Source: Phytoseiulus persimilis
Lineage: Eukaryota > Arthropoda > Arachnida > Mesostigmata > Phytoseiidae
DNA: 64,000 bases
Direction of reading: 5' to 3'
NCBI GenBank assembly: GCA_037576195.1
Contig: CM075101.1
Coordinates: 34,286,001-34,350,000, forward strand
How positions within the stretch are numbered: the first letter of the stretch is position 1; each line of letters starts with the position of its first letter. A program made the position numbers and the translations under genes. Positions 1 to 64,000 of the stretch are shown here, in pieces. The notes beneath the pieces are model-generated. The model did no database searches. It worked only from the letters and a program-made list of their open reading frames with translations, and was not told where the DNA came from.

Positions 1-97
1 TTGAGAGGCAACGTTTAATCAGTTTTGTTTCTGCCTCCGATCAGGGAACGACCCTCATGAGAGCTGGGCCCTTGGAGCTGCTCAAAGTCATCGATCT

Positions 98-403
98 ATG
101 CAGCCTGAATATCTCAGTCCCGAATGTTGTGATAATGCTCCGGCTTTTTCTAACGCTCGGCATGAGTGTTGCCGCATGCTAGCGGAATCTCATCAAGAAC
201 TCTCTATCGAGCAATCCGTCACTAATGAGTCAGATATCATCAAATCACAGGTCCTGGGCATCGTGAAGCCTCGCTACGCCACTGCTGAGCACCCCTTCTG
301 CTCTTTCGGGCCGTTTTTCGGCGTGATTCTTGGGTTCCGAGGATCACACTCGGATGTCAGCCGGATCTCGGGATCACGCTCTGAATGCAACGGTATTTCC
401 TGA
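98..403 (+). other. Open frame of 101 codons, unrecognised, in unit left end
   Basis: A 101-codon open frame rich in Ser, Cys and Glu. It is open in copies 1 and 4 (46,740-47,045), but interrupted by a one-base change of frame in copy 2 and partly open (94 codons, another start) in copy 3. No motif, signal peptide or membrane segment is visible. The opposite strand also reads for long stretches. It may be decayed coding sequence of either strand rather than a gene. Confidence 0.25.
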
Positions 404-1199
404 CGAAAAATACGGAGGGCGCGATGCCGAGATCCCGTAAGAATCGCTTCTCCATACTAGAATGAGCTGGAGAAATTTTGAGAACAATCCGTTACCCTGG
501 ACGGAAATCGCTCATCTCTCCGCTCCTGACCCCCGCAATCCTGGGGCTCATTCCTGAATCTAGGAAGAACGCCGCCCTCCGTCTCATTTGTTTGTCCAAC
601 GCTATGGCAGGAGCTGTTACGAATATCATGAACTGTACGCTTTCAGATGAGCTGAAATGAAGGACCCATCATCATTCTGGTGGATTGTAAAGATACAATG
701 ACACTTTGATGAGAACAGGATACCTCCGTACCTGCGATGAATTCTAAGAACCAACCTAGGTAACCGATGGAGATTGGAGACAGTATGAGATTAAGGCTTT
801 GGTCTCTGGGCCGACGCAAAGGGAGATGGTCATACGAATCACCCGAAGCTAGAAAACTGTCTCAACGGCGGCCTGCCACGTTCTTGTTTGGACCCCTCCC
901 TGGTCGCCCCTGGTAGGAACCTCACGGAGATCTGGTTTGAGGGGAAGAACCGAGTCCCATAACTCGGACGAGGAGAGTCTCTTGTAGTTTGAATGAAGTG
1001 TGGTATGGAACTGGGAATTCGAACGTAGCAGAGGGGTGGTGGAGGGATGATAGATGTTTTCAAATCTGCTTGAATATCGAGGCTCTTGTTTTCCCAATAC
1101 GCAATGGGTTATAAACTCGACAATTCTTCCGGAACAGATTTGAGCATTTTCCGGAGCTGCTTCTAATATCCTCGGCTTCGGTTCCCGTCGAACCTTACA

Positions 1200-1560
1200 G
1201 ACGAGTTGATATCACCTGGAGATCTTTTCTGAGGAACACATCATTGGGCTGTGTCATACCAAGAACTCGCTTCGAAGAGAACGAATCAGGACTCGGAATA
1301 GAGAACTGGAATGAACTATCCAGATCCTCGCTCACCTCGGGCTCATCGTTCCTACTGTCGAGGACAAATGCGAATAGATATGAGTTCTCACGGACATTGC
1401 GTCATCGACTATCTTTGAGTCGACATAGGTGACGGAACCGATTCCCCGTGAGGTTTTAGTATCCGAGTCCATCATGAACACAGAATGCATGATCTCATCT
1501 CATTTGCACTTATACTCAAGCAGAGCGTTCACCAGCTCCGCGAGGGGCCATGCCACACGG
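1200..1560 (-). pseudogene. hnRNP A/B-like RRM gene remnant (copy 1, left cassette)
   Basis: Read on the minus strand, this gives a stretch aligning with the end of a first RNA recognition motif of hnRNP A/B or Musashi-type proteins: VFMMDSDTKTSRGIGSVTYV, followed by DSKIVDDAM. It corresponds to the family pattern MRDPxTKxSRGFGFVTY...VDxAM. The RNP1 octamer is degenerate (RGIGSVTY against RGFGFVTY), and an in-frame TGA lies about 16 residues upstream, so this copy cannot encode an intact RRM. It is divergent to, and directly upstream of, the E and Nrx-A genes. Its paralogue in the right cassette keeps a better RNP1 (GFGFVTH). Assignment rests on motif recognition only. Confidence 0.55.
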
Positions 1561-1580
1561 CATATTCGTCCAGAATCGTA

Positions 1581-1896
1581 ATCACACTCGAATTTTCGGG
1601 AGAGTAGTTGTGCGATAATCCGGGCTTTCGAAGGTTTCTGGATCGCAAAGACAGAATATCAACGTGACGCGGACTTCCATGGTAGAGTTCTCTGGGTAAG
1701 GGGAACTTTGCAGCATTCAAAAGCTCGCCGTCGTGGCCAAAGGGATCCCAACACTCTCGATACAGAGCGACGTGAGATTTTGAAGTGCCGCGCCGAGACC
1801 GACAGAGGTGAGGAACTCGTGGAGGAGACCCTCCCGATTTCGTCCGAGGCGCTCCTTACCCGTACTTATACGTTCCGCCATTTGATACTGTGGTAA
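1581..1896 (+). pseudogene. Family E remnant upstream of Nrx-A (copy 1)
   Basis: I do not recognise this family. What supports coding is conservation between distant paralogues. The frame reads ADFHGRVLWVRGT, then DPNTLDTERREILKCR, then GEELVEETLPISSEA. The relative by Nrx-C reads LDTQRREPLKCR, and the relative beside LSG1 (57,005-57,700, minus) reads NTLDTLRRELSECR. After a frame change the C-terminal part PYLYVPPFDTVVT matches LFLDIPLFDTVKVV of the Nrx-C cassette. It lies in the same direction as Nrx-A, about 60 bp upstream of its ATG. Frame breaks suggest a pseudogene, or unrecognised introns. Confidence 0.45.
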
Positions 1897-1959
1897 CTGT
1901 GGTGTGAAAAAATCGCCTCGAACGCTGCTTAGGCCTGATATTCGCCGTTGCAGTTGGAC

Positions 1960-2600
1960 ATGGAGATCATCATTGGAAGTCATCTGATGAAGGTTGATAG
2001 GACGGAGAAACCCGCATCCGAAATATTCGCGGAGAACGACATCGTGCTCCTATATTTGTCTGCGCATTGGTGTCCACCGTGCCAGTGAGTGATACAGCAG
2101 TCGTAAGCCGTGGCCTATAACAATCGAAGCCTTCTATATTGGTCCGGGTAGTTCATAACTCGCCTGTCTCCGATTCCAGGCGTTTCACTCCAATACTGAC
2201 GGACGTATACAATGATTTGAAGAAAGCCGGAAAAAAAATTGAAGTGCTTTTCATGTCCTCTGATAAGACCGAGGAAAAAATGATGGCGTACATGGAGGAG
2301 ATGCACGGCGACTGGTTCGCTTTCCAGTTCGGGACTCCTCTCAAGAAGTCAGAGTCCTTGGAATTATCAAGCAATGCCAGATGGAAACTAAAACTGTTGG
2401 AGAATCACGGACTCGATGCTAAGAATATTTTTTCCAGACAAATCTTCGACTTCTTCGGACTGAAACAGATTCCACGTCTGATCGTGTTGACCGGTGGTGG
2501 CAAAGTCATCTCCACTGATAGCCGTCGTGAGGTCGAGGAGCATGGTGTCCACGTTTGGGAGCATTGGACTTCTGCGGTCCAACAGGTATCCGACCAGTAA
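1960..2600 (+). CDS. Nucleoredoxin-like protein Nrx-A (copy 1), two exons
   Basis: A thioredoxin-fold oxidoreductase of the nucleoredoxin/tryparedoxin type. Exon 1 is 1,960-2,084, the intron 2,085-2,179 (GTGAGT...CCAG, 95 bp) and exon 2 2,180-2,600. Joined, they give 181 residues with no break. The redox motif WCPPC sits at residues 37-41, split from QRFTPIL by the phase-2 intron, which is where the family places the active-site loop. KKIEVLFMSSDKTEE and HGDWFAFQF follow, then FGLKQIPRLIVL, which holds the cis-proline loop of the fold. The protein is a single domain with no signal peptide, so probably cytosolic. The start was chosen because MEIIIGSHL begins the fold and is conserved in B and C paralogues. 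A polyadenylation hexamer AATAAA follows at 2,793-2,798. Confidence 0.88.
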
Positions 2601-2792
2601 CGCCTCATCTGAAAATTGTCTGCTTGCGCTTGTCTATCTGCGCAGGAGATTGCGAGAAACCCAATTCGACTCCCTCGGCGAAAATCCGAGAACTAGAAGA
2701 GATGAGCCCATCGACGGAAAACACTGACCTCGAAGAAACGGTCGGAGTTGTTTTCGAGCCATAACAATTTGAATCTAATCGACAATCGCCGG

Positions 2793-2798
2793 AATAAA
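2793..2798 (+). promoter_or_regulatory. Polyadenylation signal of Nrx-A
   Basis: A canonical AATAAA lies about 195 bases after the Nrx-A stop codon and is kept at the same place in the other units. This fits a short 3' untranslated region. Confidence 0.5.
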
Positions 2799-2937
2799 CA
2801 TCAGTACTAGATCAAGGCTGTATCGATTCTGCGAATCTCGATGGAACCTGGCGAATGCATCGATGAAAGTTACATAATGTCTCCATTTTCCCTATGAGAA
2901 CCCTTGGATGAAGTGTGAAGTCGTAAAGCGAATACTC

Positions 2938-3924
2938 ACAGGATGGCAGTTTTTGGTCTGGAATTTTTGAGCTCCATATTGTTCCGGCCATAACTTTGTC
3001 AATTCTTGGATTCGTTCCAAAAATTCAAAAAGTGATCGATGGAGCATTCCGAAGGGGTCATTCCGATACCCAAGTTTATGGTTTGATTGATCCAAATTAT
3101 CATTTCGCTCACAAAATGAATATGATGAGAATCGCGGCCGGGAGATTTTTTTCCCAAGGTTCTCCTCAATGTTATAGGGGAAACTCCGAATTTCATCGGA
3201 TCGCATTCGAGGCGAAAAAAGTGAGCCGGTCCTTCGCCGGAAAACCGATTGAAGAGAGTCCGTTTCCTCGAAAAATGGCAACCGATCGAATCCACCCCTT
3301 TTTCCAGGCTCTCCCCATTGTCTAATTTCGCGTTTAGACCTCCTTCCTTTTTCCGTTTTCCTCGCGTTTCCTCTCGTAGCTCCTCCACGAGATGGAATTG
3401 AAGGTATCTCAATGGTGAAAATGACTAAGGAATCGGTGAATCATTCGAATACAGAGCTGCCAGGTCGATCCGAGGATTTCTCATTTTCACCCAAAATAGT
3501 CCTCATTCAGTTTTCCGCCCTCGGTCGCCAAAATCACCCTTGACATCAAAAGGATTTTTGATACGATCGGTTGCTATTTTTCGAGGAAACGAGATAACCT
3601 CAATCGGATTTCTGGCGAATGACCGAGTTCCTTTGGCGCGTCGAGTGCGGTCCCCACGAGTCCGATCCGATGAGATTTGACATTTCCCCCAAACCTTCTA
3701 GGAGGACCTCGGAAAAGACGCGTCATATTCAGAATCATTCCCTGGCCGTGATCCTCATCATGGCCGATTCCTAAAGGCGAAAGTCGAACGAGATTCGCGA
3801 AATGACTGCCTGGGAATCCTCTTCCGATCGCTCTTTGATTTTTGAGGTAATTTCAAGAATTGACAAAATTATGGCTGAAACAAGATGGGGCTCGAAAATT
3901 CCCGACTCAAAGATGCCACCCTGT
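2938..3924. repeat. Inverted repeat (hairpin), arms ~355 bp, copy 1
   Basis: The arm at 2,938-3,289 is the reverse complement of 3,563-3,924, separated by about 273 bp. Shared tracts include aagaattgacaaa, atttttcgaggaaacg and the outer gccatcctgt/gccaccctgt. The arms are clearly diverged (roughly three quarters identical by eye), so this is an old inverted duplication or MITE-like element. Open frames in the arms (for example minus 2,892-3,281) are not conserved as protein between arms. All four units carry it. Confidence 0.7.
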
Positions 3925-4242
3925 ATTCCCGCTGTGCAGGTCGAAGTCTACGTGATCGTCGGAACCGACTCATCCCGCCTCTACATTCTTCGAACCTAGT
4001 TCTTCGCTGATCTGTAGTTTTAACCGATTGCACTCCAACATTACGTTTTCGCACAACCTCAAGTCTTGATTTCGTTGCACCCGTATTTCGGACGAATAGA
4101 ATCCAACGTAACTTTGTCCGTCATCCTCTGACCGCGCGTTTGGCTGCTCCCCTTTCTCTTTTCAATCCTTACTATATATAATCGGCTTGGTTTGTCAGTT
4201 TGTAAGTTTGTCAGTTTGTCCGCACTTTTTCTGGAAGACATG

Positions 4243-5003
4243 AGGGTGATTCCGGGACCAATCTGAATATACTCTCCCGAGTCTGGAGAGGTGATTCCGG
4301 TACGAGTTTGACCATACTTTTCAAAAGCTGGAGGGGTGATTCTAGAACGAATCTGACCATAATTTTCAAAACGTGGAGGGGTGATTCCGGAACCAATCTG
4401 ACCATACTTTTCAAAACGTGGAGGGGTGATTCCAGAACCGATCTGAGCATTACTTTCCAACTCTGGAGGGGTGATTCCGAGACCAATCTGAGCATCACTT
4501 CCCAACTCTGGAGGGGTGATTCCGGGACCAATCTGAGCATTACTTTCCAACTCCGGAGGGGTGATTCCGAGACCAATCTGACTATTGCTTTCCAACTCTG
4601 GAGGGGTGATTCCAAGACCAATCTGAGCATTACTTCCCAACTCTGGAGGGGTGATCCCGGGACCAATCTGAGCATTACTTCCCAACTCTGAAGGGGTGGT
4701 TCCGGGACCAATCTGAGCATTACTTTCCAACTCCGGAGGGGTGATTTCGAGACCAATCTGACCATTACGTTCCAACTCTGGAGGAATGATTCCGGGACCA
4801 ATCTGACCATTACTTTCCAAGTCTGGGGGGGTGATTCCGAGACCAATCTGATCATCACTTCCCAACTCTGGAGGGCTGATTCCGGTACCTATCTGACCAT
4901 TACTTTCCAAGTCTGAGGGGGTGATTCCGAGACCAATCTGACCATTACTTTCCAACTCTGGAGGGCTGATTCCGGGACCAATCTGACCATTATTCTCCAA
5001 GTC
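4243..5003. repeat. 45-bp minisatellite array, ~17 units, copy 1
   Basis: The unit is gtgattccgrgaccaatctg followed by about 25 further bases ending ctctggaggg; period 45 (for example starts at 4,381 and 4,426). Because 45 is divisible by three and units lack stops in several frames, the array is open in three frames: 313 codons on the minus strand (4,059-5,000, repeating NGQIGPGITPPELES), 215 in another minus frame, and 127 on plus. These are by-products of the repeat and not likely a gene. The same unit fills the arms of the foldback element at 13.5-15.5 kb. Confidence 0.9.
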
Positions 5004-5694
5004 TTTTTTTTTTCTTTTTTTTCTCTCTGGCGGGAGGGGAAATCCCTTCGATACAAGAGATTGGACTTCCGTCCGTTACCCTAGTTATGAGGTGTGTCCT
5101 CTAAAACCCCTCCCTCCGCCCTTTTGGTGACTGGGCACTCAAGGCAAGCCCTGTATTGTATTACTTCCGGGTCACCAAGGGCCGTCCGCTTCGTCAGTCA
5201 GCTCTCGTCTCCCTTTTGTTATCTATTCTCCGTTCTGTCTTGCGGCTAGGGTTCCCTACGGGACCTCAGGCGCAGGCATAATTTGCCCGTTTAGTTCTGC
5301 GTTCCTTCGCATGAGCATGTTCTCCTTTTTTTTTTTGAGTATACATCCTATTTTGCGTGAGATTAAATTCCACTTACCTTCATTTTGCAGCATCTCCTGG
5401 ACCAGTTCTGGGACCGTGCCTCCTTCTAAGCCTCGTCTTGGCTGAGACAGCGCTTCGCAAGTGAAGACCGTATGATCCACATCGTCTTCTGCCCCTGAAT
5501 CGCAAAGGATGCACAGTGGGCTAGGAGCTTTCTTGAAGCGATGAAGGTACTTCTGGAAATCTCCGTTTCCTGTGAGGACTTGGGTTGTGTGGCACGTTAG
5601 TTCGCCGAATTCCCGCTTGTACCAGCTTCGCAGATCCGATATGCTATCGTAGGTCGTTCTGCCGGTCAGCGAGCTGCTCCAAGATACTTTCCTA
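5004..5694 (-). mobile_element. 5'-truncated LINE fragment inside the minisatellite (copy 1)
   Basis: Reading on minus from 5,694 gives the C-terminal end of a non-LTR retrotransposon ORF2: SWYKREFGELTCHTTQVLTG, then KYLHRF, then a CCHC-type knuckle CILCDSGAEDDVDHTVFTC and a basic tail ending at a stop at 5,256. About 250 bp of 3' untranslated sequence and an A-rich tail (T runs on plus from 5,004) follow. The arrangement resembles R1/I/Jockey-group elements. The 45-bp repeat lies on both sides, so the LINE inserted into the array. Reverse transcriptase and endonuclease domains are absent, so it is dead. No clear target-site duplication is visible because the target is itself repetitive. Confidence 0.8.
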
Positions 5695-6010
5695 CTCTGG
5701 AGGGGTGATTCCGTGACCAATCTGCCCATACTTTTCCAAGTCTGGAGGGGTGATTCCGGTACCAATCTGACCATTACTTTCCAAGTCTGAGGGATTGATT
5801 CGAGGACCAATCTCTGTTTTCGGCTGAACCTCTCAGCCAGCCCTCAGGAGTGTCCCGGATTCACCTTTCGGTATTGCTTCAGTAACACTCCCTATCGCCT
5901 CGCAAATCCCATTGCGGGCGGTGGGCTTGGGTCTTAAGATGGTTCAGATTTAATTCTGATATAAATTAAATCTCGAGGACCAATCTGACCATACTTTTCA
6001 AAACCATATT
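5695..6010. repeat. Right end of minisatellite, interrupted by a small insert (copy 1)
   Basis: About three further 45-bp units follow the LINE (5,695-5,812), then a 159-bp insert, then a last partial unit up to about 6,010. The orientation is the same as the left part of the array, confirming one array split by two insertions. Confidence 0.75.
5814..5972. mobile_element. 159-bp SINE-like or truncated retroposon insert with 14-bp target duplication
   Basis: The sequence tcgaggaccaatct occurs at 5,800-5,813 and again at 5,973-5,986, flanking 159 bp that are absent from the same place in copy 4 (about 52,575), where a single tcgaggaccaatct is present. The insert ends in an A/T-rich stretch (gatataaattaaatc). 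A long perfect direct duplication plus an A/T-rich end fits target-primed retroposition. No tRNA box pattern could be confirmed. Confidence 0.7.
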
Positions 6011-7340
6011 GCTGACCCAGTGAAGAGAGAGAAAAGTGCTCCGACCGCGCGGAGCGCGGCCGGCTGGTTTCTAATAGCGCTCCAATCAGACAGACCGAGC
6101 GAGCGCAACTCGGCTGTTCCATCCACCTTGAGAGTCCCCTGAACAAAACCGTATCTGTTTGCATATTGTTCTTTGCGGGTTCGTGGTGTATTTTTTCATC
6201 ATGGAATTGTTCGTATCAGGTTGTGAGAAGAAAGAGAAGGGCTCTTTGGTCCGCTGAAGTGTTGAACCTTTCCGTGTTACACGAGCTGAACTCGTCGCGT
6301 TTCGCCGTGACTACAATTGTGGGCGGGGAAACTACTCTGTTGAGGGCGGATCCCAAGCCCCTCTGTTCCGCTGAGGGTAGTTCCCGTCTGGCCGACCTGG
6401 TGCCCTGACCGTAGAGAATAGAAACGCACATGGTACGGAGAAAACACGAGACTCGGAATCGTTTTTCGGTGTTTTGGGGTCCACCCCATTTCTATGGTTT
6501 CGTTGACCGCCAAACCTTTTGAAAGTCGATCTGGTCCGGGGTTAAGGGTCATGTTTTCGCACAAACGCTTGGAAACAGATTTTAGATGATTGATTCGAGA
6601 GAGAAGATATCGAGGATGGGAGCCGAGGTTCCTCCATAAATCGAGTCAATGCGTCCCTCATTTCTTCTCGTATCGTTGTCCGCAAAGGCAGGCATACCGA
6701 ATGGTGACAGAGCAGTTATAATATCGATCGAAATGAAAAATCGGGTGACCCTCCCCTCAACTTATGAACGGAGCGTTCAATTGAGCTGAAGTTCGCACCG
6801 TGCGCGGATCCCATACTCCGGATAATGGCTTCACGGTCAGAGTCCCCTTATTCCATCTTAGGTGACGGAACCACCGGAAGCGGTGAATGAGTCGAAATCT
6901 CGAATGTTCACAATTTGAATTCAAGAATCTTGACTCGGAGTACTGTATTCAAGCTAGGCGAAAATCATAGCTCAATCGGACGTGTCAGCCAGGAAGAAGT
7001 GCAAAAAGGGGGGTGCGCGCATAACTTCGTAACAAATGGAAGCAGTGAGACAAGCTAAGGGGCACCGAAAACGGCGTCATGATCCGGTGAATGACACTCG
7101 ATCAAGGTGTTGATCTCAGCTCAATAGGACGCTCCGTCTGAAAGACGTCGAAAACAGGGATACGCGCTTCATTTTGCGTGTATTACATCTCGGCGTCGTC
7201 AGTCCTCTTCCTGGATAATCAAAATTCTGGGGGCCGTGATCAAAATGTGGTCGAGGGCTTCCGAGCGTAGTGATCACGCTGCTGGTCTTGCTTCTGCGCG
7301 ATCTGATACGAGATTAGTTGATCACACCGGACGAGTTAAA
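6011..7340. other. No gene seen; decayed spacer (copy 1)
   Basis: Only short, overlapping frames (60-95 codons) in both strands with no motif. It is conserved in copies 3 and 4 (36,785-38,000 and 52,620-53,950) because they are recent duplicates, not from visible coding constraint. The first ~550 bp are missing in copy 2. Confidence 0.5.
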
Positions 7341-7347
7341 CTGAAAA

Positions 7348-7860
7348 TTATGAAGAACTAAGACTAGTTAATAGTAGCCATATACGAAGACATCCTGTTT
7401 GCTTTTCCCCGCTGCGCGAATACTGCCAGACTACGAATCTTGGAAACCAGCGAAAAACACGATCAAATAGCAGCGTGCTGCAGCGACAGTTCCACCCGCT
7501 TTCGGGAGCTCGAAGCAGACTACGCCGTCCTGGTCCTAGCAAACACACAGCATCGTCTTCTTCCCGAGCTTGTTCAGCCTCGCAGGCGATGGACCTGATT
7601 CCCCCAGGATGACCCAACCTGCTTTTCGCGCTAGGTTGCCGCACAACTTCCACTCCTCATCGCTGGGCACGATCAAAAGCAGAAAACTTTCTTTCTGTTG
7701 CCGGTAGAGCACTTCTTGGCAATTATTGGTCGAACGGGTGTTTTTCTGCTCTTCTGTTTCTGCTCTTCGACTACGACGCTGCAGCCATTCTCGAGCCTGT
7801 ATTTGCTTACTTCAAACACTAGGCGCTAGGAGCTGCTCGCAAGAACTTCAACTCAGTTCA
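7348..7860 (-). pseudogene. Remnant F, unrecognised protein (copy 1)
   Basis: The minus strand holds pieces of a hydrophilic protein (YRQQKESFLL, PSDEEWKL, ARKAGWVILGESG). These lie in different frames here and are easier to read in copies 2 and 3. The frame after GESG degenerates into an unlikely 101-codon stretch. Copy 4 (53,970-54,420) matches. No family recognised. Confidence 0.3.
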
Positions 7861-8125
7861 CTCTCCATGCGAAGGAAGAAATTTTGCTATACATATTTCG
7901 CGCTCGTTACCCCCGTTCGAATTTCACGGAATCGGAAGAACCTAGATGTAGCCCTGGTGTGTATTCTCGCAACGATCGAATAAGTTCCCAATAAGTTCTG
8001 GGTCGAGCAAGACGTCAACTATTCCTCCGAGGAAAGCGTGATCTGTAGACACGCTCATCTTTCCATGTTTCCGGGCTCCCGCTCTGGTAATGAAACGTTG
8101 CGATTGCAACCTTGGTGGACCAGAG

Positions 8126-8224
8126 ATGGAGTTCGTGGAAGTGGCGCCTCCGTCTTCCCCGCCGGCTGTTTCGGGAGTCTATTACGAACATGAATCCCAC
8201 CCACCAATTCCAATCCCACCTTAG
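8126..8224 (+). other. Short proline-rich frame, unrecognised
   Basis: A 32-codon frame MEFVEVAPPSSPPAVSG... ending HPPIPIPP stop. It is open in copies 1 and 3, reads past this stop in copy 4, and is frame-broken in copy 2. Its composition is that of a protein tail, so it may be the last exon of a decayed gene; too short to call. Confidence 0.2.
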
Positions 8225-8802
8225 TGTAAGCCACTGCAGTTCAGGCTCCTCTTTTCGATTCACAGCGTTAATTTTTCAGTATGTGAGTGCAGGGATCCTC
8301 TCTGAGTACCCATCTCCGCCGTCTCATTTCTTGAGAGGTTCACCTCACGTTAAGGAGTGATTCAGGACGAACTTCCCTCCCACCACAGGCTCGCTCCCAT
8401 CATCAACTTCTGTCCAGATGTATGTACGCGTGCATTCTGCTTGTTTTCAAGGCGGAGTGTGAATTCCACGCGGCATCCGAATCTCGAAGTTGATGAAGTT
8501 CCTGGGTATGTACATTCACACATTTGTTTTTTCGCTCATCGCGGTTTCCTTATCTCAGTTCGAAATATGCAGAATCAAGACAGCCTTGACCTTGCATGGA
8601 AGTTTATTCCAGCGAATGAGGGCGCATAAGGGGGTCGGACGAGTTCTCATTGTTTCGGCTCGGGCGAATCGCGAGCGGGCCCATCGTTTCACATCTCTCA
8701 AGTTCCACTCCGGTGAGCATGAATCGCAGTTTCGCGATCTCTTCCTCCTAGGTGCACGCAGCCAGACGATGATTTGCTCGTGGGCCGATATCAATGGGCG
8801 AC

Positions 8803-9421
8803 CTATTGCACGGCAGCAGTCCATTTTTCCCAAACGCCGACCCCGTGTTCCTCAACATCACGCCGGCCGTCAATGGAAACCACTCTACCGTCACCGCTCA
8901 ACACTATCAGAGTTGGTATGCCTCTTATTCCAAAGTGCTCGGAGATGCGGCTGGGAAAAAAGGATTTTCGGTATCAAGCCACTGATTTCTGAACAATTTC
9001 GCCCTCTTTGAGACCACGCTTGATGATTTCAAAGACCCTGACTTTTTGAGGGAAGTCCCGAACTCCGAAGCAAACCAGTCGCCGTGGCTCTCCTTCATGT
9101 ACGACAGCATATTCTCCTCGCTCCTGTCAGATGACAGGAAAATCACTTCAATTTTCTTCCCGGCTTTCTTCAAATCGTTGTAAACTTCCGCCAGTCTCGG
9201 GGTGAAATTCCTAGAATCAATGAAATGCAAATCAGGAACTACCCGGATCGACATGCAACACTCCGATAGCTATCCGGGAGCTGCAGGTCCACTCACCGAC
9301 ACGGTGGACACCAGTGCGCAGACAAGTATAAGAGAACAATGTTGTTCTCCGCGAATATTTCAGAAGCGGCTTTCTTCTTCTTGTCAGCTTTGATGAGCTG
9401 ACTTCCAGTGATGATCTCCAT
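8803..9421 (-). pseudogene. Nucleoredoxin-like Nrx-B (copy 1), one frameshift
   Basis: Second nucleoredoxin-like gene, on minus. Exon 1 is 9,421-9,297 (MEIITGSQLIK...WCPPC), the intron 9,296-9,211 (GTGAGT...CTAG, 86 bp, the same phase-2 position as Nrx-A) and exon 2 9,210-8,803. Exon 2 keeps RNFTPRLAEVYNDLKKAG, EVIFLSSDRSEEN and HGDWFASEF. Reading then shifts near 8,955, inside ENPFF/SRISEHFG, before the cis-proline segment IRGIPTLIVLSGDGR and the end EKWTAAVQ. Coding length is 533 nt, so the break is +2 or -1. Both catalytic cysteines remain. A sequence error cannot be excluded, but copy 3 shows the same change. Confidence 0.75.
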
Positions 9422-9469
9422 GTTCAACTGTGAGTGCGAATATCAGCTTTGAGATACGTTCGGAGCGGA

Positions 9470-9820
9470 TTTTTCTGAGCTAGTTCGCCACTCTTCGGAG
9501 GTGGATCCGAAATCTCAAAACAGGATCAGCCTCAGAATATCGCCGCATTGAGGCAAGGAGTGTCCTAATTGTGTCATAAAGATCAAGCGACTCAAACATG
9601 TCTACATGAAAGCTGTTCGTGCGCGGTGTATCATAGAAAAATTAAACCGAGGACCTTGAGAGTTCTTCCGGAAAAGTGGAACAACTGAAGACCTGATGAA
9701 TGCCGTCGAGAGAGAAATCGGAAGTGGAAAGAGTTCTCGTTTCGTCATGGATTCTCGAAATCAGAATCGGTTGCTCGTGGATTTCGATCTTCTCCATCGT
9801 TTCGGTCTCGATCCGCTTAT
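9470..9820 (-). pseudogene. Family E-like gene upstream of Nrx-B (copy 1)
   Basis: The same place as the 105-codon open frame of copy 3 (40,159-40,476), but interrupted here by a TAA where copy 3 reads TCA (VSFFYDTPRT region). It lies just upstream of Nrx-B and in its direction, as E does for Nrx-A. Similarity to E is weak: DTIRTLLASMRRYSEADPVL against NTLDTLRRELSECRTPIL of the flank copy. Confidence 0.35.
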
Positions 9821-10109
9821 ATTTTGAACGTCCCAGCTATCAGATGATGGAGCAGCAAATGACTGAGATGTGAGAAACCCTCAACGAACTTCAGATGGAA
9901 AAGCCGGAACAAAAAAAAACAGGAACTCAAGGGTTGGGTTTCGACTCGAGGATTCATGCCAAAATGTTCCTATCATGGTCTGCCAAAACTTCCCCGGATT
10001 ATTCTCCGCACGTATTGTGAGGAATGCTTTTGGTCCTGAAGAAGGATTGTCAAATCGAACAGCGTCATCTCGGAACGTTCCGAAGGTGACGGGCAACAAA
10101 AGACGCATG

Positions 10110-10700
10110 TTTGGACTCAGGGTACAAACTCGTCCTCGATTCAGCAAGCCTTGAATGCCGTCCTCAGCTCGCCGCTTTGGAACGACTCCTCTCACAGAAT
10201 CATGCACACAGATGGTCGCAGAAGCAGGACCTTATTTCTGTAGAATGTCTCTCTGGGTGGCTGCAACACTCCTTCTATTCCTCGAGTTCCCAGAGCGGCT
10301 TCTCGGGCCCTCAGCCGCCGTTTCGTAGGATGACCACCACCGCGGCCACCACTTGTCTCACAGTCAAATTGAAGCCACCTGAAAAGCTGTCCGGAAGATC
10401 AGCGCATCATTGAGCGAATTGATATCCGGAATTTGCTCCAACGAGAGTGAGCCAACATTCGAGACAAAGAACAAGGATCTCATTTCACCGTCCTCGCTCA
10501 CATTGAGCTCAACGATCCTTCTGTCGATGGGATATGCGCTTGAACACGGCTTCTCAGGCATCCCATCATCAGCTACTCGTGTGTCGTCATGGGTGACGAA
10601 ACCAAATCCCGGTCACATCATCCATGATCTCATCCCGTTTTGCGTAGGACTCCAGCGTAACGTTCACTCACATACACGTCATTAGCGCCCTGCTACTGTG
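10110..10700 (-). pseudogene. hnRNP A/B-like RRM gene remnant (copy 1, right cassette)
   Basis: Minus-strand pieces align in order with a two-RRM protein. The first RRM keeps GFGFVTHDDTRVADDGM (RNP1-like), followed by IDRRIVELNVSEDGEMRSLF, resembling the VDGRVVEPKRAVS linker, and FVSNVG, like the RNP2 of a second RRM. Further on lie RNKVLLLRP and RGVVPKRRAED, as in the end of RRM2 (DKIVIQKxH...EVRKA). Several frame changes separate the pieces. It is divergent to the E/Nrx-C cassette, repeating the arrangement at the unit's left end. The family is inferred from motifs alone. Confidence 0.5.
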
Positions 10701-11110
10701 ATTGCACCCGAGTTCTCAGGAAAGGGTTGTGGGAGAAATTCGGGTTTAGAAAGCTCAGGGATCGCGAATGCGGAATACCCACGAGACGCTGTCGTCCATC
10801 GTAGCGCTTTCCGATTCAGGGGACTAATCCGGTATTCAAGCGCTTGCCGCCATGCTAGAGTCAGAATCGCTGACCTCTTGATACACAGCGACGCGAGCCC
10901 CTGAAGTGTCGCCCGAGACTGCCAGCGGCGAGTGAACTGTGAAACAGAGGTCCTCCGTTTTGTGTGATGGGCTCCTCGCCTATTTTTGGACATACCGCTC
11001 TTTGATACTGTGAAAGTTGTAAGGAAAGACGAGCCATTTCGGTCGTTGGGCAATCTCACGAGATCCGCAAAAACGGCGGAACAGCGAAGAGTCAAGTGGC
11101 ATATGGATCG
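10698..11110 (+). pseudogene. Family E remnant upstream of Nrx-C (copy 1)
   Basis: Reads IANAEYPRDAVVHR (compare IAKTEYQRDADFHG of the left cassette), LDTQRREPLKCR and, in another frame, PRLFLDIPLFDTVKVVRKDE. These three blocks, in the same order as in the left cassette, show it is the same family. Frame changes between blocks indicate decay. Copy 2 keeps a slightly better N-terminal part (EFSGNELWEKFGF). Confidence 0.4.
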
Positions 11111-11698
11111 GTGCTGCAATACTCTGAAAGAGCCAGAAAGATACTAATCTAAGAAGGAAACTTTTCTATCGAAGTTATCTCGTTCCGATGCTCCAAAGCC
11201 CTCCGACCGGTTTGATCGAAACACGCACCGGTCCTATAAGCGGCACGCGTTGCTGGTCCCGATTGTCGCCATGTGTCAAGTAGTCTAATCTATTCCTTTT
11301 CAATATCAGTCGCAAGTCCGAGGACCATCTTGTCTTACCTCAGAGTTTCGGAAAGATGAGCCAAAGTTCCCACGTCCGCCGGTTTCGCACTAATTTAAGA
11401 ATCTGGGAACACATCGAGAGGCAGAGTTATGGGCTTGGTCACGCTGCCTCCCCGATTCCTATTCTGCGACAAGAGCCGCTTCCCAGGTAAGGGCTCCCGG
11501 TGATCACAGATCTCGCATATTGCGAGATCAGGCGGTTGCTGTAGGGATTGGCCCAGCTTCAGATATATATAGAAAGGGTGAAGAGGATCATCCGGGGCAC
11601 GGAATACGATGAGAAGATTTTCCATCTCGACATCTCAAATGAAAAAAAAAAAGGCTCCGAACGCTGCTCGATGTCGATATTCGTCGTTGCAGCTGGAC

Positions 11699-12067
11699 AT
11701 GGAGCTTATCATTGGAAGTCACCCGTTCGAGACTAATGGGACGAAAAAAGACGCTTCCGAGATATTCGCGGAGAACGACATCGTTATCTTATACCGTTCT
11801 GCGCATTGGTGCGAACCAAGTCGGTGAGGGCTCCAGCAGCCGTGAGAGCAGCTCGCAACTTTCGAAGCATTCCATAACCGGAACGAGTGGTTTATGATCC
11901 GCCTATCATCAATTCCAGGCGTTTCGCTCCGATACTGAGGGGGTGTACAATGATTTGGAGACAGCTGGAAAGAAAATCAAGGTGCTTTTCCTGTCCTCTG
12001 ATAGGACCGAGAGAGAAACGATAGCGTACATGAGGGAGCTGCACGGCGACTGGTTTGCTTTCGAGTT
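11699..12067 (+). pseudogene. Nucleoredoxin-like Nrx-C (copy 1), truncated
   Basis: Exon 1 is 11,699-11,823 (MELIIGSHPF...), with donor gtgagg at 11,824. Exon 2 starts after ATCAATTCCAG near 11,920 (RFAPIL...). The redox motif is WCEPS instead of WCPPC, so the resolving cysteine is lost. Exon 2 has one base fewer than Nrx-A just after RFAPIL, shifting frame, and homology ends after HGDWFAFEF. The C-terminal third with the cis-proline loop is gone. It is clearly a dead or strongly altered paralogue, and the same in copy 3. Confidence 0.7.
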
Positions 12068-12239
12068 CGCAAAACGAGTTCACGTGCTTAGATCGGCTCA
12101 ACTGAGTCATACGCTCTCTGCATGCTCCCGCCCTAATTCCCCTCTGATCTCTAGTTTCATCCGATCGCGGTTCAGAAGTACGTTCTCGCGGGACCTCGAG
12201 CCATGATTCTCGTTGCTCAAGTGTTTTGGACGAATCAAG

Positions 12240-12690
12240 TTCAGCATGACGTTATCCGTCATCTCTTGACGCGCATTTCGCTGCGGTCCCGTTTCTTGGA
12301 CTTTCCGTTCGCGAGTTTCTGAACCTCCACCGACGCATATTCATCGTCAAGTGACGTTTCGTGAGAGAGCAGGTGATACAACTCTAGAATCATCCTGTCA
12401 GTATGTTCGTTGACGTCTCCAATCGGTATTCTCTGACTGTTGCTGAGGGAGAAACGGTCACGATAAACGTTCGTCTGGATCCAGGAATCGTATTTCCTGT
12501 GTTCCCACGAATAATTTGAAGTAGGTTACCGAATTCCAAGCATTCTGAGCTGAGTCTTCGATGACGACTCTCGGAACTGCGTTCTCCACAACACAAAGCA
12601 TTTCTTTGCCGTAATGGTACCTCTTGAGCGCACGTCATAAAGACGTATCCATCTAAACTATCGGAACGATTCTAATTCGATAATCGTTAT
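12240..12690 (-). pseudogene. Gene G remnant (copy 1)
   Basis: Minus-strand homologue of the 210-codon frame of copy 2 (27,889-28,521). It is broken here, with the readable piece around WEHRKYDSWI and the tail LSHETSLDDEY. Not recognised with confidence; see the copy 2 entry. Confidence 0.35.
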
Positions 12691-12699
12691 CCCCTTTTG

Positions 12700-13470
12700 A
12701 ACAAGATACACCACTCGCTAGATTTTCAAAACGGTTGGAACGAGCTCAGACGGGCCATAACCGCGAGGAAAAGGAGGGCGACGCGGTGCAGGAGAAGAGC
12801 GCGGTTATCATGAGCAGATTCGTGCGATTGGGGAACAAGAGGTATTGAATCAAATGAATTGAAAGTCCACGAGCATTCGCTACATCTGATGATGACTTCG
12901 CACTGCTACCAGACTTTTCCCGAGAGGCAGTCAATGGAGAGTGCATGATCGAAATCGCGGCAGATAACTTCGTAGCGTCTCGCGACATCGCATTCCTGGG
13001 GAAACCGAACGAAGACTCTTCCGACAACAAGTCTGCTGCTGAGCCAGAGATCGACGGTGGGGGAGCTCCAGTTTTCCGGAGCTTGGAGGACGCAGGTATT
13101 TGGCCCGCGGAAATCTCGCATAATCTCAGGTATCCTTCTGGTGCGACAGGGATCGGCCGCCGGTCAACATTTGAGTTGTGATTTCACCGCCTGTGATGTC
13201 CGCCCGAGGCAGTCGATGGCGGGCGGCGAGAGGATGCTCTCCTTGAAGTAGTTTCATCGAATCTCCAACGTCTATTCCGAAACCGGATTTTCTAAATGGA
13301 AGTTGAACCCGAGAGTGCGCGGACAGGAGCGCGGAGGGCGATACAACGAGAATCTTCGGAAGTGGAAAACATTAGAGATCCCTTCCTACCAGCTAGCGAC
13401 GATCGACAAACTCCACCGAGCAACCATCGATAGCAGAGCGAGAAAGCGGAAAGAAATAAAGCATCGACAT
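12700..13470. other. No gene called; overlapping short frames (copy 1)
   Basis: Frames of 60-95 codons on both strands (for example minus 12,746-13,030 and 12,906-13,121; plus 12,945-13,181). None has a motif and none is favoured by comparison with copy 3, which is almost identical. Most of it is deleted in copy 2, where the equivalent of 13,055-13,884 is missing. Confidence 0.4.
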
Positions 13471-13474
13471 CGTC

Positions 13475-15517
13475 AAAGGGTCTCGGCACTTCCGGCCTTG
13501 GGTCGGGGATTCGAATGAGATATATTGTGTCGGAAACCCCATCTCAAGAGAACACTTTCTGTCCAGTCGGCGGGCTCCTAGCTGCCTTGTTTTTTTTCAT
13601 AGCATGAAGCATCTTCTGGACCGATGAGAACCGAGCGAGACTTGGGAACCTAAAATGCTCATATCTCCGTTCAGGAGTTCAGAGCTCATGAAGTGGGTTT
13701 TGGAAAGCCCGTGAATCCAGCTTTCCGATGCTCCCTCCAGAGTTTTTCCACGATCAATTTGAATACCTTAAAAATGAACAACTTCAAAGTGAATGTTTCT
13801 AGCCCACTTCCTGGAGGTTGACCACTTTCTAGTTTGTGTCATATTGCGCTCACTTTCAGTGCGAGCACAGTGCGATAAACAGACAGAAAAAATATTTGGG
13901 GGTCAGGGTAAAAAAACTAAGAAAACTGTCGATGGTCACCCTGAATTCATCGAATTTCATGCATAAGCTCCAGAATATTTGGTGGTGGAAGGCCCCGAGC
14001 CAGAGAAGATCATATTCTGAGCCGTGAAACACACGGAATCAGCCGCCCAGACCACCAAAAGTTTGGTCGGATCGATACCGGAACTACCCGCGCAGACCCC
14101 CAACAGCATGGTCAGATTGGCCCCGGATCACCCCTCCGGCTTTTGAGGAGTATGGTCAGACTGGTTCCTGAATCACCCCTCCAGCTTTTAAGAAGTAATG
14201 GCCAGATTGGTCTCGGAGTCACCTCTCCAGTGTTGGGAAGTAATGGTCAGATGGGTTCCGGAATCACCTCTCCAGCTTTCAAAAAGTTTGGTCAGATTTG
14301 CCCCGGAATCACCCCTCCGGCTTTTGGGGAGTATGGTCAGACTGGTTCCTGAATCACCCCTCCAGCTTTTAAAAAGTAATGGTCAGAATGATCTCGGAAC
14401 CACCCCTCTAGACTTGGAAAGTAATGGTCAGATTGGTCCCGGAATCACCCTTTCGGCTTTTGAAGAGATCGTTGAATACATGAAACGGCGCAACGGTCTA
14501 CAGAACACCCTCGGAGCGAAGGTTGAAGCCGGAGGGCTGGGGACTAGGAACTCACGACTACAACAGATGAAGGCCACCAACCTAACCGACTTCCCGGGCC
14601 TGATGCGTGAGGATTTACCCCTTTTGACTCCAGGTCCGTTCCAACTCAAGCTGGCATGCTCGGCATGATTCCGAGACCAATCTGACCGTACTTTTCCATG
14701 CCTGGAAGGGTGATTCCGAGACCAATCTGACTATTACTCTCCAAGTCTGGAGGGGTGATTCCGGAACCAGTCTGACCATACTTCTCAAAAGCTGGAGGAG
14801 TGATTCCAGAACCAGGCTGACCATGCTTTTCAAAAGCTGGAGGGGTGATTCCGGGGCAAATATGACCATGCTTTTGGGGGTCTGGGCGGGCGATTCCGGG
14901 ATCGATCTGACCAAACTTTTGGGGACCTGGGCGGCTGATTCCGTGTGTTCCACGGCTCAGAATATGATCTTCTCTGGCACAGGTCCTCCCACCATCAAAT
15001 ATCCTGGAGTTTATGCATGAAATTCGATGAATTCAGGATGACTAACGACAGTTTTTTAGTTTTTCAACCCTGACCCCCCAAATATTTTTTCGATCTGTTT
15101 ATCGCCTTGCTCGCACTGAAGGGGAGCGTAATATGACACAAACTAGGAAGTGGTCAACCTCCAGGAAGTGGGTTAGAAACATTCACTTTGGAGTTGGTCA
15201 TTTTGAAGGTATACAAATTGATCGTGGAAAAACTCTGAAGGACGCATCGGAAGGCTGGATTCACGAGCTTTCCAAAACCCACTTTATGAGCTCTCAACTC
15301 TTTCAGATAAAGGAGATTTGAGCATTTTAAGCTTCCAAATCTCGCTAGGTTCTCATCGGTCCAAAAGATGTTTCATGCTATAAAAAAAAACCGAAGCAGC
15401 TAGGAGCCCGCCGACCGGACAGAAAGTGTTCTCTTGGGATGGGGTATGCGACAAATTGTATCTCATTTGAGTCCCCGACCCAAGGCCAAAAGTGCCCTGG
15501 AACTGCCGAGACCCTTT
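13475..15517. mobile_element. Foldback-type DNA element with minisatellite-bearing inverted arms (copy 1)
   Basis: The sequence from aaagggtctcggca at 13,475 reappears as its reverse complement ending at 15,517 (ccgagaccctttc). Arms are about 990 bp (13,475-14,462) and 850 bp (14,668-15,517). From outside in, each holds a tract with a G/C-rich end, a middle segment (tagtttgtgtcatat / atgacacaaacta), a T/A-rich run beside aaatatttggggg, and then 45-bp repeats in opposite orientations. A 205-bp unique core lies between them. This is the layout of Drosophila Foldback and Galileo-type elements: long inverted termini made partly of tandem repeats. No obvious target duplication borders it and no full transposase is present, so it is non-autonomous. 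Confidence 0.75.
14463..14667 (+). other. Coding-like core of the foldback element (copy 1)
   Basis: About 65 codons open in one frame (EEIVEYMKRRNGLQN, LTDFPGL, REDLPLLTPGPFQLKLACSA, then stop). The frame runs on from the left minisatellite, giving a 156-codon open frame at 14,198-14,668. The piece EDLPLLTPGPFQLKLA resembles the motif DLxxLTxGxYQLKLAxSY found in SWIM-type zinc-finger transposase-like proteins of arthropods; this is from memory and tentative. It could be the last scrap of a transposase or captured host sequence. Confidence 0.4.
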
Positions 15518-15529
15518 CTCGCGAAGAAG

Positions 15530-15961
15530 AACCGGGATTTCCGAGGTCGTCGAGAATATGAAGACTTCGCAGCTAACCACCGAGGCGATTTCTGGGAGCT
15601 GGTGGAGCTCATGTCCCGTGTCGTACGAGCTTCCCATGAAACTGAATTCGGGGAGCAATCAATCTGGACCGTCTTGCTTGTAGCCGCAGATCCAGAGCGA
15701 GTTCAGAAACATCCTCGGGGACCAAGGATGTCTCAATAATATCACAGATGTCCGAGAGGTAATTCTCATCAGAGGGAGTTGCGGAGCGACATAAGCCGAT
15801 CACTGAAAATAATTGTGGAGGACATGGAGACGAGATTCGAGGAGCTTCAGGAAATCAGGGTAGCAGATTTTCTCCACTCCTCCCGTGCAAGCTGTTCGAC
15901 CCGTCTCCCAGCTGCGATTCTGTCAATGTTGCTGGAGAGATCGACCCCGTCGGATTCCCGA
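15530..15961 (-). other. Unrecognised protein-like frames at unit right end
   Basis: The minus strand reads PSDENYLSDICDIIETSL, then VSELALDLRLQARR (15,609-15,803), and in another frame REFDGVDLSSNIDRIAAG. Similar stretches occur at 46,290-46,484. Composition suggests a decayed leucine-rich or F-box-type protein, but no repeat pattern is firm. The longer version in copy 2 is described at 30,686-31,565. Confidence 0.25.
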
Positions 15962-17189
15962 TTGAGAGGCAACGTTCAATCAGTTTTGTTTCTGCCTCCG
16001 ATCAGGGAACGACCCTCATGAGAGCTGGGCCCTTGGAGCTGCTCAAAGTCATCGATCTATGCAGCCTGAATATCTCAGTCCCCAATGTTGTGATAATGCT
16101 CCGGCTTTTTCTAACGCTCGGCATGAGTGTTGCCGCATGCTAGCGGAATCTCATCAAGAACTCTCTATCGAGCAATCCGTCACTAATGAGTCAGATATCA
16201 CAAATCACAGGTCCTGGGCATCGTGGAGCCTCGCTACGCCACTGCTGAGCACCCCTTCTGCTCTTTCGGGCCGTTTTTCGGCGTGATTCTTGGGTTCCGA
16301 GGATCACACTCGGATGTCAGCCGGATCTCGGGATCACGCTCTGAATGCAACGGTATTCCCTGACGAAAAATACGGAGGGCGCGATGCCGAGATCCCGTAA
16401 GAATCGCTTCTCCATACTAGAATGAGCTGGAGAAATTTTAAGAACAATCCGTTACCCTGGACGGAAATCGCCCATCTCTCCGCTCCTGACCCCCGCAATC
16501 CTGGGGCTCATTCCTGAATCTAGGAAGAACGCCGCCCTCCGTCTCATATGTTTGTCCAACGCTATGGCAGGAGCTGTTACAAATATCATGAACTGTACGC
16601 TTCCAGATGAGCTGAAATGAAGGACCCATCATCATTCTGGTGGATTGTAAAGATACAATGACACTTTGATGATAACAGGATACCTCCGTACCTGCGATGA
16701 ATTCTAAGAACCAACCTGGGTAACCGATGGAGATTGGAGACAGTATGAGATGAAGGCTTTGGTCTCTGGGCCGACGCAAAGGGAGATGGTCATACGAATC
16801 ACCCGAAGCTAGAAAACTGTCTCAACGGCGGCCTGCCACGTTCTCGTTTGGACCCCTCCCTGGTCGCCCCTGGTAGGAACCTCACGGAGATCTGGTTTGA
16901 GGGGAAGAACCGAGTCCCATAACTCGGACGAGGAGAGTCTCTTGTAGTTTGAATGAAGTGTGGTATGGAACTGGGAATTCGAACGTAGCAGAGGGGTGGT
17001 GGAGGGATGATAGATGTTTTCAAATCTGCTTGAATATCGAGGCTCTTGTTTTCCCAATACGCAATGGGTTATAAACTCGACAATTCTTCCGGAACAGATT
17101 TGAGCATTTTCCGGAGCTGCTTCTAATATCCTCGGCTTCGGTTCCCGTCGAACCTTACAGACGAGTTGATATCACCTGGAGATCTTTTC

Positions 17190-17550
17190 TGAGAAACACA
17201 TCATTGGGCTGTGTCATACCAAGAACTCGCTCCGAAGAGAACGAATCAGGACTCGGAAGAGAGAACTGGAATGAACTATCCAGATCCTCGCTCACCTCGG
17301 GCTCATCGTTCCTACTGTCGAGGACAAATGCGAATAGATATGAGTTCTCACGGACAAATGCGAATAGATATGAGTTCTCACGGACATTGCGTCATCGACT
17401 ATCTTTGAGTCGACATAGGTGACGGAACCGATTCCCCGTGAGGTTTTAGTATCCGAGTCCATCATGAACACAGAGTGCATGATCTCATCTCATTTGCACT
17501 TATACTCAAGCAGAGCGTTCACCAGCTCCGCGAGGGCCCATGCCACACGG
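17190..17550 (-). pseudogene. hnRNP A/B-like RRM gene remnant (copy 2, left cassette)
   Basis: As in copy 1, with SRGIGSVTYV and DSKIVDDAM. It differs by a perfect 30-bp tandem duplication at 17,324-17,383 that adds ten codons in frame. The same duplication is in copy 4 but not in copies 1 or 3. Confidence 0.5.
17324..17383. repeat. 30-bp tandem duplication
   Basis: Two perfect adjacent copies of a 30-base unit beginning acaaatgcgaatagatatga. Copy 4 has the same doubling at 48,006-48,065; copies 1 and 3 have one unit. This makes it a marker that left halves 2 and 4 share a more recent ancestor. Confidence 0.9.
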
Positions 17551-17570
17551 CATATTCGTCCAGAATCGTA

Positions 17571-17886
17571 ATCACACTCGAATTTTCGGGAGAGTAGTTG
17601 TGCGATAATCCGGGCTTTCGAAGGTTTCTGGATCGCAAAGACAGAATATCAACGTGACGCGGACTTCCATGGTAGAGTTCTCTGGGTAAGGGGAACTTTG
17701 CAGCATTCAAAAGCTCGCCGTCGTGGCCAAAGGGATCCCAACACTCTCGATACAGAGCGACGTGAGATTTTGAAGTGCCGCGCCGAGACCGACAGAGGTG
17801 AGGAACTCGTGGAGGAGACCCTCCCGATTTCGTCCGAGGCGCTCCTTACCCGTACTTATACGTTCCGCCATTTGATACTGTGGTAA
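17571..17886 (+). pseudogene. Family E remnant upstream of Nrx-A (copy 2)
   Basis: Nearly identical to copy 1 over ADFHGRVLW, TLDTERREILKCR and ELVEETLPISSEA, with the same frame change before the C-terminal PYLYVPPFDTVVT block. It adds no new break. Confidence 0.42.
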
Positions 17887-17949
17887 CTGTGGTGTGAAAA
17901 AATCGCCTCGAACGCTGCTTAGGCCTGATATTCGCCGTTGCAGTTGGAC

Positions 17950-18590
17950 ATGGAGATCATCATTGGAAGTCATCTGATGAAGGTTGATAGGACGGAGAAA
18001 CCCGCATCCGAAATATTCGCGGAGAACGACATCGTGCTCCTATATTTGTCTGCGCATTGGTGTCCACCGTGCCAGTGAGTGATACAGCAGTCGTAAGCCG
18101 TGGCCTATAACAATCGAAGCCTTCTATATTGGTCCGGGTAGTTCATAACTCGCCTGTCTCCGATTCCAGGCGTTTCACTCCAATACTGACGGACGTATAC
18201 AATGATTTGAAGAAAGCCGGAAAAAAAATTGAAGTGCTTTTCATGTCCTCTGATAAGACCGAGGAAAAAATGATGGCGTACATGGAGGAGATGCACGGCG
18301 ACTGGTTCGCTTTCCAGTTCGGGACTCCTCTCAAGAAGTCAGAGTCCTTGGAATTATCAAGCAATGCCAAATGGAAACTAAAACTGTTGGAGAATCACGG
18401 ACTCGATGCTAAGAATATTTTTTCCAGACAAATCTTCGACTTCTTCGGACTGAAACAGATTCCACGTCTGATCGTGTTGACCGGTGGTGGCAAAGTCATC
18501 TCCACTGATAGCCGTCGTGAGGTCGAGGAGCATGGTGTCCACGTTTGGGAGCATTGGACTTCTGCGGTCCAACAGGTATCCGACCAGTAA
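17950..18590 (+). CDS. Nucleoredoxin-like protein Nrx-A (copy 2), two exons
   Basis: Exon 1 is 17,950-18,074, the intron 18,075-18,169 (95 bp, GT-AG) and exon 2 18,170-18,590. It encodes 181 residues with WCPPC, the HGDWFAFQF block and the cis-proline segment KQIPRLIVL, and differs from copy 1 by about one residue (Lys for Arg in SNAKWKLK). With copies 1 and 4 it forms the set of intact genes. Near identity at silent as well as coding positions points to recent duplication or conversion, so selection cannot be judged from it. Confidence 0.88.
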
Positions 18591-18927
18591 CGCCTCATCT
18601 GAAAATTGTCTGCTTGCGCTTGTCTATCTGCGCAGGAGATTGCGAGAAACCCAATTCGACTCCCTCGGCGAAAATCCGAGAACTAGAAGAGATGAGCCCA
18701 TCGACGGAAAACACTGACCTCGAAGAAACGGTCGGAGTTGTTTTCGAGCCATAACAATTTGAATCTAATCGACAATCGCCGGAATAAACATCAGTACTAG
18801 ATCAAGGCTGTATCGATTCTGCGAATCTCGATGGAACCTGGCGAATGCATCGATGAAAGTTACATAATGTCTCCATTTTCCCTATGAGAACCCTTGGATG
18901 AAGTGTGAAGTCGTAAAGCGAATACTC

Positions 18928-19912
18928 ACAGGATGGCAGTTTTTGGTCTGGAATTTTTGAGCTCCATATTGTTCCGGCCATAACTTTGTCAATTCTTGGA
19001 TTCGTTCCAAAAATTCAAAAAGTGATCGATGGAGCATTCCGAAGGGGTCATTCCGATACCCAAGTTTATGGTTTGATTGATCCAAATTATGATTTCGCTC
19101 ACAAAGTGAATATGATGAGAATCGCGGCCGGGAGATTTTTTTCCCAAGGTTCTCCTCAATGTTATAGGGGAAACTCCGAATTTCATCGGATCGCATTCGA
19201 GGCGAAAAGAGTGAGCCGGTCCTTCGCCGGAAAACCGATTGAAGAGAGTCCGTTTCCTCGAAAAATGGCAACCGATCGTATCCACCCCTTTTTCCAGGCT
19301 CTCCCCATTGTCTAATTTCGCGTTTAGACCTCCTTCCTTTTTCCGTTTTCCTCGCGTTTCCTCTCGTAGCTCCTCCACGAGATGGAATTGAAGGTATCTT
19401 AATGGTGAAAATGACTAAGGAATCGGTGAATCATTCGAATACAGAGCTGCCAGGTCGATCCGAGGATTTCTCATTTTCACCCAAAATAGTCCTCATTCAG
19501 TTTTCCGCCCTCGGTCACCAATCACCCTTGACATCAAAGGGATTTTTGATACGATCGGTTGCTATTTTTCGAGGAAACGAGATAACCTCAATCGGATTTC
19601 TGGCGAATGACCGAGTTCCTTCGGCGCGTCGAGTGCGGTCCCCACGAGTCCGATCCGATGAGATTTGACATTTCCCCCAAACCTTCTAGGAGGACCTCGG
19701 AAAAGACACGTCATATTCAGAATCATTCCCTGGCCGTGATCCTCATCATGGCCGATTCCTAATGGCGAAAGTCGAGCGAGATTCGCGAAATGACTGCCTG
19801 GGAATCCTCTTCCGATCGCTCTTTGATTTTTGAGGTAATTTCAAGAATTGACAAAATTATGGCTGAAACGAGATGGGGCTCGAAAATTCCCGACTCAAAG
19901 ATGCCACCCTGT
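18928..19912. repeat. Inverted repeat (hairpin), copy 2
   Basis: Arms 18,928-19,280 and 19,551-19,912, homologous to the hairpin at 2,938-3,924, with a few substitutions and a two-base shorter loop. Confidence 0.68.
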
Positions 19913-20231
19913 ATTCCCGCTGTGCAGGTCGAAGTCTACGTGATCGTCGGAACCGACTCATCCCGCCTCTACATTCTTCGAACCTAGTTCTTCGCCGATC
20001 TGTAGTTTTAACCGATTGCACTCCAACATTACGTTTTCGCACAAGCCTCAAGTCTTGATTTCGTTGCACCCGTATTTCGGACGAATAGAATCCAACGTAA
20101 CTTTGTCCGTCATCCTCTGACCGCGCGTTTGGCTGCTCCCCTTTCTCTTTTCAATCCTTACTATATATAATCGGCTTGGTTTGTCAGTTTGTAAGTTTGT
20201 CAGTTTGTCCGCACTTTTTCTGGAAGACATG

Positions 20232-20992
20232 AGGGTGATTCCGGGACCAATCTGAATATACTCTCCCGAGTCTGGAGAGGTGATTCCGGTACGAGTTTGA
20301 CCATACTTTTCAAAAGCTGGAGGGGTGATTCTAGAACGAATCTGACCATAATTTTCAAAACGTGGAGGGGTGATTCCGGAGCCAATCTGACCATACTTTT
20401 CAAAACGTGGAGGGGTGATTCCAGAACCGATCTGAGCATTACTTTCCAACTCTGGAGGGGTGATTCCGAGACCAATCTGAGCATCACTTCCCAACTCTGG
20501 AGGGGTGATTCCGGGACCAATCTGAGCATTACTTTCCAACTCCGGAGGGGTGATTCCGAGACCAATCTGACTATTGCTTTCCAACTCTGGAGGGGTGATT
20601 CCAAGACCAATCTGAGCATTACTTCCCAACTCTGGAGGGGTGATCCCGGGACCAATCTGAGCATTACTTCCCAACTCTGAAGGGGTGGTTCCGGGACCAA
20701 TCTGAGCATTACTTTCCAACTCCGGAGGGGTGATTTCGAGACCAATCTGACCATTACGTTCCAACTCTGGAGGAATGATTCCGGGACCAATCTGACCATT
20801 ACTTTCCAAGTCTGGGGGGGTGATTCCGAGACCAATCTGATCATCACTTCCCAACTCTGGAGGGCTGATTCCGGGACCTATCTGACCATTACTTTCCAAG
20901 TCTGAGGGGGTGATTCCGAGACCAATCTGACCATTACTTTCCAACTCTGGAGGGCTGATTCCGGGACCAATCTGACCATTATTCTCCAAGTC
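20232..20992. repeat. 45-bp minisatellite array, ~17 units, copy 2
   Basis: Same length and nearly the same unit variants in the same order as copy 1, so the array was copied with the whole unit and not by local slippage. The minus-strand 313-codon frame is kept. Confidence 0.9.
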
Positions 20993-21683
20993 TTTTTTTT
21001 TTCTTTTTTTTCTCTCTGGCGGGAGGGGAAATCCCTTCGATACAAGAGATTGGACTTCCGTCCGTTACCCTAGTTATGAGGTGTGTCCTCTAAAACCCCT
21101 CCCTCCGCCCTTTTGGTGACTGGGCACTCAAGGCAAGCCCTGTATTGTATTACTTCCGGGTCACCAAGGGCCGTCCGCTTCGTCAGTCAGCTCTCGTCTC
21201 CCTTTTGTTATCTATTCTCCGTTCTGTCTTGCGGCTAGGGTTCCCTACGGGACCTCAGGCGCAGGCATAATTTGCCCGTTTAGTTCTGCGTTCCTTCGCA
21301 TGAGCATGTTCTCCTTTTTTTTTTTGAGTATACATCCTATTTTGCGTGAGATTAAATTCCACTTACCTTCATTTTGCAGCATCTCCTGGACCAGTTCTGG
21401 GACCGTGCCTCCTTCTAAGCCTCGTCTTGGCTGAGACAGCGCTTCGCAAGTGAAGACCGTATGATCCACATCGTCTTCTGCCCCTGAATCGCAAAGGATG
21501 CACAGTGGGCTAGGAGCTTTCTTGAAGCGATGAAGGTACTTCTGGAAATCTCCGTGTCCTGTGAGGACTTGGGTTGTGTGGCACGTTAGTTCACCGAATT
21601 CCCGCTTGTACCAGCTTCGCAGATCCGATATGCTATCGTAGGTCGTTCTGCCGGTCAGCGAGCTGCTCCAAGATACTTTCCTA
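20993..21683 (-). mobile_element. 5'-truncated LINE fragment (copy 2)
   Basis: Same insertion as 5,004-5,694, with the same tail and 5' breakpoint, including the CCHC-type knuckle CILCDSGAEDDVDHTVFTC. It is therefore one insertion that predates the unit duplication, not a second event. Only one more 45-bp unit remains on its right (to about 21,728) before the deletion junction. Confidence 0.8.
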
Positions 21684-21728
21684 CTCTGGAGGGGTGATTC
21701 CGTGACCAATCTGCCCATACTTTTCCAA

Positions 21729-22740
21729 CTTGGAAAACCGATTTTAGATGATTGATTCGAGAGAGAAGATATCGAGGATGGGAGCCGAGGTTCCTCCATA
21801 AATCGAGTCAATGCGTCCCTCATTTCTTCTCGTTCGTTGTCCGCAAAGGCAGGCATACCGAATGGTGACAGAGCAGTTATAATATCGATCGAAATGAAAA
21901 ATCGGGTGACCCTCCCTCAACTTAGGAACGGAGCGTTCAATTGAGCTGAATTCGCACCGTGCGCGGTATCCCATACATCCGGATAATGGCTTCACGGTCA
22001 GAGTCCCTTATTCCATCTTAGGTGACGGAACCACCGGAAGCGGTGAATGAGTCGAAATCTCGAATGTTCACAATTTGAATTCAAGAATCTTGACCTCGGA
22101 GTACTGTATTCAAGCTAGGCGAAAAATCATAGCTCAAATCGGGACGTGTCAGCCAGGAAGAAAGTGCAAAAAGGGGGGTGCGTCGCATAACTTCGTAACA
22201 AATGGAAGCAGTGAGCCAAGCTAAGGGCACCGAAAACGGCAACTCATGATCCGGGTCTGAATGACACAGACAAGGTGTTGATCTCAGCTCAATAGGACGC
22301 TCCCGTCTGAAGACGTCGAAAAAAAGGGATAGCCTCATTTTGCGTGAAACCGACATCCGGCGTCGTCAGTCCTCTTCCTGGATGAAAATTCTGGGGGCCG
22401 TGATCAAAATGTGGTTCTTCTCGATCGAGGGCTTTTTACGAGCGTAAGTGTCACGCTGCTGGTTTGCTTCTGCGCGATCTGATACGAGATTAGTTGATCA
22501 CACCGGACACGTAAACTTTCTGCAAGTTTCACTGCGAAAACTTATGAAGAAACTAAGACTAGTTAATAGTAGCCATATACGAAGGAACATCCTGTTCTTT
22601 TCCCGCTGCGCGAATATTGCCAGACTACGAATCTTGGAAACCAGCGAAAAACACGATCAAATAGCAGCGTGCTGCAGCGACATTTTCCACCCGCTTTCGG
22701 ATTCGAGCTTTCGAAGCAGACTACGCCGTCCTGGTCCTAG
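21729..22740. other. No gene seen; diverged spacer (copy 2)
   Basis: Begins at the deletion junction where the minisatellite is joined directly to sequence equivalent to 6,568 of copy 1. Compared with copy 1 there are many 1-4 bp length differences. Frames seen in either strand have no motif. Confidence 0.45.
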
Positions 22741-22746
22741 CAAAAG

Positions 22747-23010
22747 TCACACAGCATCGTCTTCTTCCCGAGCTTGGTCAGCCTCGCAGGCGATGGTACC
22801 TGATTCCCCTAGGATGACCCAACCTGCTTTTCGCGCTTCCTGGTTGCGCCACAACTTCCACTCCTCATCGCTGGGCAAGACTTCAAAAAGCAGAAAACTT
22901 TCTTTCTGTTGCCGGTACGAGCACTGTCTTGGCAATCATTGGTCGAACGGGTGTTTTTTCTGCTCTTTCTGTTTCTGCTCTTCGACTACGACGCTGCAGC
23001 CATTCTCGGG
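22747..23010 (-). pseudogene. Remnant F, unrecognised protein (copy 2)
   Basis: Here the minus strand is continuous across YRQQKESFLLFEVLPSDEEW, KLWRNQEARKAGWVILGESG and ACEADQAREEDDAV, then stops. Charged, soluble protein composition and agreement with pieces in copies 1 and 3 suggest a former gene. The long plus-strand frame at 22,448-23,281 (277 codons) is most likely its antisense shadow. Confidence 0.35.
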
Positions 23011-24049
23011 CCTGTATTTTGACTTTACAACACTAGGCGCTAGGAGCTGCTCGCAAGAACTTCAACTCAGTTCACTACTCCCATGCGAAGTATTACAAGA
23101 AATTTTGCTATACATATTTCGCGCTCGTTACTCCCCGTGTCGAATTAACACTTTGATCGGAAGGAACACTAGAGAGTACCCGGTGTGGATTCTCGCAATT
23201 TTCGGAATCGATAAGTTCCAATACCGTTCTGGGGCGAGCAAGACGTCAACTATCCTCCTCGAGGAAAGCGTGAATCTGTAGACACGCTTCTTTCCAGTTT
23301 CCGGGCTCCTCGCTGGTAATGACCGTTGACGTTGGCCGATTGCAACATGGGTGGACCAGAGATGGAGTTCGTGGACAGTTGGCGCCTCCGTCTTCCCCGC
23401 CGGCTGTTTAGGGAGTCTTTACGAACATGAATCCCACCCACCAATTCCAATCCCACCTTAGTGGTAAGCCACTGCAGTTGACAGGCTCCTCTTTTCGATT
23501 CACAGCGTTATTTTTTCAGTATGTGAGTGCAGGGATCATCTCTGAGTACCATCTCCGCCGTCGTCTCATTTCTGAGAGGTTCACCTCACGTTAAGGAGTG
23601 ATTCAGGACGAACTTCCCTCCCACCACAGGCTCGCTCCCATCATCAACTTCTGTCCAGATGTATGTAAGCCGTGCATTCTGCTTGTTTTCAAGGCGGAGT
23701 GTGAATTCCACGCGGCATCCGAATCTCGAAGTTGATGAAGTTCCTGGGTATGTACATTCACACATTTGTTTTTCGCTCATCGCGGTTCCTTATCCAGTTC
23801 GAAATATGCAGAATCAAGACAGCCTTGACCTTGCATGGAAGTTTATTCCAGCGAATGAGGGCGCATAAGGGGGTCGGACGAGTTAACTCATTGTTTCGGC
23901 TCGGGCGAATCGCGAGCGGGCCCATCGTGATTCACATTCTCAATGTTCCACTCCGGTGAGCATGAACTCGCGTTTTTTTTGCGATCTCTTCCTCCTAGGT
24001 GCACGCAGCCAGACGATGATTTGCTCGTGAGCCGATATCAATGGGCGAC

Positions 24050-24680
24050 CTATTGCACGGCAGCAGTCCATTTTTCCCCAAACGCCGACCCCGTGTTCCT
24101 CAACATCACGCCGGCCGTCAATGGAAACCACTCTACCGTCACCGCTCAACACTATCAGAGTCCTGGTAGCCTCTTATTCCAAAGTGCTCGGAGATGCGGC
24201 TGGGAAAAAAGGATTTTTCGACCGGTATCAAGCCACTGATTTATGAACACATTTCGCCTCTCTTTGAGACCACGCTGATGATTTCAAAGACCCTGACTTT
24301 TTGAGAGGGAAGTCCCGAACTCCGAAGCAAACCAGTCGCCGTGGCTCTCCTTCATGTACGACAGCATATTCTCCTCGGTCGGTCAGATGACAGGAAAATC
24401 ACTTCAATTTTCTTCCCGGCTTTCTTCAAATCGTTGTAAACTTCCGCAGTCTCGGGGTGAAATTCCTTAGAATCAATGAAATGCAAATCAGGAACTACCG
24501 GATCGACATGCACACTCCGATAGCTATCCGGGAGCTGCAGGTCCACTCACCGGACACGGTGGACACCAGTGCGCAGGACAAGTATAAGAGAACAATGTTG
24601 TTCTCCGCGAATATTTCAGAAGCGGCTTTCCTTCTTCTTGTGACAGCTTTGATGAGCTGACTTCCAGTGATGATCTCCAT
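24050..24680 (-). pseudogene. Nucleoredoxin-like Nrx-B (copy 2), heavily broken
   Basis: ATG at 24,680 (MEIITGSQLIK), then a shift before KAASEIFAENNIVLLYLS, and another that changes the redox motif region. EVYNDLKKAGKKIEVIFLSS is still readable, but RSEENM is broken, and the C-terminal LSGDGRVVSIDGRRDVEEHG lies in yet another frame. At least four indels make it the most decayed Nrx-B. Copies 1, 3 and 4 do not share most of these breaks. Confidence 0.7.
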
Positions 24681-25129
24681 GTTCAACTGTGAGTGCGAAT
24701 ATCAGCTTTGAGATACGTTCGGAGCGGATTTTTCTGAGCTAGTTCGCCACTCTTCGGAGGTGGATCCGAAATCTCAAAACAGGATCAGCCTCAGAATATC
24801 GCCGCATTGAGGCAAGGAGTGTTCATCCTAATTGACGCGGGGTCAGGCTCGAAGATCAGCGACTCAAACATGTCTACATGAAAGCTCTCATTTCGTGCGC
24901 GTTGTCATCATAGAAAAATTGTGGTAAACCGAGACCTTGAGAGTTATCTTCCGGAAAAGTGGAACAAACTGAAGACCTGATGAATGGCCAGTCGAGAGAG
25001 AAATCATTTCTTCTCGAAGTGTGGAAAGAGTTCTCCTTTCGTCATGGATTCTCGATTCAGAATCGGTTGCTCGTGGATTTCGATCTTCTCCATCGTTTCG
25101 GTCTCCAACAAAAGACGCATGTTTGGACT

Positions 25130-25720
25130 CAGGGTACAAACTCGTCCTCGATTCCAGCAAGCCTTGAATGCCGTCCTCAGCTCGCCGCTTTGGAACGACT
25201 CCTCTCACAGAATCATGCACCATTGATGGTCGCAGAAGCAGGACCTTATTTCTGTAAAAATGTCCCTCTAGGTGGCGGTAACAGCCTCTTCTGTTCCTCG
25301 AGTTCCCAGAGCGGCTTCTCGGGCCCTCAGCCGCCGTTTCGTGGGATGACCACCACCGCGGCCACCACTTGTCTCAGAGCCAAATTGAAGTCACCTGAAA
25401 AGCTGTCCGGAAGATCAGCGCATCATTGAGCAAATTGATATCCGGAATTCGCTCCAACGAGAGTGAGCCAAGATTCGAGACAAAGAACAAGGATCTCATT
25501 TCACCGTCCTCGCTCACATTGAGCTCAACGATCCTTCTGTCGATGGGATATGCGCTTGAACACGGCTTCTCAGGCATCCCATCATCAGCTACTCGTGTGT
25601 CGTCATGGGTGACGAAACCAAATCCCGGTCACATCATCCATGATCTCATCCCGTTTTGCGTAGGACTCCAGCGTGACGTTCACTCAGATACACGTCATTA
25701 GCGCCCTGCTACTGTGATTG
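25130..25720 (-). pseudogene. hnRNP A/B-like RRM gene remnant (copy 2, right cassette)
   Basis: Keeps the pieces RRIVELNVSEDGEMRSLFFV and RNKVLLLRP, then VHDSVRGVVPKRRAED, which align with an RRM linker and second-RRM end. Slightly different changes from copies 1 and 3 show independent decay. Confidence 0.48.
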
Positions 25721-26155
25721 CACCCGAGTTCTCAGGAAACGAGTTGTGGGAGAAATTCGGGTTTGAAAGCTCAGGGAGCGCGAATGCGGAATACCCACGA
25801 GACGCTGTCGTCCATCGTAGTGCTTTCCGATTCAAGATACTGATACGGTATTCAAGCGCCTGCCGCCATGCTAGAGTCAGAATCGCTGACCTCTGATACA
25901 CACAGCGACGCGAGCCCCTGAAGTGTCGCCCGAGACTGCCAGCGGCGAGTGAACTGTGAAACAGAGGTCCTCCGTTTTGTAAGATGGGCTCCTCGCCTAT
26001 TTTTGGACATACCGCTCTTTGATACTGTGAAAGTTGTAAGGAAAGACGAGCCATTTCGGTCGTTGGGCAATCTCACGAGATCCGCAAAAAACGGCGGAAC
26101 AGCGAAGAGTCAAGTGGCATTCGGATCGGTGCTGCAATACTCTGAAATTTGAGCC
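25706..26155 (+). pseudogene. Family E remnant upstream of Nrx-C (copy 2)
   Basis: The best-preserved N-terminal part of the family: IAPEFSGNELWEKFGF, then ANAEYPRDAVVHR. Later, in another frame, APRLFLDIPLFDTVKVVRKD. The LDT-RRE block between is damaged. Family not recognised. Confidence 0.4.
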
Positions 26156-26580
26156 TGAAAGATACTAATCTAAGAAGGAAACTTTTCTATCGAAGTTATC
26201 TCGTGCCGATGCTTCCACGCTCTCCGACCGGTTTGATCGAAACACGCACCGGTCCTATAAGCGGCACGCGTTGCTGGTCCCGATTGTCGCCATGTGTCAA
26301 GTAGTCTAATCTATTCCTTTTCAATATCAGTCGCAAGTCCGAGGACCATCTTGTCTTGCCTCAGAGTTTCGGAAAGATGAGCCAAAGTTCCCATGTCCTC
26401 CGGTTCGCACTAATTTAAGAATCTGGGAACACATCGAACGGCAGAGTGATGGGCTTGGTCACGCTGCGTCCCCGAGTCCTTTTCTGCGAATGAGAGCCGC
26501 TTCCCAGGTAGGGGCTCCCGGTGATCACAGATCTCGCATATTGCGGGATCAGGCGGTTGCTGTCAGGGTCGGTACCCAGC

Positions 26581-26776
26581 TTTTTTTTGGGGGGGCCAAG
26601 GATGTGATATAGATGATGATCATCGTCGCGAGATTTCCATGACGCAATCAACATGGTTTTCAAACCTGTGAGAATTTTCCTGATAAGATTGAAAAAAAAA
26701 AAGGACTTTTTCGTCCATCAATGTAGAGTATAATCTACCCTTCTCAATATTACCGAAAAGTTTTGGGGGGGGGGGG
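26581..26776. other. Insert bounded by T/G homopolymer tracts (copy 2 only)
   Basis: A run of 8 T then 7 G at 26,581-26,595 and a run of 4 T then 12 G ending at 26,776 border about 170 bp not found at this place in copies 1 or 3. There, the sequence upstream of the Nrx-C ATG continues differently. The right tract abuts the Nrx-C start almost directly. Its nature is unclear. Confidence 0.5.
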
Positions 26777-26778
26777 TC

Positions 26779-27170
26779 ATGGAGCTTATCATTGGAAGTC
26801 ACCCGTTCGAGACTAATGGGACGAAAAAAGACGCTTCCGAGATATTCGCGGAGAAACGACATCGTGATCTTATACCGTTCTGCGCATTGGTGCGAACCAA
26901 GTCGGTGAGGGCTCCAGCAGCCGTGAGAGCAGCTCGCAACTTCCGAAGCATTCCATAACCGGAACGAGTGGTTTTATGATCCGCCTATCATCAATTCCAG
27001 GCGTTTCGCTCCGATACTGAGGGGGTATACAATGATTTGGAGACAGCTGGAAAGAAAATCGAGGTGCTTTTCCTGTCCTCTGATAGGACCGAGAGAGAAA
27101 CGATAGCGTACATGAGGGAGCTGCACGGCGACCGGTTTGCTCTCGAGTTCGCGAAACGAGTTCACGTGCC
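26779..27170 (+). pseudogene. Nucleoredoxin-like Nrx-C (copy 2), truncated
   Basis: ATG at 26,779 (MELIIGSHPF). Exon 1 carries an extra base in the FAEND region, shifting frame before the redox motif, which in the other frame is again CEPS-like. Exon 2 keeps KKIEVLFLSSDRTERE and the HGD block, and ends as in copy 1. Its 5' neighbour is the homopolymer-bounded insert, so any native upstream sequence is gone. Confidence 0.65.
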
Positions 27171-27407
27171 TAGATCGGCTCAACTGAGTCATACGCTCTC
27201 TGCATGTTCCCGCCCTAATTCCCCTCTGATCTCTAGTTTCATCCGATCGCGGTTCAGAAGTACGTTCTCGCAGGACCTCGAGCCATGATTCTCGTTGCTC
27301 AAGTGTTTCGGACGAATCGAGTTCAGCATGACGTTATCCGTCATCTCTGTGACGCGCATTTCGCTGCGGTCCCGTTTCTTGGACTTTCCGTTCGCGAGTT
27401 TCTGAAC

Positions 27408-28085
27408 CTCGGAGGACTGGCCTCATCCGCTCAGCAACGGACGTCGAAGCTTAAGCCCCTGCCGCGAGAAATCCTGGGAGTCGTAACAACCAGGAGTGGA
27501 CTGTGGAACAACAATCGAGCACGGCGTTGTACGGCACCGCTATTGGCCAACGCTCCAGCATAAGCTGTTGAAACCCATGTCAGGTCTACGGGCGTTCCTA
27601 TTCTGAAAAACGGGGATCTGAAGGGAGGAAGTTTCCCGACGCCAGATGGTTGACAACACCGCCGATGATCTCTGCTGGAAAAATGCGCTGGATCTGAGCA
27701 CACAGAAGCGTAGCGACGGGGGGGGGGGGGGGGCCCACGGGACTCATCGGCTGGGCATCAGAATGCGTTTCCGTGCCTGGTAGATTGGGGACTTGCGTTC
27801 TTCCCCTGAGATTTTTTCTCGGAGATCCTCGATATATAGAGGCGAAGATCCATCGTCGCAACGGATATTTCTCACATCTCTTCAGATTTCAAAACGCACT
27901 CATCGTCCGCTCATAGCTCGAGATTTCTAAAACCACACCGCATCGTCGGCTCATTTGACGGCGAGTGGAGATGTGTTCGGCGGGGGTTGGCTCACGACGC
28001 CGGTGACCGGAAACGAGAGACGGGGAGAAAAGAATGAGAGGGTTGTTGGAAGCTGGGGAGAAAGCGTGGAGGGAATGCGTTCCAC
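27408..28085. other. Extra ~680-bp block (copy 2 only) with a 16-base G run
   Basis: Relative to copies 1 and 3, in which gaacctc runs straight into caccgacgcat, copy 2 has about 680 extra bases, including 16 G at 27,718-27,733 and an AT-rich tatata stretch near 27,830. No terminal inverted repeats, target duplication or protein motif seen. It is either an insertion in copy 2 or a deletion in the common ancestor of copies 1 and 3. Confidence 0.45.
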
Positions 28086-28521
28086 CGACGCATGATTCAC
28101 CGTCAAGTGACGTTTCGTGAGAGAGCAGGTGATGACAAATCTCTAGAATCATTCCTGTCAGTATGTTTGTTGACCGTCGAAGACTCCAATCGGTGTTCTC
28201 TGACTGATTGCTGAGGGGAAGAACGGTCCGATAAACGTTCGTCTTGATCCAGGAATCGTATTTTCTGTGTTCCCACAAATAATTTAAAGTATGTACCCGA
28301 ATTCCGAGCATTCTAAGCGAGATTCGTTCGATGACGACTTCGGACTGCGTTCTCCACAACAAAGATGTCTCCCACAATCGTATGGTAAGCGCCACATTCA
28401 CAGGAGCATTTCCGGAGCGAAAAACCCTGGAACGTAATGGTACTTTAAGCGCACGTGATAAAGACGTATCCATCTCTAGCGGAACGATTCTAATTCGATA
28501 ATCGTTATCCCCTTTGAACAA
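27889..28521 (-). other. Gene G, longest open version (copy 2), unrecognised
   Basis: A 210-codon open frame beginning MFKGDNDYRIRIVPLEMD. The central part has alternating hydrophobic residues (VNVALTIRL, SEVVIERISLRMLG), then WEHRKYDSWIKTNVYR. Copies 1 and 3 keep short parts in broken frames. The pattern of a beta-rich segment followed by W..I.. is vaguely like a MATH domain, but I would not assign it. The C-terminal third (after HETSLDGES) runs into the copy-2-specific block, so the true end is uncertain. Confidence 0.4.
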
Positions 28522-28654
28522 GATACACCACTCGCTAGATTTTCAAAACGGTTGGAACGAGCTCAGATGTGTTCGTAGCGTCTCGCGCATCGCATTCCTG
28601 GCGGAACCGATCGAAGACTCTTCCAACCACAAGGCTGCTGCTGAGGCCAGAGAT

Positions 28655-30443
28655 CGAAAAAATATTCGGCTCAGGGTCAAAAAAAAAACTAAAAAAACTG
28701 TCGTTGGTCACCCTGAATTCATCGAATTCATGCACTAACTCCAGAATATTTGATGGTGGAAGGCCTCGAGCCAGAGAAGATCATATTCTGAGCCGTGAAA
28801 CACACGGAACACAGCCGCCCGGACCCCCCTGAAGTTCGATCGGATCGATCCCATGAACTACCTGCTGGACCGATGAGAACCGAGCAGATTGGGAACCGAA
28901 AATGTCATATCTCCGTTCAGGAGTTCAGAGCTCATGAAGTGGGTTTGGAAAGCAGAATCCAGGTTTCCGATCACCCCTCCAGCTTTTATGGTCAGATGAT
29001 CCCGGAACCAACTTCTAACTTGGAATGTAATGGTCGGATTGGTCCCGGAATCAACCCTCTACTTTTAAAATGTATGTGTCAGATTGATCCCAGAACCACT
29101 CTTCTAGACTTGGAGAGTACATGGTAAACAGACGAAAAAATTGGTCCCGGAATCACCCCTTCAAAGTTGGAAAGTTATGGTCGATTGGTCCCCTGAATCA
29201 CCCCTTCAGCTTTCGAAAAGTATGGTCAGATTGGCCCCGGAATCATTTCTCTAGCTTCCGAAAAGTTTCGGTCAATTTGCCCCGGAATCACCCCTCCAGA
29301 CTTGGAAAAGTATGGTCAGATTGGCGCTGGAATCACTCCTTCAGCTTTCAAAAAGTATGGTCAGATCGATCCCCGTAATTACCCGCCCAGACCCCCGAAA
29401 GCATGGGCAGTTTGGCCGGCCCGGAATCGCCCCTCCAGCTTTTGGAAGTATGATCAGATTGGTCTCCGAAATCCCCCCTCCAGCTTTCAAAAAGTAATGG
29501 TCAGATTGGTCCCAGAATCACCCCTCCAGACTTTCAAAAGTAATGGTCAATTGGTCCCGGAATCACCCCTCCGGACTTGGAAAGTAATGGTCAAATTGGT
29601 CCCGGAATCACCCCTCTAGACTTGGAAAGTAATGGTCAGATTGGTCCCGGAATCATTCCTCTAGACTTGGAAAGTAATGGTCAGATTGGTCCCGGAATCA
29701 CCCGCCGGCTTTTAAAGAGATCGTTGAATACATGAAACGGCGCAACGGTCTACAGAACACCCTCGGAGCGAAGGTTGAAGCCGGAGGGTGGGGGACTAGG
29801 AACTCACGACTACAACAGATAAAGGCCACCAACCTAACCGACTTCCCGGGCCTGATGCGTGAGGATTCACCCCTGTTGACTTCAGGACCGTTCCAACTCA
29901 AGCTGGCATGTCGGCATGATTCCGAGATCAATCTGACCATACTTTTCCATGTCTGGAAGGGTGATTCCGAGACCAATCTGACTATTACTCTCCAAGTCTG
30001 GAGGGGTGATTCCCGAGCCAGTCAGACCATACTTTTCAAAAGCTGGCGGGGGATTCCGGAACCAGTCTGACCATACTTCTCAAAGCTGGAGGGGTGATTC
30101 CAGAACCAGTCTGACCATACTTTTCAAAAGCTGGAGAGGTGATTCCGGGGCAAATCTGACCATACTTTTGGGTGTCTGGGCGGCTGATTCCGGTATCGAT
30201 CGGCTCAGACCATAATTTTCCCTGGCTCGGGGCCTTCCAGGGCCTTCTGAGCATTTGTAAGCTTCCAAATCTCGCTCGGTTCTCATCGGGTCCAGGAGAT
30301 GCTTATGCTGTAAAAAAAAAAGCGAGGCACCCAGGAGCCCGCCGACCACAGAAAGTATTCTCTTGGGATGGGGTATGCGACACATGTATCTCATTTGAAT
30401 CCCCGATCCAAGAAAAGTTCCCAGGAACTGCAAAGACCCTCTC
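28655..30443. mobile_element. Foldback-type element (copy 2), rearranged
   Basis: The outer part of the left arm is deleted. The element begins near aaaaaatattcgg, followed by an out-of-order piece of arm (28,863-28,970). The left minisatellite is expanded to about 16 units (28,970-29,702, against about nine in copy 1). The core is at 29,703-29,919. The inverted right array (29,920-30,185) is followed by a right arm that lacks the segment equivalent to about 14,970-15,310, and reaches the outer end near 30,443. Confidence 0.7.
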
Positions 30444-30685
30444 TCGCGAAGCAGAACCGGGATTTCCGAGGTCGTCGAGAATATTTTTCAAGACTTCGCA
30501 GCTAACCACCGAGGCGATTTCTTGGTGGATCATGTCGAAGTACGGTCCCGTGTTGTACTTCGCACTGAATTCGGGGAGCGTCAATATGTACACAAATCTA
30601 GAGTGGTCAAACGCATCCCCATGTCGAGGAACAGTGGGTTCAGAAACAGCAGACTTCCGAGAGTTGGTCATGTCTCAATATTCAC

Positions 30686-31565
30686 AGGTATACACGATGA
30701 TCTGACAGTGCTCCTGACACCTACAGGCGCGATCTTGTCAGATCTTGCGCTAGGTGTCGATTGATGGTCCGAACGTTGAGGGTGCTGGAGTCCTCTGTCG
30801 ATTCCTTGGAGACCGCTTCCGTGAGCTCATTGCGATGATCACGAGGAAAATTTCGAAAAATGGATTGGACATACAGAATTGTCGAGGCCAGGTCTATTGA
30901 TGAGGCTGTTTCTGGCGAGTGGGAACTCGGGAATCCAACTCGCGCGAAGGCCATCTATCCTAGGGCAGCCTTCATCGCTTGCACCTACCGTTGAATTCAG
31001 CCGCACTCTACGCAGCGTCGGAGACAGTGTCTTTGAACGCAACCTCTAGTAACGTCCGTCGGATCATTAGAGGAGGGCTGTTTCGTACTTTTCTCCTTCA
31101 ACTCATTGCTTTTATAGACTCAGAGCTGTTATCGGCCATGGAGTCTAACGTCTCGTAGAGACCCGCTGGAGTGCGAGGCACGGCGCCGTCGATCAAAAGG
31201 CACTTCCCTAGTTCAATATTCATACTGGGAAGCCCCGCCTGCGATTCCCGTAAGAATTCGGCAACGAGAGCGGGAGCTGGAGCGCTCCCCAAAAATATGC
31301 TCTGCTTTCCATTCGTCTACCACCTCGGCTTCTGGACTTCTGTTCTGAAGCAAGTCGACGACGCCCAGGGCTTCACAAATTGAAGGGCTTGACGTTGAGG
31401 AATGCGCCGCGAAGATCAGCGCTTTTCACAGGTACCAAACAGGAAATGACGAGCAGCTCCTCGATGATGCGTTCAGCTGTGGAGAACCACTTCATGCTCA
31501 GGTCTCGATTTACATGCAGCCTACGCAATCGAGCTCACGTTCCTCCCGTATCTCTGAATGAAGAT
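30686..31565 (-). pseudogene. Remnant H, protein-coding relic at copy 2/3 junction
   Basis: About 880 bp absent at the copy 1/2 and copy 3/4 junctions. The minus strand shows protein-like pieces in several frames: MKWFSTAERIIEELLVIS, RGAFLNVKPFNL, MNIELGKCLLIDGAVPRTPA and LRRVRLNSTVG. Spaced leucines and LRRVRLN suggest a leucine-rich-repeat or F-box protein, but only tentatively. Breaks between pieces indicate decay. Confidence 0.35.
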
Positions 31566-32964
31566 CATTCTCATCAGAGGGGGTTGCGGAGCGACATAAG
31601 CCGATCACTGAAAATAATTGTGGAGGACATGGAGACGAGATTCGAGCAGCTTCAGGAAATCAGGGTAGCAGATTTTCTACACTCCTCCCGTCCAAGCTGT
31701 TCGACCCGTCTTCCAGCTGCAATTCTGTCAATGTTGCTGGAGAGATCGACCCCGTCGAATTCCCGATTGAGAGGCAACGTTTAGTCAGTTTTGCTTCTGC
31801 CTCCGATCAGGGAACGATAATGAGAGCTTGGCCCTTGGATCTGCTCAAAGTCATCGATCTATTTAGCCTGAATATATCAGTCCCAAATGTTGTGATAATG
31901 CTCCGGCTTTTTCTAACGCTCGGCATGAGTGTTGCCGCTTGCTAGCGGAATCTCATCATGAACTCTCTATCGAGCAATCCGTCACTAATGAGTCAGATTT
32001 CATCAAATCACAGATCCTGGGCATCGTGGAGCCTCGCCACGCCACTGCTGAGCACCCCTTCTGCTCTTTCGGGCCCTTTTTCGGCGTGATTCTTGGGTTC
32101 CGAGGATCACACTCGGATGTCAGCCGGATCCGGGATCACGCTCTGAATGCAACGGTATTTCCTGACGAAAAATACGGCGGCCGCGATGCCGAGATCCTGA
32201 TAAGAATCGCTTCCCCACACTAGAATAAGCTGGAGAAATTTTGAGCAGAATCCGTCACCCTGGACGGAAATCGCCCACCTCTCCGCTTGACCCTCGCAAT
32301 CCTGGGGCTCATTCCTGAATCTGGGAAGAACGCCGCCCTCCGTCTCATATGTTTGTCCAACGCTATGGCAGGAGCTGCTACGAAGATCATGAACTATACG
32401 CTTCCAGATGAGCTGAAATGAAGAACCCATCATCATTCTGATGGATTGTAAAGATACAATGACACTTTGATGAGAACAGGATATCTGCGTACCTGCGATG
32501 AATTCTGAGAACCAACCTTGGGAACCGATGGACATTGGAGAAAGTATGAGATGAAGGTTTTGGTCTCTGGGCCGACGCAAAGGAGATGGCCATACGAATC
32601 ATCCGAAGCTAGAAAACTGTCTCAACGGCGGCCTGCCACGTTTTCGTTTGGACCCCTCCCTGGTCGCCCCTGGTAGGAACCTCACGGAGATCTGGTGTGA
32701 GGGGAAGAACCGAGAACCGAGTCCCATGACTCGGACGAGGAGAGTCTCTTGTAGTTTGAATGGAGTGTGGTATGGAACTGGGAATTCGAACGTAGCAGAG
32801 TGGTGGTGGAGGGATGATAGATGTTTTCAAATCTGCTTGAATGTCGAGGCTCTTGTTTCCCCCGTATGCAATGGGTTATAAACTCGACAATCTTCCGGAA
32901 CAGATTTGAACATTTTCCGGAGCTGCTTCTAATATCCTCGGCTTCGGTTCCCGTCGAACCTTAC

Positions 32965-33305
32965 AGACGAGTTGATATCACCTGGAGACCTTTTTTGAGA
33001 AACACATCATTGAGCTGTGCCATACCAAGAACTCGCTTCGAAGGGAACGAATCAGGACTCGGAATAGAGAACTGGAATGAACTATCCAGAACCTCGCTCA
33101 CCTCGGGCTCATCGTTCCTACTGTCGAGGACAAATGCGAATAGATTTGAGTTCTCGCGGACATTGCGTCATCGACTATTTGAGTCGACATAGGTGACGGA
33201 ACCGAATCCCCGTGAGGTTTTAGTATCCGAGTCCATCATGACCACAGAATGCATGATCTCATCTCATTTGCAGTGATACTCAAGCAGAGCGTTCACCAGC
33301 TCCGC
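32965..33305 (-). pseudogene. hnRNP A/B-like RRM gene remnant (copy 3, left cassette)
   Basis: Same block as 1,200-1,560, with the single 30-base unit as in copy 1 and several substitutions of its own. The segment with VTYV and the codons after it remain recognisable. Confidence 0.45.
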
Positions 33306-33371
33306 GAGGGGCCATGCCACACGGCATATTCGTTCAGAATCGTAATCACACTCGAATTTTCCGGAGAGTAG

Positions 33372-33720
33372 TTGTGCGATAATCCGGGCTTTCGAGATTT
33401 CTGGATCGCGAAGACAGAATATCAACGTGACGCGGACTTCCATGGTAGAGTTCTCTGGGTAAGGGGAACTATGCAGCATTTAAAAGCTCGCCGTCGTGGC
33501 CAAAGGGATCCCAACACTCTCGATACAGAGCGACGTGATATTTTGAAGTGCCGCGCCGAGACTGACAGAGGTGAGGAATTCGTGGAGGAGACCCTCCCGA
33601 TTTCGTCCGAGGCGCTCCCCACCGTACTTATACGTTCCGCCCTTTGATACTGTGGTAACTGCTCGGAGACGAGCCGTTTCGGGCGTCAGACAATCAGACG
33701 AATTGAAGACGAAGACAGTC
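33372..33720 (+). pseudogene. Family E remnant (copy 3), longest readable form
   Basis: A 91-codon open frame (33,372-33,647) joins FRDFWIAKTEYQRDADFHGR, VLWVRGT, DPNTLDTERRDILKCR and EEFVEETLPISSEA. In the next frame PYLYVPPFDTVVTARRRAV and SGVRQSDELKTKTV run to a stop at about 33,720. This end aligns with the flank relative (LYLDVPFFSIVTAVRE). It gives the fullest picture of the family: about 110 residues or more, basic in the middle, no membrane segment. Function unknown. Confidence 0.45.
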
Positions 33721-33803
33721 TGATTCTGTTCCGAAGTCTCAACTTGGAGACGAAAAATTGCCTCGACGCTTCTTAGGCCTGATATTCGCCGTTGCAGTTG
33801 GAC

Positions 33804-34437
33804 ATGGAGATCATCATTGGAAGTCATCTGATGAAGGTTGATAGGACGGAGAAACCCGCATCCGAAATATTCGCGGAGAACGACATCGTGCTCCTATATT
33901 TGTCTGCGCATTGGTGTCCACCGTGCCGGTGAGTGATACAGCAGTCGTAAGTCATGGCCTATAACAATCGAAGCCTTCTATATTGTTCCGTGTTCATAAC
34001 TCGCCTGTCTCCGATTCCAGGATATTCACTCCAATACTGACGGACGTATACAATAATTTGAAGAAAGCCGGAAAAAAATTGAAGTGCTTTTCATGTCCTC
34101 TGATAAGACCGAGGAAAAAATGATGGCGTACATGGAGGAGATGCACGGCGACTGGTTCGCTTTCCAGTTCGGGACTCCTCTCAAGAAGTCAGAGTCCTTG
34201 GCATCAAGCAATGCAAAATGGAAACTAAAACTGTTGGAGAATCACGGACTCGATGCTAAGAATATTTTTTCCAGGCAAATCTTCGATTTCTTCGGACTGA
34301 AACAGATTCCATGTGTGATCGTGTTGACCGGTGGCGGCAAAGTCATCTCCACTGATGGCCGTCGTGAGGTCGAGGAGCGTGGCGTCCGCGTTTGGAAGCG
34401 ATGGACTTCTGCGGTCCAACAGGTATCCGACCACTAA
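33804..34437 (+). pseudogene. Nucleoredoxin-like Nrx-A3a (copy 3), frameshifted
   Basis: Exon 1 is 33,804-33,928 with WCPPC; exon 2 is 34,021-34,437. The codon across the intron is now Arg, and the next residue Ile replaces Arg of QRF. An A run of 8 in copies 1, 2 and 4 is 7 here (AGKKIE region), shifting frame after about 60 residues. A separate frame from 34,084 stays open to the end (117 codons). One codon is also lost near ESLASSN. It is the first member of a local tandem pair, 806 bp apart. Confidence 0.75.
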
Positions 34438-34609
34438 CGCCTGATCTGAAAATTGTCTGCCTGCGCTTGTCTATATGCGGAGGAGATCGCGAGACAATCA
34501 GACGAATTGAAGACGAAGACAGTCTGATTCTGTTCCGAAGTCTCAACTTGGAGACGAAAAAATAGCCACGAACGCTTCTTGGGCCTGACATTCGCCGTTG
34601 CAGTTGGAC

Positions 34610-35248
34610 ATGGAGATCTTCATTGGCAGTCATCTGATGAAGGTTGATAGGACGGAGAAACCCGCATCCGAAATATTCGCGGAGAACGACATCGTGCTCC
34701 TATATTTGTCTGCGCATTGGTGTCCATCGTGCCAGTGAGTGATACAGCAGTCGTAAGTCATGGCCTATAACAATCGAAGCCTTCTATATTGTTCCGTGTA
34801 GTTCATAAGTCGCCTGTCTCCGATTCCAGGCTATTCACTCCAATACTGACGGACGTATACAATAATTTGAAGAAAGCCGGAAAAAAATTGAAGTGCTTTT
34901 CATGTCCTTTGATAAGACCGAGGAAAACATGATGGCGTACATGGAGGAGATGCACGGCGACTGGTTCGCTTTCCAGTTCGGGACTCCTCTCAGGAAGTCA
35001 GAGTCCTTGGAATTATCAAGCAATGCCAAATGGAAACTAAAACTGTTGGAGAATCACGGACTCGATGCTAAGAATATTTTTTCCAGGCAAATCTTCGACT
35101 TCTTCGGACTGAAACAGATTCCACTTGTGATCGTGTTGACCGGTGGCGGCAAAGTCATCTCCACTGATGGCCGTCGTGAGGTCGAGAAGCGTGGCGTCCG
35201 CGTTTGGAGGCGATGGACTTCTGCGGCCAACAGCTATCCGACCACTAA
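34610..35248 (+). pseudogene. Nucleoredoxin-like Nrx-A3b (copy 3), frameshifted, CPSC motif
   Basis: Second member of the pair: exon 1 34,610-34,734, exon 2 34,830-35,248. The redox motif is WCPSC. It shares the shortened A run with A3a, so the shift predates the local duplication, and it has a further one-base loss near the C-terminus (RWTSA region). Upstream, the sequence repeats the end of E (agacaatcagacgaattgaag at 33,689 and 34,493), which marks the duplication junction. Confidence 0.75.
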
Positions 35249-35585
35249 CGCCTGATCTGAAAATTGTCTGCCTGCGCTTGTCTATATGCGGAGGAGATCG
35301 CGAGAAACCCGATTCGATTCCCTCGGCGAAAATTGGAAAACTAGAAGAGATGAGCCCATCGACGGAAAACACTGACCTCGAAGAAACGGTCGGAGTGGTT
35401 TTCGAGCCATAACAATTTGAATCTAATCGACAATCGCCGGAATAAACATCAGTACTAGATCAAGAATGTATCGATTCTGCGAATTTCGATGGAACCTGGC
35501 GAATGCATCGATGAAAGTTACATAATGTGTCCATTTTCCCTATGAGAACCCTTGGATGAAGTGTGAAGTCGTGAAGCGAATACTC

Positions 35586-36538
35586 ACAGGATGGCAGTTT
35601 TTGGTCCGGAATTTTTGAGCTCCATATTGTTCCGGCCATAACTTTGTCAATTCTTGGATTCCTTTCGAAAATCCGAAAAGTGATCGATGGAGCATTACGA
35701 AGGGGTCATTCCGATACCCAAGTTTATGGTTTTATTGATCCAAATGATGATTTCGCTCACAAAGTGAATATGACGAGAATCGCGGCCGGGAGATTTTTCC
35801 CCAAGGTTCTCCTCAATGTTAAAGGGAAAGTCCGAATTTCATCGGATCGCATTCGAGGCGCAAAACGGAGCCGGTCCTTCGCCGGAAAACCGATTGAAGA
35901 GAGTCCGTTTCCTCGAAAAATGGCCACCGATCGTATCCACCCCTTTTTCCAGGCCCTCCCATTGTCTAATTTCGTTTTCCTCGCGTTTCCTCTCGTAGCT
36001 CCTCCACGAGATGGAATTGAAGGTATCTTAATGGTGAAAATGACCAAGGAATCGGTGAATCATTCGAATACAGAGCTGCCAGGTCGATCCGACCCCAAAA
36101 TTTCACCCAAAATAGCCCTCATTCAGTTTTCCCCTCGGTCGCCAGAATCACCCTTGACATCAAAGGAATTCTCGACACGATCGGTTGCTATTTTTCGAGG
36201 AAACGAGATAACTTCAATCGGTTTTCTGGCGAATGACCGAATTCCGTTGGCGCGTCGAGTGCGGTCCCCACGAGTCCGATCCGATGAAATTTGACGTTTC
36301 TTCCAAACCTTCTGGGAGGACCTCGGAAAGGAAGCCTCATATTCAGAATCATTCCCTGGCCGTGATCCTCATCATGTCCGATTCCTGATGGCGAAAGTCG
36401 AGCGAGATTCGCGGAATGACTGACTGGGAATCTTATTCCGATCGCTCTTTGATTTTTGAGGTAATTTCAAGAATTGACAAAGTTACGGCTGAAACGAGAT
36501 GGGGCTCGAAAATTCCCGACTCAAAGATGCCACCCTGT
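35586..36538. repeat. Inverted repeat (hairpin), copy 3
   Basis: Arms 35,586-35,935 and about 36,175-36,538. Shorter loop and more substitutions than in the other units, consistent with this stretch belonging to the diverged middle unit. Confidence 0.65.
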
Positions 36539-36754
36539 ATTCCCGCTGTGCAGGTCGAAGTCTACGTGATCGTCGGAACCGACTCATGCTGCCTCTACAT
36601 TCTCCGAACCTAGTTCTTCGCTGATCTGTAGCTTTCACCGATTGCACTCCAACATCACGTTTTCGCACAGCCTCAAGTCTTGATTCCGCTGCACCCGTAT
36701 TTCGGACCAATGGAATCCAACGTAACTTTGTCCGTCATCTTCTGAATGCGCGTT

Positions 36755-36800
36755 TGGCTGCTCCCCTTTCACTTTTAAATCTCTAATAGCGCTCCAATCA
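36755..36800. other. Junction lacking the minisatellite/LINE block (copy 3)
   Basis: Where copies 1 and 4 have about 1.9 kb of minisatellite plus LINE, copy 3 runs from ttttaaatc straight into tctaatagcgctcc. Flanks match the two sides of the block in copies 1 and 4 base for base, apart from a few substitutions. It may be the empty site before the block arrived, or a clean loss. Confidence 0.75.
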
Positions 36801-38207
36801 GACAGACCGAGCGAGCGCAACTCAGCTGTTACATCCACCTTGAGAGTCCCCTGAACAAAACCGTATCTGTTTGCATATTGTTCTTTGCTGAACAATGTGT
36901 TGTTTACAAACTTTGTTCCGCTGAAGTGTTGAACCTTTCCGTGGTACACGAGCGAACGCGTCGCGTTTCGCCGTGACTACAATTGTGGGCGGGGAAACTA
37001 CTCTGTTGAGGGCGGATCCCAAGCCCCTCTGTTCCGCTGAGGGTAGTTCCCGTCTGGCCGACTGGTGCCCTGACCGTAAGAGAATAGAAACGCACATGGT
37101 ACGGAGAAAACACGAGACTCGGAATCGGTTTTTCGGTGTTTTGGGGGTCCACCCCATTTCTATGGTTTCGTTGACCGCCAAACCTTTTGAAAGTCGATCT
37201 GGTCCGGGGGTTAAGGGTCATGTTTTCGCACAAACGCTTGGAAACAGATTTTAGATGATTGATTCGAGAGAGAAGATATCGAGGATGGGAGCCGAGGTTC
37301 CTCCATAATCGAGTCAATGCTTCCCCTCATTTCTCTCGTATCGTTGTCCGCAAAGGCAGGCATACCGAATGGTGACAGAGCAGTTATAATCTCGATCGAA
37401 ATGAAAAAAATCGGGTGACCCTCCCCTCAACTTATGAACGGAGCGTTCAATTGAGCTGAAGTTCGCACCGTGCGCGGATCCCATACTTCCGGATACTGGC
37501 TTCACGGTCAGAGTCCCCTTATTCCATCTTAGGTGACGGAACCACCGGAAGCGGTGGAATGAGTCGAAACCTCGAATGTTCACAATTTGAATTCAAGAAT
37601 CTTGACTCGGAGTACTGTATTCAAGCTAGGCGAAAATCATAGCTCAATCGGACGTGTCAGCCAGGAAGAAGTGCAAAAAGGGGGGTGCGCGCATAACTTC
37701 GTAACAAATGGAAGCAGTGAGACAAGCTAAGGGGCACCGAAAACGGCGTCATGATCCGGTGAATGACACTCGATCAAGGTGTTGATCTCAGCTCAATAGG
37801 ACGCTCCGTCTGAAAGACGTCGAAAACAGGGATACGCGCTTCATTTTGCGTGTATTACATCTCGGCGTCGTCAGTCCTCTTCCTGGATAATCAAAATTCT
37901 GGGGGCCGTGATCAAAATGTGGTCGAGGGCTTCCGAGCGTAGTGATCACGCTGCTGGTCTTGCTTCTGCGCGATCTGATACGAGATTAGTTGATCACACC
38001 GGACGAGTTAAACTGAAAATTATGAAGAACTAAGACTAGTTAATAGTAGCCATATACGAAGACATCCTGTTTGCTTTTCCCCGCTGCGCGAATACTGCCA
38101 GACTACGAATCTTGGAAACCAGCGAAAAACACGATCAAATAGCAGCGTGCTGCAGCGACAGTTCCACCCGCTTTCGGGAGCTCGAAGCAGACTACGCCGT
38201 CCTGGTC

Positions 38208-38498
38208 CTAGCAAACACACAGCATCGTCTTCTTCCCGAGCTTGTTCAGCCTCGCAGGCGATGGACCTGATTCCCCCAGGATGACCCAACCTGCTTTTCG
38301 CGCTAGGTTGCCGCACAACTTCCACTCCTCATCGCTGGGCACGATCAAAAGCAGAAAACTTTCTTTCTGTTGCCGGTAGAGCACTTCTTGGCAATTATTG
38401 GTCGAACGGGTGTTTTTCTGCTCTTCTGTTTCTGCTCTTCGACTACGACGCTGCAGCCATTCTCGAGCCTGTATTTGCTCGTTCCTTACTTCGAACAC
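38208..38498 (-). pseudogene. Remnant F, unrecognised protein (copy 3)
   Basis: A 96-codon open frame: QAREWLQRRSRRAETEEQKN, then YRQQKESFLLL, PSDEEWKL and ARKAGWVILGESG. It differs from copy 1 mainly by a few bases that restore the N-terminal frame. Arg/Glu-rich N-terminal part could be a coiled coil. Function unknown. Confidence 0.35.
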
Positions 38499-39481
38499 TA
38501 GGCGCTAGGAGCTGCTCGCAAGAACTTCAACTCAGTTCACTCTCCATGCGAAGGAAGAAATTTTGCTATACATATTTCGCGCTCGTTACCCCCGTTCGAA
38601 TTTCACGGAATCGGAAGAACCTAGATGTAGCCCTGGTGTGTATTCTCGCAACGATCGAATAAGTTCCCAATAAGTTCTGGGTCGAGCAAGACGTCAACTA
38701 TTCCTCCGAGGAAAGCGTGATCTGTAGACACGCTCATCTTTCCATGTTTCCGGGCTCCCGCTCTGGTAATGAAACGTTGCGATTGCAACCTTGGTGGACC
38801 AGAGATGGAGTTCGTGGAAGTGGCGCCTCCGTCTTCCCCGCCGGCTGTTTCGGGAGTCTATTACGAACATGAATCCCACCCACCAATTCCAATCCCACCT
38901 TAGTGTAAGCCACTGCAGTTCAGGCTCCTCTTTTCGATTCACAGCGTTAATTTTTCAGTATGTGAGTGCAGGGATCCTCTCTGAGTACCCATCTCCGCCG
39001 TCTCATTTCTTGAGAGGTTCACCTCACGTTAAGGAGTGATTCAGGACGAACTTCCCTCCCACCACAGGCTCGCTCCCATCATCAACTTCTGTCCAGATGT
39101 ATGTACGCGTGCATTCTGCTTGTTTTCAAGGCGGAGTGTGAATTCCACGCGGCATCCGAATCTCGAAGTTGATGAAGTTCCTGGGTATGTACATTCACAC
39201 ATTTGTTTTTTCGCTCATCGCGGTTTCCTTATCTCAGTTCGAAATATGCAGAATCAAGACAGCCTTGACCTTGCATGGAAGTTTATTCCAGCGAATGAGG
39301 GCGCATAAGGGGGTCGGACGAGTTCACATTGTTTCGGCTCGGGCGAATCGCGAGCGGGCCCATCGTTTCACATCTCTCAAGTTCCACTCCGGTGAGCATG
39401 AATCGCAGTTTCGCGATCTCTTCCTCCTAGGTGCACGCAGCCAGACGATGATTTGCTCGTGAGCCGATATCAATGGGCGAC

Positions 39482-40100
39482 CTATTGCACGGCAGCAGTC
39501 CATTTTTCCCAAACGCCGACCCCGTGTTCCTCAACATCACGCCGGCCGTCAATGGAAACCACTCTACCGTCACCGCTCAACACTATCAGAGTTGGTATGC
39601 CTCTTATTCCAAAGTGCTCGGAGATGCGGCTGGGAAAAAAGGATTTTCGGTATCAAGCCACTGATTTCTGAACAATTTCGCCCTCTTTGAGACCACGCTT
39701 GATGATTTCAAAGACCCTGACTTTTTGAGGGAAGTCCCGAACTCCGAAGCAAACCAGTCGCCGTGGCTCTCCTTCATGTACGACAGCATATTCTCCTCGC
39801 TCCTGTCAGATGACAGGAAAATCACTTCAATTTTCTTCCCGGCTTTCTTCAAATCGTTGTAAACTTCCGCCAGTCTCGGGGTGAAATTCCTAGAATCAAT
39901 GAAATGCAAATCAGGAACTACCCGGATCGACATGCAACACTCCGATAGCTATCCGGGAGCTGCAGGTCCACTCACCGACACGGTGGACACCAGTGCGCAG
40001 ACAAGTATAAGAGAACAATGTTGTTCTCCGCGAATATTTCAGAAGCGGCTTTCTTCTTCTTGTCAGCTTTGATGAGCTGACTTCCAGTGATGATCTCCAT
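39482..40100 (-). pseudogene. Nucleoredoxin-like Nrx-B (copy 3), one frameshift
   Basis: Exon 1 is 40,100-39,976, the intron 39,975-39,890 and exon 2 39,889-39,482. It is identical to copy 1 in structure, including WCPPC and the shift near ENPFF. The remaining frame is 109 codons from an internal Met. Confidence 0.75.
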
Positions 40101-40158
40101 GTTCAACTGTGAGTGCGAATATCAGCTTTGAGATACGTTCGGAGCGGATTTTTCTGAG

Positions 40159-40476
40159 CTAGTTCGCCACTCTTCGGAGGTGAATCCGAAATCTCAAAAC
40201 AGGATCAGCCTCAGAATATCGCCGCATTGAGGCAAGGAGTGTCCTAATTGTGTCATAAAGATCAAGCGACTCAAACATGTCTACATGAAAGCTGTCCGTG
40301 CGCGGTGTATCATAGAAAAATGAAACCGAGGACCTTAAGAGTTCTTCCGGAAAAGTGGAACAACTGAAGACCTGATGAATGCCGTCGAGAGAGAAATCGG
40401 AAGTGGAAAGAGTTCTCGTTTCGTCATGGATTCTCGAAATCAGAATCGGTTGCTCGTGGATTTCGATCTTCTCCAT
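40159..40476 (-). CDS. E-like open frame upstream of Nrx-B (copy 3)
   Basis: A 105-codon frame starting MEKIEIHEQPILISRIHDET and ending IHLRRVAN. Not recognised. Weak resemblance to family E (IRTLLASMRRYSEADPVL) and the same position relative to the Nrx gene suggest it is the B-cassette member. Copy 1 has a stop inside it and copy 2 several breaks, so an intact function is doubtful; it may be open by chance. Confidence 0.3.
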   Translation of the reverse strand: MEKIEIHEQPILISRIHDETRTLSTSDFSLDGIHQVFSCSTFPEELLRSSVSFFYDTPRTDSFHVDMFESLDLYDTIRTLLASMRRYSEADPVLRFRIHLRRVAN

Positions 40477-40789
40477 CGTTTCGGTCTCGATCCGCTTATA
40501 TTTTGAACGTCCCAGCTATCAGATGATGGAGCAGCAAATGACTGAGATGTGAGAAACCCTCAACGAACTTCAGATGGAAAAGCTGGAACAAAAAAAAACA
40601 GGAACTCAAGGGTTGGGTTTCGACTCGAGGATTCATGCCAAAATGTTCCTATCATGGTCTGCCAAAACTTCCCCGGATTATTCTCCGCACGTATTGTGAG
40701 GAATGCTTTTGGTCCTGAAGAAGGATTGTCAAATCGAACAGCGTCATCTCGGAACGTTCCGAAGGTGACGGGCAACAAAAGACGCATGT

Positions 40790-41379
40790 TTGGACTCAGG
40801 GTACAAACTCGTCCTCGATTCAGCAAGCCTTGAATGCCGTCCTCAGCTCGCCGCTTTGGAACGACTCCTCTCACAGAATCATGCACACAGATGGTCGCAG
40901 AAGCAGGACCTTATTTCTGTAGAATGTCTCTCTGGGTGGCTGCAACACTCCTTCTATTCCTCGAGTTCCCAGAGCGGCTTCTCGGGCCCTCAGCCGCTGT
41001 TTCGTGGGATGACCACCACCGCGGCCACCACTTGTCTCACAGTCAAATTGAAGCCACCTGAAAAGCTGTCCGGAAGATCAGCGCATCATTGAGCGAATTG
41101 ATATCCGGAATTTGCTCCAACGAGAGTGAGCCAACATTCGAGACAAAGAACAAGGATCTCATTTCACCGTCCTCGCTCACATTGAGCTCAACGATCCTTC
41201 TGTCGATGGGATATGCGCTTGAACACGGCTTCTCAGGCATCCCATCATCAGCTACTCGTGTGTCGTCATGGGTGACGAAACCAAATCCCGGTCACATCAT
41301 CCATGATCTCATCCCGTTTTGCGTAGGACTCCAGCGTAACGTTCACTCACATACACGTCATTAGCGCCCTGCTACTGTG
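40790..41379 (-). pseudogene. hnRNP A/B-like RRM gene remnant (copy 3, right cassette)
   Basis: Nearly identical to 10,110-10,700: GFGFVTHDD, RRIVELNVSEDG and the second-RRM end pieces in separate frames. Confidence 0.48.
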
Positions 41380-41789
41380 ATTGCACCCGAGTTCTCAGGA
41401 AAGGGTTGTGGGAGAAATTCGGGTTTAGAAAGCTCAGGGATCGCGAATGCGGAATACCCACGAGACGCTGTCGTCCATCGTAGCGCTTTCCGATTCAGGG
41501 GACTAATACGGTATTCAAGCGCTTGCCGCCATGCTAGAGTCAGAATCGCTGACCTCTTGATACACAGCGACGCGAGCCCCTGAAGTGTCGCCCGAGACTG
41601 CCAGCGGCGAGTGAACTGTGAAACAGAGGTCCTCCGTTTTGTGTGACGGGCTCCTCGCCTATTTTTGGACATACCGCTCTTTGATACTGTGAAAGTTGTA
41701 AGGAAAGACGAGCCATTTCGGTCGTTGGGCAATCTCACGAGATCCGCAAAAACGGCGGAACAGCGAAGAGTCAAGTGGCATATGGATCG
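41377..41789 (+). pseudogene. Family E remnant upstream of Nrx-C (copy 3)
   Basis: Almost the same as copy 1 (IANAEYPRDAVVHR, LDTQRREPLKCR, LFLDIPLFDTVKVV), with two or three substitutions. Confidence 0.4.
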
Positions 41790-42378
41790 GTGCTGCAATA
41801 CTCTGAAAGAGCCAGAAAGATACTAATCTAAGAAGGAAACTTTTCTATCGAAGTTATCTCGTTCCGATGCTCCAAAGCCCTCCGACCGGTTTGATCGAAA
41901 CACGCACCGGTCCTATAAGCGGCACGCGTTGCTGGTCCCGATTGTCGCCATGTGTCAAGTAGTCTAATCTATTCCTTTTCAATATCAGTCGCAAGTCCGA
42001 GGACCATCTTGTCTTACCTCAGAGTTTCGGAAAGATGAGCCAAAGTTCCCACGTCCGCCGGTTTCGCACTAATTTAAGAATCTGGGAACACATCGAGAGG
42101 CAGAGTTATGGGCTTGGTCACGCTGCCTCCCCGATTCCTATTCTGCGACGAGAGCCGCTTCCCAGGTAAGGGCTCCCGGTGATCACAGATCTCGCATATT
42201 GCGAGATCAGGCGGTTGCTGTAGGGATTGGCCCAGCTTCAGATATATATAGAAAGGGTGAAGAGGATCATCCGGGGCACGGAATAGGATGAGAAGATTTT
42301 CCATCTCGACATCTCAAATGAAAAAAAAAAAAGGCTCCGAACGCTGCTCGATGTCGATATTCGTCGTTGCAGCTGGAC

Positions 42379-42747
42379 ATGGAGCTTATCATTGGAAGTC
42401 ACCCGTTCGAGACTAATGGGACGAAAAAAGACGCTTCCGAGATATTCGCGGAGAACGACATCGTTATCTTATACCGTTCTGCGCATTGGTGCGAACCAAG
42501 TCGGTGAGGGCTCCAGCAGCCGTGAGAGCAGCTCGCAACTTCCGAAGCATTCCATAACCGGAACGAGTGGTTTATGATCCGCCTATCATCAATTCCAGGC
42601 GTTTCGCTCCGATACTGAGGGGGTGTACAATGATTTGGAGACAGCTGGAAAGAAAATCAAGGTGCTTTTCCTGTCCTCTGATAGGACCGAGAGAGAAACG
42701 ATAGCGTACATGAGGGAGCTGCACGGCGACTGGTTTGCTTTCGAGTT
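42379..42747 (+). pseudogene. Nucleoredoxin-like Nrx-C (copy 3), truncated
   Basis: Same as copy 1: exon 1 from 42,379 with WCEPS, a one-base loss early in exon 2, and loss of homology after HGDWFAFEF. Confidence 0.7.
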
Positions 42748-42938
42748 CGCAAAACGAGTTCACGTGCTTAGATCGGCTCAACTGAGTCATACGCTCTCTG
42801 CATGCTCCCGCCCTAATTCCCCTCTGATCTCTAGTTTCATCCGATCGCGGTTCAGAAGTACGTTCTCGCGGGACCTCGAGCCATGATTCTCGTTGCTCAA
42901 GTGTTTTGGACGAATCGAGTTCAGAATGACGTTATCCG

Positions 42939-43370
42939 TCATCTCTTGACGCGCATTTCGCTGCGGTCCCGTTTCTTGGACTTTTCGTTCGCGAGTTTCT
43001 GAACCTCCACCGACGCATATTCATCGTCAAGTGACGTTTCGTGAGAGAGCAGGTGATACAACTCCAGAATCATCCTGTCAGTATGTTCGTTGACGTCTCC
43101 AATCGGTATTCTCTGACTGTTGCTGAGGGAGAAACGGTCACGATAAAAGTTCGTCTGGATCCAGGAATCGTATTTCCTGTGTTCCCACAAATAATTTGAA
43201 GTAGGTTACCGAATTCCAAGCATTCTAAGCTGAGTCTTCGATGACGACTCTCGGAACTGCGTTCTCCACAACACAAAGCATTTCTTTGCCGTAATGGTAC
43301 CTCTTGAGCGCACGTGATAAAGACGTATCCATCTAAACTATCGGAACGATTCTAATTCGATAATCGTTAT
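42939..43370 (-). pseudogene. Gene G remnant (copy 3)
   Basis: An 83-codon frame from MWEHRKYDSWIQTNFYRDR to KRDRSEMRVKR, equivalent to the middle and a different C-terminal tail of the copy 2 frame. The tail (EVQKLANEKSKKRDRSEM) may be the original end, since copy 2 has the extra block here. The upstream part is frame-broken. Confidence 0.35.
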
Positions 43371-44154
43371 CCCCTTTTGAACAAGATACACCACTCGCTA
43401 GAGCTTCAAAACGGTTGGAACGAGCTCAGCCGAGCCAGAACCGCGAGGAAAAGGAGGGCGACGCGGTGCAGGAGAAGAGCGCGGGTATCATGAGCAGATT
43501 CGTGCGATTGGGGAACAAGAGGTATTGAATCGAATGAATTGAAAGTCCACGAGCATTCGCTACATCTGATGATGACTTCGCACTGCTACCAGACTTTTCC
43601 CGAGAGGCAGTCAATGGAGAGTGCATGATCGAAATCGCGGCAGATATTTTCGTAGCGTCTCGCGACATCGCATTCCTGGGGAAACCGAACGAAGACTCTT
43701 CCGACAACAAGTCGGCTGCTGAGCCAGAGATCGACGGTGGGGGAGCTCCAGTTTTCCGGAGCTTGGAGGACGCAGGTATTTGGCCCGCGGAAATCTCGCA
43801 TAATCTCAGGTATCCTTCTGGTGCGACAGGGATCGGCCGCCGGTCAACATTTGAGTTGTGATTTCACCGCCTGTGATGTCCGCCCGAGGCAGTCGATGGC
43901 GGGCGGCGAGAGGATGCTCTCCTTGAAGTAGTTTCATCGAATCTCCAACGTCTATTCCGAAACCGGATTTTCTAAATGGAAGTTGAACCCGAGAGTGCGC
44001 GGACAGGAGCGCGGAGGGCGACACAACGAGAATCTTCGGAAGTGGAAAACATTAGAGATCCCTTCCTACCAGCTAGCGACGATTGACAAACTCCACCGAG
44101 CAACCATCGATAGCAGAGCGAGAAAGCGGAAAGAAATAAAGCATCGACATCGTC

Positions 44155-46198
44155 AAAGGGTCTCGGCACTTCCGGCCTTGGGTCGGGGATTCGAATGAGA
44201 TATATTGTGTCGGAAACCCCATCTCAAGAGAACACTTTCTGTCCAGTCGGCGGGCTCCTAGCTGCCTTGTTTTTTTTCATAGCATGAAGCATCTTCTGGA
44301 CCGATGAGAACCGAGCGAGATTTGGGAACCTAAAATGCTCATATCTCCGTTCAGGAGTTCAGAGCTCATGAAGTGGGTTTTGGAAAGCCCGTGAATCCAG
44401 CTTTCCGATGCTCCCTCCAGAGTTTTTCCACGATCAATTTGAATACCTTAAAAATGAACAACTTCAAAGTGAATGTTTCTAGCCCACTTCCTGGAGGTTG
44501 ACCACTTTCTAGTTTGTGTCATATTGCGCTCACTCTCAGTGCGAGCACAGTGCGATAAACAGACAGAAAAAATATTTGGGGGTCAGGGTAAAAAAACTAA
44601 GAAAACTGTCGATGGTCACCCTGAATTCATCGAATTTCATGCATAAGCTCCAGAATATTTGGTGGTGGAAGGCCCCGAGCCAGAGAAGATCATATTCTGA
44701 GCCGTGAAACACACGGAATCAGCCGCCCAGACCACCAAAAGTTTGGTCGGATCGATACCGGAACTACCCGCGCAGACCCCCAAAAGCATGGTCAGATTGG
44801 CCCCGGAATCACCCCTCCGGCTTTTGAGGAGTATGGTCAGACTGGTTCCTGAATCACCCCTCCAGCTTTTAAGAAGTAATGGCCAGATTGGTCTCGGAAT
44901 CACCTCTCCAGTGTTGGGAAGTAATGGTCAGATGGGTTCCGGAATCACCTCTCCAGCTTTCAAAAAGTTTGGTCAGATTTGCCCCGGAATCACCCCTCCG
45001 GCTTTTGGGGAGTATGGTCAGACTGGTTCCTGAATCACCCCTCCAGCTTTTAAAAAGTAATGGTCAGAATGATCTCGGAACCACCCCTCTAGACTTGGAA
45101 AGTAATGGTCAGATTGGTCCCGGAATCACCCTTTCGGCTTTTGAAGAGATCGTTGAATACATGAAACGGCGCAACGGTCTACAGAACACCCTCGGAGCGA
45201 AGGTTGAAGCCGGAGGGCTGGGGACTAGGAACTCACGACTACAACAGATAAAGGCCACCAACCTAACCGACTTCCCGGGCCTGATGCGTGAGGATTTACC
45301 CCTGTTGACTCCAGGTCCGTTCCAACTCAAGCTGGCATGCTCGGCATGATTCCGAGACCAATCTGACCGTACTTTTCCATGCCTGGAAGGGTGATTCCGA
45401 GACCAATCTGACTATTACTCTCCAAGTCTGGAGGGGTTATTCCGGAACCAGTCTGACCATACTTCTCAAAAGCTGGAGGAGTGATTCCAGAACCTGGCTG
45501 ACCATGCTTTTCAAAAGCTGGAGGGGTGATTCCGGGGCAAATATGACCATGCTTTTGGGGGTCTGGGCGGGCAATTCCGGGATCGATCTGACCAAACTTT
45601 TGGGGATCTGGGCGGCTGATTCCGTGTGTTCCACGGCTCAGAATATGATCTTCTCTGGCACAGGTCCTCCCACCATCAAATATCCTGGAGTTTATGCATG
45701 AAATTCGATGAATTCAGGATAACTAACGACAGTTTTTTAGTGTTTCAACCCTGACCCCCCAAATATTTTTTCGATCTGTTTATCGCCTTGCTCGCACTGA
45801 AGGGGAGCGTGATATGACACAAACTAGGAAGTGGTCAACCTCCAGGAAGTGGGTTAGAAACATTCACTTTGGAGTTGGTCATTTTGAAGGTATACAAATT
45901 GATCGTGGAAAAACTCTGAAGGACGCATCGGAAGGCTGGATTCACGAGCTTTCCAAAACCCACTTTATGAGCTCTCCACTCTTTCAGATAAAGGAGATTT
46001 GAGCATTTTAAGCTTCCAAATCTCGCTAGGTTCTCATCGGTCCAGAAGATGTTTCATGCTATAAAAAAAAACCGAAGCAGCTAGGAGCCCGCCGACCGGA
46101 CAGAAAGTGTTCTCTTGGGATGGGGTATGCGACAAATTGTATCTCATTTGAATCCCCGACCCAAGGCCAAAAGTGCCCTGGAACTGCCGAGACCCTTT
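44155..46198. mobile_element. Foldback-type element (copy 3)
   Basis: Same boundaries, arms and core as copy 1 (left arm 44,155-45,143, core 45,144-45,348, right arm 45,349-46,198), at an offset of about 30,680. It is thus a copy made by the unit duplication, not a fresh insertion. Confidence 0.75.
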
Positions 46199-46739
46199 CT
46201 CGCGAAGAAGAACCGGGATTTCCGAGGTCGTCGAGAATATGAAGACTTCGCAGCTAACCACCGAGGCGATTTCTGGGAGCTGGTGGAGCTCATGTCCCGT
46301 GTCGTACGAGCTTCCCATGAAACTGAATTCGGGGAGCAATCAATCTGGACCGTCTTGCTTGTAGCCGCAGATCCAGAGCGAGTTCAGAAACATCCTCGGG
46401 GACCAAGGATGTCTCAATAATATCACAGACGTCCGAGAGGTAATCCTCATCAGAGGGAGTTGCGGAGCGACGCAAGCCGATCACTGAAAATAAATGTGGA
46501 GGACATGGAGACGAGATTCGAGCAGCTTCAGGAAATCAGGGTAGCAGATTTTCTCCACTCCTCCCGTGCAAGCTGTTCGACCCGTCTCCCAGCTGCGATT
46601 CTGTCAATGTTGCTGGAGAGATCGACCCCGTCGAATTCCCGATTGAGAGGCAACGTTTAATCAGTTTTGTTTCTGCCTGCGATCAGGGAACGACCCTCAT
46701 GAGAGCTGGGCCCTTGGAGCTGCTCAAAGTCATCGATCT

Positions 46740-47045
46740 ATGCAGCCTGAATATCTCAGCCCCGAATGTTGTGATAATGCTCCGGCTTTTTCTAACGCTC
46801 GGCATGAGTGTTGCCGCATGCTAGCGGAATCTCATCAAGAACTCTCTATCGAGCAATCCGTCACTAATGAGTCAGATATCATCAAATCACAGGTCCTGGG
46901 CATCGTGGAGCCTCGCTACGCCACTGCTGAGCACCTCTTCTGCTCTTTCGGGCCGTTTTTCGGCGTGATTCTTGGGTTCCGAGGATCACACTCGGATGTC
47001 AGCCGGATCTCGGGGTCACGCTCTGAATGCAACGGTATTTCCTGA
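46740..47045 (+). other. Open frame of 101 codons, unrecognised (copy 4)
   Basis: Counterpart of 98-403, open over the same length with three or so residue changes. Function unknown; see that entry for doubts. Confidence 0.25.
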
Positions 47046-47871
47046 CGAAAAATACGGAGGGCGCGATGCCGAGATCCCGTAAGAATCGCTTCTCCATACT
47101 AGAATGAGCTGGAGAAATTTTGAGAACAATCCGTTACCCTGGACGGAAATCGCCCATATCTCCGCTCCTGACCCCCGCAATCCTGGGGCTCATTCCTGAA
47201 TCTAGGAAGAACGCCGCCCTCCGTCTCATATGTTTGTCCAACGCTATGGCAGGAGCTGTTACAAATATCATGAACTGTACGCTTCCAGATGAGCTGAAAT
47301 GAAGGACCCATCATCATTCTGGTGGATTGTAAAGATACAATGACACTTTGATGATAACAGGGTACCTCCGTACCTGCGATGAATTCTAAGAACCAACCTA
47401 GGTAACCGATGGAGATTGGAGACAGTATGAGATGAAGGCTTTGGTCTCTGGGCCGACGCAAAGGGAGATGGTCATACGAATCACCCGAAGCTAGAAAACT
47501 GTCTCAACGGCGGCCTGCCACGTTCTCGTTTGGAGCCCTCCCTGGTCGCCCCTGGTAGGAACCTCACGGAGATCTGGTTTGAGGGGAAGAACCGAGTCCC
47601 ATAACTCGGACGAGGAGAGTCTCTTGTAGTTTGAATGAAGTGTGGTATGGAACTGGGAATTCGAACGTAGCAGAGGGGTGGTGGAGGGATGATAGATGTT
47701 TTCAAATCTGCTTGAATATCGAGGCTCTTGTTTTCCCAATACGCAATGGGTTATAAACTCGACAATTCTTCCGGAACAGATTTGAGCATTTTCCGGAGCT
47801 GCTTCTAATATCCTCGGCTTCGGTTCCCGTCGAACCTTACAGACGAGTTGATATCACCTGGAGATCTTTTC

Positions 47872-48232
47872 TGAGAAACACATCATTGGGCTGTGTCATA
47901 CCAAGAACTCGCTCCGAAGAGAACGAATCAGGACTCGGAAGAGAGAACTGGAATGAACTATCCAGATCCTCGCTCACCTCGGGCTCATCGTTCCTACTGT
48001 CGAGGACAAATGCGAATAGATATGAGTTCTCACGGACAAATGCGAATAGATATGAGTTCTCACGGACATTGCGTCATCGACTATCTTTGAGTCGACATAG
48101 GTGACGGAACCGATTCCCCGTGAGGTTTTAGTATCCGAGTCCATCATGAACACAGAGTGCATGATCTCATCTCATTTGCACTTATACTCAAGCAGAGCGT
48201 TCACCAGCTCCGCGAGGGCCCATGCCACACGG
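47872..48232 (-). pseudogene. hnRNP A/B-like RRM gene remnant (copy 4)
   Basis: As copy 2, including the in-frame 30-bp duplication (48,006-48,065) and the degenerate RNP1 RGIGSVTY. Confidence 0.5.
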
Positions 48233-48252
48233 CATATTCGTCCAGAATCGTA

Positions 48253-48568
48253 ATCACACTCGAATTTTCGGGAGAGTAGTTGTGCGATAATCCGGGCTTT
48301 CGAAGGTTTCTGGATCGCAAAGACAGAATATCAACGTGACGCGGACTTCCATGGTAGAGTTCTCTGGGTAAGGGGAACTTTGCAGCATTTAAAAGCTCGC
48401 CGTCGTGGCCAAAGGGATCCCAACACTCTCGATACAGAGCGACGTGAGATTTTGAAGTGCCGCGCCGAGACCGACAGAGGTGAGGAAATCGTGGAGGAGA
48501 CCCTCCCGATTTCGTCCGAGGCGCTCCTTACCCGTACTTATACGTTCCGCCATTTGATACTGTGGTAA
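48253..48568 (+). pseudogene. Family E remnant (copy 4)
   Basis: Same readable blocks as copies 1 and 2, with one Leu-to-Ile type change in EEIVEETL. The later frame change is kept. Confidence 0.42.
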
Positions 48569-48631
48569 CTGTGATGTGAAAAAATCGCCTCGAACGCTGC
48601 TTAGGCCTGATATTCGCCGTTGCAGTTGGAC

Positions 48632-49276
48632 ATGGAGATCATCATTGGAAGTCATCTGATGAAGGTTGATAGGACGGAGAAACCCGCATCCGAAATATTC
48701 GCGGAGAACGACATCGTGCTCCTATATTTGTCTGCGCATTGGTGTCCACCGTGCCAGTGAGTGATACAGCAGTCGTAAGCCGTGGCCTATAACAATCGAA
48801 GCCTTCTAAATATATTGGTCCGGGTAGTTCATAACTCGCCTGTCTCCGATTCCAGGCGTTTCACTCCAATACTGACGGACGTATACAATGATTTGAAGAA
48901 AGCCGGAAAAAAAATTGAAGTGCTTTTCATGTCCTCTGATAAGACCGAGGAAAAAATGATGGCGTACATGGAGGAGATGCACGGCGACTGGTTCGCTTTC
49001 CAGTTCGGGACTCCTCTCAAGAAGTCAGAGTCCTTGGAATTATCAAGCAATGCCAAATGGAAACTAAAACTGTTGGAGAATCACGGACTCGATGCTAAGA
49101 ATATTTTTTCCAGACAAATCTTCGACTTCTTCGGACTGAAACAGATTCCACGTCTGATCGTGTTGACCGGTGGTGGCAAAGTCATCTCCACTGATAGCCG
49201 TCGTGAGGTCGAGGAGCATGGTGTCCACGTTTGGGAGCATTGGACTTCCGCGGTCCAACAGGTATCCGACCAGTAA
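48632..49276 (+). CDS. Nucleoredoxin-like protein Nrx-A (copy 4), two exons
   Basis: Exon 1 is 48,632-48,756, the intron 48,757-48,855 (99 bp, four bases longer than in copies 1 and 2) and exon 2 48,856-49,276. It encodes 181 residues with WCPPC and the full C-terminus, identical to copy 2 at the protein level as far as I can read. This is the array's right-most intact Nrx-A. Confidence 0.88.
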
Positions 49277-49614
49277 CGCCTCATCCGAAAATTGTCTGCT
49301 TGCGCTTGTCTATCTGCGCAGGAGATTGCGAGAAACCCAATTCGACTCCCTCGGCGAAAATCCGAGAACTAGAAGAGATGAGCCCATCGACGGAAAACAC
49401 TGACCTCGAAGAAACGGTCGGAGCTGTTTTCGAGCCATAACAATTTGAATCTAATCGACAATCGCCGGAATAAACATCAGTACTAGATCAAGGCTGTATC
49501 GGTTCTGCGAATCTCGATTGAACCTGGCGAATGCATCGATGAAAGTTACACAATGTCTCCATTTTCCCTATGAGAACCCTTGGATGAAGTGTGAAGTCGT
49601 AAAGCGAATACTCA

Positions 49615-50562
49615 CAGGATGGCAGTTTTTGGTCTAGAATTTTTGAGCTCCATATTGTTCCGGCCATAACTTTGTCAATTCTTGGATTCGTTCCAAAAAT
49701 TCAAAAAGCGATCGATGGAGCATTCCGATACCCAAGTTTATGGTTTGATTGATCCAAATTATCATTTCGCTCACAAAATGAATATGATGAGAATCGCGGC
49801 CGGGAGATTTTTTTCCCAAGGTTGTCCTCAATGTTATAGGGGAAACTCCGAATTTCATCGGATCGCATTCGAGGCGAAAAAAGTGAGCCGGTCCTTCGCC
49901 GGAAAACCGATTGAAGAGAGTCCGTTTCCTCGAAAAATGGCAACCGATCGTATCCACCCCTTTTTCCAGGCTCTCCCCATTGTCTAATTTCGTTTTCCTC
50001 GCGTTTCCTCTCGTAGCTCCTCCACGAGATGGAATTGAAGGTATCTTAATGGTGAAAATGACTAAGGAATCGGTGAATCATTCGAATACAGAGCTGCCAG
50101 GTCGATCCGAGGATTTCTCATTTTCACCCAAAATAGTCCTCATTCAGTTTTCCGCCCTCGGTCGCCAAAATCACCCTTGACATCAAAGGGATTTTTGATA
50201 CGATCGGTTGCTATTTTTCGAGGAAACGAGATAACCGCAATCGGATTCCTGGCGAATGACCGAGTTCCTTTGGCGCGTCGAGTGCGGTCCCCACGAGTCC
50301 GATCCGATGAGATTTGACATTTCCCCCAAACCTTCTAGGAGGACCTCGGAGAAGACGCGTCATATTCAGAATCATTCCCTGGCCGTGATCCTCATCATGG
50401 CCGATTCCTAATGGCGAAAGTCGAGCGAGATTCGCGAAATGACTGCCTGGGAATCCTCTTCCGATCGCTCTTTGATTTTTGAGGTAATTTCAAGAATTGA
50501 CAAAATTATGGCTGAAACAAGATGGGGCTCGAAAATTCCCGACTCAAAGATGCCACCCTGTA
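49615..50562. repeat. Inverted repeat (hairpin), copy 4
   Basis: Arms 49,615-49,951 and 50,200-50,562. The left arm lost a short stretch after ggagcattccga that the other units keep. Confidence 0.66.
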
Positions 50563-50879
50563 TTCCCGCTGTGCAGGTCGAAGTCTACGTGATCGTCGGA
50601 ACCGACTCATCCCGCCTCTACATTCTTCGAACCTAGTTCTTCGCTGATCTGTAGTTTTAACCGATTGCACTCCAACATTACGTTTTCGCACAGCCTCAAG
50701 TTTTGATTTCGTTGCACCCATATTTCGGACGAATAGAATCCAATGTAACTTTGTCCGTCATCCTCTGACCGCGCGTTTGGCTGCTCCCCTTTCTCTTTTC
50801 AATCCTTACTATATATAATCGGCTTAGTTTGTCAGTTTGTAAGTTTGTCAGTTTGTCCGCACTTTTTCTGGAAGACATG

Positions 50880-51775
50880 AGGGTGATTCCGGGACCAATC
50901 TGAATATACTCTCCCGAGTCTGGAGAGGTGATTCCGGTACGAGTTTGACCATACTTTTCAAAAGCTGGAGGGCTGATTCTAGAACGAATCTGACCATAAT
51001 TTTCAAAACGTGGAGGGGTGATTCCGGAACCAATCTGACCATACTTTTCAAAACGTGGAGGGGTGATTCCAGAACCGATCTGAGCATTACTTTCCAACTC
51101 TGGAGGGGTGATTCCGAGACCAATCTGAGCATCACTTCCCAACTCTGGAGGGGTGATTCCGGGACCAATCTGAGCATTACTTTCCAACTCCGGAGGGGTG
51201 ATTCCAGAACCGATCTGAGCATTACTTTCCAACTCTGGAGGGGTGATTCCGAGACCAATCTGAGCATCACTTCCCAACTCTGGAGGGGTGATTCCGGGAC
51301 CAATCTGAGCATTACTTTCCAACTCCGGAGGGGTGATTCCGAGACCAATCTGACTATTGCTTTCCAACTCTGGAGGGGTGATTCCAAGACCAATCTGAGC
51401 ATGACTTCCCAACTCTGGAGGGGTGATCCCGGGACCAATCTGAGCATTACTTCCCAACTCTGAAGGGGTGATTCCGGGACCAATCTGAGCATTACTTTCC
51501 AACTCCGGAGGGGTGATTTCGAGACCAATCTGACCATAACGTTCCAACTCTGGAGGAATGATTCCGGTACCAATCTGACCATTACTTTCCAAGTCTGGGG
51601 GGGTGATTCCGAGACCAATCTGATCATAACTTCCCAACTCTGGAGGGGTGATTCCGGGACCTATCTGACCATTACTTTCCAAGTCTGAGGGGGTGATTCC
51701 GAGACCAATCTGACCATTACTTTCCAACTCTGGAGGGCTGATTCCGGGACCAATCTGACCATTATTCTCCAAGTC
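50880..51775. repeat. 45-bp minisatellite array, ~20 units, copy 4
   Basis: About 135 bp longer than in copies 1 and 2. Three adjacent unit types are present twice in the same order (around 51,075-51,330), so a three-unit block was duplicated locally. The minus-strand by-product frame reaches 377 codons. Confidence 0.9.
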
Positions 51776-52469
51776 TTTTTTTTTTCTTTTTTTTTCTCTC
51801 TGGCGGGAGGGGAAATCCCTTCGATACAAGAGATGGGACTTCCGTCCGTTACCCTAGTTATGAGGTGTGTCCTCTAAAACCCCTCCCTCCGCCCTTTTGG
51901 TGACTGGGCACTCAAGGCAAGCCCTGTATTGTATTACTTCCGGGTCACCAAGGGCCGTCCGCTTCGTCAGTCAGCTCTCGTCTCCCTTTTGTTATCTATT
52001 CTCCGTTCTGTCTTGCGGCTAGGGTTCCCTACGGGACCTCAGGCGCAGGCATAATTTGCCCGTTTAGTTCTGCGTTTCTTCGCATGAGCATGTTCTCCTT
52101 TTTTTTTTTTTGAGTATACATCCTATTTTGCGTGAGATTAAATTCCACTTACCTTCATTTTGCAGCTTCTCCTGGACCAGTTCTGGGACCGTGCCTCCTT
52201 CTAAGCCTCGTCTTGGCTGAGACAGCGCTTCGCAAGTGAAGACCGTATGATCCACATCGTCTTCTGCCCCTGAATCGCAAAGGATGCACAGTGGGCTAGG
52301 AGCTTTCTTGAAGCGATGAAGGTACTTCTGGAAATCTCCGTGTCCTGTGAGGACTTGGGTTGTGTGGCACGTTAGTTCACCGAATTCCCGCTTGTACCAG
52401 CTTCGCAGATCCGATATGCTATCGTAGGTCGTTCTGCCGGTCAGCGAGCTGCTCCAAGATACTTTCCTA
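51776..52469 (-). mobile_element. 5'-truncated LINE fragment (copy 4)
   Basis: Same insertion as in copies 1 and 2, with slightly longer T runs on plus. The C-terminal frame changes near its end (KKKK region) because of an A-run length difference. Confidence 0.8.
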
Positions 52470-52615
52470 CTCTGGAGGGGTGATTCCGTGACCAATCTGC
52501 CCATACTTTTCCAAGTCTGGAGGGGTGATTCCGGTACCAATCTGACCATTACTTTCCAAGTCTGAGGGATTGATTCGAGGACCAATCTGACCATACTTTT
52601 CAAAACCATATTGCT
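52470..52615. repeat. Right end of minisatellite (copy 4), without the 159-bp insert
   Basis: About three units. The site of the copy 1 insert is uninterrupted here (single tcgaggaccaatct near 52,575). Confidence 0.75.
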
Positions 52616-55418
52616 GACCCAGTGAAGAGAGAGAAAAGTGCTCCGATCGCAAGGAGCGCCGTCCGACCGCGCGGAGCGCGGCCGGCTGGTTTCTAATAGC
52701 GCTCCAATCAGACAGACCGAGCGAGCGCAACTCGGCTGTTCCATCCACCTTGAGAGTCCCCTGAACAAAACCGTATCTGTTTGTATATTGTTCTTTGCGG
52801 GTTCGTGGTGTATTTTTTCATCATGGAATTGTTCGTATCAGGTTGTGAGAAGAAAGAGAAGGGCTCTTTGGTCCGCTGAAGTGTTGAACCTTTCCGTGTT
52901 ACACGAGCTGAACTCGTCGCGTTTCGCCGTGACTACAATTGTGGGCGGGGAAACTACTCTGTTGAGGGCGGATCCCAAGCCCCTCTGTTCCGCTGAGGGT
53001 AGTTCCCGTCTGGCCGACCTGGTGCCCTGACCGTAGAGAATAGAAACGCACATGGTACGGAGAAAACACGAGACTCGGAATCGTTTTTCGGTGTTTTGGG
53101 GTCCACCCCATTTCTATGGTTTCGTTGACCGCCAAACCTTTTGAAAGTCGATCTGGTCCGGGGTTAAGGGTCATGTTTTCGCACAAACGCTTGGGAACAG
53201 ATTTTAGATGATTGATTCGAGAGAGAAGATATCGAGGATGGGAGCCGAGGTTCCTCCATAAATCGAGTCAATGCGTCCCTCATTTCTTCTCGTATCGTTG
53301 TCCGCAAAGGCAGGCATACCGAATGGTGACAGAGCAGTTACAATATCGATCGAAATGAAAAATCGGGTGACCCTCCCCTCAACTTATGAACGGAGCGTTC
53401 AATTGAGCTGAAGTTCGCACCGTGCGCGGATCCCATACTCCGGATAATGGCTTCACGGTCAGAGTCCCCTTATTCCATCTTAGGTGACGGAACCACCGGA
53501 AGCGGTGAATGAGTCGAGATCTCGAATGTTCACAATTTGAATTCAAGAATCTTGACTCGGAGTACTGTATTCAAGCTAGGCGGAAATCCCAGCTCAATCG
53601 GACGTGTCAGCCAGGAAGAAGTGCAAAAAGGGGGGTGCGCGCATAACTTCGCAACAAATGGAAGCAGTGAGACACGCTAAGGGGCACCGAAAACGGCGTC
53701 ATGATCCGGTGAATGACACTCGATCAAGGTGTTGATCTCAGCTCAATAGGACGCTCCGTCTGAAAGACGTCGAAAACAGGGATACGCGCTTCATTTTGCG
53801 TGTATTACATATCGGCGTCGTCAGTCCTCTTCCTGGATATTCAAAATTCTGGGGGCCGTGATCAAAATGTGGTCGAGGGCTTCCGAGCGTAGTGATCACG
53901 CTGCTGGTCTTGCTTCTGCGCGATCTGATACGAGATTAGTTGATCACACCGGACGAGTTAAACTGAAAATTATGAAGAACTAAGACTAGTTAACAGTAGC
54001 CATATACGAAGACATCCTGTTTGCTTTTCCCCGCTGCGCGAATACTGCCAGACTACGAATCTTGGAAACCAGCGAAAAACACAATCAAATAGCAGCGTGC
54101 TGCAGCGACAGTTCCACCCGCTTTCGGGAGCTCGAAGCAGACTACGCCGTCCTGATCCTAGCAAACACACAGCATCGTCTTCTTCCCGAGCTTGTTCAGC
54201 CTTGCAGGCGATGGACCTGATTCCCCCAGGATGACCCAACCTGCTTTTCGCGCTAGGTTGCCGCACAACTTCCACTTCTCATCGCTGGTTACGATAAAAA
54301 GCAGAAAACTTTCTTTCTGTTGCCGCTAGAGCACTTCTTGGCAATTATTGCTCGAACGGGTGTTTTTCTGCTCTTCGACTATGACGCTGCAGCCATTCTC
54401 GAGCCTGTATTTGCTCGTTCCTTTACTTCAAACACTAGGCGCTAGGAGCTGCTCGCAAGAACTTCAACTCAGTTCACTCTCCATGCGAAGGAAGAAATTT
54501 TGCTATACATATTTCGCGCTCGTTACCCCCGTTCGAATTTCACGGAATCGGAAGAACCTAGATGTAGCCCTGGTGTGTATTCTCGCAACGATCGAATAAG
54601 TTCCCAATAAGTTCTGGGTCGAGCAAGACGTCAACTATTTCTCCGAGGAAAGCGTGATCTGTAGACACGCTCATCTTTCCATGTTTCCGGGCTCCCGCTC
54701 TGGTAATGAAACGTTGCGATTGCAACCTTGGTGGACCAGAGATGGAGTTCGTGGAAGTGGCGCCTCCGTCGTCCCCGCCGGCTGTTTCGGGAGTCTATTA
54801 CGAACATGAATCCCACCCACCAATTCCAATCCCACCTTTGTGTAAGCCACTGCAGTTCAGGCTCCTCTTTTCGATTCACAGCGTTAATTTTTCAGTATGT
54901 GAGTGCAGGGATCCTCTCTGAGTACCCATCTCCGCTGTCTCATTTCTTGAAAGGTTCACCTCACGTTGAGGAGTGATTCAGGACGAACTTCCCTCCCACC
55001 ACAGGCTCGCTCCTATCATCAACTTCTGTCCAGATGTATGTACGCGTGCATTCTGCTTGTTTTCAAGGCGGAGTGTGAATTCCACGCGGCATCCGAATCT
55101 CGAAGTTGATGAAGTTCCTGGGTATGTACATACACACATTTGTTTTTTCGCTCATCGCGGTTTCCTTATCTCAGTTCGAAATATGCAGAATCAAGACAGC
55201 CTTGACCTTGCATGGAAGTTTATTCCAGCGAATGAGGGCGCATAAGGGGGTCGGACGAGTTCTGATTGTTTCGGCTCGGGCGAATCGCGAGCGGGCCCAT
55301 CGCTTCACATCTCTCAAGTTCCACTCCGGTGAGCATGAATCGCAGTTTCGCGATCTCCTCCTGCTAGGTGCACGCAGCCAGACGATGATTTGCGCGTGAG
55401 CCGATATCAATGGGCGAC

Positions 55419-56026
55419 CTATTGCACGGCAGCAGTCCATTTTTCCCAAACGCCGACCCCGTGTTCCTCAACATCACGCCGGCCGTCAATGGAAACCACT
55501 CTACCGTCACCGCTCAACACTATCAGAGTTGGTATGCCTCTTATTCCAAAGTGCTCGGAGATGCGGCTGTAAAAGAGGATTTTTAGCATCAAGCCGCTGA
55601 TTTCTGAACAATTTCGTCCTCTTTGAGACCACGCTTGATAATTTCAAAGACCCTGACTTTTTGAGGGGAGTCCCGAACTCCGAAGCGAACCAGTCGCCGT
55701 GGCTCTCCTTCATGTACGACAGCATATTCTCCTCGCTCCTGTCAGATGACAGGAAAATCACTTCAATTTTCTTCCCGGCTTTCTTCAAATCGTTGTAAAC
55801 TTCCGCCAGTCTCGGGGTGAAATTCCTAGAATCAATGAAATGCAAATCAGGAACTACCCGGATCGACCCGATAGCTATCCGGGAGCTGCAGGTCCACTCA
55901 CCGACACGGTGGACACCAGTGCGCAGACAAGTATAAGAGAACAATGTTGTTCTCCGCGAATATTTCAGAAGCGGCTTTCTTCTTCTTGTCAGCTTTGATG
56001 AGCTGACTTCCAGTGATGATCTCCAT
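55419..56026 (-). pseudogene. Nucleoredoxin-like Nrx-B (copy 4), one-base frameshift
   Basis: Exon 1 is 56,026-55,902 (WCPPC), the intron 55,901-55,826 (76 bp, ten bases shorter than in copy 1) and exon 2 55,825-55,419. Reading is intact to LDAKNPLLQ, closer to Nrx-A than copies 1 and 3 are. Then one extra C shifts it before RISEHFGIRGIPTLIVL and the end EKWTAAVQ. Coding length is 532 nt. A single base restricts this gene, so sequence error should be considered. Confidence 0.75.
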
Positions 56027-56190
56027 GTTCAACTGTGAGTGCGAATATCAGCTTTGAGATACGTTCGGAGCGGATTTTTCTGAGCTAGTTCGCCACTCTT
56101 CGGAGGTGGATCCGAAATCTCAAAACAGGATCAGCCTCAGAATATCGCCGCATCGAGGGAAGGAATGTCCTGATTGTGTCACAAAGATCA

Positions 56191-56729
56191 AAACACATCT
56201 ATTCTAATAAATTATTCATCAGTCGTCCTGTTCAGTAGGACTCTAGCTTCTTCCCTCACTTCTTGTGGGTCGCGCGTTAATGCGTTTTTCCCTACGGCTC
56301 CTCTATCCTCTCCCGTTATCATTTTTCCTATTTTTAACACCCAGAGGTTTTTTTTTGTGAATCATTGGGTCTTCCCTTTGTCAGGAAATTCAAGCCGCCC
56401 CTGGATGATCCTCGTTGCCCTCACAAGAAATGGTAGGGCTTGAGCTGAGCTCACGGCAACCGCCAGCTTTTGCAGGCTGCGAGATGGCTGACCACAAGTA
56501 GCCTCTTCCATGCACGCGGCTCCCGCGGAAGAAATGTGTTTTCGCACCACATTCTGATGTGAAATCGGGAGATGTAGAAAGCTCAGCTGGTTTCAAGGGA
56601 ACTCCGAGAGAAGATGTTCATCGGACTGGTAGCGGATATCAGAGTGGGATGAATCGCACATTTGCGTCATGAAACAGTCTGAGCACATCCCGCTGATCAT
56701 ATCAACAGCAGCCGCTGACGTCAACCTAC
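56191..56729. other. No gene seen; array edge and single-copy DNA
   Basis: Single-copy sequence begins at 56,191. Minus-strand frames (56,362-56,550 and 56,390-56,596) are short and overlap each other in different frames. If the membrane exon at 56,730-56,837 is spliced, its next exon should lie here, but no acceptor could be chosen. Confidence 0.45.
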
Positions 56730-56837
56730 TTTTGATCCGACAGGCAGGGAGGGCGTCGGAGCACTGCCACCAAATAGCTTCAGTAGCAAAACTACGATTA
56801 TCACCGGGATGATGCTACTCTGGAGGAGTTCCCACAT
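56730..56837 (-). CDS. Putative first exon of a small membrane protein
   Basis: A 36-codon exon: MWELLQSSIIPVIIVVLLLK then LFGG and a short Pro/Ser stretch ending GSK, followed by donor GTAGGT. One strongly hydrophobic segment (residues 9-22) would span a membrane. Without splicing the frame stops two codons later. The following exons were not found. The frame is open further upstream on minus (to 56,987), but that part is Arg/Ser-rich and unlikely. Family not recognised. Confidence 0.35.
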
Positions 56838-57004
56838 ATTCACAGAGGTCTCCTTGACTTCCGGGAACGAAGTTGAGCGTGGAGACTTCTGAATACAATA
56901 TCTACTTCTTCTCGCCGATGTCGCAGCTGAACGTCCAGATCGCTCTCGATTTCGTTCCAGCGAACGAATATTGGGGGCGTTACTCAACGAGGTCCAATGC
57001 CGCG

Positions 57005-57700
57005 TTAGTTGTCGTTGTCCTGACGTATGCTCGCGGCTTTCAAGCGATCGACGAGGGACCAGAGCGGCTTGTGTTCCCGAACAGCTGTCACAATGCTAAA
57101 GAACGGAACGTCCAGATACAAAAGGGGAGTCCACCAGGGGGAATGGAGGGCCTCTACTCAACAAGTTTCCCACCTCTGAGAATCGGTGTGCGACACTCCG
57201 ACAGCTCACGTCGCAATGTATCGAGAGTGTTGAGATTTCTACGATTCACTCCGAGCCCTGCAGCAGACCCTCCAGTTCTCACTGCATGAGACCCCTCTCC
57301 ATATGGCTTCACCATGGACATCAGCGTCGGGCGGGTTTCCCGTTTTTGCGATTATGGATCTTGCAAAAGCGAAATCTCTCCCAAAATGAGTCTTCTGAGA
57401 GCCCGAGTGTGCTTGGGGAGGTTTTGCGGCAGAGACAGCTCCGCTGACACGCGTGCGCGTAAGCTTCTCTGCTGATCGGTGAGAGCCGAGCAGTGTTTAC
57501 AGAGCGAGAGCGAGTTGTTGTCGTCCAACACGTTGTAGGGCCTCCATCCGCGAAGTTCAGAGAAATCCGATCCTCTCCTGTTGTCAGCGTGGAACAAACA
57601 CGTACATCCTGAGAACAGTTCGGTGCTTCGCATAAGAAAGTCTATAGCGGAGTAGTTCCTGCTTACTGTGTCTCCTGTGCTTCTGTCGGACGCGCGCGAT
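57005..57700 (-). pseudogene. Family E relative outside the array, upstream of LSG1
   Basis: Minus strand. ADVHGEAIWRGV (compare ADFHGRVLWVRGT), NTLDTLRRELSECR (compare NTLDTERREILKCR) and LYLDVPFFSIVTAVRE (compare LYVPPFDTVVTARR) occur in the same order as in the array cassettes, in three frames, ending at a TAA at 57,005. DNA identity over the middle block is roughly 75 percent. Before it, a 138-codon frame (57,352-57,768) ends LPKHTRALRRLILGEIS and may be its N-terminal part. It could be a real multi-exon gene rather than a pseudogene. It is divergent to LSG1, overlapping the start of that gene. Confidence 0.45.
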
Positions 57701-57712
57701 AAGCTAGCTGCG

Positions 57713-60341
57713 ATGTCCAAAAATAAGAATTCGCTCGGCAGAGCTCTCATCCGAGATAGAATGCACAAAGTGAGTCGATGGATGTTCGCGGGATGGCTGT
57801 CTATTCTTTGCTTGGCTGACTCGAGGAGTTATGAAACAGGAATATGACACAGTCGTTGACGTAAATTCCTCCACAGGGTGCCCGCCCGGATAGCTTCCGA
57901 CACACAACCGAACTCAAAGATGGTTACGACTGGTCGACAAACATGCAATCAATCACTGAACAGAACGATCTGGATGAATTTCTCGCCACAGCTGAACTAG
58001 CTGGCGCGGATTTCACCGCTGAGAAGTTGAATATCAAAGTAAGTCATTCTTCCCTCTCCAAATGTCACTCCAGAGCTTGAACCTCAAATCTTGGATCCGC
58101 GGTTCCCCCGACTCACAGACTCGGAGTCGAACACGGGAAGCGGACGCAGGATGGAGAAAACTTTGAAGTGTATCAATAACCATAACGGATCGGAACTAGA
58201 ACTTCAATCTTGTTCCAGGTTGTTACCGATCTGAAGCCGAGTGGGGTTCTGTCAGATGCAGAGAAAAAGGCGCAGAGTGACCTCTATCAGCAGCATAGGG
58301 ACTCGATCAGGGTCCCGCGCAGACCCTACTGGGACGCTCGAACCACTCCCGAGGAACTCGCTGCGAACGAACGTGAATCGTTCCTGGCCTGGCGGAGAGA
58401 TCTCGCCGAGCTCCAAGAAACAGAAGGTGAAACTCTGACGGCCCCTTTATGAGCTGATTCAGGAAGAAGAGTTCCTCAAATCGGGGATTGATTTCCGAAT
58501 CCGAATTCGCAGGCATTCATATGACGCCCTACGAGAAAAATCTGGAGTTCTGGAGACAGCTTTGGCGAGTAGTGGAGCGATCCGATATTGTCGTCCAAAT
58601 TGTGGACTCCCGGTGAGTCCGGCGTCTTAGAGGTTGTCAGCTGAGGTGAACTTTCACGAAAGCAACGACGAAATGAGACCCCTCGTTCATTCTTACAGGA
58701 ATCCCAATCTATTCTTATGTGAGGACCTATTTGTTTATGTGCGGGAAGTCTCTCCCCATAAGAAGTGCCTTGTGTTACTCAACAAAGCGGATTTTTTGAC
58801 TGAGAATCAGCGTCGGGCGTGGTGTGAGTATTTCAAGGATCGGAAAGATGATCTCAGGATCGTTTTCTTCTCCGCGCTGGACGAAGCAGCTGCCAAGGAT
58901 GAGGTAGAAGAGGTATTCTGAGGATTCTCGTCTCTCTCCTGGAACATTTTCCGCGAGGAAGATTCTCGCACCTTTTCAAGTGGAGGAAATAACGGGCAGG
59001 AGTTCTCAAGCAGCTGTCCGAGGATCTCATTCGAATGTCCATAGAAGACTATTCTCCTGCCTTGTGGACGAAGGATCAGTTGGTTCACCTCTTCCGTACC
59101 TGGCACACCGGACCCAAATACAAGGAGGGTAGTACTACAGTGGGACTCTGTGGTTACCCAAACGTCGGCAAAAGCTCAACGATCAACGCCATCACACAGT
59201 CTAAAAAGGCGAGCTCTGAATTATTGGATGCATCCAAATAGGGAATCTCGCTCCGCCTATTCCCCAAGCTAAGTGTACTTACAAGTTAAGGCTCTGTCTT
59301 ACAGGTTTCTGTAAGTAGCACACCCGGGAAGACGAAGCATTTCCAAACGATCCATCTCTGCGAAGATTTGATTCTTTGCGACTGCCCTGGGCTGGTCTTC
59401 CCGAACTTTGTGTCCAGCAAAGCCGAGATGGTCATCAACGGTTAGTCGGTCCCTTACCGTCGACAGCTGGCATGCCATCATGACGGCATCGGTTCAGGTG
59501 ATAGGATACTAAACTCAGTATTCGACATCTGAAGATCGTTTTGTCTGCCCCGCAGGTATACTCCCGATTGATCAACTGCGAGATCACGTGCCGCCCGTTA
59601 TTCTCGTCCTGTCACAAATTCCAAGACATATCTTGGAGGAGACTTACGGCATATGTATACCCTCGCCGCCGGAAGGAGATGATCCAGACCGGCCTCCGAC
59701 TGCCCCCGAGCTCTTGAACGCGTACTCGTACGCTCGCGGGTACATGACATCTTCCGGACAGCCCGACAATCCACGCGGATCGAGGTTCGTCTTCATCCTG
59801 TTGTTCGCACCGCCGTTTTCGGGATGAGCTAGTTTTTCAGTACTGATATCCCGCTTCGTTCCTTAGGTATGTCTTGAAGGACTATGTGAACGGGAAATTG
59901 AGGTACTGCATCGCTCCGCCCGGTGTGGATCAAAATGAGTATCACACATACCCCCCTCCGAAACGGACGACACCTTCATCGACGATTCCTGTGCACATCA
60001 GGATGACTAAAGAGAGGGTCCTGGGAACTGAAGACATCGACCGAGAGTTCTTCAAGGACCAGACAGCAAGAGTAGGCTTCAAGGGTGAGTGTTTGTGCGT
60101 GAAACATCTGAGTTCGCTGGATACAGCAGCCACAAATGATAGCTCTCTCCTTCTCGATCGGTATTCTGCAACAAACGGTTGGAAGTTACTGACTGAAGGA
60201 TCCAATCCTCATTTTCCAGGACGGCACCTTGTGAAATCCGGGCTAACGGCTAACGGTCCTACTATGGTTGGTGACAAGAAGCATAACAATTCGAGAAAGA
60301 GGGAAAAACTCCGACGACTACATCAACACAAAGATGCATAG
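57713..60341 (+). CDS. LSG1: Large subunit GTPase 1 (LSG1), ten exons
   Basis: Cytoplasmic GTPase that releases the export adaptor NMD3 from pre-60S ribosomal subunits. Exons: 57,713-57,769; 57,877-58,038; 58,219-58,426; 58,513-58,612; 58,699-58,912; 59,014-59,208; 59,305-59,440; 59,556-59,784; 59,867-60,084; 60,220-60,341. They join in phase to 546 residues. The N-terminus has SLGRALIRDRMHK and ELKDGYDW...LDEFLATAELAG, as in animal LSG1. The GTPase motifs are circularly permuted, as in the YlqF/YawG group: NKAD (G4) comes before GYPNVGKSST (G1) and DCPGL (G3). The end is basic. All introns are GT-AG except after exon 6, where the donor is GC. It is shorter than human LSG1 (about 658) because the acidic insert before the P-loop is missing. 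The exon 5 end could instead be at 58,903. Confidence 0.9.
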
Positions 60342-61150
60342 TTTTCTGGATAAATTCACTTGTTCATTGTTCTGACGGTGTTGTGTTCAATCTGAACGGA
60401 AAGTAGGGGGGAGCATCTAGACAGCGCCATATGTGAAACAGGTGCAGACTTTTTTCGCCAGATTGGTACTGCCTCAAACTGGAGCTCGAGACGAAGCAGG
60501 AGAACCCATACCGGTTCCCAGCCTGGCAGGAATAATGCCGAATTCCTCCGAACAAATACCGGAGTCCATGTCTCGACCAACCTCTAATTGAGCCTGGTCG
60601 AGTCCAATGGAGGTTCAACGGGTGGCAGCGGGGAATGAACATGAAATGTGGCAGATCAGGCCGCTCAAGCGGAACGTTTCACTGGAATAGCGATCTACGA
60701 ATCCCGAAGAGTCGCCCAACTAGAAAAGCTCGTTGAGCTCAACTATCACAAGTGAGCCTGATGGATTGTAGGGATTGTGCGTCGACTCTCGGCAGGAACC
60801 ATGCGTGTTTGCTGCCACATATTCTTTCCGAAAGAGTGGCACCCTGACGCAAAGCTCATGCGCCATTGCTTCTCCCATGGCTTGTTCGACAACAGCATGA
60901 CCTTTTATGGGAGGCGATTTGACCGCAAGATTAACTTGAAGCACTTCCATGTGGGAGTCAACGATACGGAATACCAGTTTATTTCCGTCTTCCTCGAGTC
61001 GAAACTAGCGCGACTGAGAATCTGCCCCGAGATATAGCAGGCCCAACGGCGTTCGGTTTTCTAGGCTCGAATGGCGTATCCAAATAGTTATCGATCATAG
61101 GGAAAGCAGCGCAGCGAGAGGGTTCTCTCTCGCAAACTCCCTCATTGTTC
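60342..61150. other. Intergenic, no confident gene
   Basis: A plus frame at 60,777-61,037 (86 codons, HFHVGVNDTEYQFISVF) reads somewhat like protein, but has no partner exon in phase and no recognised motif. A minus frame overlaps it (60,720-60,950). Otherwise I see nothing. Confidence 0.4.
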
Positions 61151-61158
61151 ACTCGATC

Positions 61159-61165
61159 TATAAAT
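61159..61165 (+). promoter_or_regulatory. TATA box of the cathepsin L-like gene
   Basis: TATAAAT, 51 bases before the ATG at 61,216. A start site about 25-30 bp downstream would leave a 5' leader of about 20-30 bases. This fits a strongly expressed digestive-type gene with a compact promoter. Confidence 0.6.
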
Positions 61166-61215
61166 GACGGCGCTGTTGATGTAGAGGCTATTGGACGTTC
61201 TCATCGGCCATCGTC

Positions 61216-62302
61216 ATGAAGGCCTTCGTTGTTTGCGCTGCTCTCCTCGTTTCGGCGGCTCAGGCTGAGGTTTCATCGAGCCTCGTGGAGGGTGCTCTCC
61301 GAGCAAAATGGAGCTCTTTCAAGGCTCAGCACAAGAAGGCCTACTCGCCCGCCGAAGAGGGCGTTCGCATGGCCAACTACCTCGACAACACCCGCTTCAT
61401 CGAGGAGCACAACACTCGTTTCCACCAGGGTCTCGAGAGCTTTGAGCTCGGTCACAACGAGCTCTCAGATCTCACTCTTGAAGAAATCACGAGTACCCGT
61501 ATGGGTCTTGTGCTTCCTCCCAACGCTGCCGAGATCGCAGCCAATGCTTCCCGCCACTCCGCTCCTTCTGACGTCGCTGCTCCTTCTAGCGTTGACTGGA
61601 GGTCCCAGAGGTGCGTCCAACGCGTCAAGAACCAGGGTTCCTGCGGTTCGTGCTACACTTTCTCTGCCGTGAGTAGAAAAGTCATCTCTCATTCTTAGAC
61701 ATTCCATGTTTTCACTGGACTTGACTGATTTTCCTCGCTCAACAATTCAGTTGGGAGCTCTCGAGACCTCCTACTGCAACAAGCGCAACGGACAGCTTCC
61801 CGACCTCGCTGAACAGCACCTCGTAGACTGCGCTGGCCGAGGATGCAGCGGCGGATGGATGCACGATATGTTCAACTATCTCCAAACGAACGGCGGAGCC
61901 ATCAACCAGAGGGACTATCCTTACACCGGCAGAGTCGATTCTTGCCAGCAGGGAAGCAAGCGCAAGAGCGTTCAGGTCTCCACCTACAAGCAGATCGGCC
62001 GTGGCAATGAGAACGAGCTCATGCACGCTATCGCCACCGTCGGAACTGTTTCCATCGCCTACAACGCCGGAACCCAACAGCATTCTTACTACAGATCCGG
62101 GATCCTCGACGTCCCCAACTGTGCAAACAACCCCACTCACGCCGTCCTTCTCGTCGGATACGGAACTGAGAACGGAAGGGACTTCTGGACTCTCAAGAAC
62201 TCTTGGGGCGAGGGCTGGGGCGAGAACGGATTCTTCCGTCTTGCAAGAGGAAAGAACATGTGCGGTATCGCCGACTGGGCTTCCTATCCCACAGCTGCCT
62301 GA
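61216..62302 (+). CDS. Cathepsin L-like cysteine protease, two exons
   Basis: Secreted or lysosomal papain-family (C1A) endopeptidase made as a zymogen. Exon 1 is 61,216-61,668, the intron 61,669-61,750 (82 bp, GT-AG, phase 0) and exon 2 61,751-62,302; 334 residues. Signal peptide MKAFVVCAALLVSAAQA; propeptide with an ERFNIN-like helix (KWSSFKAQHKKAYSP... to HNELSDLTLEEI); mature enzyme from about APSSVDWRSQ. The catalytic triad is visible: Gln/Cys in KNQGSCGSCYTFSA, His in NPTHAVLLVGYG, Asn in LKNSWGEGWGENG. The GCSGG motif is present. The residue after the catalytic Cys is Tyr where the family nearly always has Trp. Codons strongly favour C in the third position (ctc, atc, aac), unlike LSG1 nearby, suggesting high expression. 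Confidence 0.93.
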
Positions 62303-62307
62303 ATAAA
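62302..62307 (+). promoter_or_regulatory. Polyadenylation signal overlapping the cathepsin stop codon
   Basis: AATAAA begins on the last base of the TGA stop (TGAATAAA), so the 3' untranslated region would be only some 15-30 bases. Confidence 0.6.
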
Positions 62308-62398
62308 TTTCAAGGTTATTGGATTGAAACGCTCCCCTTTTCGATCACATGAAATCGCGGCAACGTAGAGAAACTTTGTTTCGAGGAGCGACTGGAGA

Positions 62399-63545
62399 AT
62401 GGAAATATCTTGCGTATTAGTGCTCATATTGAAAGCGATGATTCTGCGCGAAGTCCCGTATTTATCCCAGTACGAGCGCCCCTTAAGACTCGATAGAAGT
62501 GACGAGTCGGCATTTGACGAAGGCTACTCCATCTGCCTGTTTCTGGGGAACATGGAAATATTGATATTGACAGGCACCCAAGTTGAACTTTCTTCCCCAT
62601 TGGAACCAACATGCATACATATCTCTCGGATATCGAATCTCCATTGTGAAGAAGTTTATGAAGACGACGTCAATGGGAGTACCTCCTGCGATGGAACAGC
62701 CCCCTTTTCTCTGGTCACCGCCTGCGCCGATGATAGAATAAGCATGAAACTTGTCAACCAGGTACAGAATCCGCCCGGTCGCCGAGAACGACGTAGGCCT
62801 CACAAACCTAGACCCTGACCTGAGACGCTCAATCAAATATTTTCATGACTGGGTTCCGGTCTGGGCGAGATGGATTCTCACAGCAGTGATCGGATCGACA
62901 CGGACTTGCGTTCTGTTGCAAACCCAGTCGCCGGAAAGTATCAGGGCTGTGAAAAAACTGACCCATCTTCATTTCCCTCCCGCAAGAACCTAGCTCAGCC
63001 TCCCCCTCGGGAACTTGACCAGATTGTTCTTCGCTAGGTATCTGACCAGACCCGAACCAGCCCAACCGAATCTCGGCCGCCCAAGTGCAAGACGGGGAGC
63101 TTGGTCGATCGCAGGCCGTCTCGGAGGAGAATATACCCGGCAAGTATCGAGTATTCGAGTTTACGGCACATCCTGGTCCCGAATATCATAAAAGTGGCGT
63201 CACAGTGAGTCTTCGTCCGATCACGACATATACTGAGAGCCGAGGATACACATCATTAGGGTGCGAGAGTTTAAACATCAATATATGACCACCATCCAAC
63301 AGTTCATGGGCAGACGCATGTGTGAATAATCACATACATGCACTGTGCATGATGATTGCGATTTCCTGAGGGATTCATCGGTTTATCCAGCTACAGATAC
63401 GTATAGAATTATCAGCTATGCGGAGCAACATGGACGCTACCTCGAACGGGAGCTCCATGGCGGAATCGATTGTCAAAAGATGACCGTCGACCACAGATGC
63501 CCAACGAAGGAATCGAACTCTGGAAAGCCCTTTCTGGGATGATGA
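62399..63545 (+). other. Possible spliced gene, unrecognised
   Basis: A 139-codon plus frame starts with a hydrophobic stretch (MEISCVLVLILKAMI, possibly a signal peptide) and contains several Cys; a donor gtacag follows KLVNQ near 62,760. A plausible internal exon lies at about 63,116-63,204 (acceptor cgcag; IPGKYRVFEFTAHPGPEYH; donor GTGAGT). A third candidate is at 63,390-63,542 (YRIISYAEQHGRYLERELHG). Phases of exons 2 and 3 do not agree in the protein-like frames, so the model is not proven. A small secreted protein is one option. A 117-codon minus frame at 62,483-62,836 competes with it. Confidence 0.25.
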
Positions 63546-64000
63546 GGAGGAGCGGCGAAAGGAAGTTGGGTGAATGTTCTGATCGATCAAATCCATCGAT
63601 GAATCCGCGACATTAAGCGCTCAGACGTGTTCTGGGTCGAGTAGAAGAAGTTCTCGTCGTTTCCAACTGATGGGGTAACGCTCACGCAGAAAAGTCGTCT
63701 CGCACACAAGCAGTTTTTCCGGTTCCTCAATCGAAGGTCATTGTGACGCGAGATTCGCCGACTTCTGTGACTCCCGATGCCTTGAAGCGGCATCATCGAA
63801 GATGGATCCAAGGTTGAGATACCGCATGACTTCGCTCATAAGGGGGGGAGTGTGACTCCTTATGATACTTCGGATATCTGAAACTCTGGAGTGCATCACA
63901 ACCACGGCTTAATGAACTTTTGCAATCCTACTCTCGAATGTATCAGCTTTTTAGTCTTCGCTCCTCGATTACATATACCTTTCCCCACACGGACTAGTTG
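63546..64000. other. No gene seen
   Basis: Only a 74-codon minus frame (63,587-63,811) without motif. Confidence 0.45.

Follow-up and report, generated by a model that had tools for sequence, protein, structure and literature searches.

Foldback elements seemingly arose in several unrelated superfamilies; Galileo has been linked to inversions, Tetris to the birth of satellite DNA. The described systems closest to the locus reported here are these two, together with Tm1 of root-knot nematodes and the Spy (PHIS) transposons. In the sections of the published accounts drawn on here, the arm repeats of Galileo bind the Galileo transposase (PMC3573991, PMC3688188), and Spy transposons insert within AAATTT without duplicating it (PMC4482050, PMC11304231). 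The present locus resembles each of the four in part; it is probably a degenerate, non-autonomous foldback-type DNA transposon that has been carried passively by duplication of the unit in which it lies, and we put it forward as a candidate of this kind.

Units of 15-16 kb, repeated in tandem, fill bases 1 to about 56191 of the window (the whole stretch of 64,000 nucleotides that was analysed), and units 1, 2 and 3 carry the element at one equivalent position (copies E1, E2 and E3; Table 1). Over the three segments compared, E1 and E3 share 99.0-99.6% identity. Within the window there are no copies beyond these three, and a search for other AAAGG...CCTTT pairs, 150-6000 bp apart and complementary at 12 or more of 14 positions, returned only E1 and E3; the terminal pattern has one match in IMG/VR (L001), where about one is expected by chance on a rough estimate. 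The three copies descend from one insertion by way of unit duplication, and the distinct family that the sequence-only reading proposed would be represented by this one event. The sequence-only reading of this DNA had proposed that the element may have helped the 15-kb unit to rearrange, of which we find no evidence: the sole array border in the window (56191, equivalent to unit position 9586) lies 3.9 kb from the element, and the left border falls outside the window.

Table 1. Coordinates of the element copies, their parts, the related minisatellite array and the units of the tandem array.
Feature	Position	Strand	Remarks
Element copy E1, whole	13475-15517	.	inverted arms (963 bits) plus termini
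Left terminal inverted repeat, E1	13475-13493	+	18/19 complementary to right end
Left arm, outer non-satellite segment, E1	13475-14034	+	within the window matches only the three element copies
Left arm, 45-bp minisatellite, E1	14057-14450	-	includes 181-bp duplication 14109-14449
Core with 67-codon open frame, E1	14465-14665	+	no relatives in the collections searched
Right arm, 45-bp minisatellite, E1	14666-14920	+	tandem repeat position and orientation
Right arm, outer non-satellite segment, E1	14940-15517	-	within the window matches only the three element copies
Right terminal inverted repeat, E1	15499-15517	-	18/19 complementary to left end
Element copy E2	28656-30442	.	left end deleted, left satellite longer, right arm partly missing
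Arm fragment, equivalent of 15111-15223 (113 bp)	30560-30702	+	displaced to beyond E2's right end
Element copy E3	44155-46198	.	near-identical to E1
Free 45-bp-family array, unit 1	4244-6003	+	broken by two insertions; outside the element
Unit 1 of tandem array	1-15961		
Unit 2 of tandem array	15962-31766		
Unit 3 of tandem array	31767-46642		
Partial unit 4 of tandem array	46643-56191		stops before the element position

The arms of E1 measure ~990 bp on the left and ~850 bp on the right, around a core of ~200 bp (about 14468-14665). Aligned with the inverted 14666-15496, 13485-14311 is 86.2% identical across 835 columns and scores 963 bits, whereas the best inverted match per window ranged from 0 to 33.7 bits when 10 random windows of equal length were generated under a Markov-1 model. 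The outer 19 nt are complementary at 18 of 19 positions, a match no better than the identity of the arms predicts (p = 0.27). The 45-bp repeats run in opposite orientations, minus-strand in the left arm and plus-strand in the right, and the extra length of the left arm can be accounted for by the 181-bp duplication, which corresponds to four monomers (90% matches). The inner 1023 nt, taken as single-stranded DNA, are predicted to form one long hairpin. E1 thus has two characters of the foldback class, long inverted arms and tandem repeats of opposite orientation within them. The inverted arms, matching ends, opposed 45-bp repeats and small open core reported in the sequence-only reading are all present as it described them, and its view of the architecture as foldback-like is borne out by the long arms, the termini, the opposed repeats and the arm score relative to the random windows.

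That reading would fail if the arms were a single local inverted duplication of the minisatellite at 4.2-6.0 kb. A search of the window with the arm segments (word size 7, E up to 0.01) argues otherwise: the outer 560-580 bp match only the three element copies, and because this non-satellite sequence, ~560 bp in each arm, is unmatched in the nearby array, the arms are not a simple copy of it. Related 45-bp arrays are found in units 1, 2 and 4, and some sub-types are common to arm monomers and free-array monomers. A coding role for the 45-bp repeat (15 codons) finds no support: among 14 monomers of the unit 1 array that are in register, variation at the three codon phases is about equal (entropy sums 4.91, 5.88 and 5.80); a search with a 29-base satellite pattern gave no matches.

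Both interruptions of the free array in unit 1 can be described. The segment at 5800-5974 holds a ~160-bp insertion, SINE-like in size and flanked by a 14-bp duplication, TCGAGGACCAATCT, and the same site is uninterrupted in unit 4 (52571-52605), giving a clean filled/empty pair. The other (5005-5690, minus strand) is the 3′ end of a non-LTR retrotransposon, apparently inserted into the array, with a T-run at 5005 and a weak zf-RVT match that recurs in the corresponding ORFs in units 2 and 4. Unit 3 is without the whole 4168-6069 stretch, array included (junction 36781-36782), which reflects either a deletion or the state before insertion.

The openness of the 67-codon frame in the core says little by itself, because a 100-codon frame on the opposite strand spans the same stretch. 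The core has no match in Pfam or in PDB at E up to 10, and its pattern was matched by 10 stretches in IMG/VR and 110 in GTDB genomes, with no relative confirmed in either; the P-type or SWIM-finger origin that had been suggested for it therefore finds no support in these four collections, and there is no eukaryote protein collection among them. AlphaFold gives a poor model of the core (mean pLDDT 59.6, pTM 0.24), and between E1 and E2 there are five nonsynonymous and three synonymous changes, over 146 and 49 sites respectively (p = 0.42). The core may be a transposase remnant, and it may resemble the stretch that precedes the SWIM finger in arthropod transposon proteins, which agrees with the hint in the sequence-only reading.

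The ends of E1 read AAA/GGGTCTCGGCA...TGCCGAGACCC/TTT, and the complementarity around GGGTCTCGGCA halts just past the AAA and TTT. Published foldback families have target-site duplications of 7-10 bp, and E1 lacks one: with small shifts allowed no duplication was found at its ends, the best candidate agreeing at 4 of 9 positions. AAA and TTT flanks with no duplication are the arrangement of Spy, and if the element is Spy-like the outer AAA (at the 13475-13493 end) and TTT (at the 15499-15517 end) may be target sequence; because both complete copies come from one insertion this signature is a single datum, drawn from one independent event, and by our own estimate such flanks would occur by chance about 1 time in 64. 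Pfam was searched in six-frame scans of the window, with scans of single ORFs in their place at 1-5000, 20001-27349 and 31603-56000. The six-frame scans covered E1 and E2 and found no transposase domain in either: no THAP domain or P-type transposase (though an autonomous copy may exist elsewhere), no MULE domain and no Spy-type DDE (DDE_Tnp_4-like) domain. The ~9-bp duplication of Mutator elements is also absent from E1.

The history of the arms was followed by comparing E1 with E2 in four segments, using gap-free columns only (170, 146, 129 and 272). Same-side differences between the two copies number 14/170, 9/146, 17/129 and 38/272, as against left-right differences within E1 of 19/170, 23/146, 16/129 and 47/272, which suggests that the split of the arms predates the split of the units in three of the four segments; the third leans marginally the other way. 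Between E1 and E2 the three non-satellite arm segments carry substitutions at 40 of 445 columns and the core at 8 of 195 (p = 0.03); adding the satellite segment brings the arms to 78 of 717 (p = 0.003). When a single kilobase picked from the same units serves as background (10-11 kb of unit 1; 33/905), the arms appear to change faster (p = 1e-4) and the core at the same rate (p = 0.68). Substitution in the core is at the ordinary level for the unit, but a faster rate in the arms is not established, because unit kilobases 7 and 11 differ as much as the arms do (88/985 and 88/991).

Copy 2 had been described as expanded and shuffled, and this proves accurate: it combines a lost left end, a longer satellite, a gap in the right arm and a displaced arm fragment. 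In unit 1 terms the sequence jumps from about 13054 to 13886, so that the left end is absent; the left satellite is ~726 bp (28978-29703) compared with 394 bp in E1, and about 270-330 bp of the right arm are missing beyond the equivalent of 14991. The displaced fragment scores 92 locally, where 60 shuffles reached no more than 36, and was the one positive among ten flank-and-strand tests made on five stretches (two of them overlapping). Its join sits in a short stretch common to flank and arm (ACTGAA..GGGGAGC), as would be expected of microhomology-guided switching near E2. From about 6.6 kb onward unit 2 shows numerous one-base indels relative to unit 1, and sequencing or assembly error may therefore contribute to the structure of E2. 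Unit 2 is ~99% identical to unit 1 over its first 5.7 kb and 75-99% identical, with many small indels, over the rest; such a mosaic points to recent conversion or to sequence of uneven quality.

Elsewhere in unit 1, 2938-3924 forms a second, older inverted repeat, with arms of ~370 nt, 65% identity over 386 columns and ends ACAGG..TGGCA; its counterparts are at 18928-19912, 35586-36538 and 49614-50561, and it is possibly another foldback-like relic. The array has also multiplied a thioredoxin-like (Thioredoxin_8) gene family, presumably nucleoredoxin-type, whose pieces lie at 1906-2587, 8801-9475 (minus strand) and 11646-12330 with counterparts in other units; each of units 1-3 holds three related pieces, about 71-77% mutually identical and one of them inverted, and the matches fall in several frames. 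An I29/Peptidase_C1 cathepsin gene, read in two frames, lies beyond the array; among the 60 listed of 125 chains matched in a search with the cathepsin, most are cathepsins K, S and L. One mariner-type match and the zf-RVT matches in the window are weak and fall below the curated cut-offs, and Rfam and tRNA scans of the window returned nothing. The gene content points to a eukaryote.

Composite arms, unique on the outside and repeated on the inside, are a mark of foldback elements and so argue for a foldback transposon, as do the sharp bounds, the arm sequence foreign to the array, the older arm split in three of four segments, and the AAA and TTT flanks without duplication. Against a transposon stand the absence of a target-site duplication, of a transposase domain and of a copy at an unrelated site within the window, the unexceptional match of the termini, and the one segment in which the left-right difference is no larger than that between E1 and E2. 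A plausible course of events would begin with an ancestral cut-and-paste element with long inverted ends, from which the transposase gene disappeared and which then depended for its movement on transposase from another source. Its inner 45-bp repeats would have lengthened via slippage or unequal exchange, and may have acted as extra transposase sites, a role we infer because the arm repeats of Galileo bind its transposase. A single insertion at the array position would later have multiplied only through duplication of the 15-16 kb unit. Given a transposon, rather under half of our belief goes to a Spy-like (PHIS) element, one that entered between AAA and TTT and left the target unduplicated; the remainder goes to some other superfamily in which the duplication was lost or the arms recombined. 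The fuller proposal, that this is a foldback of the Spy/PHIS lineage whose ends grew to about 0.9-1 kb by taking up the 45-bp minisatellite, is tentative and taken as a whole rather doubtful. Recombination between two diverged copies of one family would leave unmatched flanks and arms drawn from different sub-families; we consider this narrower form of the transposon reading distinctly unlikely. Galileo offers a precedent in 12 such D. mojavensis copies, whose arms are unusually divergent and whose 7-bp flanks do not match, as given in the parts of the accounts used here (PMC3573991, PMC3688188), and the arms of E1 differ by 14% including gaps, with no duplication seen; however, age alone could give this divergence, and no second family member is known here. 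Such a site would mark an old chromosomal rearrangement.

The same missing duplication and transposase domain, and the lack of a further copy within the window, would also suit an origin that involves no transposon, namely an old inverted duplication that arose in situ, at a break, through template switching or foldback repair, with the minisatellite included by chance. This is unlikely but deserves real weight, the more so because the 18/19 termini are conserved no better than arm identity predicts; the 45-bp family is also present in the element's own unit, template switching occurred near copy 2, and each unit has its second, older inverted repeat. Composite arms with sharp ends are nevertheless the layout of a foldback element, and the source of the arms is absent elsewhere in the window. 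It is very improbable that the locus is instead one in which the arms would be transcribed as a long hairpin giving small RNAs against the 45-bp family. The inner 971 nt, taken as RNA, do fold at -571 kcal/mol compared with a mean of -332 (sd 8) in 20 shuffles, and the related arrays in units 1, 2 and 4 could be its targets, but such folding is expected of any long inverted repeat and much of the arms has been lost in copy 2.

The sequence of E1 is new as far as searched, and its structural kind is already known; the one unusual lead that it offers is its Spy-like insertion signature, free of duplication. Should the element belong to the Spy lineage, the foldback layout would have arisen independently once more and the missing target duplication would be explained, and the usual duplication test would miss such relics; should it prove to be a defunct copy from a known superfamily, or simply a locally made inverted duplication, it would be of catalogue interest.

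The comparisons that follow rest on those portions of the published accounts that were consulted. Like E1, Tetris of Drosophila virilis is a non-autonomous foldback with tandem repeats in its terminal inverted repeats (TIRs) and a repeat family that also occurs free, but it has 220-bp repeats, duplications of 8-10 bp and many dispersed copies (PMC4079207), whereas E1 has 45-bp repeats, no duplication and one known insertion. Galileo, of the P superfamily, shares with E1 long, internally repetitive TIRs of variable length, some copies that consist only of arms around a spacer, and recombinant copies without matching duplications; it differs in its THAP/P-type transposase and in the 7-bp duplications of most copies, E1 having no P-type sequence (PMC3573991, PMC3688188). 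Tm1 (Mutator/Foldback) resembles E1 in its composite TIRs with variable tandem-repeat number and in the non-identity of the two TIRs of one element (93.15% on average), and is unlike it in having ~14-bp repeats, duplications of 8-10 bp in 45 of 53 complete copies and a Phantom-type MULE transposase, none of which was seen in E1 (PMC3169594). Spy elements, of 1165-5910 bp with one transposase ORF, are unlike E1, where the DDE domain was not found, and the portions of their descriptions used here do not mention tandem-repeat arms; they are like it in the AAA and TTT just outside their ends, in inserting without a duplication, and in TIRs that can be long, 5-691 bp being reported (PMC4482050, PMC11304231).
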